Virus record (IMG/VR): IMGVR_UViG_3300025617_000810
Coordinates: 1 to 50,166 of that record
Strand: one strand, 5' to 3'
Length of the DNA: 50,166 nucleotides
Source of the DNA: a virus
Position numbers and translations under genes: made by a program. Of this stretch, positions 1-50,166 are shown one piece after another. Under the pieces are notes generated by a model. It saw nothing but the letters and a program-made list of their open reading frames with translations, made no database searches and was not told the DNA's origin. Within the stretch, counting starts at the first letter, position 1. Every line of letters begins with the position of its first letter.

Positions 1-1
1 T

Positions 2-3000
2 ATTCTTAGAGACAGTATCTTTATTGATCAATTACAGATACATTGGAACGAAATGTTCTTTGCAGGTTTGAGATATGTATTCAGCGAACAACCAAATGTT
101 GATTGGGCATTCAAAACAAGTTTTGTAAAAGCAAAACACAATGTTGGTGAACTAGAACAAAAAGTTACTTTCCAAAATGACAACTTATCTAGTTATGAAT
201 CTTATGTTGAAGAAATGAAGCCTTATAAAACTAAAATTAGAGAATATATTTCATCATACGAAAAGATTGATCCTGCTAACAACGTAGTTACTGATTTTGA
301 TTTAGCACCAGTATATAATGAAGCAGAAGGAAGAATTATTCCGCAAAGTGTTCAAGTTGTTAATAATGAGATTATAGCAGGTGTTTCTAATACAGCAGTT
401 TATCCTAGCAAACATTGGCTAGATAATGTTGGATTTGAAGTAACACAAATTAATATTGCTGAATCTGGTAGCGGTTATACAGGTGCTCCTAAACTATTAA
501 TTACTGGCGGCGGCGGCACAGGCGCAACAGCTCAGGCATTTGTCGGCGATGGAAAGATTACAAGTGTATTAGTAACCAATCCAGGTAGCGGATATCTGTC
601 ACAGCCAACAATTGAAGTAATTGGATCGTTGGAAGATGACGGTACAGCGGCAAGACTAAGTCCGGTATTAGGAAATGGTAAAGCAAGGTCTGCACACATT
701 AGATGTAAGTTTGATAGAGTAACAAAAACATACTTATTCCAGACGCTAAATGAGACAGAAACATTTGCAACTACATTAGATCAGTTAACAATTGATTTAA
801 AATGGCCAATGGAATTAAAAACTACACAAATTACAGTTACCATTGATGGACTTGAATCACTACGTAGTGAGTATTCTTTCTCTAATGTTAAGGATACTAC
901 AAAGGGATATACAAGATACTTTGGTAGAATTACATTTACAAATGCATTGGCTGCTAACAGAGAAGTGGTTGTAAAATATAATAAAGCACCTGACTTATTG
1001 CAAGCACAAGATAGAATTAATTTGTATTACAATCCAAATACAGGAATGTACGGCAATGATCTAGGACAATTATTGCAAGGCGTTGATTACGGCGGAGTTG
1101 AAGTAACTAGCTTTGATTTTGGCGGCGGATCAGGTTGGGATTCCGATGGTTGGTTTACATCAACATACGATACATTTGATACAACGTTCGAAGATGAAAT
1201 ATTCCAGTTCGGCGACGATAGCACAAGAATATTAACTTTTGCTTCTCCGCTAGAAACAGGAATAGTTTATAATGTTTATAAAAATGGTGTAAGAATTGAT
1301 GATCCTAACTATCCAAGCAATCCAACTAATCCAAATGCTTTGATTGCAAGTATTACTGGAGCAGGACAAACAGGCATTGCTATAACAGATGACGGTGATG
1401 TAGTAGAAGATACTATTATTGTATTTGATGAGGACATTATCCCATTAAGTTCCGGCGATATTTTAGTATTTAGAAAAACAACTTCAGACGGAAGTTTCTT
1501 ACCAGATCCGAGATCTTATGATACTATTTTAAGCGGTGGAGACTTACAGTTTAATACTGCAAGAGGATTTAATCCTGAAGAAATTATTGTTGATGGTGAC
1601 AGTTTTGTAACACCTACAACAAGTAAAGGTACTGAGGAACAAGTACCTGGGCAGATTTTAGATGCTGTTGATATCAGAGTATTCCATAGACCAGAAGCTG
1701 GAGGAAGTGTACTATCTAGTAATTCTTATAGAGCTGACGGAATTAATTCTATGTTTGACTTTGGAATCCAACCACAAAATAGTCAAGGACTAATTGTAAA
1801 ACTTGATTCGGTAATACAATCTTCAACTAATTACACTGTAAATTATAAAAACAAGACAGTTACGTTTAGCAGTGTGCCTACTATTGGAACATTAGTAAAC
1901 ATTGTAAGTATCAGTGGAAACGGACAAGATTTATTAGAAGAAGGCCAGTATGTTGCAGATGGTAGTACTACTGCATTTACAACTAAAGCAAAATACACTA
2001 AAGATTTAGATTTTTATGTAACAGTTGACGGAAAAGAAGTAGAGGCTGTACTCATTGACGACAATGAAAAGGCTCAAATACTATTTGGTTCTGCTCCAAA
2101 GGATCAAAGCCTTGTTAGTTACTTTGTATACAGTACGACAGATTCGTTTAGTAAAATTGCAGTTGAAGAATTTACAGGTGACGGAAGTACTAAGTTGTTT
2201 GATTTAACAAAAACTCCATATAGTGCTATTCCAAATAGTCACAATGTTATTGTAAAGCAAGGAAACAGGCTATTAAATCCAGGATTCAATCAGCAGTTTA
2301 ATGTTAGAACAGCACAAAGAGAATACTTCTTAGAAATATGGCAAACTCCGGTTGGTAGTTTTGATGCATCAGACGTATTATTTGTGTTAAACGGTAGAGA
2401 ATTAACGATTGCAGTTGAATATAATATTAGACCTTCAAATAGTAGTGTTATCCTAGAACCAGGCATTGGTAATGATGGCGACATACTTGAAGCATATATT
2501 GTTACTGACGGCGATTATGCGTTCGGAAGTATACAACAAATTAATAATCAAAATACTTGGGTTGACAGCGGTAATACATTACAGCTTAAAGTTGCTCCTG
2601 AGATAGGTGAAAAATTAACTGTGTATACATTTAACAAACACGATAGCATGGGCTTTGAAAGAATTAATTACGACATCGTTGCAAGAGAAACTTTAGTTGT
2701 TGGCACTGAAGATTATATCCAATTTAACCATGTTAAGAATGGTTTAATTAAACTTAGATATCCAGCAGTAGAAGTACAGTATGTTTGGTTAACAGTAAAT
2801 GGTGTTTTACAAACACCTAGTGTAGACTACACATTAACTACAGACAAGCAGTATATAAGATATAAGCAAAGTTTTGTAGACAACGATGTTGTTGAAGTAA
2901 TACAGTTTAGTGCAACAGGACAAATTACACCTAAGTTTGGATTCAGCCAGTTTAAAGATATTCTTAATAGAAACATTTATAAGCGCCTAGGTGATGTTCA

Positions 3001-3637
3001 ATCTTATAAACTTGCAGAACCATTACTTACATTTGATAAACAAATTGTATTAGATAATGCAGACGGCCTAAGCGCACCAGATAAGAATAGTAAGATTCCA
3101 GGAATTATTTTTGTTAACGGCGAAAGAATTGAATATCTAATCAAAGACGGCAATACGTTAAAACAAATTCAAAGAGGTACATTAGGTACCGGAGTTCCGA
3201 CAGAACATTTAATTGGTAGTGACGTATACAATGCAAGTCAATTGCAAACAGCACCGTATGCTGATAAAACTATCATTGATGAAATTGTAGCAGACGGTAC
3301 AACTAATACATTTGAACTTGGATTTACACCAACAAATGTTAACGAGTTTGAAGTATTTGTAGGCGGCCGTAGATTGCGTAAGAATTCAATACAAAGTTTT
3401 GACCACACACGCGATCAAGATAGTCCAGAAGCAGATGTTACATTAACAGCAGAATATAGTGTAGACGGTACAACACCTTTTGTAAGTATGTTAAATACAC
3501 CAGCAGAAGGAATTAAAATTCAAATTGTAAGACGTCAAGGTACTCTTTGGACAGAAACACCTGGAATTACACTATTTGATTCAGAAACTTTAGTAGCACG
3601 TTTCTTTAAGGCGGAAAAGGTGGAGCTACCCAAATAA
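2..3637 (+). CDS. Large virion structural protein, tail/baseplate associated (5' end outside window)
   Basis: The reading frame is open from the first bases of the window, so the ATG at 53 is internal and the gene starts upstream; about 1,211 residues are visible. The protein is rich in beta-sandwich-like repeats. A glycine-rich repeat occurs twice near the start (GSGYTGAPKLLITGGGG, then GSGYLSQPTIEVIG). A second unit, a D-G-(S/T)-T-x-x-F motif followed by V-x-(V)-x-G, recurs (for example VADGSTTAFTT, FTGDGSTKLFDL, VADGTTNTFELGF). Such repeats and the C-terminal ARFFKAEK..LPK ending are typical of large structural proteins of marine T4-like phages. It heads the structural gene run and probably belongs to the tail or baseplate. 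The exact T4 counterpart is not recognisable; the structural role is inferred from family resemblance and neighbours. Confidence 0.75.
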   Translation: MLRDSIFIDQLQIHWNEMFFAGLRYVFSEQPNVDWAFKTSFVKAKHNVGELEQKVTFQNDNLSSYESYVEEMKPYKTKIREYISSYEKIDPANNVVTDFDLAPVYNEAEGRIIPQSVQVVNNEIIAGVSNTAVYPSKHWLDNVGFEVTQINIAESGSGYTGAPKLLITGGGGTGATAQAFVGDGKITSVLVTNPGSGYLSQPTIEVIGSLEDDGTAARLSPVLGNGKARSAHIRCKFDRVTKTYLFQTLNETETFATTLDQLTIDLKWPMELKTTQITVTIDGLESLRSEYSFSNVKDTTKGYTRYFGRITFTNALAANREVVVKYNKAPDLLQAQDRINLYYNPNTGMYGNDLGQLLQGVDYGGVEVTSFDFGGGSGWDSDGWFTSTYDTFDTTFEDEIFQFGDDSTRILTFASPLETGIVYNVYKNGVRIDDPNYPSNPTNPNALIASITGAGQTGIAITDDGDVVEDTIIVFDEDIIPLSSGDILVFRKTTSDGSFLPDPRSYDTILSGGDLQFNTARGFNPEEIIVDGDSFVTPTTSKGTEEQVPGQILDAVDIRVFHRPEAGGSVLSSNSYRADGINSMFDFGIQPQNSQGLIVKLDSVIQSSTNYTVNYKNKTVTFSSVPTIGTLVNIVSISGNGQDLLEEGQYVADGSTTAFTTKAKYTKDLDFYVTVDGKEVEAVLIDDNEKAQILFGSAPKDQSLVSYFVYSTTDSFSKIAVEEFTGDGSTKLFDLTKTPYSAIPNSHNVIVKQGNRLLNPGFNQQFNVRTAQREYFLEIWQTPVGSFDASDVLFVLNGRELTIAVEYNIRPSNSSVILEPGIGNDGDILEAYIVTDGDYAFGSIQQINNQNTWVDSGNTLQLKVAPEIGEKLTVYTFNKHDSMGFERINYDIVARETLVVGTEDYIQFNHVKNGLIKLRYPAVEVQYVWLTVNGVLQTPSVDYTLTTDKQYIRYKQSFVDNDVVEVIQFSATGQITPKFGFSQFKDILNRNIYKRLGDVQSYKLAEPLLTFDKQIVLDNADGLSAPDKNSKIPGIIFVNGERIEYLIKDGNTLKQIQRGTLGTGVPTEHLIGSDVYNASQLQTAPYADKTIIDEIVADGTTNTFELGFTPTNVNEFEVFVGGRRLRKNSIQSFDHTRDQDSPEADVTLTAEYSVDGTTPFVSMLNTPAEGIKIQIVRRQGTLWTETPGITLFDSETLVARFFKAEKVELPK

Positions 3638-3640
3638 ATA
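3633..3640 (+). promoter_or_regulatory. Possible T4-type late promoter
   Basis: AATAAATA matches seven of eight positions of the T4 late promoter consensus TATAAATA. It overlaps the stop codon of the upstream structural gene and lies 18 bases before the next ATG. The AT-rich background makes chance matches common. Confidence 0.25.
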
Positions 3641-3657
3641 CAGTATAGGAAAAAGGT

Positions 3658-4269
3658 ATGATGGATAACATAAAAGAAGATAACGGAGTTATGCTCCAAG
3701 GACACATTAAAATTTCTAATCCAGAAACGGGCGAGGTCATTGTAGATAAGCGTAATGCAATCCATTACGAAAATATGAGTATCTCACTTGCAGAAAGTTT
3801 AGCTAATGCAGGACAGGGATTTATATACCAAATGGCATTTGGCAACGGCGGCACAAGCATTGACCCAACTGGAATTATTACATACCTTACACCTAACAGT
3901 ACGGGTACTAATGCTAGTCTTTATAACCAAACATTTATTAAAGTAGTTGATGATAGAAGTGTAAACAACACCGACCCTGCTCGTAACAAAATTGAATCAA
4001 GACACGTTAGTGGTACAAATTACACAGATATTCTTGTAACCTGTTTGTTAGACTACGGTGAACCAAGTGGTCAAGATGCTGTAGATAATGCTACTAATGC
4101 AGATAGTTTATATGTATTTGATGAATTAGGCTTAGTAAGTTATAATTCAACAGGACAAGGTAGGCTATTAACACATGTTATTTTCCACCCAGTACAAAAA
4201 AGTTTGAATAGACTGATTCAAATTGATTACACTGTGCGTGTACAAAGTTTATCGGGGTTTAATGAATAA
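3658..4269 (+). CDS. Small virion structural protein
   Basis: This 203-aa protein has no signal peptide or membrane segment. Its N-terminal part contains GHIKISNPETGEVIVDK followed by NAIHYENMS, and then MAFGNGGTSIDPTGII. From memory this pattern recurs in conserved structural proteins of marine T4-like phages. It lies between the large repeat protein and the tail-fibre-like genes, and its stop overlaps the next ATG by one base (TAATG), suggesting coupled translation. The start at 3658 has AGGA about 7 bases upstream; a second ATG follows directly at 3661. The molecular role (tail, baseplate or fibre connector) cannot be told from the sequence. Confidence 0.65.
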   Translation: MMDNIKEDNGVMLQGHIKISNPETGEVIVDKRNAIHYENMSISLAESLANAGQGFIYQMAFGNGGTSIDPTGIITYLTPNSTGTNASLYNQTFIKVVDDRSVNNTDPARNKIESRHVSGTNYTDILVTCLLDYGEPSGQDAVDNATNADSLYVFDELGLVSYNSTGQGRLLTHVIFHPVQKSLNRLIQIDYTVRVQSLSGFNE

Positions 4270-6350
4270 TGGCATATACAATTAACTATTCAGATTCTAA
4301 CAAAGGTACTATTTCAATTGAAGATAGTACAATTAATCAGCAAACTAGTTTAGATCTTCCAGGTCGTAATACAACTAGTTATGGTTCTGTTATTTCAGAA
4401 AACTTTTTAAAATTATTAGAAAACTTTGCAAACGCTAATGAACCTAGAAGTCCAATTCAGGGACAACTATGGTATGACACTTCAGTAGGTATCGATACTC
4501 TTAAAATTTACGATGGTACTGGATGGGTTAATGCAAGTGGATTGAAAAAAGGAAATACCGCACCAGATGTTGCAAATGCATTAACTGGAGATTTATGGTC
4601 AGATACTGATAACAATCAGCTGTATATTTTTACAGGCTCGGGTTGGACACTAGTTGGACCAGAATACAGTGATGGTTTGCTAACAGGTGCGAAGCCAGTA
4701 GTAGTAACAGGTAAAGACGAAGTATTATATACTATTTTGCAAATCGAAGTAGCAGGGCAACCTGTAGCAATTTATAGTACTAAAACCTTCCAACCAAAAA
4801 GTACAATCGCAGGATTTACAATTATTCAGCCAGGACTAAATCTTTCATCTGCAAATATTGGCGGCTCCGGCATCGGCAAATATTTAGGTGTAAGTGAGAA
4901 AGCTGAAAATCTTATTGTAAGCGGAGAAGTAGTTAATGCTACTAAGTTTTTAAGAAGTGATAAAACAAGTACATCAGATCAACAAATTATTATTAGTAAT
5001 AACAAAGGTTTACAAGTCGGACAGACAGCAAGTGTAACTTTTGATGTACAAGGTACTTCAGGAGTCATTACAAACTTAACATCAGGTGCACCGATTGATT
5101 TTAAAGTTAATAATTTGGGTGTGCAGAAAAACGTAATTAGAATTGACTCAACAGAAAAAGTAGGTATTAATACATTAAGTCCTGCAGAAGCATTAGATGT
5201 AGCAGGATCAATCCAAACAAGTGCAAACTTAATTGTTCAAGGTACTACTGACAGTGCTAGTATTGGAACAGGTGCTGTTAAGATCAGCGGCGGCGTTGGT
5301 ATTGCTAAAAAGCTATTTGTTGGAACAGATTTAAATGTTGCTGGCAATAGTACAACAGGATCAATTTTACCTGCCGCAACACAAACATATTCACTGGGCA
5401 GTTCCGAAAAACGATGGGCATCTGTAAATGCTGTTGAATTTAGAGGAAATTTAATTGGTAACATTACTGGTACAGTAACAGGCGGCGCTACAAACGCAAA
5501 CAAATTAACTAGTGCTACAACTTTCCAAATTTCCGGAGATGTAAGTTCTAATCAAATTACATTTGACGGACAAGTAGGCGGAACATCTAAAACATTTACA
5601 ACATCAATTAGTAATACCTTTATTGCTAATAAGCAATTAACGACAGTACCAAATGCAGACGATGAAATTATTATTAACAGAATCTCTGGTGATAATACTG
5701 GCGTGTTTAAAATCAGTCAACAAGCACTAGTAAGTAGTGTTCCGGTTATTCCAGTTGCTACTATTGTGCCGTTTGCAGGTATTAATGTGCCAACTGGATG
5801 GTTATTGTGTGACGGCTCTGAAGTTAGAATTTCAGATTATTTAACACTGTACAACACAGTTCTTTATCAATTCAAAGATCAAAGTCAGGTTACGTCAGGC
5901 TTTTTTGGACTACCTGATTTAAGAGGTAGATTCCCGCTTGGTGCTGACAACATGGGCGGCACAAGTGCTAATAGAGTTTCAGACGTTAACGCTGATACAG
6001 TTGGTCTTGGTTCAGGTGTTGAAAGCAGAGTTATTGATGTTAAAAACTTACCAGAACACGAACATGACTTAAGATCACCAAAAGGTGCTCAGTTCTATGT
6101 AATACTTGACGATAGTGGTGTACAACAGGATGCTGATACTATTCCTTATGATGCTCCAACTGGATCGCAAGCGGGTCAGGCACGTACTTCATCAGGCGGT
6201 GTTCTAAACAGAAGAAACATTACTTATAATGCAAACACAGGACTTGAAGAGTACGAAACATTCGATGTTACTGAACTAGGTACGCCATACAATGTTATGA
6301 ACCCGTTCCTAACAGTCAAATATATTATCTATACAGGAGTTGGGGGCTAA
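4269..6350 (+). CDS. Tail-fibre-like structural protein with collar domain
   Basis: This 693-aa protein has three parts. Residues 1-130 are a domain shared with the next two genes (MAYTIN start, ENFLKLLENFAN, GQLWYDTS, GDLWSDTDNNQLY). The middle resembles trimeric fibre proteins (GINTLSPAEALDVAGSI). Around residues 494-560 is a phage tail collar domain, seen as VPFAGINVPTGWLLCDG followed by LPDLRGRFPLG, a pair typical of PF07484 short-fibre proteins. The C-terminus ends in NPFLTVKYIIY, also usual for collar proteins. It is probably a host-recognition or fibre-tip protein. It starts at the stop of the upstream gene and is followed three bases later by its paralogue. Confidence 0.82.
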   Translation: MAYTINYSDSNKGTISIEDSTINQQTSLDLPGRNTTSYGSVISENFLKLLENFANANEPRSPIQGQLWYDTSVGIDTLKIYDGTGWVNASGLKKGNTAPDVANALTGDLWSDTDNNQLYIFTGSGWTLVGPEYSDGLLTGAKPVVVTGKDEVLYTILQIEVAGQPVAIYSTKTFQPKSTIAGFTIIQPGLNLSSANIGGSGIGKYLGVSEKAENLIVSGEVVNATKFLRSDKTSTSDQQIIISNNKGLQVGQTASVTFDVQGTSGVITNLTSGAPIDFKVNNLGVQKNVIRIDSTEKVGINTLSPAEALDVAGSIQTSANLIVQGTTDSASIGTGAVKISGGVGIAKKLFVGTDLNVAGNSTTGSILPAATQTYSLGSSEKRWASVNAVEFRGNLIGNITGTVTGGATNANKLTSATTFQISGDVSSNQITFDGQVGGTSKTFTTSISNTFIANKQLTTVPNADDEIIINRISGDNTGVFKISQQALVSSVPVIPVATIVPFAGINVPTGWLLCDGSEVRISDYLTLYNTVLYQFKDQSQVTSGFFGLPDLRGRFPLGADNMGGTSANRVSDVNADTVGLGSGVESRVIDVKNLPEHEHDLRSPKGAQFYVILDDSGVQQDADTIPYDAPTGSQAGQARTSSGGVLNRRNITYNANTGLEEYETFDVTELGTPYNVMNPFLTVKYIIYTGVGG

Positions 6351-6353
6351 TAA

Positions 6354-8189
6354 ATGGCATATCAAATTAATAAAACAAACGGAGCATTATTAGTTAATCT
6401 TGCAGACGGTCAAATTGACGCTTCGACTACTGATATTACATTAGTAGGAAAAGGCTATTCAGGATTTGGTGAAGCGTTTAATGAAAACTTTGTAAGACTA
6501 TTAGAAAACTTTTCAGGTTCATCGGCACCTGTTAATCCGCTATCAGGGCAAATATGGTGGGATTCATCTGTTTCAAGATTAAAAGTTTACACAGGAACTG
6601 CTTGGACAACAGGCGGCGGCCCGATTGTACAACCTACCCAGCCAGTAATGGTTGCAGGTGATCTTTGGATTAACAACGATTCTAACCAACTCTACTTTTT
6701 TGACGGTACTGATTTAGAATTAGCAGGACCGATTTATAACGCTTTCCAAGGACGTTCGGGTCCACAGGTTATTACTGTACTTGATAACACAGGTACAAGT
6801 AGAACTATTGTTAAGTATTGGGTTGGCGGCTCACTAGTTGGACTATGGAGTAAAATTGGATTCACTCCGCAAAACGTAGATACAATTCCTGGGTTTAGCG
6901 GAAACGTAGTTAAAGGATTTAACGTAGTTGATAGTGATTTTGTTTTTGCTGGCACAGCAAACAATACTAGAAGACTAGTTGATGATGCAGGAGTAGAACG
7001 CGGAGCAGGTCAGTTCTTAGCAAGTGATAGTGATGATACAACTACTGGATCATTAATTGTTAGAAATAACGGCGGACTTACTGTTGGATTATCAGAAAAC
7101 CATGTTTTAAAAGTAACTAGCCAAGGTGTAGTTGCACTAAATGAAATTTCGAATCAAAACTATACTATTCAAATGCGTAATAGTGCAGGTATTCAAAATG
7201 CAATAAGCGTTAAATCACAAACTAGTCGTGTTGGTATCTACAATGATGCACCGGCATATACATTAGATGTTGGCGGCGACATGAGAGTATCCGGAAGTCT
7301 TATAGTAGATGGCGATACAGTTACTATTGGAACTGAAGAACTTGTTGTTAAAGATAAAAGTATTACACTTGCCGATGCAGGTGATAGTACACTACTAACA
7401 GATGCACAAGTTGATCAAGCTGGTATTATTGTTAAATCATTAAATGGTAATAAAGAATTTTTATGGCGCAATGCAACTAATGCATGGACATCAAATACAA
7501 GTATTGATATTACAGGCGCAGGATCACTTAAATTTAATGGTGTTGATATTATTACTGGCTCTAATGCAAGTGGTATTACACAGTTAGGTACACTAACTTC
7601 GGCTGCAATCGGAAATATTAGTTTCCCAGGCGGCATTTCTGTTGTTACTAATGCAGTTGACGGTAGCGGTAATGGTTTAAATATAACACTTGCTGGCGAT
7701 TTAAATCTTGTTACTAGTAGAAAAATTAGAAATGTAGCAGAACCAGTTGCACCACAAGACGTTGCTACAAAAAATTATGTTGATAGCCAGATTAATTTAG
7801 AAGTAATTCCGTTAACACTTGATATTACTGGATTAGGATCAGGCGCACAACTTAATACTAATGTTGGTATTATCTTAAATGATATTGCACCGGCAGCAAA
7901 TAAACAAAACAATACGGAAGCAAGAATACACTGCACAACCACAACAGGTGCTACAGCTACATTGACCGGTTCTGCGCTAGATACAGCGTTTAATGAATCA
8001 ACAACTATTGTACAAGCACTAGATATTGGCGGAAATGATAACGGATCGGTAAGTGTAATCAACAGTGCAACGTTTAACGATGCTACTGGTTCGATTAGTT
8101 CAACTGTACAGCGTTCGTTAAAACTGTATAGAGTAGTAGGAGGAGTATGGACATATGTGCAAGACCTAACTCCGGGCGTTTTAGTATAA
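6354..8189 (+). CDS. Tail-fibre-like structural protein, paralogue 2
   Basis: The first 130 residues of this 611-aa protein match those of both neighbours (MAYQINKTNGALLVN, ENFVRLLENFSG, PLSGQIWWDSS, INNDSNQLYFFDG). The middle has the fibre signature LDVGGDMRVSGSLIVDG and then EELVVKDKSITLADAG, common in T4-like fibre and baseplate proteins. There is no collar domain, and the C-terminal 130 residues look unrelated to the paralogues. The shared N-terminus probably attaches the protein to a common site on the particle while the C-terminus does something different. Start: ATG three bases after the preceding stop, with GGGG upstream. Confidence 0.78.
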   Translation: MAYQINKTNGALLVNLADGQIDASTTDITLVGKGYSGFGEAFNENFVRLLENFSGSSAPVNPLSGQIWWDSSVSRLKVYTGTAWTTGGGPIVQPTQPVMVAGDLWINNDSNQLYFFDGTDLELAGPIYNAFQGRSGPQVITVLDNTGTSRTIVKYWVGGSLVGLWSKIGFTPQNVDTIPGFSGNVVKGFNVVDSDFVFAGTANNTRRLVDDAGVERGAGQFLASDSDDTTTGSLIVRNNGGLTVGLSENHVLKVTSQGVVALNEISNQNYTIQMRNSAGIQNAISVKSQTSRVGIYNDAPAYTLDVGGDMRVSGSLIVDGDTVTIGTEELVVKDKSITLADAGDSTLLTDAQVDQAGIIVKSLNGNKEFLWRNATNAWTSNTSIDITGAGSLKFNGVDIITGSNASGITQLGTLTSAAIGNISFPGGISVVTNAVDGSGNGLNITLAGDLNLVTSRKIRNVAEPVAPQDVATKNYVDSQINLEVIPLTLDITGLGSGAQLNTNVGIILNDIAPAANKQNNTEARIHCTTTTGATATLTGSALDTAFNESTTIVQALDIGGNDNGSVSVINSATFNDATGSISSTVQRSLKLYRVVGGVWTYVQDLTPGVLV

Positions 8190-8192
8190 ATA
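8185..8192 (+). promoter_or_regulatory. T4-type late promoter
   Basis: TATAAATA is an exact match to the T4 late promoter consensus. It overlaps the end of the upstream gene and lies 28 bases before the ATG at 8221, a sensible distance for a short leader. It would give the third fibre paralogue its own late transcript. Confidence 0.6.
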
Positions 8193-8220
8193 CATATAAC
8201 ACAATTAGGGGTATTAGTAA

Positions 8221-9699
8221 ATGGCATATATAATTAATTTAACAAATGGACAACAGTTAGCCACTGTTGAGGATGGAACCATTGACCAAAGTACTACAAT
8301 TAAACTTGTAGGTAAAAACTATGCCGGTTATGGTGAAATTCAAAACGAAAACTTTGTACATTTACTTGAAAACTTCTCTAGCGGCAATTCACCTGCTAAC
8401 CCATTAAGCGGTCAGATTTGGTTTGATAGTAGTTTAAAGAAGCTCAAGTTTTACGACGGCACAAAATTTAGAACAACTGGTGGAGCAGAAGTATCAAGCA
8501 CACAACCAGTTGGATTAACTACTGGTGATTTTTGGTGGGATACATCAAATAACCAACTATATGCACAGAACAGCGATGGCGGATTTGTCCTAATTGGTCC
8601 ACAATCCATCGGCGATACAGTAACAGCAATGGTTACTGCTCAAGTAAGAGATACTACCCTAACAAATAGAACTATTATTAAAGGTACAGTTGAAGACGGT
8701 GTACAATTTATTATCAGTAATGCTGAATTTACTATTGATCAAACAGATCCTTCAAATGTAATTACAGGTTTTGATGTAATTAGACAAGGTGTTACTTTAA
8801 GAAACACTGGATCAACTGGTGTTACATCAAGCAGTCATAGATTTTGGGGAACTGCAACTGATGCGGACCGCTTAAATGGCCAACCAGCATCGGCTTATGC
8901 ACTTTCAGGTAACGCAAACTTCACTAGTGTTGTTAGATTTGGTGATGTTGGATACACTGTAGGCGCGGCAAACGACTTAGCAGTATATATTGATCAAGCA
9001 AATACCGGTGACGAAGGTGTTATTGAAAACACAACCGGACAAAAAATTAGATTTAAAGTAAAATCGGTTGGTGGTGTAACAACAGAACCGTTCCATGTTT
9101 CGGCTGTTGGACTAATTCCAACTACTACAACAACATATGATGTTGGTAGTTCAAACTTTAAATTCAGAAACATGTATGCAACTACGTTTAACGGTCTTGC
9201 TACAAATGCAATTAACTTACAAGTTGGAGCAAACTATAGAACTGGCGATGTAAATGCAACAAATAATACTGTAGCAGTTAGAGACAGTTCAGGCAACTTA
9301 TCTGCTAATGTGTTTAATGGTATTTCTACTAGTGCTAGATATGCTGACTTGGCAGAAAAGTATTCAACAGGTGAAGAATTACCATTTGGTACAGTAGTAA
9401 CAGTTTGTGATCACGAAGATCACGAAGTAGAACCTACTAAAGTAGGTGACATTGCAATCGGTGTTGTATCAACAGCTCCTGCTCTTATGATGAACAGTGA
9501 TGCAGAAGGTCAATACATTGGTTTGAAAGGTCGCGTTCCGGTTCGTGTAGTTGGTCCAGTTAAAAAAGGACAACCAGTATATGTTGGAGATAATGGTACA
9601 GCAAATACAATAATCAATGGCGGTAGCTTAGTTGGTATTGCATTAGAATCAAACACTGAAGAGTCAGAAAAATTAGTTGAGTGCGTACTTAAAGTATAA
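8221..9699 (+). CDS. Tail-fibre-like structural protein, paralogue 3
   Basis: This 492-aa protein has the common N-terminal domain (MAYIINLTNGQQLA, ENFVHLLENFSS, PLSGQIWFDSS, WDTSNNQLYAQN). It has its own C-terminal domain starting near residue 375 at SARYADLAEKY and running through GVVSTAPALMMNSD and GRVPVRVVGPVKKGQPVYVGD. This C-terminal pattern is widespread in structural proteins of T4-like phages and resembles the C-terminal part of self-processing fibre proteins; I cannot confirm a cleavage site. It is probably a fibre or baseplate-associated protein. Immediately upstream is an exact late promoter motif and a GGGG stretch that may serve as ribosome binding site. Confidence 0.78.
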   Translation: MAYIINLTNGQQLATVEDGTIDQSTTIKLVGKNYAGYGEIQNENFVHLLENFSSGNSPANPLSGQIWFDSSLKKLKFYDGTKFRTTGGAEVSSTQPVGLTTGDFWWDTSNNQLYAQNSDGGFVLIGPQSIGDTVTAMVTAQVRDTTLTNRTIIKGTVEDGVQFIISNAEFTIDQTDPSNVITGFDVIRQGVTLRNTGSTGVTSSSHRFWGTATDADRLNGQPASAYALSGNANFTSVVRFGDVGYTVGAANDLAVYIDQANTGDEGVIENTTGQKIRFKVKSVGGVTTEPFHVSAVGLIPTTTTTYDVGSSNFKFRNMYATTFNGLATNAINLQVGANYRTGDVNATNNTVAVRDSSGNLSANVFNGISTSARYADLAEKYSTGEELPFGTVVTVCDHEDHEVEPTKVGDIAIGVVSTAPALMMNSDAEGQYIGLKGRVPVRVVGPVKKGQPVYVGDNGTANTIINGGSLVGIALESNTEESEKLVECVLKV

Positions 9700-9720
9700 G
9701 TATAGAAGAGGAAACATATT

Positions 9721-10635
9721 ATGGCAGTAGGCGATACAATTACCGCGGCAAGGTACAACATTATTCGAGCAAGAATTGCCGCAGTCTTAGGGCTCGGTTC
9801 AGGTGACGAAGGATACGGACAAGCAATTGAAAGTTCCACAATTTCTTCTGGCGCAACAATTACTGCGGCAGACATGGTCAAACTTTATAATGACATGTAT
9901 AAAATTAGACTTCACCAAACTGGCTCAGTACCTACAGAAATTGCACAACCATCAGTAGGAGATACTGTTGAAGATAGCAACACTACTTCAAAAGAAGGAT
10001 ATGCACAATATGAATCTTTAAGTATTACATGTCAAGGTGCAAGACTCAATGTTAATGCAAATCAAACAGGATTACAAGCAGGCACATCTAGTTCAAGAAC
10101 TGCTAGTTGGTCAACTGATATTAACCATATTTTTACAGTAACATTTCCGGGATATGCAGTTACAAACGGTGACGGGTCAACTACTACTATTAGCGGTGCA
10201 GAACATATGCGTGTATTTTTTAATGCAGGCGGAACAATCAATCTAAGTGGTACTATTGGTTCAGGTAATACTCCTATCAATAACGACTGGAGAAATTTGA
10301 TGACTAGTGTTGGAACTGTGATTTTTGGCAGAAGTACTACAAGTAATGGGTCAACAGGTACAAACTACGGTTATTCAAACCTTCCTTCTACGTATACAAC
10401 AGTTTTTAATAAGACAGCAAGTGCTTACGGTGCTAACGATTACTTAATCGAAGCACAAAAAAATGGAGCAGTTTTAACATTCCGTGTTACATTTAACGAA
10501 GATAAAGGTCCTAATCCAAACTTTGACGAAGCAGTAACAGCTACAACAACAAGCACAATCCAGCAAAGAAGGCCAAACAACGCAAGTAGCGTTAATATTC
10601 CAGCGCCAACTTTCAACACAACCAACGCTCTATAA
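9721..10635 (+). CDS. Virion structural protein
   Basis: This 304-aa protein starts MAVGDTITAARYN and has an N-terminal alpha-helical section (ITAADMVKLYNDMYKIRLH) followed by a Ser/Thr/Gly-rich part suggesting beta structure. The start-domain pattern recurs in structural proteins of marine T4-like phages. GAGGAAAC 8-15 bases before the ATG is a good ribosome binding site. It closes the structural run on this strand. It could be a fibre connector or decoration protein; nothing in the sequence decides. Confidence 0.62.
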   Translation: MAVGDTITAARYNIIRARIAAVLGLGSGDEGYGQAIESSTISSGATITAADMVKLYNDMYKIRLHQTGSVPTEIAQPSVGDTVEDSNTTSKEGYAQYESLSITCQGARLNVNANQTGLQAGTSSSRTASWSTDINHIFTVTFPGYAVTNGDGSTTTISGAEHMRVFFNAGGTINLSGTIGSGNTPINNDWRNLMTSVGTVIFGRSTTSNGSTGTNYGYSNLPSTYTTVFNKTASAYGANDYLIEAQKNGAVLTFRVTFNEDKGPNPNFDEAVTATTTSTIQQRRPNNASSVNIPAPTFNTTNAL

Positions 10636-10636
10636 G

Positions 10637-10644
10637 ATTAAATA
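10637..10644 (+). promoter_or_regulatory. Possible late promoter
   Basis: ATTAAATA differs from TATAAATA at two positions. It lies in the 35-base gap after the structural run, 26 bases before the ATG at 10671, nearly the same distance as the exact motif at 8185. AGGAG lies just before the ATG. Confidence 0.25.
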
Positions 10645-10670
10645 GTTTATACTTAACTAGGAGTATAACT

Positions 10671-11018
10671 ATGGATAAAGATCTAGAGAAAGCACTAGAG
10701 TTCGCTAATTTTTCTGCTACACTTAGCACACAAAAGCGATTATTGCAACAAAAATATCAAGAAGACTTAGTGTTATATCATTTAGGCGGAAGATTTACTG
10801 TTTCTAAAGAGTTCTTTTCTTTTGTTTCTAATTTAGTAATGCTTGATGTTAAGAAAACAGTAATTACGGATGATAACAATACACCGATATTAGTTGAAGA
10901 TCTAGCACAGTTTGTCAGTTTAGTAAAGCAACAATACATTACAGCATCTAATAGATACTATTCTGAATACAAAGCCCTTACAACTAAAAGAAACGTTGAA
11001 GGCTTAGTTAATGAGTAA
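10671..11018 (+). CDS. Small hypothetical phage protein
   Basis: This 115-aa charged, mainly helical protein has no recognised motif, signal peptide or membrane segment. A strong AGGAG lies 7 bases before the ATG. Its end overlaps the start of the first glycosyltransferase-like gene by eight bases, so it is the first cistron of the long accessory transcript. It could be a small chaperone or connector for the structural proteins before it, or part of the modification island after it. Confidence 0.6.
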   Translation: MDKDLEKALEFANFSATLSTQKRLLQQKYQEDLVLYHLGGRFTVSKEFFSFVSNLVMLDVKKTVITDDNNTPILVEDLAQFVSLVKQQYITASNRYYSEYKALTTKRNVEGLVNE

Positions 11019-11841
11019 AGGGGTATTATGCTTTGCAAATAATAATGGTGAAATCAATTATGTAAAGCAAGCAGTTTTACTTGCTAATCAGATTAGCAAG
11101 CATTTAGACTTGCCCACTACTGTTGTAACTTCGACACCAGATGCTATTAATAGTAATTATAGAAAAGTGTTTGATAATGTTATTACTATTAATGACTTAG
11201 ATAATAACTTTAAACGTTATCGAAACGGCCAAGAAAGTCATAAAACTCTTCATTTTAAAAATTTCGGCAGATCTAATAGTTATAAGCTAACACCTTATGA
11301 GGAAACACTAGTTTTAGATACAGATATTATTATTTGTAATAATACACTAAAGTATGCTTTTGATACCTCTCATGAATTTCAAATTTATAAAGAATGTACT
11401 GACTTAGCACCTTGGCGTAAACATAAAGAATTTGATTATATTAACGACAAAGGAATTCCGTTCTACTGGGCTTCAATATTTTATTTTAAAAATACTCCAG
11501 AAGTTAAAACATTTTTTACAATATTAAATTATGTTGTAGACAACTGGGAACATTATCAATATGTGTATGATCTAGGATCTCGAAACTTTAGGAATGATCA
11601 TGCGTTTAGCATTGCAATACATATAATGAATGGATTTAAAGATTTAGACTGGGCTAAGACGTTGCCTGGAAAATTATATTATTCTTTAGATAGAGATATA
11701 TTAAGTAAAATGCAAAATGAACAATTAACGTTCCTTCTTGAAAAAGAAAACATTCATGGCGAATATACACTAGCCTCAACAAATAACATGAATGTACATG
11801 TAATGAATAAATTTAGCTTAGATAGGTTGATAAATGTCTAA
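11011..11841 (+). CDS. Glycosyltransferase-like protein (GT-A fold, DTD motif)
   Basis: This 276-aa protein appears to have a GT-A type nucleotide-sugar binding half. The start CFANNNGEINYVKQAVLLANQ resembles the first strand and helix of GT8-like enzymes, and VLDTDIII carries the D103-T-D105 metal-binding motif expected in this fold. Such enzymes transfer a sugar from a nucleotide donor; donor and acceptor cannot be read here. It is paralogous to the next gene (shared MSKG start, YVKQA, TPYEET, VLDTD). Ends overlap on both sides by eight bases, so translation is probably coupled. Soluble, cytoplasmic. Function is by motif only. Confidence 0.6.
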   Translation: MSKGVLCFANNNGEINYVKQAVLLANQISKHLDLPTTVVTSTPDAINSNYRKVFDNVITINDLDNNFKRYRNGQESHKTLHFKNFGRSNSYKLTPYEETLVLDTDIIICNNTLKYAFDTSHEFQIYKECTDLAPWRKHKEFDYINDKGIPFYWASIFYFKNTPEVKTFFTILNYVVDNWEHYQYVYDLGSRNFRNDHAFSIAIHIMNGFKDLDWAKTLPGKLYYSLDRDILSKMQNEQLTFLLEKENIHGEYTLASTNNMNVHVMNKFSLDRLINV

Positions 11842-12634
11842 AGGATATGTAATGATGGCATCGGGCAAAGAGTATGTAAAACAGGCATATCTTTGTGCGT
11901 TAAGTATTAAGAAAACGCAAGAAATTAATAGTGTTTCTATTATTACTAACGACGAGCTTCCTGACGAATATCACAGTGTCTTTGATAATGTAATTGAAAT
12001 ACCTTGGCAAACTGGTACTGATTTTTATCGTACTGAGGACCGTTGGAAAATTTTTCATGTAACACCTTATACAGAAACTATTGTTTTAGATACTGATATG
12101 ATATTTTTATCTAACATAGATTACGTTTGGATATATTTAGAAAAATATGACGTATGCTTTACTACAAACGTTCAAACATATAAAGGTACTACAGTTAAAG
12201 ATAGTTACTATAGACAGGCTTTTGCAAAAAATAATTTACCAAACATCTATTGTGCATTTCACTATTTTAAAAAGAATGATATTGGTTTACAGTATTATAA
12301 ACAGTTGGAATTAATTTGTAAAAACCACGAAGAATTTTATGATATCTATTTAAAAAAATTAAAACCTAGATTAAGTAGTATGGATATCAATCATGCAATA
12401 GCAGTGTTAAACACTGATTTAGAAAAATATTCCTGTAATTTACTTTCATTTGTTCATATGAAGTCAAAAGTACAAGACTGGACAGCACCAAACGATAATT
12501 GGTTAGATGATATTCCGTATTATATGGACGACGACTGCAATTTAAAAATAGGAAATTATAGCCAGCTAGGCGTATTTCATTATACTGAAGATAAATTTTG
12601 TAATCAAATTATGGAGAAGTACAATGTACGCTAG
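11834..12634 (+). CDS. Glycosyltransferase-like protein, paralogue of the preceding gene
   Basis: This 266-aa protein shows the same pattern as its upstream neighbour: MSKGYVMMASGKEYVKQAYL at the N-terminus, then TPYTETIVLDTDMIFL with a D86-T-D88 motif. The C-terminal halves differ, which suggests different acceptors. Start overlaps the upstream stop (ATGTCTAA) and its end overlaps the next gene by eleven bases. Likely cytoplasmic. Candidate acceptors are virion proteins, phage DNA, or a product of the rSAM enzymes downstream, but this is inference. Confidence 0.58.
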   Translation: MSKGYVMMASGKEYVKQAYLCALSIKKTQEINSVSIITNDELPDEYHSVFDNVIEIPWQTGTDFYRTEDRWKIFHVTPYTETIVLDTDMIFLSNIDYVWIYLEKYDVCFTTNVQTYKGTTVKDSYYRQAFAKNNLPNIYCAFHYFKKNDIGLQYYKQLELICKNHEEFYDIYLKKLKPRLSSMDINHAIAVLNTDLEKYSCNLLSFVHMKSKVQDWTAPNDNWLDDIPYYMDDDCNLKIGNYSQLGVFHYTEDKFCNQIMEKYNVR

Positions 12635-13145
12635 TTGGGATGGAAAACAATATGTGTGCTTTGTTAAAGAGACTGGCGAACTGTACAGCGTAGGACCATC
12701 TATTGAGGACGGGTATGAATACATCGAAGTTACTGAAAAAGAAATAGCACCTATTCAATCCTATGAAGACAAGATGGAAGATTACAGAGTATTGTTTGAT
12801 ATCACGACTAAGACATACAAGTTAAAAAAGAATATATCTATAAATGATAAATTTGTATTCAATAAATTGCTACATATATCCGATGATAATTTACATGATC
12901 TAGTTTTTACAGTTGACAAGCAATACAATTTATGTTATATTAATACAAATCAGAGTCTTATAGATTCTAAACTAGAAGAAGAAATATTGTTTAGTGTAAC
13001 AAAAAAAGATGATCCGCATTTTTTGTACAAGACAATTAAGTTTAATTTAAGTGACACACAGCATGTAGAGTTAAATGTACCTGATGAATATAGCATTTAT
13101 TCAGATAGTAAAATAACCAGATGCGTGTACGAGGAAAAGAAATGA
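12624..13145 (+). CDS. Hypothetical protein
   Basis: This 173-aa protein matches no family I recognise. The N-terminal MYASWDGKQYVCFVKETGELYSVG looks like short beta strands, as in small structural or fibre-associated proteins; the rest is acidic and mixed alpha/beta. It overlaps both neighbours (11 bases upstream, ATGA downstream), so it belongs to the same transcript as the glycosyltransferase-like genes. Confidence 0.55.
   Translation: MYASWDGKQYVCFVKETGELYSVGPSIEDGYEYIEVTEKEIAPIQSYEDKMEDYRVLFDITTKTYKLKKNISINDKFVFNKLLHISDDNLHDLVFTVDKQYNLCYINTNQSLIDSKLEEEILFSVTKKDDPHFLYKTIKFNLSDTQHVELNVPDEYSIYSDSKITRCVYEEKK
12913..12941 (+). promoter_or_regulatory. Possible internal sigma70-type promoter
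   Basis: TTGACA, a 17-base spacer, then TATATT sits inside the preceding coding region about 200 bases before the ATG at 13142. It has the same geometry as the stronger intergenic promoters in this window. It may be chance, because it lies in AT-rich coding sequence. Confidence 0.25.
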
Positions 13146-14062
13146 AGTTAAAGATTGCAGAGCAAGACATTATATATCTATCATATGACGAACCAAATGC
13201 AGAAGAAAATTATGCTGATCTACTCACCAAGGCACCGTGGGCAAAACGAGTACACGGAGTAGAAGGCAGTGATGCCGCACACAAAGCATGCGCCGAATTA
13301 AGTGAAACTGATCGATTTATTACAGTTGACGGTGACAACAAAATTCGTCCAGACTTTATTAATCAAGTATTAGATTTTGATGAACATACTGATTTAGAAA
13401 ATAGTGTTATTAGTTGGTGCGGAAAAAATGCTATCAATGGACTTATGTACGGTAATGGCGGTTTAAAATGTTGGCCAAAAGAATACGTTCTTAATATGCG
13501 TACACACGAAAATGCCGATCCAGATAATAAGTCTGCTCAAGTAGATTTTTGCTGGGACTTACAATATATTCAACAAAATAGTTGTTATAGTGATGTATAT
13601 AATAATGCTACGCCACAGCAAGCATGGCGTGCTGGCTATCGTGAAGGTGTAAAGATGGCATTGGATCGAGGAATTAAACCTACTAAAGAAGACTTCTTAA
13701 ATGGTCATTGGAAAAATTTACATAGACTGTGGATCTGGCTAATGGTTGGGTCAGACGTTCAAAATGGTGATTGGGCAATTTACGGAGCACGTGAAGGCCT
13801 AGTTGCTACAATGTTAGATGACTGGGATTATGTAAATGTAAGAGATTTTAAATATTTGAATGATCTCTGGGGCGGTCGAGATGCTTTACCACTAGAGGTA
13901 CTACATGACGAAATTTTTATATTAGGTGCCCGTCTAATTAATGAACTAGAATGTCCAATTGCTATTCAACCATTTACACAAGAACAAAGTGCTTTCTTTA
14001 AAACTGTTTATCAAAACCCTAGTAGAAACAGTGCCCAGCAGTTTATTATAGACAAGGAATAA
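13142..14062 (+). CDS. Glycosyltransferase-like protein (DGD motif)
   Basis: This 306-aa protein opens with DIIYLSYDEPNAEENY and has RFITVDGDNKI, where D63-G-D65 would be the metal-binding motif of a GT-A-like enzyme, then NAINGLMYGNGGLK. It is clearly paralogous to the gene at 15398 (SYxEPNAE, VDGD, INxLxYGxGG). I chose ATG 13142 over an upstream in-frame start at 13121 because it forms an ATGA overlap with the preceding stop and has GAGGAAAAG directly upstream. The donor and acceptor are unknown. A twitch-type rSAM gene separates it from its paralogue, suggesting the three act together. Confidence 0.55.
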   Translation: MKLKIAEQDIIYLSYDEPNAEENYADLLTKAPWAKRVHGVEGSDAAHKACAELSETDRFITVDGDNKIRPDFINQVLDFDEHTDLENSVISWCGKNAINGLMYGNGGLKCWPKEYVLNMRTHENADPDNKSAQVDFCWDLQYIQQNSCYSDVYNNATPQQAWRAGYREGVKMALDRGIKPTKEDFLNGHWKNLHRLWIWLMVGSDVQNGDWAIYGAREGLVATMLDDWDYVNVRDFKYLNDLWGGRDALPLEVLHDEIFILGARLINELECPIAIQPFTQEQSAFFKTVYQNPSRNSAQQFIIDKE

Positions 14063-14063
14063 A

Positions 14064-15410
14064 ATGGAATTAACAGATCCTAAAAAAGTTAAAGAAAAAT
14101 TAAACCAAGTAGGATGTGGATTCTGCTTGGCTAAATGGACACAGGTTACTATACATTTAGGATCAGGATTAAATCATAGTTGTCATCACGTAAAAGCACA
14201 CACGATTCCAATCAACGAAGTTGAAGAAAATCCGCAATTGCTACACAATACAATGTTTAAAAAGAACACCCGCCAGCAAATGAAAAACGGTGAGCGACCC
14301 GGCGAGTGTGACTATTGCTGGCGTATTGAAGATAACACAGATCATTACAGTGATAGAATATGGAAAAGTAGAAATTATTGGAGTTGGCCGGACTATCATA
14401 AAATTGTAAATTCTAATGCTTACGATGATTTTTATCCTAGATATGTTGAAGTAAGTTTTTCTAACGTATGTAACTTTAAATGTAGTTATTGTGGACCGGC
14501 ATTTAGTAGTAAATGGACTGAAGAAATTAAAGAACACGGCCACTATAAATTTAGTACAATTAATTGGTTTTATAATCAACTAGATGAATATCAAAAGCAA
14601 ATTCCTGAAAGAGAAGAAAATCCGTATATTAATGCTTTTTGGAAATGGTTTCCGGAAGCAGTTAAACATATGCACACTTTTCGTATTACAGGAGGCGAAC
14701 CCCTCTTAAGTAAACATACTGACAAAGTTCTGCAACATTTAATTGACAATCCTCAGCCTCAGTTGGAATTTTCTATTAATACAAATGCATGTCCGCCAGG
14801 AAAGTTATGGAATAAATTTATTAAAAAGATACAACACCTTGAGCGTAACAATTGTATCAAAGGATTTACTTTGCATGTAAGTGCAGAAAGCAAAGGAGCA
14901 CAAGCAGAGTACAGTAGAACAGGACTAAACTGGCAACAATTCTACGACAATGTATTGTATTATCTAAAAAATACTAATGGAAAACTAAGTTTTATGTCGG
15001 CATTTAATATCCTAAGTTTTCCTACATTCAGACCGTTTCTTGGAATTGTGTTAAGATTGCGTAATGGGTTTAAAGATAGAGTAAGAATTGCAATCCCGTA
15101 TGTAAGAAATCCTGGGTTTCTCGATGCAATGATCGCAACTGAAGACATGATTGAAAAATATTTAATTCCTTGTGTAGAGTTTATGGAAGAACATTTTGAT
15201 GAGCACGAAACAAATGATTTAAAAAGAATTGTACAAGATCTAAACAAACGTTTTAAAAACCCAGAAGAATTTGGTAGTCTTGCTAAAGAACGTAGATTTA
15301 TGTTTTATGAATTTATCACCCAGTTTGATAAACGTCGAGGTACTGATTTTTTAACTGTATTTCCTGAATTAAAAGATTTTTACAAGGAGTGCAAAAAATG
15401 TACGACATAG
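14064..15410 (+). CDS. Twitch-domain radical SAM protein
   Basis: This 448-aa protein has an N-terminal cysteine-rich region (C18, C21, C40, C82, C85) that should hold an auxiliary iron-sulfur cluster. The radical SAM core follows: C136-x3-C140-x2-C143 (CNFKCSYC) and then TGGEPLL, the SAM-binding GGEP motif. This order matches the family called twitch domain-containing radical SAM protein. Such enzymes cleave SAM to a 5'-deoxyadenosyl radical; the substrate is unknown. It lies between two paralogous glycosyltransferase-like genes, two bases after the upstream stop and overlapping the downstream gene. It is the first of 11 non-QueE rSAM proteins here. Paralogues with the same layout are at 20255 and 27024. 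Confidence 0.85.
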   Translation: MELTDPKKVKEKLNQVGCGFCLAKWTQVTIHLGSGLNHSCHHVKAHTIPINEVEENPQLLHNTMFKKNTRQQMKNGERPGECDYCWRIEDNTDHYSDRIWKSRNYWSWPDYHKIVNSNAYDDFYPRYVEVSFSNVCNFKCSYCGPAFSSKWTEEIKEHGHYKFSTINWFYNQLDEYQKQIPEREENPYINAFWKWFPEAVKHMHTFRITGGEPLLSKHTDKVLQHLIDNPQPQLEFSINTNACPPGKLWNKFIKKIQHLERNNCIKGFTLHVSAESKGAQAEYSRTGLNWQQFYDNVLYYLKNTNGKLSFMSAFNILSFPTFRPFLGIVLRLRNGFKDRVRIAIPYVRNPGFLDAMIATEDMIEKYLIPCVEFMEEHFDEHETNDLKRIVQDLNKRFKNPEEFGSLAKERRFMFYEFITQFDKRRGTDFLTVFPELKDFYKECKKCTT

Positions 15411-16090
15411 TGTTTATAAGTTATCATGAACCAAATGCAGAACAAAATTTTAACGAGTTGTATAAAAGATTTAATACAGTTGGGATCTTTGGAGACGACA
15501 GAGTAAAGCGTGTTACTAATGTAAAGGGTATTCACAATGCTCATATTGAAGCGGCTAAATTAGCAACCACTAATTATTTTTTTGCTGTAGACGGTGACGC
15601 AGTAATAGTTGATGAATTTGATTTTAATTATTATACAACTGAACCTGATACAGTACATGTTTATAGAAGCATGAATCCTATTAACAATTTAATTTATGGT
15701 TACGGCGGTGTAAAGTTGTTTCCAACAGAGTTAACAAAAAATATGGATACAACGACAACTGACATGACAACTAGTATTAGTACTAAATTTAAAGTAATTA
15801 ACGAGATATCTAATATTACTGCATTTAATACTGATGCATTTAGTACATGGAGAAGTGCATTTAGAGAATGTGCTAAATTATCAAGTAAAATTATAGATAG
15901 ACAAATTAATGATGAAACAGATGAACGACTTAAGATATGGACTACTAAGGGAGTTGATAAACCTTTTGGTAAGTATGCCCTGGCGGGTGCTAATGCTGGT
16001 ATGGATTTTGGCCTTTCTTGCAGGCCTGATGAGCTAGTAAATATTAACAACTTCGAATGGTTAAAGGAGCAATTTGATGCAAACTCATGA
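15398..16090 (+). CDS. Glycosyltransferase-like protein, paralogue of the gene at 13142
   Basis: This 230-aa protein starts MYDIVFISYHEPNAEQNF and carries FFAVDGDAVI (D65-G-D67), then INNLIYGYGGVKLFP, matching the 306-aa protein two genes upstream but about 75 residues shorter. I chose ATG 15398 rather than GTG 15389 because AAGGAG ends nine bases before the ATG and would overlap the GTG. It is probably a nucleotide-sugar dependent transferase; function is by motif only. It overlaps the rSAM gene upstream by 13 bases and the methyltransferase-like gene downstream by 14. Confidence 0.52.
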   Translation: MYDIVFISYHEPNAEQNFNELYKRFNTVGIFGDDRVKRVTNVKGIHNAHIEAAKLATTNYFFAVDGDAVIVDEFDFNYYTTEPDTVHVYRSMNPINNLIYGYGGVKLFPTELTKNMDTTTTDMTTSISTKFKVINEISNITAFNTDAFSTWRSAFRECAKLSSKIIDRQINDETDERLKIWTTKGVDKPFGKYALAGANAGMDFGLSCRPDELVNINNFEWLKEQFDANS

Positions 16091-16910
16091 AATTTTAGAT
16101 AGACTAGAATTATTATATCCTACTAGTAGCAAACTAGCAGATCTACGTAGAGCATATGTTGACAAAGATCTTAATAGTATTTTTAGAATTGTTACAGACG
16201 ATAATAAAGATGATTTACGTAAGGCATTGTTACAAGATAACGTGTGGAGTTTATTTCGTGCAGTTAAACAAATTAAAGACACGCCTTTTATTGAAGGTAT
16301 TCGTAAGTTGCAAAAAAACGAAAACTTTGACACGGATTGTATTAGCCGAGGCCAGATAAAAAGTAAACAATGGTTAGTTGCAGAGCTAAAGAATTTAAAT
16401 CTTGATTTAGGTGTTGTATTTTTATGTGCCGGTTGGTATGCAACATTAGCTACTATGATGTTTGAAAATAATTTAAAAATTGAAAAATTTAGAAGTTTTG
16501 ATATCGACGACACTTGCAGAGAAGTAGCAGAAGCATTTAATAAAGATTGGGTGCTTGACGGATGGAAGTTCAAATCCTGCACTAAAGACATTAAAGAAAT
16601 TAATTACGAAAATGCAGTATACACAGTATTACGTGCTAACGGAACAACAGTCGACTTAGGTGATATTCCTAACACCATCATTAATACAAGTTGCGAACAC
16701 ATTAAAAATTTTAGTGAATGGTATGATTTAATTCCGGCAGGAAAATTAGTTATATTACAAAGTAATGATTTCTATGAAGTTGAAGAACATGTTAACTGCA
16801 CTACTAGTATGCACGACTTTGCCGGAATGGCCCCAATGACAACATTGTTATATGAAGGAGAATTAAATCTTGACAAATATACAAGGTACATGCGAATTGG
16901 ATACAAGTAA
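16077..16910 (+). CDS. Class I SAM-dependent methyltransferase-like protein
   Basis: This 277-aa protein has a Rossmann-like SAM-binding region in its second half: LGVVFLCAGWYATLATMMF as motif I (strand and glycine-containing loop), then KFRSFDIDDTCREVAEAFN, where the acidic residues after the second strand would hold the SAM ribose. Later PNTIINTSCEHIKNF fits motif IV. The N-terminal 110 residues are helical. From memory, similar proteins occur in other T4-like marine phages. The methyl acceptor is unknown. ATG 16077 is preferred over TTG 16074 and has GGAG about 8 bases before it. Confidence 0.6.
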   Translation: MQTHEILDRLELLYPTSSKLADLRRAYVDKDLNSIFRIVTDDNKDDLRKALLQDNVWSLFRAVKQIKDTPFIEGIRKLQKNENFDTDCISRGQIKSKQWLVAELKNLNLDLGVVFLCAGWYATLATMMFENNLKIEKFRSFDIDDTCREVAEAFNKDWVLDGWKFKSCTKDIKEINYENAVYTVLRANGTTVDLGDIPNTIINTSCEHIKNFSEWYDLIPAGKLVILQSNDFYEVEEHVNCTTSMHDFAGMAPMTTLLYEGELNLDKYTRYMRIGYK

Positions 16911-17121
16911 TTTATCACTTAGACAACTTCAAACTGAAAGTGCTAGGGCATTAAGTACAATGCAGGCTACTAATAATAATATTTGGCAATTTAATAAACA
17001 AGCACATCACGATAGTCAAAATTGGTATCGTGCAGTTATTAAATGGTATGTAGATCAATACGGAGACTTACCTAGTAAAGTTGGACCAGGTAAAGATATA
17101 AAGTTGGTAATGGATGTATAA
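16870..17121 (+). CDS. 83-aa hypothetical protein preceding the radical SAM array
   Basis: This short ORF starts with TTG; GAAGGAG ends nine bases upstream, which supports the start. It overlaps the methyltransferase-like gene by 41 bases and the first array gene by eight. The protein is polar, rich in Gln, Asn and Ser, with HHDSQNWYRAVIKWYVDQYG as a likely helix. It matches no family I know. Its place directly before nine rSAM genes makes it a candidate partner or substrate, but it has no obvious leader/core organisation or Cys-rich core. Confidence 0.5.
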   Translation: MTNIQGTCELDTSNLSLRQLQTESARALSTMQATNNNIWQFNKQAHHDSQNWYRAVIKWYVDQYGDLPSKVGPGKDIKLVMDV

Positions 17122-18181
17122 TTATAGCGATATACGATCAATTCATTTAGAGGTTACACAAAACTGTCAAGCCAGTTGTCCTATGTGCGACCGTAATATG
17201 AATGGCGAAGGAATTAATCCTCATATTAATCTAGATGAACTTACACTGGAAGATTGTAAAAAAATATTCCTCCCAGAGTTTATTGCACAGCTTAATACTA
17301 TGTATATGTGTGGTAACTTAGGTGATCCTATTGTTGCTCGTGACACATTAGAAATATTCAAATACTTTCGTGAACATAACCCGACAATGTGGTTAAGCAT
17401 GAATACAAATGCAGGAGCAAAAAATGTTGAATGGTGGAATGAATTGGCCTATGTCTTTGGAAGAATGGGGGCTGTTATTTTTAGTGTCGATGGTCTTCGC
17501 GATACGAATCATATTTACAGACAAGGGGTAAATTGGGACAACGTAGAACGTAATATGCGAGCATTTATTGATGCCGGCGGCAGGGCACGTTGGGACTTTT
17601 TAATCTTTGAACATAATCAACATCAAGTTGATGAAGCAGAGGCACTTGCAAAAGAGTGGGGCTGTGAAAAATTTATGAAAAAGAAAACTGGAAGATTTGT
17701 AACAGCACAAGTAGATCCTAAAGATAAACATCAGTCCAAAGACCGTAAAGGAAATGATACTGCTGAATTAAAAAAACCCGATGAGAAATACCTTAATAAA
17801 GCATTGAGTAAACAAGAAGTAATATTGAAGAAATACGGCAGTATGGATGCATATTATAATGCTACTCCTATTATTTGTAAAGTTAAGAAAGAAAATAGTT
17901 TGTTTATTACCGCAGAAGGATTAGCATTGCCTTGTTGCTGGACTGCTGGGCGTATGTATAAATGGTGGCACAAAGATCCTAAAGTAGAACAGATATGGGA
18001 TTTTATTCCTGATAAAAATGCACTAGACGCACGTAATGGTCTTGATAAAGTTTTTGCTACAGGAGTATTTGACCAAATACAAGATAGTTGGAATAAACCT
18101 AGTTGTGACGCTGGCAAACTAAAAGTATGTGCTACAAAGTGCGGCGCCGAGTTTGATCCCTTCACTGAACAATTTAAATAA
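17114..18181 (+). CDS. Radical SAM/SPASM-like protein, class A (array gene 1)
   Basis: This 355-aa protein has the rSAM cluster motif C18-x3-C22-x2-C25 (CQASCPMC). In place of the usual GGEP it has CGNLGDP. It continues with FSVDGLRDTNHIYRQ and FLIFEHNQHQVDEA, two patterns shared by all class A members here. The C-terminal third has a SPASM-like cysteine set (C in IICKVKK, PCCW, PSCDAG, VCATKC), likely binding an auxiliary cluster. rSAM/SPASM enzymes often modify peptides or proteins, but some act on small molecules. It starts the nine-gene array and overlaps the 83-aa ORF by eight bases. Substrate unknown. Confidence 0.83.
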   Translation: MYNYSDIRSIHLEVTQNCQASCPMCDRNMNGEGINPHINLDELTLEDCKKIFLPEFIAQLNTMYMCGNLGDPIVARDTLEIFKYFREHNPTMWLSMNTNAGAKNVEWWNELAYVFGRMGAVIFSVDGLRDTNHIYRQGVNWDNVERNMRAFIDAGGRARWDFLIFEHNQHQVDEAEALAKEWGCEKFMKKKTGRFVTAQVDPKDKHQSKDRKGNDTAELKKPDEKYLNKALSKQEVILKKYGSMDAYYNATPIICKVKKENSLFITAEGLALPCCWTAGRMYKWWHKDPKVEQIWDFIPDKNALDARNGLDKVFATGVFDQIQDSWNKPSCDAGKLKVCATKCGAEFDPFTEQFK

Positions 18182-18192
18182 GTACATATATA

Positions 18193-19260
18193 ATGATAAA
18201 CATAATTGACGTACACAAAATCGAACTGGAAATTACAAGTGATTGTAATGCCGCATGTCCAGGTTGTGCAAGAACACTTAACCGAGACATCTTAGAAGTA
18301 ACAAGTTTTTCACTTGATGACTTAAAAAGAATATTACCAGATGAAGCACATCTTAAAAATAAAGATATTAGACTGTGCGGAGTATTAGGTGATCCTGCAA
18401 TTCATCCACAGTTTGTTGAAATAGTGGAATACTTATTAGAAGGTGGTGCTTATGTTACTATTAGTACTAATGGCGGTGTTGCACCTAGATCGAGTTGGTA
18501 CAGATTAGGTGAATTAAGTAAGGAGTACGGAAGAGACTTGATCATGATGTTCTGTATTGACGGACATAGAGAAACTAACCACATTTATCGTGTAAACACA
18601 AAGTTTGATGTAGTACAGCGCAACATTGAAGCGTTTGCAGAAAATTCTTATAAAGGTGAGGACACAAGATCTAAATGGGTGTTTATTGTATTTGATCATA
18701 ACGAACACGAAATTGAAGTAGCTAAGGCTCATGCTAAAAAGTTAGGATTGAAATTTGTAATTAGAACAGGAATGCGTAATAGTTTAAATGAGTGGACAGC
18801 TCAAATTGCAAAAAAAGAAGGTCGAGGCAAAGTTACTAAAGAAGTAAAAACTATTACTACTACTGGTAGCAAAGAACATGCACGCAAAGACGAAGTATTA
18901 GAGTTGATGAATAAAATTCAAACTAATCAAGTAGATGAAGAAGTTGTAAAATCTATTGTTTGTAAGTATGTTCATGAAGGCGAAATTTTTATTAATGCAA
19001 AACAAGAGATGTGGCCTTGTTGTTTTTTGTGGGACAGTGCGTTTAAGAACAAAGAAAACTTTTTAGAAAAATTATCTGAATACCCTACAGAATGGAATAG
19101 TTTAAAAACACACAGTATTGAGGAAGTTATGAAACATCCTTGGTATACTAAGGTTTTAGAAGAAAGCTGGAATCCGTCACATAATAAACACATGAAACGA
19201 TGTGTTGCTAGTTGCGGTTTTAATAAAGCCTATCAAAATGTTATGGTGGAGCAAGAATGA
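18193..19260 (+). CDS. Radical SAM/SPASM-like protein, class A (array gene 2)
   Basis: This 355-aa protein has C18-x3-C22-x2-C25 (CNAACPGC), the class A replacement motif CGVLGDP, then CIDGHRETNHIYRV and FIVFDHNEHEIEVA. The C-terminal region has a SPASM-like set (IVCKYVHEGE, WPCCFLWD, RCVASC). A lysine-rich insert near residue 205-235 separates core and C-terminal parts. It starts 11 bases after array gene 1 and its stop overlaps the next start as ATGA. Closest relatives in the window are array genes 1, 3, 6 and 9. Confidence 0.83.
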   Translation: MINIIDVHKIELEITSDCNAACPGCARTLNRDILEVTSFSLDDLKRILPDEAHLKNKDIRLCGVLGDPAIHPQFVEIVEYLLEGGAYVTISTNGGVAPRSSWYRLGELSKEYGRDLIMMFCIDGHRETNHIYRVNTKFDVVQRNIEAFAENSYKGEDTRSKWVFIVFDHNEHEIEVAKAHAKKLGLKFVIRTGMRNSLNEWTAQIAKKEGRGKVTKEVKTITTTGSKEHARKDEVLELMNKIQTNQVDEEVVKSIVCKYVHEGEIFINAKQEMWPCCFLWDSAFKNKENFLEKLSEYPTEWNSLKTHSIEEVMKHPWYTKVLEESWNPSHNKHMKRCVASCGFNKAYQNVMVEQE

Positions 19261-20258
19261 GTTGGCAAGTACCAGTAGAACGACAAACTAAACTGCAAAT
19301 TGAAATGTCAAATTATTGCAACGCAGCCTGCCCTGCATGTGCTCGTGCATTTATTAATGATAAACTTATTGATATGGATTACCACTTTGATGTGAATAGT
19401 ATGTATGTAAGTTTAGAACAATTTAAAAGTTGGGTATCTAAAGATAAGTGGACTGATCTGCGCCTAATTCATATGTGTGGTAACTATGACGAAGCAACTA
19501 CTAATCCTGATTTAATTGAAATTGTTAAATGGATTTTATCTAATGATGAATTGTTTACTAGCAAACCTAAGATTTCTATTGCTACTAACGGCGGAACACG
19601 TAATGATGAGTTCTGGACAACATTAGGAGAAATTTCAAAAGAATCAAATGGCCGTGTTAGAGTAAATTGGGGATTAGATGGATTAGAAGATACTAATCAC
19701 ATTTATAGAGTAAATGTTGATTGGCAGAAAGTACAAAGAAATTTTAGAAATTATATTGCCGCAGGCGGAGATGCTGTATGGCAATTTATATATTTTTCTC
19801 ATAACGAACATCAGGCACATCTTATAGAAGATATTGCTGCCAAAGAAGGATTTAGCAGAGTAAAGTTTATTGGAAGTCCGCGAGCAGACCTAGGTAAAAA
19901 TTCTCAACACAAGAGCGATCCCAAAGTCGAGAAAAAGCAAGAAGTTCCTACAGTTATTCCAAGATGTATTAGTTCTAAAATAGAAGATCAAGGACTTTAT
20001 GTTACACATCATGGATATGTTGTTCCGTGTTGTTGGTGGGGAACTAAAAGTGGATTTAGAGGTTTATGGCAACATTATAGTAAAGATCACGGAACAGAAC
20101 ATCATAGACTTAATGGACAAAATAGTATACAGGATATTTTCGACAGTGAATGGTATACTAATTTATATACAGGAATTAAAGACGGTATTTTTCCTAAGTG
20201 TATAGAAAACTGTAAAGAAAACAAAGTTGCAACACAACGATTTGAGGCATTAAAATGA
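19257..20258 (+). CDS. Radical SAM/SPASM-like protein, class A (array gene 3)
   Basis: This 333-aa protein has C21-x3-C25-x2-C28 (CNAACPAC). The class A motif is more divergent here: CGNYDEATTNP instead of CGxxGDP. WGLDGLEDTNHIYRV and FIYFSHNEHQ follow. SPASM-like cysteines are at VIPRCISS, VPCCWWG and KCIENC. ATGA overlaps tie it to both neighbours, so the array is translated as a coupled set. The altered SAM-binding segment may reflect a different position of SAM or of the substrate; that is inference. Confidence 0.82.
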   Translation: MSWQVPVERQTKLQIEMSNYCNAACPACARAFINDKLIDMDYHFDVNSMYVSLEQFKSWVSKDKWTDLRLIHMCGNYDEATTNPDLIEIVKWILSNDELFTSKPKISIATNGGTRNDEFWTTLGEISKESNGRVRVNWGLDGLEDTNHIYRVNVDWQKVQRNFRNYIAAGGDAVWQFIYFSHNEHQAHLIEDIAAKEGFSRVKFIGSPRADLGKNSQHKSDPKVEKKQEVPTVIPRCISSKIEDQGLYVTHHGYVVPCCWWGTKSGFRGLWQHYSKDHGTEHHRLNGQNSIQDIFDSEWYTNLYTGIKDGIFPKCIENCKENKVATQRFEALK

Positions 20259-21667
20259 CAGAAAAAACTAAGTACCCATCAGAAACATTTTGTTTATTAC
20301 CATGGGTGCATCTAAGCACAAGACCTGACGGAAGTATGCGTGTATGTTGTACAGCAAATGCAAGTAGTGTTGGCCCAACAAATGATAAAGAATATGGTGG
20401 ACAAGTAGGTATACTTAAAGATGAAGAAGGTCGTCCTAATAATTTAAATGTTACTGACCTTAATACAGCATGGAATAGTACGTATATGAAGAATGTACGT
20501 AAACAAATGCTTGCAGGCGAAAAGCCTCCTAGCTGTATGAAATGTTTCCGCGAAGAAGAAAATGGACATAGAAGTAAACGTCAATGGGAAACAGCATATT
20601 GGAGTCAGCGTGTTGACCTAGATCAAATTTTACAAGAAACACAACCGGATGGTAGTGTTCCTCCGCAATTGGCATACATTGATTTGCGCTTTGGAACCAA
20701 GTGTCAGTTAGCATGTGTTATGTGTAGTCCGCATGATAGTTCGGGTTGGATCAAAGATTACAAAGCAATTTTTCCAGAAGTCAAAAATGAATCACTTAAA
20801 GAGATTATGCAATGGGATAACAAAGGTAGTACCAACGGTAGTAGTTATAACTGGCATAAACAAAATCCTGTATTTTGGGAACAGTTCTATGAACAGATGA
20901 AACACATGAAGCAAATTTATTTTGCTGGCGGCGAAAGTCTTATTATCGAAGAACACTACGAAATACTTGAGGAAGCAATACGACAAGGACTTGCACCAGA
21001 ATTAGAACTACGTTATAATTCAAATGGTGTTGAATGGCGTGACGATTTATTTGAATTATGGAGTCATTTTAAACTTGTTAGATTCCATTACAGCGTAGAC
21101 AGCATTGAGCAAATGAATGAATACATTCGTTATCCTAGTAAATGGGATAGAACAAAAGAAGTATTTCATATTTTAGATAAAGAAACTACAGATAATGTTG
21201 AAGTTACAATTGCTTGTGCAGTACAAGCATTAAACATTTATTATCTTCCTGATTTTATCAAATGGAAATTACAAGAAGGATTTAAAAAGATTAATATGTA
21301 TCCATTTGGTGCGGGCACAGTAAACTTTCATTTTGTATATTGGCCGGCACATCTTAATGTTAGATCTTTGCCTAAATGGTTTAAAGAACAATGCCGTAAA
21401 AAATACGAAGAATTTTATCCGTGGTTAGAAGAAAATTGGGAATTGTGTATTCCTAGTTGGCATAAGGGTAAAGTTACATATGAGCAGTGGCGAGAAGCAG
21501 AATACGGTATTAAGCGTCTTGACGGTATGTTACAGTTTATGGAAAGTGAAGATTGGAGTCAACGGTTACCTGAAATGAAAGAATTTTTAGGATTGTGCGA
21601 TAAACAGCGCAGAATTTCATTCGATGAAACTTTTCCAGAAATGAAGGATATTTTTAATGAGTTTTGA
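20255..21667 (+). CDS. Twitch-domain radical SAM protein (array gene 4)
   Basis: This 470-aa protein has the twitch-first layout. The N-terminal FCLLPWVHL with C13, then MRVCC (C31, C32), and later SCMKC (C94, C97), form the auxiliary cluster region. The rSAM core follows with C150-x3-C154-x2-C157 (CQLACVMC) and AGGES in place of GGEP. It continues with RYNSNGVEW and RFHYSVDS. N-terminal CxxPW and CxxCFREEE motifs are hallmarks of the twitch domain-containing rSAM family. It is related to the proteins at 14064 and 27024 but lies inside the array, overlapping array gene 3 by four bases and gene 5 by eleven. Confidence 0.86.
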   Translation: MTEKTKYPSETFCLLPWVHLSTRPDGSMRVCCTANASSVGPTNDKEYGGQVGILKDEEGRPNNLNVTDLNTAWNSTYMKNVRKQMLAGEKPPSCMKCFREEENGHRSKRQWETAYWSQRVDLDQILQETQPDGSVPPQLAYIDLRFGTKCQLACVMCSPHDSSGWIKDYKAIFPEVKNESLKEIMQWDNKGSTNGSSYNWHKQNPVFWEQFYEQMKHMKQIYFAGGESLIIEEHYEILEEAIRQGLAPELELRYNSNGVEWRDDLFELWSHFKLVRFHYSVDSIEQMNEYIRYPSKWDRTKEVFHILDKETTDNVEVTIACAVQALNIYYLPDFIKWKLQEGFKKINMYPFGAGTVNFHFVYWPAHLNVRSLPKWFKEQCRKKYEEFYPWLEENWELCIPSWHKGKVTYEQWREAEYGIKRLDGMLQFMESEDWSQRLPEMKEFLGLCDKQRRISFDETFPEMKDIFNEF

Positions 21668-22835
21668 CACTATAGATTTATTATCAGGAAATATTTTCCA
21701 AATTACTTGGGATTTAGGTCGTCGTTGCAATTATGATTGTAGTTATTGCCCTGCTCATAGGCATGACAATTTTAGTCCTCATGCATCATTAGATGATCTT
21801 AAATCTAATACTGATTTTTTGTTTGAATATATTGATACTTATATGCAGTATAGAAATAATAAATTAGCAAGTATTAGCTTTACAGGTGGCGAGCCTACAG
21901 TAAATCCTAATTTTATTCCTTTTGTAAAATATTTAAATGATGAATATTATAAAAAGTATTCTCATAAATGGGATGCTAATATAGGGTTAACTACTAACGG
22001 AGCTATGAGTGAAAAAATGGCTGAGGCAGTTATCGATAATATACAACATGTAACAGTTAGCTATCATACTGAATCAGATGATAAATTACGACAGCAAGTT
22101 AAAGATAGAATTAAACAATTTCGTGATGCAGAAATAAAATATCCTAAAGACTTTCGAATGAATGTTAATGTTATGTTTCATGCTCAACAGTTCGACGAAT
22201 GTAAAGATTTGTGCAAGTGGTTAGATACACTTGGCTGTAAATATGTTCCGAGAGTCATTGGAGAAGAACCTGACAGTAAAGCAACTTTTGCTCATGAGTA
22301 CACACCAGATCAATTAGATTACATTAAAAATTATTGGAAATATAAAAATGCTAAACTAAATGATGAAGAAGAAGTATCAAAGGTACTAAGTGCCGCAGGC
22401 GAAAAGAAAAATGAAGCAACAAAAGTTTTAGGAAGTAGTATCGGAAGACCTTGTTGTGGTATGCGAGAGATGTGTCTAAGTAGTGCAGGCGGCGAAAGTC
22501 GCAAGAGTACCTTTGTTAACATGCGAGAGTTTAAAGGTTGGCATTGTAGTGTAAATTGGTTTTTCCTACATTTAGAACAACAAACAGATCAGGTATTCCA
22601 TCATCAAACATGTCAAGCACGATTTGATGGTACAAGAGGTCCAATAGGTAAAATAAGTGAAGGTAAAAAGATTATTGCAGATCTTAAAGAAAAGTTATCA
22701 ATGAATAAAATGCCAACAATTGTTTGTCCTAAACAAACATGTAGTTGTGGATTATGTGCGCCTAAAAGTAAATTTAAAGACAGTTATGTAGACACACTAA
22801 AGAATCATTTTAATGTGGAAATTTTAGATGTCTGA
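21657..22835 (+). CDS. Radical SAM protein, class B (array gene 5)
   Basis: This 392-aa protein has C24-x3-C28-x2-C31 (CNYDCSYC) and a standard FTGGEPTVNP motif. LTTNGAMSE and VTVSYHTESD follow, as in canonical rSAM barrels. The C-terminal third is rich in cysteine (RPCCGMREMC, WHCSVNW, TCQARF, PKQTCSCGLC), more than one auxiliary cluster would need. It is paralogous to array genes 7 and 8. It starts within the end of array gene 4 and is followed by a short gap before array gene 6. Substrate unknown. Confidence 0.83.
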   Translation: MSFDTIDLLSGNIFQITWDLGRRCNYDCSYCPAHRHDNFSPHASLDDLKSNTDFLFEYIDTYMQYRNNKLASISFTGGEPTVNPNFIPFVKYLNDEYYKKYSHKWDANIGLTTNGAMSEKMAEAVIDNIQHVTVSYHTESDDKLRQQVKDRIKQFRDAEIKYPKDFRMNVNVMFHAQQFDECKDLCKWLDTLGCKYVPRVIGEEPDSKATFAHEYTPDQLDYIKNYWKYKNAKLNDEEEVSKVLSAAGEKKNEATKVLGSSIGRPCCGMREMCLSSAGGESRKSTFVNMREFKGWHCSVNWFFLHLEQQTDQVFHHQTCQARFDGTRGPIGKISEGKKIIADLKEKLSMNKMPTIVCPKQTCSCGLCAPKSKFKDSYVDTLKNHFNVEILDV

Positions 22836-22853
22836 ACCGTGGTGCTTTGAATA

Positions 22854-23795
22854 ATGTGGACAACTGATACACTAGAATGGATTGATATTGAACTTACTAG
22901 CTTTTGTAATATTAAGTGCAAAGGTTGTTTTAGAGTGATATCTAAACATGCAGATCAAATTTTAAATAAAACTTATTTAGATCTTGAAGTTATTAAGCAA
23001 AGATTTCAAAAGGAAATGTTTCCTAATATTAAGATTATTAATTTTTGTGGCAGTGTAGATGAACCTTGCAGTCATCCTCAATTTCATGAAATAGTAGAAC
23101 ACTTTGCAGAATGGGGATGTCATATTAATGTTGCAACTAACGGCAGTTTGCGTACTACACAATGGTGGGAAAAACTAGCAAAGATTATGCCGCCGAGCCA
23201 TAAGGTAACATGGGGCATTGATGGTAGCGACGAACTAAGTGAAGTTTATAGAGAAGGCTCTAATTTTAAAAAAGTACAGCAAAATTATAGAGCATTTATT
23301 GGAGCAGGCGGCAAAGCCAATTGGCAGTTTATTGTATTCGAACACAATGAACACCAACTAGAAGTTGCAAAACAAATGGCAACAGATGAAGGCTTTAAAG
23401 AATTTAAAACGATCATTAGTCATAGAAAAGATACTGGTGGAGTAAAACATAAAAAAGTTGAAGTAGAAGAGTCTAATTGTATCAGTTGCAAGTACGGTAA
23501 TCAAAAACGTATTTTTGTAAATCATATGGGAAATGTAATTCCATGCTGTCATTTAAATGCAAAGATGTTAGAATATTCTGTATCTTCTATTCCAAAGGAT
23601 AGATTTGAAGACATACTAGAACAACAAGACTATCTAACAGATATTAACTTAAAAAATGTTAGCTTAGAACAGGCAATTAACGGAAAAGTTTGGACTGATA
23701 TTAAAAATAGTTGGACATCAGACAATAAAATTCCAAGATGCGAACAAGTATGTAAAGAAAACAAAAGAGATAAGTTTATAAAGGATAAACTATAA
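22854..23795 (+). CDS. Radical SAM/SPASM-like protein, class A (array gene 6)
   Basis: This 313-aa protein has C18-x3-C22-x2-C25 (CNIKCKGC) and CGSVDEPCSHP as the class A motif. WGIDGSDELSEVYRE replaces the DTNHIYR pattern of its relatives, and FIVFEHNEHQLEVA is conserved. SPASM-like cysteines are ESNCISCKYG, IPCCHLN and RCEQVC. It starts 18 bases after array gene 5; the short gap shows no promoter. Its stop overlaps the next start by one base (TAATG). Confidence 0.82.
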   Translation: MWTTDTLEWIDIELTSFCNIKCKGCFRVISKHADQILNKTYLDLEVIKQRFQKEMFPNIKIINFCGSVDEPCSHPQFHEIVEHFAEWGCHINVATNGSLRTTQWWEKLAKIMPPSHKVTWGIDGSDELSEVYREGSNFKKVQQNYRAFIGAGGKANWQFIVFEHNEHQLEVAKQMATDEGFKEFKTIISHRKDTGGVKHKKVEVEESNCISCKYGNQKRIFVNHMGNVIPCCHLNAKMLEYSVSSIPKDRFEDILEQQDYLTDINLKNVSLEQAINGKVWTDIKNSWTSDNKIPRCEQVCKENKRDKFIKDKL

Positions 23796-24979
23796 TGGAA
23801 CCAGTAGCAAGTTATTTTAAGTTTAATCCAACTGGCGCATTTAGTGTTGATTGGTATATTGGAAAAAGATGTAATTATGATTGCAGTTATTGTGTAGATT
23901 ATTTGCACGACAATCATAGTCCACACGTTCCGTTAGAAAACATGAAGCGTCTTGTTGATGTAGTTTATGAAGAACATGGCACTAATGTATTTTGGAGTTT
24001 GACAGGTGGCGAGCCTACTGTGAATCCAAAGTTTATGGATTTGTGTAAGTATATTAAAGAAGAAAAAGGTGCAAGATTCATTAGTATTACTACTAATGGA
24101 AGTAGGACTGCAAACTATTTAAAAGAGCTATTCCAGTATCTGGACAGTATTACAGTTAGTTTTCATTTTGAACACATGGCAGATAAGGTTGATGAATTTA
24201 TTGAAAAGTTTATTGAACTAGATGATTGGCGTGTGGCATGGAATAAAGAACAAGAAGAAAAAGGACTTGATCATAAAGACTTTAAAAACGGTTATACTCG
24301 AAAAAATTTAATATTAAGATTTATGGTTTATCCTGAGCAGTTTAATAATATTGAAAAAATGGAAACTGCATTTAGGAATCATGGTATTACTAATATTGAA
24401 CATAGATATATACGTCCACCAGGCGGCAATAGTAATGAACTATTACCTAGAACAAAACTAGACTTTGAAAAAAATAATGATACAATGGAACCTAAAATAC
24501 TATTGTCTACAGATGACGAAGTAGAAATTAAGGTAATTGAAACTAGAGAAAAGAAATTTTATAAAGAAGGCGAAGAAGATAAAATTAAGAGAATTTACGA
24601 AAGCACTGTTACTCCAGATAAACGTAAATTAAAGTTTTGGTTCCAGGATGAAGAAAAGCAATACAAAGATATTGATTTTCATTACAACGAACTTAATTTT
24701 GACAAGAAAAATAATTATGAAGGCTGGCTATGTTGGGCAGGTGTAAAACATTTAAAAGTAACTCCTCCGGGAGACATTTATATTGGCAGTTGTCACGTTG
24801 GAGGGAAGAGAGGAAACATTTATGATAAAGACTCAATTGATCTTCCATTGGAACCTATTAGATGCCCTAAGTGGAGATGCACAGATAATTTAGATTTAAA
24901 AGTTCCTAAGATTAAAGATTGGGAACATTACCATTTAATTAAAGATATGATTGAATGGAAGGTTGACAAAGATCAATAA
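23795..24979 (+). CDS. Radical SAM protein, class B (array gene 7)
   Basis: This 394-aa protein has C26-x3-C30-x2-C33 (CNYDCSYC) and LTGGEPTVNP. ITTNGSRT and ITVSFHFEHM follow. A charged insert of about 80 residues (KIKVIETREKK region) precedes a C-terminal cysteine-containing part (GWLCWAG, GSCHVGG, RCPKWRC) that may bind one auxiliary cluster. Closest in the window to array genes 5 and 8. Coupled to array gene 6 by TAATG; an 18-base gap with promoter-like sequence separates it from gene 8. Confidence 0.82.
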   Translation: MEPVASYFKFNPTGAFSVDWYIGKRCNYDCSYCVDYLHDNHSPHVPLENMKRLVDVVYEEHGTNVFWSLTGGEPTVNPKFMDLCKYIKEEKGARFISITTNGSRTANYLKELFQYLDSITVSFHFEHMADKVDEFIEKFIELDDWRVAWNKEQEEKGLDHKDFKNGYTRKNLILRFMVYPEQFNNIEKMETAFRNHGITNIEHRYIRPPGGNSNELLPRTKLDFEKNNDTMEPKILLSTDDEVEIKVIETREKKFYKEGEEDKIKRIYESTVTPDKRKLKFWFQDEEKQYKDIDFHYNELNFDKKNNYEGWLCWAGVKHLKVTPPGDIYIGSCHVGGKRGNIYDKDSIDLPLEPIRCPKWRCTDNLDLKVPKIKDWEHYHLIKDMIEWKVDKDQ

Positions 24980-24991
24980 GTGTGTTAGTAT
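24963..24991 (+). promoter_or_regulatory. Possible sigma70-type promoter before array gene 8
   Basis: TTGACA, exactly 17 bases, then TAGTAT, overlapping the end of array gene 7. The expected transcription start would be at or very near the ATG at 24998, and no ribosome binding site is visible there. The -35 is perfect, the -10 only 4 of 6. Confidence 0.35.
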
Positions 24992-24997
24992 AGTATT

Positions 24998-26119
24998 ATG
25001 ACTGAAGATTTAAAATGGAGCAATTATGATTTTACTAAAATCCCCTTTGAGGATATTGTCTCTGTGGGGCAAAGAACTCTACTCTACAGGGATCTTTTTA
25101 CTGTTAGTTGGTTGCTCGGTCGTTTTTGTAATTATAAATGCTCTTACTGCTGGCCGTACGCTCGCAGTGACAGAAAAGATCATAGACCAACTGTACTATG
25201 TCTACGAACAATTGACGAGATAAAGCGACAGGCTCGTGATAACGGTTTTAATAGCTTTCATTTTAGTTTATCTGGTGGTGAGCCTACTTTTCACCCTGGC
25301 TATTTGGACATTCTCAAACATCTTGCCGATGATGTTGATAATACTAATTATACTAGCGTTCACATGACATCAAACTGTAGCCGCAACATGAAGTGGTTTG
25401 AACAGTATGTAGAAGCAGTTAAGCCATTTCATAGAGCAAGCATTACAGCAAGTTTACACACAGAGCATCTTAATACACGAGAAAAGATGCAAGATTTCGC
25501 TAACAAACTGATCTTGTGTCAAGAACACGATGTACAAGTTACAATCAATATGGTTATGGTTCCGGACTGGTTCGAAAGAGATTGGGAAAATGCATTGTTC
25601 TTCCACGAACAAGGAATCAATGTTACTCTTAAGCCGCAATCAGATCCAACTGCCTCGAGAGTGGTTGATGGTTATAAACCGGAAGATCTAAAACGTTTGC
25701 ACAACGGAATGCCGCAACGTGCATACACAGAAAGTAAACGTAAATGGGCTGAACGTCCTAAAGCAAAGTTTGAAGTACCTGCAGGAATGAGCAAGCCAGA
25801 TGCTAGTGTACCTTGGCATATGCAAGTAGAATTTGAGGATAAAGATGGCAAAAAATGGTATATGGATCAAGCTGAGCGTTTTAACGCTTTTAATTTTAAT
25901 AAGTTTAAAGGTTGGAATTGCAATGCCGGATACCAAGGAATCATTATTAGAGAGCCCGACGGTTCCGTTAAGCGATCCTATTCCTGTCACGATGTGCCGC
26001 TTGGAAACATCGAAACAGGATTTAAACTCTTTGATACCCCTATGCCCTGCATTACAAACTCCTGTGTCTCAAGTGCAGATTCAAAAATACCAAAAAGGAA
26101 AGTAGTGTGCCAGGAATAA
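24998..26119 (+). CDS. Radical SAM protein, class B (array gene 8)
   Basis: This 373-aa protein has C44-x3-C48-x2-C51 (CNYKCSYC), LSGGEPTFHP, MTSNCSRN and ITASLHTEHL. The C-terminal part has GWNCNAGYQG, SYSCHDVPLG and PCITNSCVSS, matching array gene 7 in order and spacing. No Shine-Dalgarno is visible before the ATG, unlike most neighbours. By eye its first 150 and last 200 bases look richer in G and C than the flanking genes, which may hint at separate acquisition. It overlaps array gene 9 by 13 bases. Confidence 0.82.
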   Translation: MTEDLKWSNYDFTKIPFEDIVSVGQRTLLYRDLFTVSWLLGRFCNYKCSYCWPYARSDRKDHRPTVLCLRTIDEIKRQARDNGFNSFHFSLSGGEPTFHPGYLDILKHLADDVDNTNYTSVHMTSNCSRNMKWFEQYVEAVKPFHRASITASLHTEHLNTREKMQDFANKLILCQEHDVQVTINMVMVPDWFERDWENALFFHEQGINVTLKPQSDPTASRVVDGYKPEDLKRLHNGMPQRAYTESKRKWAERPKAKFEVPAGMSKPDASVPWHMQVEFEDKDGKKWYMDQAERFNAFNFNKFKGWNCNAGYQGIIIREPDGSVKRSYSCHDVPLGNIETGFKLFDTPMPCITNSCVSSADSKIPKRKVVCQE

Positions 26120-26730
26120 TTCATATCGAGCCAACTTCGAGATGTCCACTACAATGTCCTTTGTGTCCAAGAACAATATATTCAGATAAAATACAAAATA
26201 TAGATTGTGACATTGAACACTATAGTAATTTGACATCTACATTTGACGAAATTATTATCTGCGGAAATCATGGTGATCCAATATATCATAAAGATTTTAT
26301 TGGATTAATACGTAAGATTAAAGAAAAGAACAATACTGCTAAATTAATTTTACACACTAATGGAAGTTATAGAACTTCAGATTGGTGGAGCAGACTAGCA
26401 AAAGTGTTTGATGCTAACGACGAAATTAATTTTAGTATTGATGGCATTGAAAGTAATAATCATATGTACCGAGTAAATTCTAAATGGGATTTAATTGTAA
26501 AAGGTATAGAAGCATTTAGAACAAATAATAGTTCAACTAAGTTGATATGGAAACATATACTTTTTAAATATAATCAGGACACTATTACACAAGCACTAGC
26601 AATAGCTAAACAACTAAAATTTGATCAGTTTATGATAGTGCAAAGCAATCGCAACAGTGATAAATTTAATCCTACAATAACGATTAATCAACTTGAAGAA
26701 AATATAAAAAATGATCTATCCACGCTGTAA
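26107..26730 (+). CDS. Radical SAM core, class A, separated from its C-terminal domain (array gene 9, first part)
   Basis: This 207-aa protein starts with GTG behind a GGAAAG stretch. It has C13-x3-C17-x2-C20 (CPLQCPLC), CGNHGDP, FSIDGIESNNHMYRV and HILFKYNQD, so it is a class A core. It stops just where its relatives enter the SPASM-like domain. The missing part is encoded in the next reading frame from 26711. Across an A6 run at 26706-26711, one base fewer would join both ORFs into a class A protein of the usual length (about 308 residues). This may be a real split, a programmed frameshift, a broken gene or an assembly error. Confidence 0.72.
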   Translation: MPGIIHIEPTSRCPLQCPLCPRTIYSDKIQNIDCDIEHYSNLTSTFDEIIICGNHGDPIYHKDFIGLIRKIKEKNNTAKLILHTNGSYRTSDWWSRLAKVFDANDEINFSIDGIESNNHMYRVNSKWDLIVKGIEAFRTNNSSTKLIWKHILFKYNQDTITQALAIAKQLKFDQFMIVQSNRNSDKFNPTITINQLEENIKNDLSTL

Positions 26731-27034
26731 AATTAATAAAGCCGCAGAATATATCGATAGCGACGGTTATTATTATCCTTGTTGTTGGATAGCTAATCAA
26801 CCTTATGTTGATGATCTAAAAGAATTTCTTGGAGAAGATTTAGAAGAATTGCATACACAAAATAAATCTATACAGGATCTAAGAAAAAGTAAAGCATTGA
26901 TTAAACTAGAAAATAGTTGGGATAAATCAGATTGCTTTTATGCTTGTAAGAAGTTTTGTAGTAAAAATCCTGCTGACATAAAAAATGAAGGCGGCGCTCA
27001 TACAATCAACGAACATATTATTTTTAATCTTTAA
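26711..27034 (+). CDS. SPASM-like C-terminal domain ORF (array gene 9, second part)
   Basis: This 107-aa ORF opens with MIYPRCKINKAAEY and continues with YYPCCWIANQ and DCFYACKKFCSKN. These align with the SPASM-like region of the class A proteins (VIPRC..., VPCCWW, KCIENC in array gene 3). Its ATG lies at the end of the A6 run, 20 bases inside the preceding ORF, so it could be translated by frameshifting or by re-initiation; no clear ribosome binding site is present. It ends inside the convergent twitch rSAM gene (11-base overlap). Confidence 0.65.
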   Translation: MIYPRCKINKAAEYIDSDGYYYPCCWIANQPYVDDLKEFLGEDLEELHTQNKSIQDLRKSKALIKLENSWDKSDCFYACKKFCSKNPADIKNEGGAHTINEHIIFNL

Positions 27035-28205
27035 TGGTTGCAAAAATATCTGCAAAATGAGGATAACTTTTGTAAAAGTCCTGATCTCTATAAGCATCAG
27101 TGCCTTCTAAATACGTTTGTAACTGTGGTAGAAGATGACTGTCATCCTTGCTATTCATAAGATTTTTTATATATTCTAACGAGTTAATTATCTTTATGTT
27201 ATCTGAATTCTTCTGATACTCGTTAAATTTAGCAGTTACACGTTCCTTGATGTGTTTAGGTAATACTGTAACACATAATATTTCTGGATATGTTAAATGT
27301 GTTGGATTCACAATAACATTGCCGCTATCGTGTTTAAACCACCACTCCATACTTTCTGCCATATACCATACATTTAAAATACTAATAGTACTACGTAATA
27401 GAACATTATATCCGTTTGTACGTTTTAATTCTAAAAAGCGTTTAGTTACTTCTTCAGTAAGTTCGTATTTTGCAGGCCAACGTATATATTCGCTTTCTTC
27501 TTTGTTACAACTATCAAAGCTAAGAGCAAACTCGACTGTTTTAAATTTGTCCCATTTTTTGACCCAACTATCTTTAGGCATAATAGTACAGTTAGTGCTA
27601 TAATTTAAAAATATTTCGCTACAGTCTCTCTCCGCAATTAGTTTGTCAACTACTATCCATTGATCCTTTGTTAATAACGGCTCACCGCCGGTGAACTTGA
27701 TATGAACTAGATCATTTATAAAAGGATATATGTTAGCAATGTCACTTTTGCTTTTTTCGACTTCGTTCCAAGTCTTGCCATAAATTGCTTGTTCTTCTTT
27801 GAACCACTTCCACGCATAACGACTGTCACACATACGACACGCTAAGTTGCAATCATTACTAATGGCAAGTTCGATCCATCCGATCTTAGGATTATCTAGA
27901 TCGACTAACTTGTCTATAGGCAATGTTTTGTTATCATGATAACGTTCTCGTAAACTACGCTTACCTGCATCTTCTTCTTGATAGCAACGTATGCATCCTT
28001 CTACTTGTTCGCCCTTCATCATCTTGTCACGAATATCATTCATCCAATCTCCGTAGAACACTTCACTCAGTGTTTTTTCTTTGAGATTGTTTTCATTGGG
28101 TCTAAACTTTTCAGCAAACCTACAGCACGGTTTCACACGTCCAGTGGGATCGATAAACTGATGGTCCCACGCCATACTGCAAAATGTTTTACTTGGAATT
28201 TTCAT
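27024..28205 (-). CDS. Twitch-domain radical SAM protein, convergent with the array
   Basis: This 393-aa protein, with ATG 28205 chosen over an upstream TTG, has the N-terminal twitch motif FCSMAWDHQF (C9), then KPCCRF (C27, C28) and GCIRCYQEED. The rSAM core has CNLACRMC and FTGGEPLL. Later YSTNCTI and FALSFDS fit the barrel. It is the third twitch protein of the window and the only rSAM gene besides queE on the minus strand. It is the second gene of a two-gene unit: its start overlaps the end of the QueC-like gene by 17 bases, suggesting a joint function. Confidence 0.85.
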   Translation of the reverse strand: MKIPSKTFCSMAWDHQFIDPTGRVKPCCRFAEKFRPNENNLKEKTLSEVFYGDWMNDIRDKMMKGEQVEGCIRCYQEEDAGKRSLRERYHDNKTLPIDKLVDLDNPKIGWIELAISNDCNLACRMCDSRYAWKWFKEEQAIYGKTWNEVEKSKSDIANIYPFINDLVHIKFTGGEPLLTKDQWIVVDKLIAERDCSEIFLNYSTNCTIMPKDSWVKKWDKFKTVEFALSFDSCNKEESEYIRWPAKYELTEEVTKRFLELKRTNGYNVLLRSTISILNVWYMAESMEWWFKHDSGNVIVNPTHLTYPEILCVTVLPKHIKERVTAKFNEYQKNSDNIKIINSLEYIKNLMNSKDDSHLLPQLQTYLEGTDAYRDQDFYKSYPHFADIFATIKD

Positions 28206-28986
28206 CTTCAAATTTCTTTACAGGTGTAGGATCTTGAATGTTATTTTGACTAAGTCCGTATGCTCGTTCGTGACACCACCAACATTGACCACAAGGAATA
28301 TCTAATTTTTTTGCAATGATCTGATCTCTCCAGTTATCACACGAACATGTTAATGTCATTAACTCGTCAATTAGGTTATATTTTTTATACAGGCTTACAA
28401 CATCTGCTTTATCTAAATGAGAAAGAGGAGATGCATTATACGGTCCTGTATAAATGTCAAATGTTCTATCTCTATTCTTTTGTCTAAATTCATCATTTGG
28501 AAAATGTTTTCTAAATTCAACAGGTGGATTTTTTGTATTTCCGTTAACTTCAAAATTAACAATTTTAGACATTAACATTTCTCTAATTTTAAGTATAATA
28601 AATTCTTTCTTACCAACACCCGACATGGTTGCTTCTTTTGTACACTGCTCTAATGGAATAGCGTATTCTATAATATCTCCAAATTTAAAATCTAGTAATT
28701 CTTCTACTTTGCTTATAATAGCAAGAGGCTGTACAGGTAACTTAGTAGGGATATCAAAGTGTATAGGTCTTACTTTAATATTATAATTGTTGTCTTTTAC
28801 TGTCTTTGCTACTAGATAGAGTAGCAAAGCACTGTCCATACCTCCGCTTATTTGAACTCCTATATTCTCCCATTCTGGATTGATAGGTACTATAGCATCT
28901 AATCCGCTCTTAGCCGCGTAAGTATGTTCTATTATTTTTTGATTCTTAGGAGGATATGAACCTTTGCTTCTGTATACATATGCCAT
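28189..28986 (-). CDS. PP-loop ATPase, QueC-like (7-cyano-7-deazaguanine synthase-like)
   Basis: This 265-aa protein has the PP-loop SGGMDS (residues 47-52), which binds ATP in QueC, NAD synthetase and asparagine synthetase-like enzymes. SPLSHLDKADVVSLYKKY and a cysteine cluster (C214, C216, C232, C235, C238; CGQCWWC) resemble the QueC zinc site. QueC turns 7-carboxy-7-deazaguanine into preQ0 using ATP and ammonia. Here the protein is longer than a typical QueC (about 225 aa) and its operon partner is a twitch rSAM, not queD or queE. It may be a true QueC, or a relative adenylating another carboxylate. Confidence 0.65.
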   Translation of the reverse strand: MAYVYRSKGSYPPKNQKIIEHTYAAKSGLDAIVPINPEWENIGVQISGGMDSALLLYLVAKTVKDNNYNIKVRPIHFDIPTKLPVQPLAIISKVEELLDFKFGDIIEYAIPLEQCTKEATMSGVGKKEFIILKIREMLMSKIVNFEVNGNTKNPPVEFRKHFPNDEFRQKNRDRTFDIYTGPYNASPLSHLDKADVVSLYKKYNLIDELMTLTCSCDNWRDQIIAKKLDIPCGQCWWCHERAYGLSQNNIQDPTPVKKFEDENSK

Positions 28987-29060
28987 ATTGTAAAGTGTAT
29001 CCTTTTTTTCTTATTAAATACACATATATTTACTAAAAGATATCGAATGGATTAGCGAAA

Positions 29061-29693
29061 GTGATTAACCTCTACAACCATTTAACAGCATACGGAACAG
29101 TGTTTAAATTAAATCTTGTTCTAAATGATGTTAATAAGTTCCTTAACCTTACTGAACAAGACTTTGAGTATGTACCATACAACCCAAGAAAGTCTGTTAA
29201 TAGGTATGGATTAAGTATTACAAGTCTTGATGGCGGTGTGTCTGGTATTCCTGATCTAGATAGTTTAATTGAATACAATAAAGAGAATAATACAGACTAT
29301 AGTGAAAGAGATTTTAAAACATACACAGATGTGTATAATAAATCTCCTGAATTACAAACATGTCTAGAACCATTAAAGAAACATATTTTTAGAACTCATA
29401 TTTTAAAACTCGACCCAGGCGGATATTTTCCTCCTCATAGAGATAACAAGACTACAAAAATAGATAGTTTTAGATTACTAATTCCATTACGAAATGTCAA
29501 CCCGCCAAATTTTAGTTTTATAATTGATGGTAAAATTGAGAATTGGGATAATGGATGCGTATACTTTGTAGACACTCTTAAAACACATTATCTATTCAAT
29601 ACTAGTTTTAAACCTTCATACATGATAGTTGTAAATGTAGATCTTAATGAAGAAACTGTAAACATTATTTCAGACAACTTGAGCTACTTATGA
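29061..29693 (+). CDS. 2OG-Fe(II) dioxygenase-like protein (Asp/Asn beta-hydroxylase type)
   Basis: This 210-aa protein has the iron-binding pattern of a cupin-fold 2-oxoglutarate oxygenase: PPHRDN with H126 and D128 and a distal H176 in KTHYLFN, about 50 residues later. The spacing and LLIPLRNV between them fit the aspartyl/asparaginyl beta-hydroxylase group. It would hydroxylate a peptide, amino acid or other substrate. The start is GTG at 29061 with no strong ribosome binding site. A 74-base AT-rich divergent gap separates it from the QueC-like gene. First gene of the plus-strand unit running to 32693. Confidence 0.6.
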   Translation: MINLYNHLTAYGTVFKLNLVLNDVNKFLNLTEQDFEYVPYNPRKSVNRYGLSITSLDGGVSGIPDLDSLIEYNKENNTDYSERDFKTYTDVYNKSPELQTCLEPLKKHIFRTHILKLDPGGYFPPHRDNKTTKIDSFRLLIPLRNVNPPNFSFIIDGKIENWDNGCVYFVDTLKTHYLFNTSFKPSYMIVVNVDLNEETVNIISDNLSYL

Positions 29694-30247
29694 TTGTTAC
29701 AACAATTACTGATGAACACATACCTAAACTAGAAATATTTTGCTCTAAAGCAAAACAACTTGGTTATGAGAATAATTCAAGTTTAAAAGCAATGAAGTTT
29801 GATTGGTGCAAAGAAAACGGTGAATTTTTTTGTGCAATTAAAGACAATGAAATAGTAGCAGTGGCCGGATGCCATCCGTTACCTGAGGTTGATGATAACG
29901 CATGGCGCATTATGTTTAGAGGTTGTGAACTGCCTCAAACTGATACCTTTCAAGGATTAGGCAAAGGCGACTGGAACAGTATTACACAACGTGAAATGAT
30001 TCCACGTTTCATAGAATGGTGTCCTACTGATCAACTATATATTAGCACAAACACACACCATGAACATTCTAATGGTAAAGCCGCTCGTAATCATAAGTTG
30101 ATGGGCTTACTAGCAAAGCAAAAAATACTTGACAAACATAGTGAAATGGTGTTATATTATACTGAGCAAACAGTCTGGAAGTTAAACATTAAAGAATACA
30201 CTAGACGTAGAAGTTTGCTGAAAGGAAACTATGTGGTACAATCCTAA
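29690..30247 (+). CDS. GNAT-like acetyltransferase (tentative)
   Basis: This 185-aa protein has a strand-rich layout with FFCAIKDNEIVAVAGCHPLP, typical of GNAT strands 2 to 4, and ARNHKLMGLLAKQ as a possible acetyl-CoA binding helix. The signature Q/R-x-x-G-x-G/A loop is not clear, so the assignment is weak. Start overlaps the upstream stop as ATGA, and its end overlaps the next gene by 17 bases. Confidence 0.42.
   Translation: MIVTTITDEHIPKLEIFCSKAKQLGYENNSSLKAMKFDWCKENGEFFCAIKDNEIVAVAGCHPLPEVDDNAWRIMFRGCELPQTDTFQGLGKGDWNSITQREMIPRFIEWCPTDQLYISTNTHHEHSNGKAARNHKLMGLLAKQKILDKHSEMVLYYTEQTVWKLNIKEYTRRRSLLKGNYVVQS
30129..30158 (+). promoter_or_regulatory. Possible internal promoter with extended -10
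   Basis: TTGACA, 18 bases, then TATATT preceded by TGT (an extended -10, TGnTATATT). It lies inside the preceding gene about 72 bases before the ATG at 30231 and could drive the aminotransferase/ANL genes. Confidence 0.35.
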
Positions 30248-30488
30248 ACACTTAGACGAAGCAAAAAATAAAGCTGGTAAGCCTGATGCAGGCTATTGGT
30301 GGCATTTTCGTTTAGCAATGAACGAATTTTTCTTTTTGTTAGCAGTAACTATAGGAAGTTTGATTCACGCAATTTTTCCTTGGGTATTAGATTTTAAACT
30401 CCTTGAATGGAGAATTAATCGTTTAAAAGTCCTCAAAGAAAAATTGCCTGATGATCCTCAATTAAAGAAGGTACATTTTGATGACTAA
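30231..30488 (+). CDS. Small single-pass membrane protein
   Basis: This 85-aa protein has one clear hydrophobic segment (FFFLLAVTIGSLIHAIFPWV, around residues 33-52) between charged ends. The pattern of HP/YWWHFRLAMN before the segment and IHAIFPW within it resembles the small family DUF6356, sometimes annotated near capsule genes; that match is from memory. Expected in the inner membrane. It overlaps both neighbours and so is co-translated with the aminotransferase. Confidence 0.6.
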   Translation: MWYNPKHLDEAKNKAGKPDAGYWWHFRLAMNEFFFLLAVTIGSLIHAIFPWVLDFKLLEWRINRLKVLKEKLPDDPQLKKVHFDD

Positions 30489-31314
30489 CGTATTAGATTT
30501 AATAGCATATAAGAATGGTGAATATAAGCCGCTAGGAGAAATAGGACCTAGTGTTTTAGACTTTGGGTTTATTCACTGTGATGCTACTTATGATGTTATG
30601 CCCGTATATAACGGCAAAGCATTCTGTTATGAACGACATTTACAAAGATTTAAGAACAGTGCTAAACGCTATGGACTTACAATTCCAGACGTAGATCCTC
30701 TAGAGATCATTAAAGAACTTGCTAGACGCAATCCAATTGAAAATGCGTTTGTATGGTTTATGATCTGGAGAGGCTTTCCGCCCAGTGGTAATCCAAGAGA
30801 CTTAGAAAATTGTCCAATAAATTTTGCAATGTATATTAAGCCTAGCTATCCACTTGCTAATAAAGACGTTGTTAATGTTTATCTAGATAAAGAATCTTAC
30901 CGAGTTGACGATATACACTTTGGACAAGAATATAAAAACATGAGCTGGATTGAATTAACAATGGCTCAGCGTAAAGTTCCTGAAGGATACGATACTTGTG
31001 TATTAGTTGATAGCGATGATAATATTACTGAAGGCCCGGGATTTAATATTGGATTTGTTGATACTATAGGAATTTGTACACCTGCGAGGAATTGTCTTAA
31101 AGGTGTTACTATGAGTGTTGTCGAAGATATTGCTAAAGAACAAAAAATTGATTTCGACCGAACTGACATATCAGCAGAAGATTGGGACAACATGGACGAA
31201 ATCTTTTTAACAAGTTCTAGTGGCGGCGTAACGCCAGTTCGCTCCGGACCTATTACCGAAATGCTTATTAAAGAATACGAAAAGAAAAAGGTAGAGTATG
31301 GAACTGAATTTTGA
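30481..31314 (+). CDS. Class IV PLP aminotransferase (IlvE / D-amino-acid transaminase / PabC superfamily)
   Basis: This 277-aa protein has the fold type IV hallmarks: an N-terminal VLDFGFIHCDATYDV strand pattern, ERHLQRF, the PLP-binding lysine in YKNMSW (K152), and ITEGPGFNIGFV (E184) as the cofactor-binding glutamate and loop. It transfers an amino group between an amino acid and a keto acid, or acts as a lyase in PabC. Substrate specificity cannot be read. I chose ATG 30481 over TTG 30478. It overlaps the upstream stop by eight bases and the ANL gene by 17. A branched-chain or D-amino-acid role is possible. Confidence 0.82.
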   Translation: MTNVLDLIAYKNGEYKPLGEIGPSVLDFGFIHCDATYDVMPVYNGKAFCYERHLQRFKNSAKRYGLTIPDVDPLEIIKELARRNPIENAFVWFMIWRGFPPSGNPRDLENCPINFAMYIKPSYPLANKDVVNVYLDKESYRVDDIHFGQEYKNMSWIELTMAQRKVPEGYDTCVLVDSDDNITEGPGFNIGFVDTIGICTPARNCLKGVTMSVVEDIAKEQKIDFDRTDISAEDWDNMDEIFLTSSSGGVTPVRSGPITEMLIKEYEKKKVEYGTEF

Positions 31315-31975
31315 AGATGTTCTTAAAAATGGATGCACTATAAGCAGTAGTGGTACTACAGGATCTCCAAAATCTATATATAGAAGTCCTGAAAATTTAA
31401 AACACTGTATCGATACTGCAATTACTGCCCAAAATCTAACCAAAAATAGCAGTGTGTATACAGTTACTAGAATGACTCATGCAGGTGGATTATTACTTCA
31501 AAGTTTACCGGCATATACACTAGGGTGCGATATAACAATTGAAAAGTTCAATGCATATAGCTTTTTAAAGCGTTTTAAGCGTCATACACACACGTTTATT
31601 GCTCCTGCTATGTGTGAAGCACTACTAAGCACTAAGAGCTTTAAAACAGCTGATTTAACGGGTAAATTTGTTGCAATGGGCAGTGATCCAATTCCAAAAC
31701 ATCATATACAAGCATTTATAGACCGTGGCGCAACAGTTTTGGCGAATTGGGGTATGAGTGAAATTGGTCCTTGTGTTATTAATAAATTGTATAAACCTGG
31801 CGATACAGCAGAAGATAATATTTTGGGCAACACATTTTGGTGTGATTATAGAGTTAAAGAAAACCAGTTATATGTAAAAAGTCCGATGTGTATACATGAC
31901 GATTGGTTTGCAACAGGTGATCTTGTAACATACAGGAATAAGGGATTATATTATTTAGGAAGACTTGATGTATAA
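31298..31975 (+). CDS. Very short AMP-binding (ANL superfamily) protein lacking its C-terminal lid
   Basis: This 225-aa protein has the ATP-binding motif SSSGTTGSPKSI at residues 16-27, ANWGMSEIGP (motif A5) and FATGDLV (motif A7), and stops at YYLGRLDV, the A8 hinge. It thus lacks the N-terminal 150 residues and the whole C-terminal domain with the A10 lysine of usual 500-aa enzymes. Such a core may still adenylate a carboxylate or may need a partner; the second ANL protein at 35951 has the missing domain. The upstream stop and the next start both overlap it, so it looks like a complete gene and not a fragment. Confidence 0.75.
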   Translation: MELNFEDVLKNGCTISSSGTTGSPKSIYRSPENLKHCIDTAITAQNLTKNSSVYTVTRMTHAGGLLLQSLPAYTLGCDITIEKFNAYSFLKRFKRHTHTFIAPAMCEALLSTKSFKTADLTGKFVAMGSDPIPKHHIQAFIDRGATVLANWGMSEIGPCVINKLYKPGDTAEDNILGNTFWCDYRVKENQLYVKSPMCIHDDWFATGDLVTYRNKGLYYLGRLDV

Positions 31976-32693
31976 TAATGCAATTACAATTAATTTTCCT
32001 ATGGGATCAGGCGGACATATTGCAGGAAGAATTATTTCTAGTTGTAATAATGTAAGTTGGTACGATCATATACAAAATGGAATCAACCCTTGGGACTCTT
32101 TTAATATTATAAACGATGCTAACTTTTCGAGATTACATTTTAATAAAAGATTTAGAGGTGCATTAGGTAAAGGAGTTTGTGATAAAACTATTCCTCCTGT
32201 ATTAGATATGGCCGAAAAGCAAGGAAGAGAATATTCACAAGATGAAATTGAAACATGGAAGCAACGTCTCTATCCTAATAATTTTGTGTATACACTACAT
32301 TCTGATTTAGATAGAGTAAAGAATTTTTTTAATCCTGCAAAACATTTTGTAATTATTCCTGAAGATATAGAATTATTATATACTAGATGGATAAACAGTA
32401 CATGTCATTATTATGTTGATCCACGTAATAGAAACTATCTTTTTAAAGATTTGTATACTGATAAAGCAAATGAACAAGGAATAACATTTAAAGAATGTTT
32501 AGTCAACGATCTTACTGCACAAATAGAAGGTTATAAACAAAAGACAGATGATAAAGATTTTATTATCAAAGAAGTTTCTCAATTATACGACAAGGATTTT
32601 TTTGTGACGTTATGTGAAAAATTTGATCTTGAGTTTAATGAGATGGCATTTAGAAAAACAGTAAAGTTTTCTAAAGACGTGTCACATCTTTAG
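31968..32693 (+). CDS. P-loop / sulfotransferase-like protein (tentative)
   Basis: This 241-aa protein starts with ITINFPMGSGGHIAGRIISS, a glycine-rich strand-loop-helix as in the PAPS-binding loop of sulfotransferases and related phage proteins. No clear second PAPS motif can be picked out. KHFVIIPEDIELLYTRWIN could be the helix bearing substrate residues. Start ATG 31968 (over TTG 31965) overlaps the ANL stop. Its end overlaps the convergent methyltransferase gene by 12 bases. Confidence 0.38.
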   Translation: MYNNAITINFPMGSGGHIAGRIISSCNNVSWYDHIQNGINPWDSFNIINDANFSRLHFNKRFRGALGKGVCDKTIPPVLDMAEKQGREYSQDEIETWKQRLYPNNFVYTLHSDLDRVKNFFNPAKHFVIIPEDIELLYTRWINSTCHYYVDPRNRNYLFKDLYTDKANEQGITFKECLVNDLTAQIEGYKQKTDDKDFIIKEVSQLYDKDFFVTLCEKFDLEFNEMAFRKTVKFSKDVSHL

Positions 32694-33407
32694 TAATTCA
32701 AAATAAAGTCGACTATTATCTTTTTTGTATTGTTCTAAACTACAGTTATATTCTTTAGCCAGTTTATAAGCAAACTCAAAAGTCCAAGGAAATATATCTA
32801 CATACGGACCTTTAGGCCATAATATTCCCGGATTAACTCTAAAGTACATTCTACCACCGGTGTCTAATAAATTATACAACTTATCAAATCTTGTACGGAT
32901 ATCGTTTTCATCACCAAAGTTTAAACTACCGAATACAATCATGTGATCATATTTTTCATCTACATTAAACTCTAGGATGTCTACCATATAGTCTGCATTG
33001 TCATTAAACGGATCAATACCTGTTAGATTAGCAATACGTGGTTTAAATTGATTATATCCGCATCCGAAGTCTAACACATTGCGTGGATTTTGTTTGTTAA
33101 TTCGCTCAACAATACTCCATCCGCTGTAAGTATGATTGTCGGTATTAGGTTTCCAAATTTCGCCAAAGAATCTTTTCATATAAAAAGTATCCAATGATTG
33201 TACAAACTGTTCAATAGTTCCAGTTAAATCTAAGTGTTCGATATCTAACTCGTGCATAATATTCTGTGCGAATTTTTCTTTACGTACAGGTGTAAATGGT
33301 AGATCATCTACTACACTATCTTTGGTTAATTGTAAACCTTTGTACTTAGGTAAATTGAAGGTTTGTTCTAAATTTTTCATAACTAACGAAAAAATTCGTG
33401 TATTCAT
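32682..33407 (-). CDS. SAM-dependent methyltransferase with an ACP-like N-terminal region
   Basis: This 241-aa protein has motif I in NVLDFGCGYNQF (residues 110-121), then TGIDPF as the acidic strand end and HMIVFGSLNFGDEND as motif IV, so the last 135 residues are a class I methyltransferase. Residues 4-72 have the length and pattern of an acyl carrier protein (four helices, DSVVDDL, then IMHELDIEHLDL, then TIEQFVQSL), but the phosphopantetheine serine is absent (DDLPFTP). I chose ATG 33407, behind GGAG, over one at 33422. Acceptor unknown. Confidence 0.72.
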   Translation of the reverse strand: MNTRIFSLVMKNLEQTFNLPKYKGLQLTKDSVVDDLPFTPVRKEKFAQNIMHELDIEHLDLTGTIEQFVQSLDTFYMKRFFGEIWKPNTDNHTYSGWSIVERINKQNPRNVLDFGCGYNQFKPRIANLTGIDPFNDNADYMVDILEFNVDEKYDHMIVFGSLNFGDENDIRTRFDKLYNLLDTGGRMYFRVNPGILWPKGPYVDIFPWTFEFAYKLAKEYNCSLEQYKKDNSRLYFELLKM

Positions 33408-33423
33408 AATTTTTCTCCACATT

Positions 33424-33461
33424 TTTTCAAAAAAATGTTCTTCTGATATAATTAATTATAT
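33424..33461. promoter_or_regulatory. Palindromic bidirectional promoter between methyltransferase and tctA-like genes
   Basis: Positions 33446-33461 form a perfect 16-base palindrome (ATATAATTAATTATAT) with TATAAT on both strands. On the plus strand it is an extended -10 (TGATATAAT) with TTTTCA 17 bases upstream, and AAGGAG and GTG follow. On the minus strand no good -35 is seen. It sits in the 68-base gap between divergent genes. Confidence 0.6.
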
Positions 33462-33475
33462 ACAAGGAGAAAAGA

Positions 33476-34909
33476 GTGACTTCAATATTGACACTACTAG
33501 CAGGAACATTTTATGGATTAATAATTGGTATCCTGCCCGGTGCCGGAGCAACTACAGGTTTAATATTTGTATTTTCATTTATTACTTTATTTCCAGATCC
33601 TTATCTAGCAGTTATATTTGTTATGGCAGTAGTAGCCGCAAGTACAACAGGTGATACTTACACAGGTGTACTGTTAGGAATACCTGGTGCAAACTCAGCC
33701 GCGGCAACTATGGTAGATGGCTTTCCGTTAGCATTACAAGGTAAAGCAACGTATGCTATCAGTGCCGCAGTAACCACAAGTACACTAAACGGATTACTGT
33801 GGGGATCTCTTACATTCTTTCTGTTGCCTTATTACACTGATCTAATAATGATATTCGGTGTTCCAGAGCTATGGGCATTTACACTACTAGCATTAGTATG
33901 TGTGACATTTGTAACAAATAAGTTTTGGATTAGAAGTATGGTTGCATTGTGCTTTGGTTTGTTCATAGGTTTAATAGGAGTTGATCCTGCAACTAACGCA
34001 GACCGCTGGACTGGCGGTTGGGAATATTTAGGCGCAGGTATACAATTAATGCCGTTAGTTGCTGGTTTGTTTGCCATTCCAGAATTATTAAGCGGTCTTA
34101 CACAACGTACAAATACCAGTAACCCATTAATTGCAAATAGTATACAAACTAAAGAAGGAATAATTGCTGTATGGAATAATAAATGGGATGCATTACGTGG
34201 AGGGATTATTGGCGCATTTGTCGGCTTATTACCTGGACTAGGAGGAGCAGTTGCAGATTGGATGGCATATAGTTCAACTGTTGCAAGTCATCCTAAAGAC
34301 AAGTTTGGTAACGGAAACATTAAAGGTGTTATAGGACCAGAGGGTGCTAACAATTCACAAAAAGCAACCAGCATGATTCCTACAGTATTGTTTGGTATTC
34401 CAGGTGCACCTTTTGCCGCTATTGTAATGGCTCTATTTGCATACTTAAATTTTGAATTAGGTACTTTAGAGCTTGCTAATGACGCTAAATTTTTTGATAG
34501 TATGTTATACGGCTTTATGCTTGCAACCGTGCTTGTAGGCGCTCTATGCTTGTTTACGACACCTTTTATAGCCCGGATAGCACAAATACCCTACAAATAT
34601 TACTTTCCGTTGCTGTTGGGTTTTATAGTACTTGCTTGTGTACAATATACAGGCGGTTGGGAAGATTATTTAATGCTTGCATTGTGTAGTGTAATAGGAC
34701 TACTAGCCAAGCAATACAAATTTAGCAGACCTGCACTGCTATTTGCTTTTATTCTATCTGATAGAATTGAGGCACTTACAGTCCAAATGTCTGGACTTTA
34801 TACAGTTGATAAACTGTTAGATAAACCAATATTCCTAGGATTAGTTTTTGCAATAATTGTAACACTAATTTGGGGACTAACATCAAAAAGGAAAATAGAT
34901 TATGCGTAA
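33476..34909 (+). CDS. tctA: Tripartite tricarboxylate transporter permease, TctA type
   Basis: This 477-aa membrane protein shows TctA family hallmarks in two half-repeats: GLIIGILPGAGATTGLIF near the start and FVGLLPGLGGAVADWMAY near the middle. GVLLGIPGANSAAATMVDGFP and GPEGANNSQKATSMIPTV with LFGIPGAPFAA follow, as in PF01970. Around twelve hydrophobic segments span the inner membrane. TctA is the large permease of a transporter that also needs TctB and a periplasmic TctC and imports carboxylates by ion gradient. The start is GTG with AAGGAG six bases upstream. It overlaps the TctC-like gene by eight bases; no TctB is present. Confidence 0.88.
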   Translation: MTSILTLLAGTFYGLIIGILPGAGATTGLIFVFSFITLFPDPYLAVIFVMAVVAASTTGDTYTGVLLGIPGANSAAATMVDGFPLALQGKATYAISAAVTTSTLNGLLWGSLTFFLLPYYTDLIMIFGVPELWAFTLLALVCVTFVTNKFWIRSMVALCFGLFIGLIGVDPATNADRWTGGWEYLGAGIQLMPLVAGLFAIPELLSGLTQRTNTSNPLIANSIQTKEGIIAVWNNKWDALRGGIIGAFVGLLPGLGGAVADWMAYSSTVASHPKDKFGNGNIKGVIGPEGANNSQKATSMIPTVLFGIPGAPFAAIVMALFAYLNFELGTLELANDAKFFDSMLYGFMLATVLVGALCLFTTPFIARIAQIPYKYYFPLLLGFIVLACVQYTGGWEDYLMLALCSVIGLLAKQYKFSRPALLFAFILSDRIEALTVQMSGLYTVDKLLDKPIFLGLVFAIIVTLIWGLTSKRKIDYA

Positions 34910-35954
34910 GTTAATTTTAGGTTTAGTGTTTGCAATGTTTACTACAGTAGCAAATGCAGATTATACAATGGTAGTACCACAGAAGCCAGGAGGCGGCACA
35001 AGCGTCTGGGCAGAAATTGTTGCTAAAGAATTAGAAAAATATCTTGGAGAAGATGTTAATATTGTACACATTCCTGGTGCTCGAGATATTCCAGGCTTTA
35101 ATACATTTCATAATGAAATGCAATATGACGATGATGTAATCATGGTAAGTCATGGCGGCAACGGCGTAAGTTTCTTACAAGAAGAAGTTGATTACAACTA
35201 TGCTGAGTACGAAAGTATTGGTCTTATGAACTTAAACATTATTGTAGGCAAGCATCGTGCTATTGATTTAGAACACGGCGGCATTAGATTTGCGGCAGGT
35301 TCGGGCATGGTACCAGAAGCATTTGCAATGACAATGTTAGTATGTGGTCCTGATAAAACTGTAGATGAATATATTACTTGTTTTAAAGAAAATGTAACCT
35401 GGGTTAAAGGAATGAGCGGCGGCGAAAGACGGCTTGCTTTTAAGAGAGGCGAATTAAATGCTACTAGAGAAAATCCTGCCGCATATAAAAAGCATGTTGA
35501 ATCAGATGATAATGCAGAGATTTGGTTTCATCATGGTATTCTAAATAGTGAAACAGGTGATCATGGTGACGATACAAACTATCCTGGTTACCAGTTTGAA
35601 ATACTATTTGAAAAACGATGGGGTGTTAAGCCGAGTGGTGATTTCTACGATGCATACAAACTAGTAAAAAGTTTCCGTGATGGTATGCAAAAAGCATTGT
35701 GGGTACGCAAAGGTAATCCAAATACTGCCAAATTACAACAAGCATTACATGATATGTCTTTAAATAAAGATAGTAAGAAAATTATAGAAAACAAAGTAGG
35801 TGTTTATAAGTGGAAAATTGGTGCCAACGGAAATGCACATAGAGATACACTAATGACGCTAATCACTGAACAAGCACTCAAGAATCTAGTTAAGTTTAAC
35901 AAAGAAGCGTTAGGACTAGCTAGTGTATTTAAATCAGGAATAATTAAAAAGTGA
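34902..35954 (+). CDS. Periplasmic substrate-binding protein, TctC type
   Basis: This 350-aa protein has a clear signal peptide (MRKLILGLVFAMFTTVANA, cut after residue 19). The mature start has YTMVVPQKPGGGTSVWAEI and VNIVHIPGARDIPGF, matching the PGGG and PGAG regions of TctC (Bug) proteins that bind carboxylates, often aromatic or di- and tricarboxylic acids. It would deliver ligand to the TctA permease in the host periplasm. The protein is slightly longer than usual (about 320 aa). It overlaps tctA by eight bases and the ANL gene by four (GTGA). Confidence 0.8.
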   Translation: MRKLILGLVFAMFTTVANADYTMVVPQKPGGGTSVWAEIVAKELEKYLGEDVNIVHIPGARDIPGFNTFHNEMQYDDDVIMVSHGGNGVSFLQEEVDYNYAEYESIGLMNLNIIVGKHRAIDLEHGGIRFAAGSGMVPEAFAMTMLVCGPDKTVDEYITCFKENVTWVKGMSGGERRLAFKRGELNATRENPAAYKKHVESDDNAEIWFHHGILNSETGDHGDDTNYPGYQFEILFEKRWGVKPSGDFYDAYKLVKSFRDGMQKALWVRKGNPNTAKLQQALHDMSLNKDSKKIIENKVGVYKWKIGANGNAHRDTLMTLITEQALKNLVKFNKEALGLASVFKSGIIKK

Positions 35955-37114
35955 ATAATATAATACTTTCTTTCGAGAATGGTAATACATATACAAAAGA
36001 ACAGTTTGATTCCTTAGCACAAAGTTATGCTAAGGAATTAATCGATGCAGGATACGATAAAACTTGTAGGTTAGGTGTGTACAGCAATTGTACTAACTTA
36101 ATGAAAATATACGGAGTAATGAGTGTGTGCAGTGTTGTTGTTATGGACTATAAAGCAACAGAGATTGAACGCAAGTATTACGATGTTGATATATGGGACG
36201 ATGTGCTACCAAAGCCTAGATATAATCAATGTAACGATGACGAAATAACAGCATTTGTATCAAGCGGAAGTACTGATGCACTTAGGTTAATACCACTAAC
36301 AAGAGCCGATCATGATACAGAAGGATTGGATACTAACATACAAATACATGCTAATATCACAGATAAAGATTCTACTATAAATTGTATTCCATTGTGGGCA
36401 TGTATAGGGTTTCAACTGTTTTCAATTTGCTATAGAACTGGTGCAACTTATCATGTTTTAGATAACGTATGGGAATCATGGCCTAAAGTTAAGCCCACAT
36501 TTTTAGTAGCCAATCCTAGTATTTTATTGAAGTTAATGAAGTATTGCAAAGTGCCGTATGAAACTATGAGTATAAGACATATTCGTACAGTTGGTGCACC
36601 TATGTACAAAGATTTTAAACATGAAGTGCAAAATTATTTTAATTGTATTACAACTGATTCGTATGGACTAAATGAAACAGGAACAATTAGTATAATGCAT
36701 TATCCGCAAAAACACGGCAGTGTTGGATTTGTACTACCAAATAAAACTGTAACATTTGATAATGGTGAAATTGTAGTTAATGGTTATTATACCGGAGACT
36801 TAGGATATATCGACGATGAAGGATTTTTGTTTATTACTGGAAGAGTTAAAGATGTAATTAACCAAGAAGGTATTAAAATTATGCCTTACGAAGTAGAAGA
36901 AGCTCTAGTTAAATGCGGAGCAATAGATTGTGTGGTGTTTGGATATGACAGCGTTTATGCAGTTGTTGTTGGCAAAGTAGATATGGAGCAATTATCTAAA
37001 GAAATTGCATGGTATAAAATACCTAAGAAAGTCTTTTACGTGGAAAGTATTCCACGTAAAGGACAAGGTAAAATAAGTAGAAAAGAATTACTTAAACAGT
37101 ATAATTTAGACTAA
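35951..37114 (+). CDS. AMP-binding (ANL superfamily) acyl/aryl-CoA synthetase-like protein
   Basis: This 387-aa protein keeps the later ANL motifs: DSYGLNETGTI (A5), YTGDLGYIDDEG (A7), FITGRVKDVINQEGIK (A8) and PRKGQGKISRKEL (A10, with the adenylation lysine). The ATP-binding A3 motif is degenerate: VSSGSTDALRLI instead of SSGTTGxPK. It is about 100-150 residues shorter than usual at the N-terminus. The pattern suggests activation of a carboxylate to an adenylate and then to a CoA or carrier ester, perhaps of the acid brought in by the TctA/TctC genes. GTGA overlap with the TctC stop; the end meets a convergent tail gene. Confidence 0.75.
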   Translation: MNNIILSFENGNTYTKEQFDSLAQSYAKELIDAGYDKTCRLGVYSNCTNLMKIYGVMSVCSVVVMDYKATEIERKYYDVDIWDDVLPKPRYNQCNDDEITAFVSSGSTDALRLIPLTRADHDTEGLDTNIQIHANITDKDSTINCIPLWACIGFQLFSICYRTGATYHVLDNVWESWPKVKPTFLVANPSILLKLMKYCKVPYETMSIRHIRTVGAPMYKDFKHEVQNYFNCITTDSYGLNETGTISIMHYPQKHGSVGFVLPNKTVTFDNGEIVVNGYYTGDLGYIDDEGFLFITGRVKDVINQEGIKIMPYEVEEALVKCGAIDCVVFGYDSVYAVVVGKVDMEQLSKEIAWYKIPKKVFYVESIPRKGQGKISRKELLKQYNLD

Positions 37115-38269
37115 GTTAACCCATGCACCGTTTTCGCGGCCTTGGAATTTTTCAGTATCTGAATTATAAATAACCATTCCGTTAGCTGGAGTAAGTGCAT
37201 CACGTTGTGCAGTAGTTAAACTAGCAAACTGATGATATCCAGTGTTAACACTATTGGCTAGTGTTGCTGTACCTTGCACTTCAAGGTCAGTAGTAATTTT
37301 TGCATCGCCTGCCACGTGTAATACGTTATCAGGTCTATTAGTACCTAAACCAAGTCTACCCTTACTATTCCAAGTCATAACTTGTGCAAGTGTAACGTTG
37401 CCTGCGGTACTTGATGGTAGGAACAACATTCTTCCAGGTACAATACCATCAGATACTGTTTCATCTAGATCGACGGCAATTTTAATTTGTCCGGCTAGTG
37501 TCTGCTGAGTTCCGTCCCAACCAAATCCGTGAATGTCAGTTAGTGCGTCACCTGTTGTACCACCAATAACTGCTAGTGGAGCACCAAGTGTACCACGCGA
37601 ACCTTCAGTTCTAATTTTTGGACCTGTTGCGCCATCTGCAGACTGTGCTTGAATTAAGAGACTGTTAACTGGAGCAGGTGCGTCTTGTCTAATTGTAAGA
37701 GTTGTTTCGGTTACAATAGGACCAACAATTAAACTATTAATACCATCTACTAGTAGACCACTGTCATCGCCGAACACACTGCCTTTAGTATCACCACTAT
37801 GAAAACCAGTAGTATTACCATAGTGTGTACCTGTAGTATCACCAACTAGGTTACCAGTTACTGACCCAGTAACGTCACCAATTACATTGCCTACAATATT
37901 TCCACTGCTAATAATAGAAGTAGTTTCAATGGGTCCAACAATTTTGCCGTTAATAGCATCAACTAGGAGCGTTGAATCGTCACCGTAGATATTACCACGA
38001 ATGTCTAATGCTGGATTGTCTGTAGCGGCCCAATTTGCACCGTTATAAACTAAAATTTGATCTTTTTGTGCGGCTAATGCTTGTACGTTGCCTAAATCTT
38101 CTAAGTTTTGTGTTGACACCGATACTGGAATACCACCTTGTGTGGCTCCGTCGCCTACAAAGACCTCTTTGCTATCTGTTGTATAAACAAGTTCACCTTC
38201 AGCTGGTGTATAACCAGGACTGCTTTGAAGTGCAGTCTTAGTGCCTCGTTTTAATCGTAAAGTACCCAT
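37106..38269 (-). CDS. Tail fibre-like protein with Mtd-N-type N-terminus
   Basis: This 387-aa protein starts MGTLRLKRGTKTALQS, then GELVYTTDSKEVFVGDG, matching the N-terminal domain of the phage major tropism determinant (Mtd) family, found at the base of many fibre proteins. The middle holds tandem Gly/Thr/Asp repeats suited to a beta helix, and the pair GDDSTLLVDAINGKIVGPI / GDDSGLLVDGINSLIVGPI. The end is LTPANGMVIYNSDTEKF, typical of fibre C-termini. TAGGAGC precedes the ATG and a late-promoter-like motif lies upstream. It marks the border between accessory island and the minus-strand core genes. Confidence 0.78.
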   Translation of the reverse strand: MGTLRLKRGTKTALQSSPGYTPAEGELVYTTDSKEVFVGDGATQGGIPVSVSTQNLEDLGNVQALAAQKDQILVYNGANWAATDNPALDIRGNIYGDDSTLLVDAINGKIVGPIETTSIISSGNIVGNVIGDVTGSVTGNLVGDTTGTHYGNTTGFHSGDTKGSVFGDDSGLLVDGINSLIVGPIVTETTLTIRQDAPAPVNSLLIQAQSADGATGPKIRTEGSRGTLGAPLAVIGGTTGDALTDIHGFGWDGTQQTLAGQIKIAVDLDETVSDGIVPGRMLFLPSSTAGNVTLAQVMTWNSKGRLGLGTNRPDNVLHVAGDAKITTDLEVQGTATLANSVNTGYHQFASLTTAQRDALTPANGMVIYNSDTEKFQGRENGAWVNLV

Positions 38270-38296
38270 GTAATGCTCCTAATTCATTGTTACATA

Positions 38297-38304
38297 TATT
38301 TATG
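38297..38304 (-). promoter_or_regulatory. Possible T4-type late promoter
   Basis: On the minus strand CATAAATA, one mismatch from TATAAATA, lies 27 bases before the ATG of the Mtd-N tail gene. The distance is the same as in the exact motif at 8185. Confidence 0.4.
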
Positions 38305-38310
38305 CCAAAT

Positions 38311-38625
38311 TCACGATTTCCGTTTAGTTGGATTTTTGAGAAATGCTCTAGTATTCTTCTGTACGTCTCGTTTAATTTTAGCACTATTTAAACGAAAATC
38401 TACGTTCTGAATACTGTCGCCATATTCGTCAAAAAGATCGCCTAGAACATCTTCTAAGTTAGAACCAGTAGTTCTTTTACCATTGCAATCTATTTCCCAA
38501 ACTTTACCACCGTTAAACTCAATACGAATTGTGCTAATGTAGTCAATGGGTATAGTATGTATATCAATATCTTTAAAAACTTCAGGCCAGTGTTTAATTA
38601 TATCATCAGGAAGTTTCTTTGACAC
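38311..38625 (-). CDS. Small conserved phage protein
   Basis: This 104-aa protein has a mixed alpha/beta pattern (IDYISTIRIEFNGGKVWEID, then LEDVLGDLFDEYGDSI) and a basic C-terminus (NPTKRKS). It has no known domain that I recognise. From memory, similar small proteins sit beside structural genes in marine T4-like phages. It overlaps the upstream gene by 20 bases and may be expressed with it. Confidence 0.6.
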   Translation of the reverse strand: MSKKLPDDIIKHWPEVFKDIDIHTIPIDYISTIRIEFNGGKVWEIDCNGKRTTGSNLEDVLGDLFDEYGDSIQNVDFRLNSAKIKRDVQKNTRAFLKNPTKRKS

Positions 38626-39262
38626 TCTTAGTCTTCTTTACAGTTGGCGCAAGTTCTTCTGCTTGTGCTCTAAGTGCCTTTGCTTCTTTGTACAATCTAT
38701 CAGCATCGCTACGATACTTTGCGGCTAGTTGTTCATCAGTGATTACTTCATTAGAGGTTGCTTGTAAATTAGCTACTTGTGATTCGGCAACTACAGTATC
38801 GCTTACTGGCGCCATTTCATTAACAGAACCTGCTTCAGTAACACTTTCACCTGGCTTACGTTCATTAGGATCTTTAAGTGCAAGATCGGAAATACTAACA
38901 CCTCTTTGCTCTGCAATAATTTTATTAAGTGCATCTAAACCAATTTTTGTTGTAGTATTAGGTGTCATGTCAACATCGGTCATTTTGACTCTGTGTAATT
39001 TGCCTGTTGTATGAAAACGTGCAAGCATATTGCTACCGTCACTAAGTGACGTTCTTGCCATAACTTCAGCAAACTCAAATGCTGTTTGTCCTGCATTGCT
39101 TTCTACAGCTCTAATTAGAACTTCGTGATCAGCATCCGTTAGTGATGCAGTGTCAATCACAATTGCATTTTCTGCAGGTTGTTCTCCTGGAATTACTCTG
39201 TATGCTACAACAACTTTTCTTTTGTTGTCCTTTAACACACCAACGTGTTTAATCTCGGCCAT
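38606..39262 (-). CDS. Conserved phage protein, possibly virion-associated
   Basis: This 218-aa protein has a folded N-terminal half (KRKVVVAYRVIPGEQ, HEVLIRAVESNAGQTAFEFA) and a low-complexity, coiled-coil-like C-terminus rich in Ala, Lys and Glu (RLYKEAKALRAQAEEL). GAAGGAGG before the ATG is a strong ribosome binding site. Start overlaps the upstream stop by one base. I do not recognise a named family; the pairing with the next small gene is typical of marine T4-like phages. Confidence 0.6.
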   Translation of the reverse strand: MAEIKHVGVLKDNKRKVVVAYRVIPGEQPAENAIVIDTASLTDADHEVLIRAVESNAGQTAFEFAEVMARTSLSDGSNMLARFHTTGKLHRVKMTDVDMTPNTTTKIGLDALNKIIAEQRGVSISDLALKDPNERKPGESVTEAGSVNEMAPVSDTVVAESQVANLQATSNEVITDEQLAAKYRSDADRLYKEAKALRAQAEELAPTVKKTKSVKETS

Positions 39263-39510
39263 TACTTACCTCCTTCGGTAGTTTCCTTTTTGGTAGCTTC
39301 AGCGGCTTCAGCTTCTGCCTTTTGTACAGTTTGTAGGAAGTTATCAAGTTTGTTAAATGTTTTACCAACAGCTTCCATTTCATTTGCTTTAAAAGCACCA
39401 CGCTGACTAGCAACGTCGATAATTGATCTAATAACACCCAAGTCTTGAACTGTTAGTTCTACAGGTGCAGTTGCTGGTGCTTCTTGCGTAGCAGTAGTTT
39501 CTTGTGACAT
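39262..39510 (-). CDS. Small Ala/Glu-rich phage protein
   Basis: This 82-aa protein starts MSQETTATQEAPATAPVE, a disordered head, then LTVQDLGVIRSIIDVASQRG, a likely helix, and a Lys/Glu/Ala tail. AAAAAGGAG lies before the ATG. Upstream on the minus strand is CTAAATAATA, a weak late-promoter resemblance at about 30 bases. Coupled with the 218-aa protein. Function unknown. Confidence 0.58.
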   Translation of the reverse strand: MSQETTATQEAPATAPVELTVQDLGVIRSIIDVASQRGAFKANEMEAVGKTFNKLDNFLQTVQKAEAEAAEATKKETTEGGK

Positions 39511-39544
39511 ATTATACTCCTTTTTAGTTATATGCGTATATTAT

Positions 39545-39823
39545 TTAGTTGTACTTTAATAGTGGACATGCAAGAACGAAATAAGAAAGTTCTTTTGCAT
39601 CTTCAAATCCGACTCGCATAACAGTATCTATCTTATTTTCTTTAGTGATACCTACTGTTTTGGCTAGGTAATAACGGTGTTTCAAATTGTTTTGTATCCA
39701 TTTTACCATTGCCTTTTCTGTATTGTATGTAAATTTTAAATCAATACAAGACAGGTGTGGAGATTGATGTTTCAATCTCCTTGTTTCAAAATAATCATGT
39801 GGCGATATTTTATTCTTTATCAT
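39545..39823 (-). CDS. Small hypothetical phage protein
   Basis: This 92-aa protein (IDLKFTYNTEKAMVKWIQNN, TVMRVGFEDAKELSYFVLAC) looks compact and alpha/beta. It has no motif I can name. Its ATG overlaps the stop of the VWA gene by four bases (ATGA), so it is part of the VWA transcript. Confidence 0.55.
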   Translation of the reverse strand: MIKNKISPHDYFETRRLKHQSPHLSCIDLKFTYNTEKAMVKWIQNNLKHRYYLAKTVGITKENKIDTVMRVGFEDAKELSYFVLACPLLKYN

Positions 39824-41103
39824 GCCGCTTCATCATAATGCGCCGTCAATCCAAACGGTGCCTTTAAATTTTTATCATGATGGCTGTGAATTACAAATAC
39901 TGTATCGCAGTAATCGTCTTCGCCCCAATTACCAAATGGATAGCCATCTGTAAACATCAAAAACTTCTTAGGCTGAATATCGTTATCGTGCATATAGCGC
40001 CAGTTCGCCATAAAGTCAGTGCCACCGCCGCCGGTAATTTCATACTCAGTAAGATCTCGTCCATCATCAGCACTAAAGTCATCTTCACCGTAGACATCTG
40101 TATCAAAGCACCAGATCTTAATCTTGTAGTCTTTGTATTCGTCCATGATGCCTTTTACTTCGCCTAGGAAGTCTTCTGCTTGGCTGTTACCGATAGAACC
40201 ACTCATATCAAGTGCAATACAAATGTCAATAGTTTCGTCGAAATTCATACCTGGCAAAATAGCACCAGTATGCCAGCCCTTACGACTAGGACGACTAAAT
40301 GTATAGTCGTTGCGGATAGTTGATTGAATCTGTTGACGCAAAATTTCACGCCAGTTCATTTTAGGCTCTGTTAGTTCTTTAATCATACGTTGTACAGCAT
40401 CCGGAACATTACCTGCACCAGCTGCCTGCGCCGCAGACATCATACTTTCCTTAATTTCATCCTTAATCTTTTTCATTTCATCTTTTGAATAAGTTGGATG
40501 ACCTTTGCCGTCTTTGCCGTCTTTGCCGTCTTTAGGTTTGCTATCGCCCGAATCTTCTTCCCAGTCGATATGTTCGTCTAACAATTCACCGAGTTGTTTT
40601 AAGAATTCTTCACCATTCTTTTCGGCTTGTTTAAATAAATCATCGTATACTTCTTCAGATGTCCATCCTTCGTATTTGAAGTCCTGGTAACACTGTACAA
40701 TTTTAACCATTTCACCGATACGATCACGTACTAGTGTATTGTTTACAATATAATCAGCGGCAATATTGTGCAAAAGAGGATTGCGATCTTCTCTACGTGA
40801 CATGTGATCAAATACACAATGTAGAATTTCGTGTGCAATTACGAACTCAATTTCTTTATTAGAAAGAGCATTAAAAAACTGTGTATTAAAATATAAATGA
40901 CGTCCGTCAGTTGCCGCTGTAGGACACCAATCATCGCATGCTTCTACTTTAAGTCTAGTAGCCATATTACCAAAGAAGGGATGACGCAACAATAAACCTA
41001 CCCGAGCTACAATAACTCTATCAAGAACTTCTTCGCGCATCACTTTAAGTTCTTCTGGAGTAATGTCTGGATTAGGTTGATAACCTTTAGTATCGATGCT
41101 CAT
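39820..41103 (-). CDS. VWA-like protein with N-terminal metallopeptidase-like domain (DUF2201 type)
   Basis: This 427-aa protein has an N-terminal region with HEILH (H91, E92, H95), the HExxH zinc motif of a putative metallopeptidase. A charged linker of three KDG units (residues 191-199) follows. The C-terminal von Willebrand A-like domain has the metal site DMSGS (D299, S301, S303). Proteins of this layout partner with MoxR ATPases, here encoded directly upstream on the same strand, and the pair probably acts as a chaperone or activator of another phage or host protein. AAGGAG lies seven bases before ATG. Confidence 0.8.
   Translation of the reverse strand: MSIDTKGYQPNPDITPEELKVMREEVLDRVIVARVGLLLRHPFFGNMATRLKVEACDDWCPTAATDGRHLYFNTQFFNALSNKEIEFVIAHEILHCVFDHMSRREDRNPLLHNIAADYIVNNTLVRDRIGEMVKIVQCYQDFKYEGWTSEEVYDDLFKQAEKNGEEFLKQLGELLDEHIDWEEDSGDSKPKDGKDGKDGKGHPTYSKDEMKKIKDEIKESMMSAAQAAGAGNVPDAVQRMIKELTEPKMNWREILRQQIQSTIRNDYTFSRPSRKGWHTGAILPGMNFDETIDICIALDMSGSIGNSQAEDFLGEVKGIMDEYKDYKIKIWCFDTDVYGEDDFSADDGRDLTEYEITGGGGTDFMANWRYMHDNDIQPKKFLMFTDGYPFGNWGEDDYCDTVFVIHSHHDKNLKAPFGLTAHYDEAA
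40504..40530 (-). repeat. Tandem 9-base repeat, three copies
   Basis: Three identical units TTTGCCGTC on the plus strand encode the repeated Asp-Gly-Lys linker of the VWA protein. Such in-frame repeats can change copy number without breaking the gene. Confidence 0.85.
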
Positions 41104-41135
41104 TTAGGTGCTCCTTATCTTTAACTGTTACATAC

Positions 41136-41164
41136 AGTATACATGTATTTACTGTCGAAGTCAA
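41136..41164 (-). promoter_or_regulatory. Sigma70-type promoter for the VWA gene
   Basis: On the minus strand TTGACT, exactly 17 bases, then TATACT, 33 bases before the ATG at 41103. Five of six match at both elements. The spacer also contains AGTAAATA, a late-promoter-like string. Confidence 0.65.
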
Positions 41165-41171
41165 GCGAAAA

Positions 41172-41201
41172 TGGACGTTTTTAATATAAAGAGAACGTCC
41201 A
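41172..41201 (-). terminator. Inverted repeat downstream of the MoxR gene, possible terminator
   Basis: TGGACGTT (41172-41179) and AACGTCCA (41194-41201) form a perfect 8-bp stem with a 14-base AT-rich loop. On the minus strand it lies just after the MoxR stop and is followed by ATTTTCG, only a weak U-tract. It separates MoxR from the promoter of the VWA gene. Confidence 0.4.
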
Positions 41202-41214
41202 AACTCTTAGCCAT

Positions 41215-42300
41215 TTATGCGGCCTGTGCGGCTTGGATATACTTGCTATAACGCTCATGCCATTCGTCGAAGCATTCTACTTCGTCCGGATCAATAGGCA
41301 ACTGATATTGAGTAAGTGCAAGACGAATAGCCATAACAACTAGCTCAGTATCAAAGTTATCCATTGTAAAACGTAGGAAGTTGTTAACTTTGTCGTTAAA
41401 CTTCTTATCGTTTTTGTCACATGCGTCTTTTAGTTCATAGCATAACGAGACTGTCAAGGAATACATGGCACTGATTTCTTTAGTCTCGAGCTCCTTAACC
41501 TTACCTGTCAAAATGTCAGTTGGGTTAGGAAGTTTTGACGCAACCTTACGATGTGCCATGAACTTAACGGCAAGTCCTTCGCCGACTGCACCACTTACCA
41601 AATCGGTAGTAGTGCTATCATCGTCGTCATCTTCTAATAGTTCAGAAACAAACGACCATGAACGAGGTGTTGCAAAAGAACGACTTGGGCTCTTAGGATC
41701 AAAGTCGTACAAGTCTTTCTTTGCAAAAGTCAAATAACCAATAACATCTTTATGAATTTTGTTTTCTACTGCCCACGCAAAGTAATCATCCCAGTTAACA
41801 GAAAGTTCCAAGTGAACGAAGCGGTTAGCCAACGGAGCAGGCATACGGTAAGTAACACCTTTGTCTGCTTCACGGTTACCAGCGGCAACGATCAAAACGT
41901 TGTCTGGCAGTTTGTATTGTCCTACACGACGATTTAGAATCAACTGATAAGCCGCCGCCTGTACAGCAGGAGCCGCAGAGTTCATTTCGTCTAGGAAAAG
42001 AATAATGTTTTTATATTTAGATGCAGTCTCTGCATCGGGCAATTCCATAGGTGGAGCCCAGACCATTTTGTTAGCATTGCTATCAAAATAAGGAATACCT
42101 TTAATGTCTGTAGGTTCCCAAAGCGACAAACGAATGTCAATTACAAGTGCTTCCATATCGTTTCCGATTTGATGCACAATATCGGATTTACCAATACCTG
42201 GAGGTCCCCAAATAAACAGTGGACGCTTCTTGCCAAAAGCACGTACAATGCTTTTCTTTGCGCTGTTAGGTCCTACGGTACGAAGTGCGATATTTTCCAT
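41215..42300 (-). CDS. MoxR-like AAA+ ATPase
   Basis: This 361-aa protein has Walker A GPPGIGKS (residues 32-39), Walker B IILFLDE (99-105) and VAAGNRE as sensor region, with the MoxR-type layout. MoxR ATPases work with VWA proteins to remodel or activate target complexes. ATG 42300 is preferred over 42333 because GAGGAA lies six bases before it. Its VWA partner is the next gene downstream, with its own promoter. From memory, MoxR-type genes are frequent in marine T4-like phages, and the target is unknown. Confidence 0.82.
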   Translation of the reverse strand: MENIALRTVGPNSAKKSIVRAFGKKRPLFIWGPPGIGKSDIVHQIGNDMEALVIDIRLSLWEPTDIKGIPYFDSNANKMVWAPPMELPDAETASKYKNIILFLDEMNSAAPAVQAAAYQLILNRRVGQYKLPDNVLIVAAGNREADKGVTYRMPAPLANRFVHLELSVNWDDYFAWAVENKIHKDVIGYLTFAKKDLYDFDPKSPSRSFATPRSWSFVSELLEDDDDDSTTTDLVSGAVGEGLAVKFMAHRKVASKLPNPTDILTGKVKELETKEISAMYSLTVSLCYELKDACDKNDKKFNDKVNNFLRFTMDNFDTELVVMAIRLALTQYQLPIDPDEVECFDEWHERYSKYIQAAQAA

Positions 42301-42357
42301 GTTATATTCCTCTTGTGTTTCAGTCAGTGCCATAACTTAATTTCTAAGTATGTATAT

Positions 42358-42386
42358 ATAATAACACCACTATGGTAAAGAGTCAA
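42358..42386 (-). promoter_or_regulatory. Sigma70-type promoter for the MoxR gene, overlapped by a hairpin
   Basis: On the minus strand TTGACT, 17 bases, then TATTAT. The -35 lies inside an inverted repeat (AAAGAG GTTGA CTCTTT, extended by GGT/ACC) spanning about 42374-42399, which could be a protein-binding site or an RNA hairpin at the end of the upstream gene. Confidence 0.6.
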
Positions 42387-42402
42387 CCTCTTTTTTACCA
42401 AT

Positions 42403-42789
42403 TTATTCGGAATTTTGTCTTGAAATCGCTTTAGTTAAACCATACTTTCTTAGATCACCGCTAAAAAGATGTAGTTCCATAGCTTTCTTTTCGTCCGTTA
42501 CGTAGATACTTCTTGAAGTTATGTAGTATGGACATGTAATAAATTTATCTAAAAAGATAACAGTTTGAGTAGTCATTTTGAAATCTTTTGGGAATGGGAC
42601 TTCGTAAGTTTGTAAATCCAGTGTATCTGTAATAAACTCAAAACCTTCATCAGTAAGTCTTAATCCGCCTTCCGATTTCTCTCTAGTGTTTTGCCACCAT
42701 TGAGGAAGGTATTGTTTTAGATTAGCTTCGCTAATAGCAATATCGGCTTGCTTTAGAAAGATCTTAGTATATGTTTCTTTCCAGTTCAT
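42403..42789 (-). CDS. Small conserved phage protein
   Basis: This 128-aa protein begins MNWKETYTKIFLKQADIAIS and carries LRLTDEGFEFITDTLDLQTY and IFLDKFITCPYYIT. It looks globular, with no membrane segment or signal. From memory similar proteins are shared among T4-like cyanophages without known function. ATGA overlap with the gene upstream. Confidence 0.6.
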   Translation of the reverse strand: MNWKETYTKIFLKQADIAISEANLKQYLPQWWQNTREKSEGGLRLTDEGFEFITDTLDLQTYEVPFPKDFKMTTQTVIFLDKFITCPYYITSRSIYVTDEKKAMELHLFSGDLRKYGLTKAISRQNSE

Positions 42790-43076
42790 TCTTCTGTAAC
42801 AACATCGCCTTGTACAAGTCTGTGTACTTGAAAGCCGTCGCTTTTAAACATTTCGTTAAGTTTTTTTGCTAGATTGTGTGCATGTCCGGGATTACTAAAG
42901 GAAACTTTTTTATATTTAGGACCCGGATAATTGGTTATTGCATTAGATGTTTTAAGATTAAATGGCTCACCGTTATAAAATACAGCCCAAATAGCTTCAG
43001 CTTTTAGGACTTGTTCACACTTGTAAGATGCTTTATCTATGTGTTCTAAAATGATTTTTGGCTTTGGTCTTGACAT
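42786..43076 (-). CDS. Small conserved phage protein
   Basis: This 96-aa basic protein (MSRPKPKIILEHIDK..., YPGPKYKKVSFSNPGHAHNL) has no known domain. It has a late-promoter-like motif 31 bases upstream and overlaps the next gene by four bases. Function unknown. Confidence 0.58.
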   Translation of the reverse strand: MSRPKPKIILEHIDKASYKCEQVLKAEAIWAVFYNGEPFNLKTSNAITNYPGPKYKKVSFSNPGHAHNLAKKLNEMFKSDGFQVHRLVQGDVVTEE

Positions 43077-43106
43077 ATACGTAATCCTTTAAATTAACTA
43101 CGTATA

Positions 43107-43114
43107 TATTTATC
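43107..43114 (-). promoter_or_regulatory. Possible T4-type late promoter
   Basis: GATAAATA on the minus strand, one mismatch from TATAAATA, lies in a 51-base gap, 30 bases before the ATG at 43076. Confidence 0.4.
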
Positions 43115-43127
43115 TTTTTATACTCGG

Positions 43128-43373
43128 TTATTTCCAGCCAGAACCGCCGTCCATAGTAACTGTTACAACTTCGTCACTACCTGATCGATTATCTACAATA
43201 AGTTTTTCTAATCGACCCTGCTGATTTGCAAGAACTGTTGTTAGAGTATAGACTAAATTTTTAGCTTGTACTAACGGTATACGAATTTCTTTTTGATTAG
43301 TTTGTTCTGCACTCTTAACAATTTGAACAAACTGTTGTATAGGTGCTGTATTAATCGGCTCGTTTGTTTGCAT
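43128..43373 (-). CDS. Small hypothetical phage protein
   Basis: This 81-aa protein has a helical middle (IQQFVQIVKSAEQTNQKEI, LVYTLTTVLANQQGRLEKL) and a Gly-rich tail. It overlaps the upstream gene by 23 bases. No known family. Confidence 0.55.
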   Translation of the reverse strand: MQTNEPINTAPIQQFVQIVKSAEQTNQKEIRIPLVQAKNLVYTLTTVLANQQGRLEKLIVDNRSGSDEVVTVTMDGGSGWK

Positions 43374-43827
43374 TACTTAGTTCCTGTCTCATTGTAAAGT
43401 CTGTTTTAAAAGGACCTTTGTATTCGTATTTTTCAAGTGTAACTAGCTTAGGACAAAAACTACGAACCCAGCCTTTATCAAATTTGATAATATAATATCC
43501 TGCCGCATACAGGCTCTTTGACTTTTTACTTTTAGTAAAAAGAGGCAATTTCTTTTGTACATTGTACATTACATTATATGGTGTACCACTTGTAGCAAAT
43601 CCGTGGATTTCCCTGTCAGCCTTACTACCATCTGAGATAGTTGTTTTATCCCAACTTGCACCACCGATATAACTGTTAAAAGATTTAGTATCATTAAAAT
43701 ATTCTGTCCCTGTTGAACAACTGTACATATATCTTTTATCTTCTTCTTTAGATAGTGTACCAATACGTTCGCCATTAGATTCAATAATCCAAAACTTATT
43801 TTTTAGTATTGGTTTTGCTTTAATCAT
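43351..43827 (-). CDS. Conserved phage protein
   Basis: This 158-aa protein starts MIKAKPILKNKFWIIESNGE, then GTLSKEEDKRYMYSC, and is rich in beta strands and aromatic residues. Seen, from memory, beside the RNase H gene in other T4-like marine phages, with no known function. Its start overlaps the RNase H stop by eight bases. Confidence 0.6.
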   Translation of the reverse strand: MIKAKPILKNKFWIIESNGERIGTLSKEEDKRYMYSCSTGTEYFNDTKSFNSYIGGASWDKTTISDGSKADREIHGFATSGTPYNVMYNVQKKLPLFTKSKKSKSLYAAGYYIIKFDKGWVRSFCPKLVTLEKYEYKGPFKTDFTMRQELSNANKRAD

Positions 43828-44824
43828 ATATTGGCTCCATTATAGTATATTTTGCATTTAATGCATCGGCATATAGTTGAATGTTATCAGCAATACGTTG
43901 CATATCGTGTTTTGCACAGAATTTCATAAGATGCAATCCGACTTGAGATACTTGCTTAGGCTTTGCATTTTCTGCAATAGTGTTATTAATTATCTCTCTA
44001 ATCTCTGCAGGTTGTGCAGACAAATCACATAATACAACATTGCGGTTGTAATCATCTAGTACACGATGCTCTTCACCGTTGTGATCTACCCAACGCTGTA
44101 GCATCATATTATTCCAGTTATAACCTTTTGTACTCTTATCTTCAAATGCTTCTGTAAGACCAACCTTGTTCTTTGTACCTTTTGTACGTACACCTGGATA
44201 CGCACTAAACACATTGTCACTAGTGTCGCCACGCATACACTTTTCAAACAGCATAAATGCAGGATCAGGTGCAGGCTTAGGCTCTTTAGTTTTTTTGTCA
44301 ATTACAGGGCGACCTTTGTCATCAAAGTAACCTTCGTGTGTAATAGTAGTGTTGCTAACACCATTGTACTGCTTTACATTAGGTGAAATAAGTTGTGCAA
44401 AGTCACCGTCTGTACTAATGATAATATGATTGTCATTAGGATGTGCTTGTACCCAGCCTGCAATCAAATCATCTGCTTCTAGTTGCGGATGTTGCATAAC
44501 TGTACAATTAGTCTTTACAGTAACAAAGTTTTTAAACTCGTCAAACATTTCCCAAAAAATTGTATCTTCTTCTTGTTGTGCAGGAGTAAGTGCATCTCGT
44601 GTTTCTTGTCGATTGCGCTTGTAAGGAGCATAATAGTCTTTACGCCAACTACGTCCTTCTAAACAAAAAATAACATGATCACCATCAAAGTCATTCCATG
44701 CTTTCTTGATACTATTTAGCGTAATATGAAATGCCATACCTACCTTCGTATCGATATCGCCACGTACAACGTGACGAGCTCTAAAGAAAGTATTTGCTGT
44801 ATCTATTAAAATATATGTTGCCAT
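43820..44824 (-). CDS. rnh: RNase H / 5'-3' flap nuclease (T4 Rnh type)
   Basis: This 334-aa protein has the FEN-type acidic active site: D8 in ILIDTANTFF, E116/D118/D119 in LEADDLI, D139/D141 in STDGDFAQL and D200/D203 in GDTSDNV. T4 RNase H removes RNA primers and flaps from lagging-strand fragments. The length (334 aa) fits T4 Rnh (305 aa) with small insertions. It has its own strong promoter inside the upstream gene and follows the glycosylase gene after three bases. Confidence 0.85.
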   Translation of the reverse strand: MATYILIDTANTFFRARHVVRGDIDTKVGMAFHITLNSIKKAWNDFDGDHVIFCLEGRSWRKDYYAPYKRNRQETRDALTPAQQEEDTIFWEMFDEFKNFVTVKTNCTVMQHPQLEADDLIAGWVQAHPNDNHIIISTDGDFAQLISPNVKQYNGVSNTTITHEGYFDDKGRPVIDKKTKEPKPAPDPAFMLFEKCMRGDTSDNVFSAYPGVRTKGTKNKVGLTEAFEDKSTKGYNWNNMMLQRWVDHNGEEHRVLDDYNRNVVLCDLSAQPAEIREIINNTIAENAKPKQVSQVGLHLMKFCAKHDMQRIADNIQLYADALNAKYTIMEPIYD

Positions 44825-44827
44825 TGT

Positions 44828-45274
44828 TTATGCCTTAATTGTGTCATTTATAGTATTATTATATAGTATACAGGTGTTATTGTCAAGTGAAAACTCTTCC
44901 TCAATATACCGTTTTAGTTCGTGGTCGCCTACATTTTCAGGGATACGTTTCTTGTAAAACAGTTCATAACTGTCCGAACCGTACTTACCAATGCCATATA
45001 AATCTGTAGCATCTTCACCGTCCCAGTCTTTAAACTGTTCACTCATTCGATACAATCTTTCCGCTCGAACGTGCTTCATACCTAATGGTGCAATTACTTC
45101 TTCAATCTCTCTGCGTGTTGCGTGTACAAGGCTATCGTGTGTATTCCACTTAGCAAAGAACTTAGGTAGTACTGCTTTAACTTGTTTACGATTAGTTAGA
45201 TTTAAACAAATAACGCCGACCATATGTTGCCATACGTTGTCTACTTGTTGTTGTACCATTAGATCATCACGCAT
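44828..45274 (-). CDS. MBD4-like HhH-GPD DNA glycosylase
   Basis: This 148-aa protein matches the glycosylase domain of MBD4 along its length: VGVICLNLTNRKQVKAVLPK, then VIAPLGMKHVRAERL, then LYGIGKYGSDSYELF (helix-hairpin-helix, residues 92-106), and ENVGDHELKRY with D117 at the place of the catalytic aspartate. Such enzymes remove thymine or uracil from mismatches and start base-excision repair. No iron-sulfur cysteines are present, as in MBD4. The protein is near minimal length. Placed beside the RNase H gene, it fits DNA repair or turnover. Confidence 0.78.
   Translation of the reverse strand: MRDDLMVQQQVDNVWQHMVGVICLNLTNRKQVKAVLPKFFAKWNTHDSLVHATRREIEEVIAPLGMKHVRAERLYRMSEQFKDWDGEDATDLYGIGKYGSDSYELFYKKRIPENVGDHELKRYIEEEFSLDNNTCILYNNTINDTIKA
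44858..44886 (-). promoter_or_regulatory. Consensus sigma70-type promoter for the RNase H gene
   Basis: On the minus strand TTGACA, exactly 17 bases, then TATAAT, a perfect match, inside the 3' end of the glycosylase gene and 34 bases before the RNase H ATG. TATAAATG (44845-44852), near the late consensus, follows. Confidence 0.8.
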
Positions 45275-45669
45275 TACGATACTTCGCTTTTATCTTCACT
45301 AATTTTAGTTGTATCAATAAATCCTGATCCTCGATTAGTGTCGAGTCCTTCTTCGCCTAGCATTTGATTAATAATGGTTCGAAACCAAGCATCAACAATT
45401 TGCTCAGAAGTTTCTCCTTGATATCCTGCATCAATAAGTTGTTCGATAAATTCATTGTTCCAATCAAGTTCAAAGAAACCGTTTCGAATATTCTCAGGAT
45501 TTACTTTAGTATCTAATACAGCGACCCAAGGTTCGCCTTTAGCAGTTGCAGATTGCTTTTCTGCTTCTAATACTTCTCGACGAATTTCTTCTTGTGTCTT
45601 TTCAACCACAGGCTCTTCGACTGCTTCTTTTGCTGTTTTATCTCTTACTAGTTTGTTCCACCAACCCAT
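45274..45669 (-). CDS. Conserved phage protein, acidic
   Basis: This 131-aa protein has a charged coiled-coil-like N-terminus (EEPVVEKTQEEIRREVLEAE) and a folded part (GEPWVAVLDTKVN, ELDWNNEFIEQLIDAGYQG). The pattern is, from memory, common in T4-like phages near DNA-metabolism genes; no function known. One-base overlap with the genes on both sides. Confidence 0.6.
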   Translation of the reverse strand: MGWWNKLVRDKTAKEAVEEPVVEKTQEEIRREVLEAEKQSATAKGEPWVAVLDTKVNPENIRNGFFELDWNNEFIEQLIDAGYQGETSEQIVDAWFRTIINQMLGEEGLDTNRGSGFIDTTKISEDKSEVS

Positions 45670-45806
45670 TATAATCCTGCCTCCCTTGCTCTAATCATTC
45701 TTTGTTCAATTTCTTCTGCTTCTTCAACATCTGTTTGATTAATAGGAGCAGTCATAGCACGTTCATGCTGTTTGTTCATGTACAACTTCTTAGGTCCCCC
45801 ATGCAT
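45669..45806 (-). CDS. 45-aa hypothetical protein
   Basis: A short ORF starting at ATG 45806 and overlapping the end of queE by 17 bases. The protein (MHGGPKKLYMNKQHERAM..., EEAEEIEQRMIRAREAGL) is charged and helical. The same frame stays open upstream as a 189-residue ORF, but that part shadows queE and is not likely real. A second ATG at 45779 could be the start. Confidence 0.5.
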   Translation of the reverse strand: MHGGPKKLYMNKQHERAMTAPINQTDVEEAEEIEQRMIRAREAGL

Positions 45807-46683
45807 TTCCGAATAAAGATATGTGGAGTCTTGGTGTGAATCGCCATCCTCGTTCCATACAGGCTTCCGCCACGTCTTTAACATTGAGGGAATATTCTTC
45901 ACTGCGTCCGCCCAGCGGCATAAGATATACCGGACATTCCACCCCGGCACTTCTGTAAGCGTCCACAGCCCTGCCAACTTCGTCAAAATCGTCTTGATTA
46001 GCGACAACAAACTTGAGATAAATGTCACTGCCGTTAACAGTACTATACTGATGAGCGACATTAGGCAGGATAGCAGTATCCCAAGGTTCTCCGCTAACAC
46101 TAAGTTTTGGGGAACAAGACCACGTGACTGTAAATCTGTCTTGGTTGTTAAGATAGTTGTAGAAATCTTCGTGTAATTTCTGTGTAGTGTTTGTTTCAAA
46201 TGTAACATTTTTAAGGTCTCGCATACGTGGATGTTCAAACAGCTCTACGTAAAGTCGTTGCCACGCTAACAACGGTTCACCACCTGTCATAATCAAATGG
46301 ATATCTTGTCCATTATCCATTGTCCACTTACCTTCTGGAGTAAGTGACAGCAGATGTTCAACCACTTCTTCAACGTCTGCTTGTTTATTAAAGTGCTTGA
46401 ATTCTGGATAGATACTAGCATAAGTATCACAACCTGTATGTATAATAGGTAAATCGTTAAATTCTTTTGTAGTCTTGTGTACGTCTGCGTCAAGCAATCT
46501 TTGTACTTCGGCATTTCGAATAATGCCTGCCTTTTGCTTTTCGTCTCGCATAGGTTCATTCTTTAAACCAAAGTTCATGCAACGAAAGTTACAACCGAAT
46601 GTGCGCAGGAATACACTAGGTACACCTACATATTTGCCTTCGCCTTGCACACTGTAAAAGGCTTCACTGTAGCGTAATTTCAT
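45790..46683 (-). CDS. queE: 7-carboxy-7-deazaguanine synthase-like radical SAM protein
   Basis: This 297-aa protein has the QueE start YSEAFYSVQGEGKYVG, VFLRTFGCNFRC, then GCDTYAS, LIMTGGEPLL, FETNTT and CSPKLS. QueE converts 6-carboxytetrahydropterin to 7-carboxy-7-deazaguanine. The third cluster cysteine is far away: C31-x3-C35-x49-C85, instead of the usual x2 or a short insertion. ATG 46683 is chosen with AGGAG before it and TAATG overlap; the ORF's longer start is not needed. It sits just after folE and the micropeptide in one transcript. Confidence 0.85.
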   Translation of the reverse strand: MKLRYSEAFYSVQGEGKYVGVPSVFLRTFGCNFRCMNFGLKNEPMRDEKQKAGIIRNAEVQRLLDADVHKTTKEFNDLPIIHTGCDTYASIYPEFKHFNKQADVEEVVEHLLSLTPEGKWTMDNGQDIHLIMTGGEPLLAWQRLYVELFEHPRMRDLKNVTFETNTTQKLHEDFYNYLNNQDRFTVTWSCSPKLSVSGEPWDTAILPNVAHQYSTVNGSDIYLKFVVANQDDFDEVGRAVDAYRSAGVECPVYLMPLGGRSEEYSLNVKDVAEACMERGWRFTPRLHISLFGNAWGT

Positions 46684-46772
46684 TAAAATGCTCCTTTCAA
46701 ATAGGTTAGCACAACTACTACAGTTGAGCCGATTAATAGACCTCGACAAATACTTTCAACATAGCTGTTCAT
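46683..46772 (-). CDS. 29-aa membrane micropeptide between folE and queE
   Basis: An ORF of 29 codons starts with ATG overlapping the folE stop (ATGA) and ends with TAA overlapping the queE start (TAATG), so it fills the gap exactly. Its middle, LLIGSTVVVVLTYL, is a single hydrophobic segment after a short head (MNSYVESICRG) with one basic residue; the tail is KGAF. The queE ribosome binding site lies inside its last codons. It may be a real peptide or a translation coupler; no homologue is recognised. Confidence 0.5.
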   Translation of the reverse strand: MNSYVESICRGLLIGSTVVVVLTYLKGAF

Positions 46773-47452
46773 CGTGCAAACTCCTGTTGTAGCTTAATGT
46801 TGTCAAAGAACTCTTTCTTTGTACCTGCATCATCTTTAAAAGATCCACGCAATACAGTTGTCTGTGTAAGACTGCTATTAGCCATAATACCACGATTCTC
46901 ACAACAACCATGTGTTGCTTGAATGTAAACACCTAAATTTTCTGCACCTGTTGCAGTTTGAATCTCACGTGCAATATCATTTGCAAGTTCTTCTTGTAGT
47001 GTTCCACGTCTAGCACACCACTGTGCAATACGTGTGTACTTGCTTAGACCAATTAGTTTGTCTGCGGCAATAATACCAATGTATGCAACACCTGATACTG
47101 GCTGGTGGTGATGTGAACACACACTTTTAAGTTCTGAACGGACTACAAGCATTCCTTCATAACGTTCATCGCTATCATTGGGAAATGCTGTTGCGCTAGG
47201 CATAGGATCATAACGTCCTGCCATTAATTCATTGTAGTACATTTTAGCAAGACGTCTTGCTGTACCTTGTGAATTAGGATCATTTACTTGATCAATTAGT
47301 AGTGTATCTAGTACACCTTGAAATGCTACAGTAGCTTCTTCAATAAGTTCTTGTTTGTCACCTTTTTGTAATACGTGACTAATATTATCGCCTGCCCAGT
47401 AACGCACCTTTGCGTCTTCTAGTCTGGCTTTAATTTGTTCTACTTTACTCAT
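46769..47452 (-). CDS. folE: GTP cyclohydrolase I
   Basis: This 227-aa protein has the FolE zinc and active-site signature: SVCSHHHQPVSG (C112, H115), KLIGLSKYTRIAQWCARR, then ATHGCC with C183, the third zinc ligand. It makes dihydroneopterin triphosphate from GTP, the first step toward folate and toward 7-deazaguanine bases. The length fits FolE1. It leads the folE-micropeptide-queE unit and has a consensus promoter 45 bases upstream. Confidence 0.92.
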   Translation of the reverse strand: MSKVEQIKARLEDAKVRYWAGDNISHVLQKGDKQELIEEATVAFQGVLDTLLIDQVNDPNSQGTARRLAKMYYNELMAGRYDPMPSATAFPNDSDERYEGMLVVRSELKSVCSHHHQPVSGVAYIGIIAADKLIGLSKYTRIAQWCARRGTLQEELANDIAREIQTATGAENLGVYIQATHGCCENRGIMANSSLTQTTVLRGSFKDDAGTKKEFFDNIKLQQEFAR

Positions 47453-47497
47453 ATACTTCTCCGATGTTAAGGCAGTGGATTGCCAAATATACTGTTT

Positions 47498-47526
47498 ATT
47501 ATATACGTTATTTAGGTCTGTGTCAA
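47498..47526 (-). promoter_or_regulatory. Consensus sigma70-type promoter for folE
   Basis: On the minus strand TTGACA, exactly 17 bases, then TATAAT, a perfect match. The 5' leader holds a short GGCA/TGCC inverted repeat and ends with GGAG before the ATG. The -35 overlaps the end of the upstream gene. Confidence 0.82.
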
Positions 47527-48338
47527 CCTTTTTCTTTCAAATATGTAAGATATTCTGTTGCAATTAGTTTGTGTATTTCAGTAGTATAGTGCTCACCGTC
47601 TAAGCGGTGTTCATCTGTTTCAATATTAATACCTTTCACTAACTGCAAGAACCCTTCTGCAGATGTTTTTGCTTTAGTTCCTGCGGCAAAGTTACCGTAT
47701 AATTCGATATTTTCAGGAACAAATACACGGTTATTAATTGACCATTGATACCATTTAATATTACGTCTTGCACACATTGTATCAATTGCTAGTAAATCTA
47801 GGCAGTAATCTTTATATTGCAACGGTGTTACAAGCTCGTGCCATAGTTTAGTATAAATGTACTTTTCGTGGAAAGGTGCCCAATCGGGTGTAACTTCCAT
47901 ATCATTAAATGCAAAGCCTTTAAAATCTTCATAGTTCTCTTGTCGAACCTGGTCGATCATTTCGATGTAGTTTTCAGTTACTCTATGATCAGTATATCTA
48001 TCAATTAGATTGTCTTTGGGTTGATCATTATCGAGATATAAATCTACGTTAGTTGTTTCGCCTACATCTAAATTACGAGAACATGATAGTAAGAATCGAT
48101 TCCAGTATGTGCTTTGTACAAATACTTCGTCAATGTCATCATAGCGATCAAACATTGATTTGATCCAAGCAGGATACTTTCTATTACAACCGCCCGGTTG
48201 GCTATAAATTACAACCTGCTTATTATGTGCTTTAGCATATATTTCGGCATAGTTGTTATCCTGCCAAGCTGAAATAGTTTTATCAATTTCATAATAACCG
48301 TGAGCGTGACTATCACCGATAAAAAGTGTTCTACTCAT
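47523..48338 (-). CDS. SGNH hydrolase-like protein
   Basis: This 271-aa protein starts MSRTLFIGDSHAHGYY, with GDSH giving the candidate nucleophile S10 of the SGNH/GDSL fold. Near the end, RLDGEHY supplies the D-x-x-H catalytic pair. Such enzymes hydrolyse esters, often acetyl groups of glycans or lipids. ATG 48338 is preferred (TAATG with the HIT gene stop) over one six bases upstream. No signal peptide, so it would act in the cytoplasm or need other release. Confidence 0.6.
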   Translation of the reverse strand: MSRTLFIGDSHAHGYYEIDKTISAWQDNNYAEIYAKAHNKQVVIYSQPGGCNRKYPAWIKSMFDRYDDIDEVFVQSTYWNRFLLSCSRNLDVGETTNVDLYLDNDQPKDNLIDRYTDHRVTENYIEMIDQVRQENYEDFKGFAFNDMEVTPDWAPFHEKYIYTKLWHELVTPLQYKDYCLDLLAIDTMCARRNIKWYQWSINNRVFVPENIELYGNFAAGTKAKTSAEGFLQLVKGINIETDEHRLDGEHYTTEIHKLIATEYLTYLKEKG

Positions 48339-48736
48339 TAACATCCGCTTCCGTGTACAACATCTTCTAAGTCTTCAAGTTCAACAGTGTCTTTTTTGTA
48401 GTTTCCTTTTTCTGGAATAACATGTCTAACACCGCCACGTGGATCATCCATATCGCCTTTGCGTCTTGGAATTAAATGTACGTGCGGCCACATAACAGTT
48501 TGACCAGCGGCTTCTCCAACGTTTTGTCCGATATTAAACGCATCGCAGTATCCACGTTCAACCCAATCGTATCCCCATTTGTATGCCGTTTCAAAACACT
48601 TGGTCAGTGATTGCCAATTTTGTTGTTTAGGCACAAAGAGGATATGTCCTTCAGTAACAGGATAACCATCTTTAAATACTACGTAATCCTTAGTGTCAAT
48701 AAGAACATCAGTCCAAGGTATATCTTTAAATTCCAT
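48338..48736 (-). CDS. HIT family hydrolase
   Basis: This 132-aa protein has the histidine triad pattern WPHVHLIPRR (H85, H87) preceded by FNIGQNVGEAAGQTV, typical of HIT nucleotide hydrolases, and DPRGGVRHVIP after it. HIT enzymes cleave phosphoramidates or adenylate-type bonds such as AMP-lysine or Ap4A. It overlaps both neighbours. Residues GHILFVPK earlier are the family's first strand. Confidence 0.82.
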   Translation of the reverse strand: MEFKDIPWTDVLIDTKDYVVFKDGYPVTEGHILFVPKQQNWQSLTKCFETAYKWGYDWVERGYCDAFNIGQNVGEAAGQTVMWPHVHLIPRRKGDMDDPRGGVRHVIPEKGNYKKDTVELEDLEDVVHGSGC

Positions 48737-49310
48737 AATTAAATGCTACCGTAATTCTTTCTTTGTCTACCATTTGTTGTTCTACTTTGTGCCATAGATA
48801 ACTAGGAAAAATAATTAATGATCCAGTTGCTGCCGCACAAGTTACAGTGGGTGAGTTTGATTCACTAAGATCGGTAATACCGCTCTTAGGCCAATTTGCT
48901 TTTTGATTACCATTTACAAGTGTAAGTCCAGGATGATCTTGATCTGCTTGAACATAGTACACACCACTCCACAAGTCCGGTAAATGGTTGTGTTCTTCGT
49001 GGTAAGTGTATTTGCGGTTAATACTAAACCAACTTGCCGCCAATTTAGGTGTACCTGCTAATTTAGTTTCTTTATGACAATGCTGTACGCACAGGTCAAC
49101 AAACCCTTTTAAATCTTCTAGTAACGGATCGTTAAGAACGTCACTGTTACTGCCGTATGAAGTATAACCGTTAGCACTATATCTAACAGGACTTACATCG
49201 CTTTTTTCTCTAGCTAGGAATTCAGGAACAAGTTTCTTTTGCAATTCTTGTGCATTATCGTACACTGCTCGGAAAACTTGTGTTGGAAATATATATTGTT
49301 TTTCAATCAT
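48726..49310 (-). CDS. Putative 2OG-Fe(II) oxygenase (TIGR02466-like)
   Basis: This 194-aa protein has an iron-binding region around EEHNHLPDLWSGVYYV (H107, H109), the distal H174 in YLWHKVEQQ, and R185 in RITVAFNY for 2-oxoglutarate. FPTQVF near the start is typical of this phage-common family. Substrate unknown. It overlaps the HIT gene by eleven bases and the transferase gene by eight. Confidence 0.78.
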   Translation of the reverse strand: MIEKQYIFPTQVFRAVYDNAQELQKKLVPEFLAREKSDVSPVRYSANGYTSYGSNSDVLNDPLLEDLKGFVDLCVQHCHKETKLAGTPKLAASWFSINRKYTYHEEHNHLPDLWSGVYYVQADQDHPGLTLVNGNQKANWPKSGITDLSESNSPTVTCAAATGSLIIFPSYLWHKVEQQMVDKERITVAFNYGI

Positions 49311-49851
49311 ATGTACCTACATTCTCCCAAGGGTAAACAAGCCAAACGTCTTCTTCGGCTTTATTAATTTCGTGACACGAATAACTAATAGGCAAAACAG
49401 TTTCACTAGCCATGTTATCTGTTAGAACTGCAATGCGAACATTGTTACCCCATATACGTTCCCATTTAGGATCGTTAGGTAAACAACCGCTTTGCCAATC
49501 TTGTTTGATCCAGTTAAATGTAGCACCAGTATCGTTGATGTCATCTACAATAAGGATTTTCTTTTCTAAAGGCCCGCCGGTAATTTTATCTTCATCTTTA
49601 TAAACATAACCAAACGCATCTTCAGCCATCCAACAGTTGCTTTCACAATGGCTATCATCGTCACGCAGACTAACTTTTAGTGCTTCACAACGAATACCTG
49701 TCATGTTACTAATAATAGTAGCCGGCACGTTACCACCACGTGTAAGACCTACAATATAATCAGGACGCCAGTTGTCTTTGTACATTTGATTGACAATGCT
49801 GACGCACATACGTTCTACGTCTTGCCAACTATAATAGTGTTTTTTAATCAT
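49303..49851 (-). CDS. Phosphoribosyltransferase-family protein
   Basis: This 182-aa protein has the PRPP-binding motif ILIVDDINDTGAT (residues 99-111), preceded by YIVGLTRGGNVPA, which fits the fold's first glycine loop. Such enzymes attach ribose-phosphate to bases or sense PRPP. It might salvage a purine-like base, which would suit a 7-deazaguanine pathway, but that is inference. ATGA overlap with the gene upstream. Confidence 0.8.
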   Translation of the reverse strand: MIKKHYYSWQDVERMCVSIVNQMYKDNWRPDYIVGLTRGGNVPATIISNMTGIRCEALKVSLRDDDSHCESNCWMAEDAFGYVYKDEDKITGGPLEKKILIVDDINDTGATFNWIKQDWQSGCLPNDPKWERIWGNNVRIAVLTDNMASETVLPISYSCHEINKAEEDVWLVYPWENVGTYD

Positions 49852-50057
49852 TTCTTTTTCGCCTGTAGTTTAGGATGAATGGTACGATCATTATAGATGT
49901 CGCCTGCCAGTGCTTGTATTTGTTCTACAAGATTTGTAACGCCATCTACGTCATAAGGCTCACCCGGAGCCGCTCTGTATTTTTCTCTGTGTGCTTGCAC
50001 AGCCAATCCATGCATTGCACTAATTTTATCCATTAATTCTTGTATAGTGTGTTGCAT
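49848..50057 (-). CDS. Small hypothetical phage protein
   Basis: A 69-aa helical protein (MQHTIQELMDKISAMHGLAV, VTNLVEQIQALAGDIY) with a basic end. ATG 50057 is preferred over TTG 50075; GGGAGG lies about 10 bases before it. It overlaps the upstream stop by one base (TAATG). Confidence 0.58.
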   Translation of the reverse strand: MQHTIQELMDKISAMHGLAVQAHREKYRAAPGEPYDVDGVTNLVEQIQALAGDIYNDRTIHPKLQAKKK

Positions 50058-50166
50058 TACTTTAGTGCCTCCCAAGTTTTATACTTCTCAAGTTGTGCTT
50101 CGTAAGCATCCTTTAGTTCTCGCAACTTAGGATACTTTGCTTCCATTTCTACGTCACGCTTTAATA
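50057..50166 (-). CDS. C-terminal fragment of a phage gene (5' end outside window)
   Basis: The minus-strand frame is open from the window edge to a TAA at 50059-50057. About 35 residues are visible, charged and helical (KYPKLRELKDAYEAQLEK, ending WEALK), as in a coiled coil. The rest of the gene lies beyond 50166; function cannot be told. Confidence 0.6.
   Translation of the reverse strand, partial: LKRDVEMEAKYPKLRELKDAYEAQLEKYKTWEALK

Follow-up and report, generated by a model that had tools for sequence, protein, structure and literature searches.

A permease, TctA, and a periplasmic binding protein, TctC, encoded side by side in an uncultured virus probably constitute a two-gene carboxylate importer of the TTT type (TC 2.A.80). 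The pair appears to descend from a subfamily in which TctA is fused to TctB; the TctB domain would have been removed in the viral lineage, leaving a TctA that most likely functions independently of a dedicated TctB. The genes lie in a window of 50,166 bases (the whole stretch of DNA that was analysed), a virus record with linear classification and thus probably a fragment. Three plus-strand genes in overlapping frames, at 33476-37114, form the set of interest, and a second overlapping set lies close by:

30478..31314, plus strand: class IV aminotransferase, which opens the adjacent overlapping set (PF01063, E=8.9e-37)
31298..31975, plus strand: second, truncated ANL-type protein, 225 aa (PF00501, E=2.6e-16, profile positions 170-350 of 384)
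31965..32693, plus strand: P-loop protein with the motif NFPMGSGGH, which closes the adjacent set (sulfotransferase-like by eye)
32682..33422, minus strand: methyltransferase-like gene adjoining tctA (Methyltransf_23, E=0.0096, under the Pfam cut-off)
33476..34909, plus strand: tctA permease, GTG start, 477 aa (PF01970, full length)
34902..35954, plus strand: tctC-like periplasmic binding protein, 350 aa, signal peptide at residues 1-19 (Foldseek, profiles, tree)
35951..37114, plus strand: short ANL (adenylate-forming) enzyme, 387 aa (PF00501, E=7.6e-16)

The tctA and tctC genes overlap by 8 nt, and the tctC and ANL genes by 4 nt. The original prediction, made from this DNA alone, had described just such a set: phage-borne TctA and signal-peptide TctC, joined by overlaps to an ANL gene. 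All three identities hold. TctA matches PF01970 over profile positions 1-422 of 423 (E=9.8e-93), and the motif G-x3-G-x3-G-x2-P-G-x-G can be read in both of its repeats (residues 10-24 and 242-256), including the PGxG conserved in TTT permeases. The AlphaFold model of TctA (pLDDT 82) drew no useful Foldseek match, and a TctA profile found no match among PDB sequences.

TctC was recognized by other means. Its signal peptide, read by eye as MRKLILGLVFAMFTTVANA with cleavage before DYT, ends in a residue, A19, that is invariant in 15 viral sequences. The protein matches no family in Pfam (including PF03401) or NCBIfam, and a PDB profile search returned BugD at E=0.25 and nothing else. By contrast, the first 13 chains retrieved by Foldseek with its AlphaFold model (pLDDT 79.5) are all TTT binding proteins (E 5e-9 to 7e-8); the matches include MatC, TphC, Rpa4515/AdpC, BugD, Bug27, Bpro_3516, and TBP. 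A profile of viral TctCs likewise matches cellular TctC-like proteins (E 1e-9 to 1e-14), and it matches TctCs encoded beside fused TctAB genes with E down to 2e-27, one of these being a PF03401 member. Given the fold match and the cellular profile matches, the identity of TctC may be taken as tested: by fold, profile, and tree, though with PF03401 unmatched, it is a periplasmic binding protein of the TctC/Bug kind, complete with signal peptide.

All three genes are maintained under purifying selection, as low dN/dS values indicate: 0.04-0.11 for TctA (0.08-0.11 for the window's TctA against its relatives), 0.07-0.17 for TctC, and 0.04-0.16 for the ANL enzyme (0.04-0.17 overall, with dS near saturation for the more distant pairs).

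Host contamination or misassembly can be ruled out. The gene order recurs in separate contigs from other metagenome sets, at 91-96% identity (TctA, TctC, ANL) and at 100%, and phage genes flank the region in these independent assemblies. The left part of the window encodes tail and baseplate-type proteins, and the right part encodes an exonuclease, QueE, and FolE; a MoxR-type ATPase is about 50% identical to its counterpart in PA5oct-like jumbo phages. Relatives of the neighboring genes recur as well. The methyltransferase-like gene has relatives close to tctA/tctC, on either strand, at 30 of 38 dereplicated loci. The family of the 225-aa ANL-type protein, which lacks a C-terminal domain, was found at 11 of the 38, and that of the P-loop protein, for which no Pfam or NCBIfam family matched, at eight.

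The pair extends far beyond this window. An IMG/VR search with TctC confirmed at least 352 contigs that encode a relative, and tctA and tctC overlap or lie no more than 20 nt apart in 96 of 104 viral loci (a count in which some contigs were fetched twice), so the arrangement is not due to chance. Several contig types carry the pair, including jumbo-like phages. Some contigs place it between genes read as a gp44-like clamp loader, HSP20, an IscU-like protein, and a gp43-like DNA polymerase; identified by eye, this replication block reads as T4-type. The phages concerned are likely marine, judged from MAG titles. Among the 50,697 phage records of INPHARED no TctC match was found, and the TctA matches there are only remote (24-31%) and probably of bacterial origin. 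The pair is therefore common in uncultured viruses and is not shown by cultured phages.

A scan of genome contigs with close viral TctAs found no match, and one with a more diverse TctA alignment found four MAG loci. Two of these (L119 and L120) have the look of phage contigs that ended up in bacterial bins. Marine bacterium B5-7 (L117) has the TctB-less pair as well; the other genes on its contig look bacterial, and in the tree it branches near the base of the viral clade.

What the viral systems lack is TctB, the subunit with four or five transmembrane segments, separate or fused, that is otherwise part of a TTT system. Its absence, also predicted originally, withstood three profiles applied to the window: PF07331, a stand-alone-TctB profile, and a fused-TctB-domain profile. 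Beyond the window, PF07331 found no TctB in 22 related viral records, the largest of 328 kb, nor did the fused-domain profile in 35 viral records including the window, none of either group shown to be complete, and the stand-alone and fused-domain profiles together matched none of 11,946 viral frames. Positive controls for the genome-wide TctB searches scored E 1e-48 to 1e-58. Thus neither the window nor up to 34 further records yielded a separate or a fused TctB, and TctA is the sole polytopic membrane protein of plausible size in the window. A highly divergent TctB could still lie elsewhere, since no searched viral record is shown to be complete.

The original prediction held that known TTT systems need TctB. 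That is true of one terephthalate system, in which TpiA and TpiB were both essential (PMC5812351), but many archaeal TctAs stand alone (PMC5898192), and the need of TTT transport for TctB rests on few experiments. The essential status of both membrane subunits in that one studied system (PMC5812351) counts against a TctB-independent viral importer. So does the fast divergence of TctB, which is poorly conserved (27% average identity; PMC5812351).

Where did the viral proteins come from? The donor phylogeny suggested earlier was run, and it points to systems in which TctA and TctB are a single protein, a fusion noted as rare (PMC5812351). In the family of a Pelagibacter MAG, the TctA beside the nearest cellular TctC lies in a frame of 651-668 aa that in most cases also matches TctB (PF07331, E 5e-6 to 3e-4). 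The viral TctA profile was then searched against 289 genomes of the class of the Pelagibacter MAG and 321 genomes of the class of marine bacterium B5-7; 98 and 11 genomes, respectively, passed the set E-value limits. The best matches, in both of these proteobacterial classes, are mostly frames of 625-727 aa, and ordinary TctAs of about 500 aa mostly score lower. The C-terminal extension of the long frames resembles TctB (hhalign probability 97%, E 6e-11 for the pair), and most fused TctAB genes whose flanking DNA was read adjoin a TctC of 350-400 aa that matches the viral profile. Intact viral TctAs, all 473-491 aa long, share TctA ancestry with this subfamily and have no C-terminal TctB domain: the viral protein ends where the TctB domain begins in its fused relatives.

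The trees agree. In a first tree, built by maximum likelihood with stand-alone TctAs as the root, the viral clade falls within the fused group, and with this taxon set a topology forcing the fused rows together was rejected (AU p=0.012). A second tree, with gamma-class fusions added and the worst long branches removed, gave the same nesting (fork 99/97); here none of 200 bootstrap trees kept the fused rows together as a clade. In the TctC tree, the viral clade is sister to the TctC proteins of fused systems, except for one very long, doubtful row. The fused subfamily of the Pelagibacter MAG and B5-7 classes thus supplies the nearest relatives of both viral proteins. Gene order differs: viral loci have tctA then tctC (except L120), whereas the fused cellular systems have tctC then tctAB. 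At about 1.9 changes per column, the viral TctA stem is a long one, which leaves its exact attachment point uncertain and possibly distorted. With TctA nested and TctC sister, the simplest reading of these sequences is that phages seem to have taken a TctC plus TctA-TctB system and then lost the TctB domain. The tree cannot date that loss, for the B5-7 locus near the base of the viral clade itself carries a TctB-less pair.

Removal of the domain in the viral lineage suggests that TctA can most likely do without a TctB dedicated to it. After infection, we infer, the genes would be expressed and TctC exported to the periplasm of a Gram-negative host, where it would capture an organic anion; TctA, in the inner membrane, would then carry the anion inward using an ion gradient.

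Alternatively, the pair may be completed in the cell by the host's TctB, as the original prediction suggested. This is possible, given that stand-alone TctB genes, often several, occur in cellular genomes with TctC relatives (a TctB match in 10 of 13 searched), but we consider it unlikely. The nearest cellular TctAs are TctA-TctB fusions, which imply no matching stand-alone partner and make the borrowing of one less natural; the poor conservation of TctB also argues against such a match, and the pair occurs in several phage types with presumably different hosts. It is quite improbable that an unrelated small phage membrane protein replaces TctB. Two candidates come to hand: DUF6552 (about 75 aa), which directly follows tctC at 6 of the 38 dereplicated loci and has its gene elsewhere in two relatives of the window at 93% (G001 and G020), and a polytopic protein of 117 aa, which follows tctC at L049, L050, L057, L103, L109, and L110. 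Both are absent from the window and from most loci, and no TctB homology was found for either. Moreover, phages that gave no match to TctA or TctC also have DUF6552 (marine virus AG-345-D19 and pelagiphage Mosig), which weakens its case as a dedicated TctB.

Loss of a subunit would also fit a change of role, in which the genes have given up nutrient import and instead serve, for example, in superinfection blocking or sensing; pairs of membrane and periplasmic proteins can act in exclusion. Such a role is very unlikely for proteins that have kept the permease motifs intact in both TctA repeats and that, although widely diverged, still occur as a pair of binding protein and permease maintained by purifying selection.

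A further proposal is compatible with that importer: the ANL enzyme would convert the imported acid to its CoA ester or adenylate, so that the trio forms a dedicated pathway of import and activation. The enzyme has an AMP-binding domain with motifs A3, A5, A7, A8, and A10 (P-loop SSGST, YGLNE, TGDLG, GQGKI, and a candidate catalytic Lys374), conserved across eight relatives, and its profile is closest to oxalate-CoA and 4-coumarate-CoA ligases. It does not have a full-length N-terminal domain: the PF00501 match starts at profile position 122, and this part is short. In the P-loop (A3), Arg replaces the usual Lys. The short ligases PRK08308 (414 aa) and PRK07824 (362 aa) share a shortened ANL fold with the window enzyme (NCBIfam), but it scores far under the cut-offs of both families and differs in this Lys-to-Arg change.

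Gene context favors the link between import and activation within one lineage. Apart from the 4-nt overlap with tctC, the ANL copies lie downstream of tctC in 17 of the 18 contigs where upstream DNA allows testing. Sister contigs have two further genes here. One, placed after tctC and before the ANL gene, carries a GFSLG motif and looks like a hydrolase by eye, with no Pfam match; the other, a radical-SAM gene, comes after the ANL gene. More diverged ANL-type genes also lie near the tctA-tctC pair at L078, L082, L113, and L120. Close relatives of the window enzyme, on the other hand, occur in 21 viral contigs of a single phage lineage, against the 352 or more with TctC, and most TctA-TctC contigs have no adjacent ANL gene. 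The trio is therefore ruled out as a widespread viral operon, and the pair, not the trio, is the conserved unit; the operon search proposed with the original prediction bore out the first part of the set and confined the last. Import followed by activation is plausible in the lineage of the window, where the co-translated ANL enzyme may activate the acid that is taken up, and does not apply to the viral pair in general. With the altered P-loop and short N-terminal part also to be accounted for, we advance the pathway only tentatively.

Phage genes for nutrient uptake have a familiar example in cyanophage PstS, a phage-encoded periplasmic binding protein. PstS belongs to ABC transport and is carried without its permease, unlike the viral TctA-TctC pair. 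Classical TctCBA (Salmonella citrate; TC 2.A.80) draws on the same permease and binding protein families as the viral pair, which differs in having no TctB, a TctC beneath Pfam detection, and the order A-C rather than C-B-A. Stand-alone archaeal TctAs (arCOG04469) resemble viral TctA in being without TctB, but they are usually without TctC too, whereas viral TctA keeps its binding protein (PMC5898192).

In the open-access literature searched, the viral precedent is limited to tctA domain matches on putative SUP05 viral contigs, with role not known (eLife 2014, PMC4164917). Those contigs likewise place a tctA domain on putatively viral DNA, but the report gives the domain match alone, and describes no TctC partner, subfamily, or missing TctB (PMC4164917). 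An occurrence of "TctC" in a glacier-virus paper proved to be merely a primer sequence. The main result here is a TTT pair that viruses carry without TctB and whose fused ancestral subfamily can be identified.

The broader conclusion, that a binding-protein-dependent TTT importer functions with TctA and TctC alone, arose through deletion of the TctB domain from a fused TctA-TctB, and has spread among many uncultured phages, stands in our judgment at about even chances. A pair that naturally lacks TctB, set beside a close relative that has it fused, offers a direct comparison for what TctB does. If the conclusion is true, phages would carry a substrate-specific uptake system that includes the permease as well as the binder, and not just a binding protein, and the supply of organic acids would limit infection in these hosts.

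In some phages that carry tctA and tctC, two small membrane protein families lie directly after or close to tctC. One is DUF6552; the other is an unnamed family of a 117-aa protein with several hydrophobic stretches. Both are candidate replacements for TctB. Examples of the two families are:

L085 (viral locus), 9050-9271
L022 (viral locus), 13161-13400
L103 (117-aa protein directly follows tctC), 9105-9458

Two further families accompany the viral pair: of the 38 dereplicated viral loci around tctC, 30 contain a methyltransferase-like family and 19 a sulfotransferase-like one. These companions may hint at a common pathway. In another phage lineage, represented by L019, APS-kinase-like and nucleotidyltransferase or ATP-sulfurylase-like genes lie near tctAC (6238-7070); sulfotransferase-like genes are frequent in this type of neighbourhood.

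Among cells, many genomes of the alpha and gamma classes, some of them from Pelagibacter relatives, encode a subfamily of tripartite tricarboxylate transporters with a TctA-TctB fusion and a long adjoining TctC (represented here by L150-L156, L161-L181, and L207-L212). TctA-TctB fusions are described as rare in a review (PMC5812351).

Virus-like genes also occur on two bacterial MAG contigs. That of marine bacterium B5-7 (L117) carries at 7989-10491 a tctA-tctC pair without TctB, with a sulfotransferase-like neighbour, along with YcaO-like and TfuA-like genes identified by eye. B5-7 may represent the donor lineage, or the pair may have passed from phage to host. The Omnitrophota contig (L118) encodes TctA at 3168-4604 without TctC, directly preceded by several methyltransferase-like genes. 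This is the sole virus-like TctA among 285 genomes of the phylum, and L118 is possibly a viral contig binned into an Omnitrophota MAG.

Other genes in the window are:

14064-15410, N_Twi_rSAM protein (E 1.8e-89)
17114-26730, + strand, nine radical-SAM genes in a row
27024-28211, - strand, single radical-SAM gene
31298-31975, ANL protein of 225 aa without the C-terminal domain
45790-47452 and 28189-28986, QueE-like and FolE-like genes, plus a QueC-like protein

At least 11 radical-SAM genes fall within one stretch (14064-28211), a density that is unusual in phages, and much of the cluster is retained in close relatives. The short ANL protein, whose gene overlaps that of an aminotransferase, has relatives of approximately the same length. 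Finally, the QueE-like, FolE-like, and QueC-like set suggests that this phage engages in 7-deazaguanine metabolism, possibly for DNA modification.
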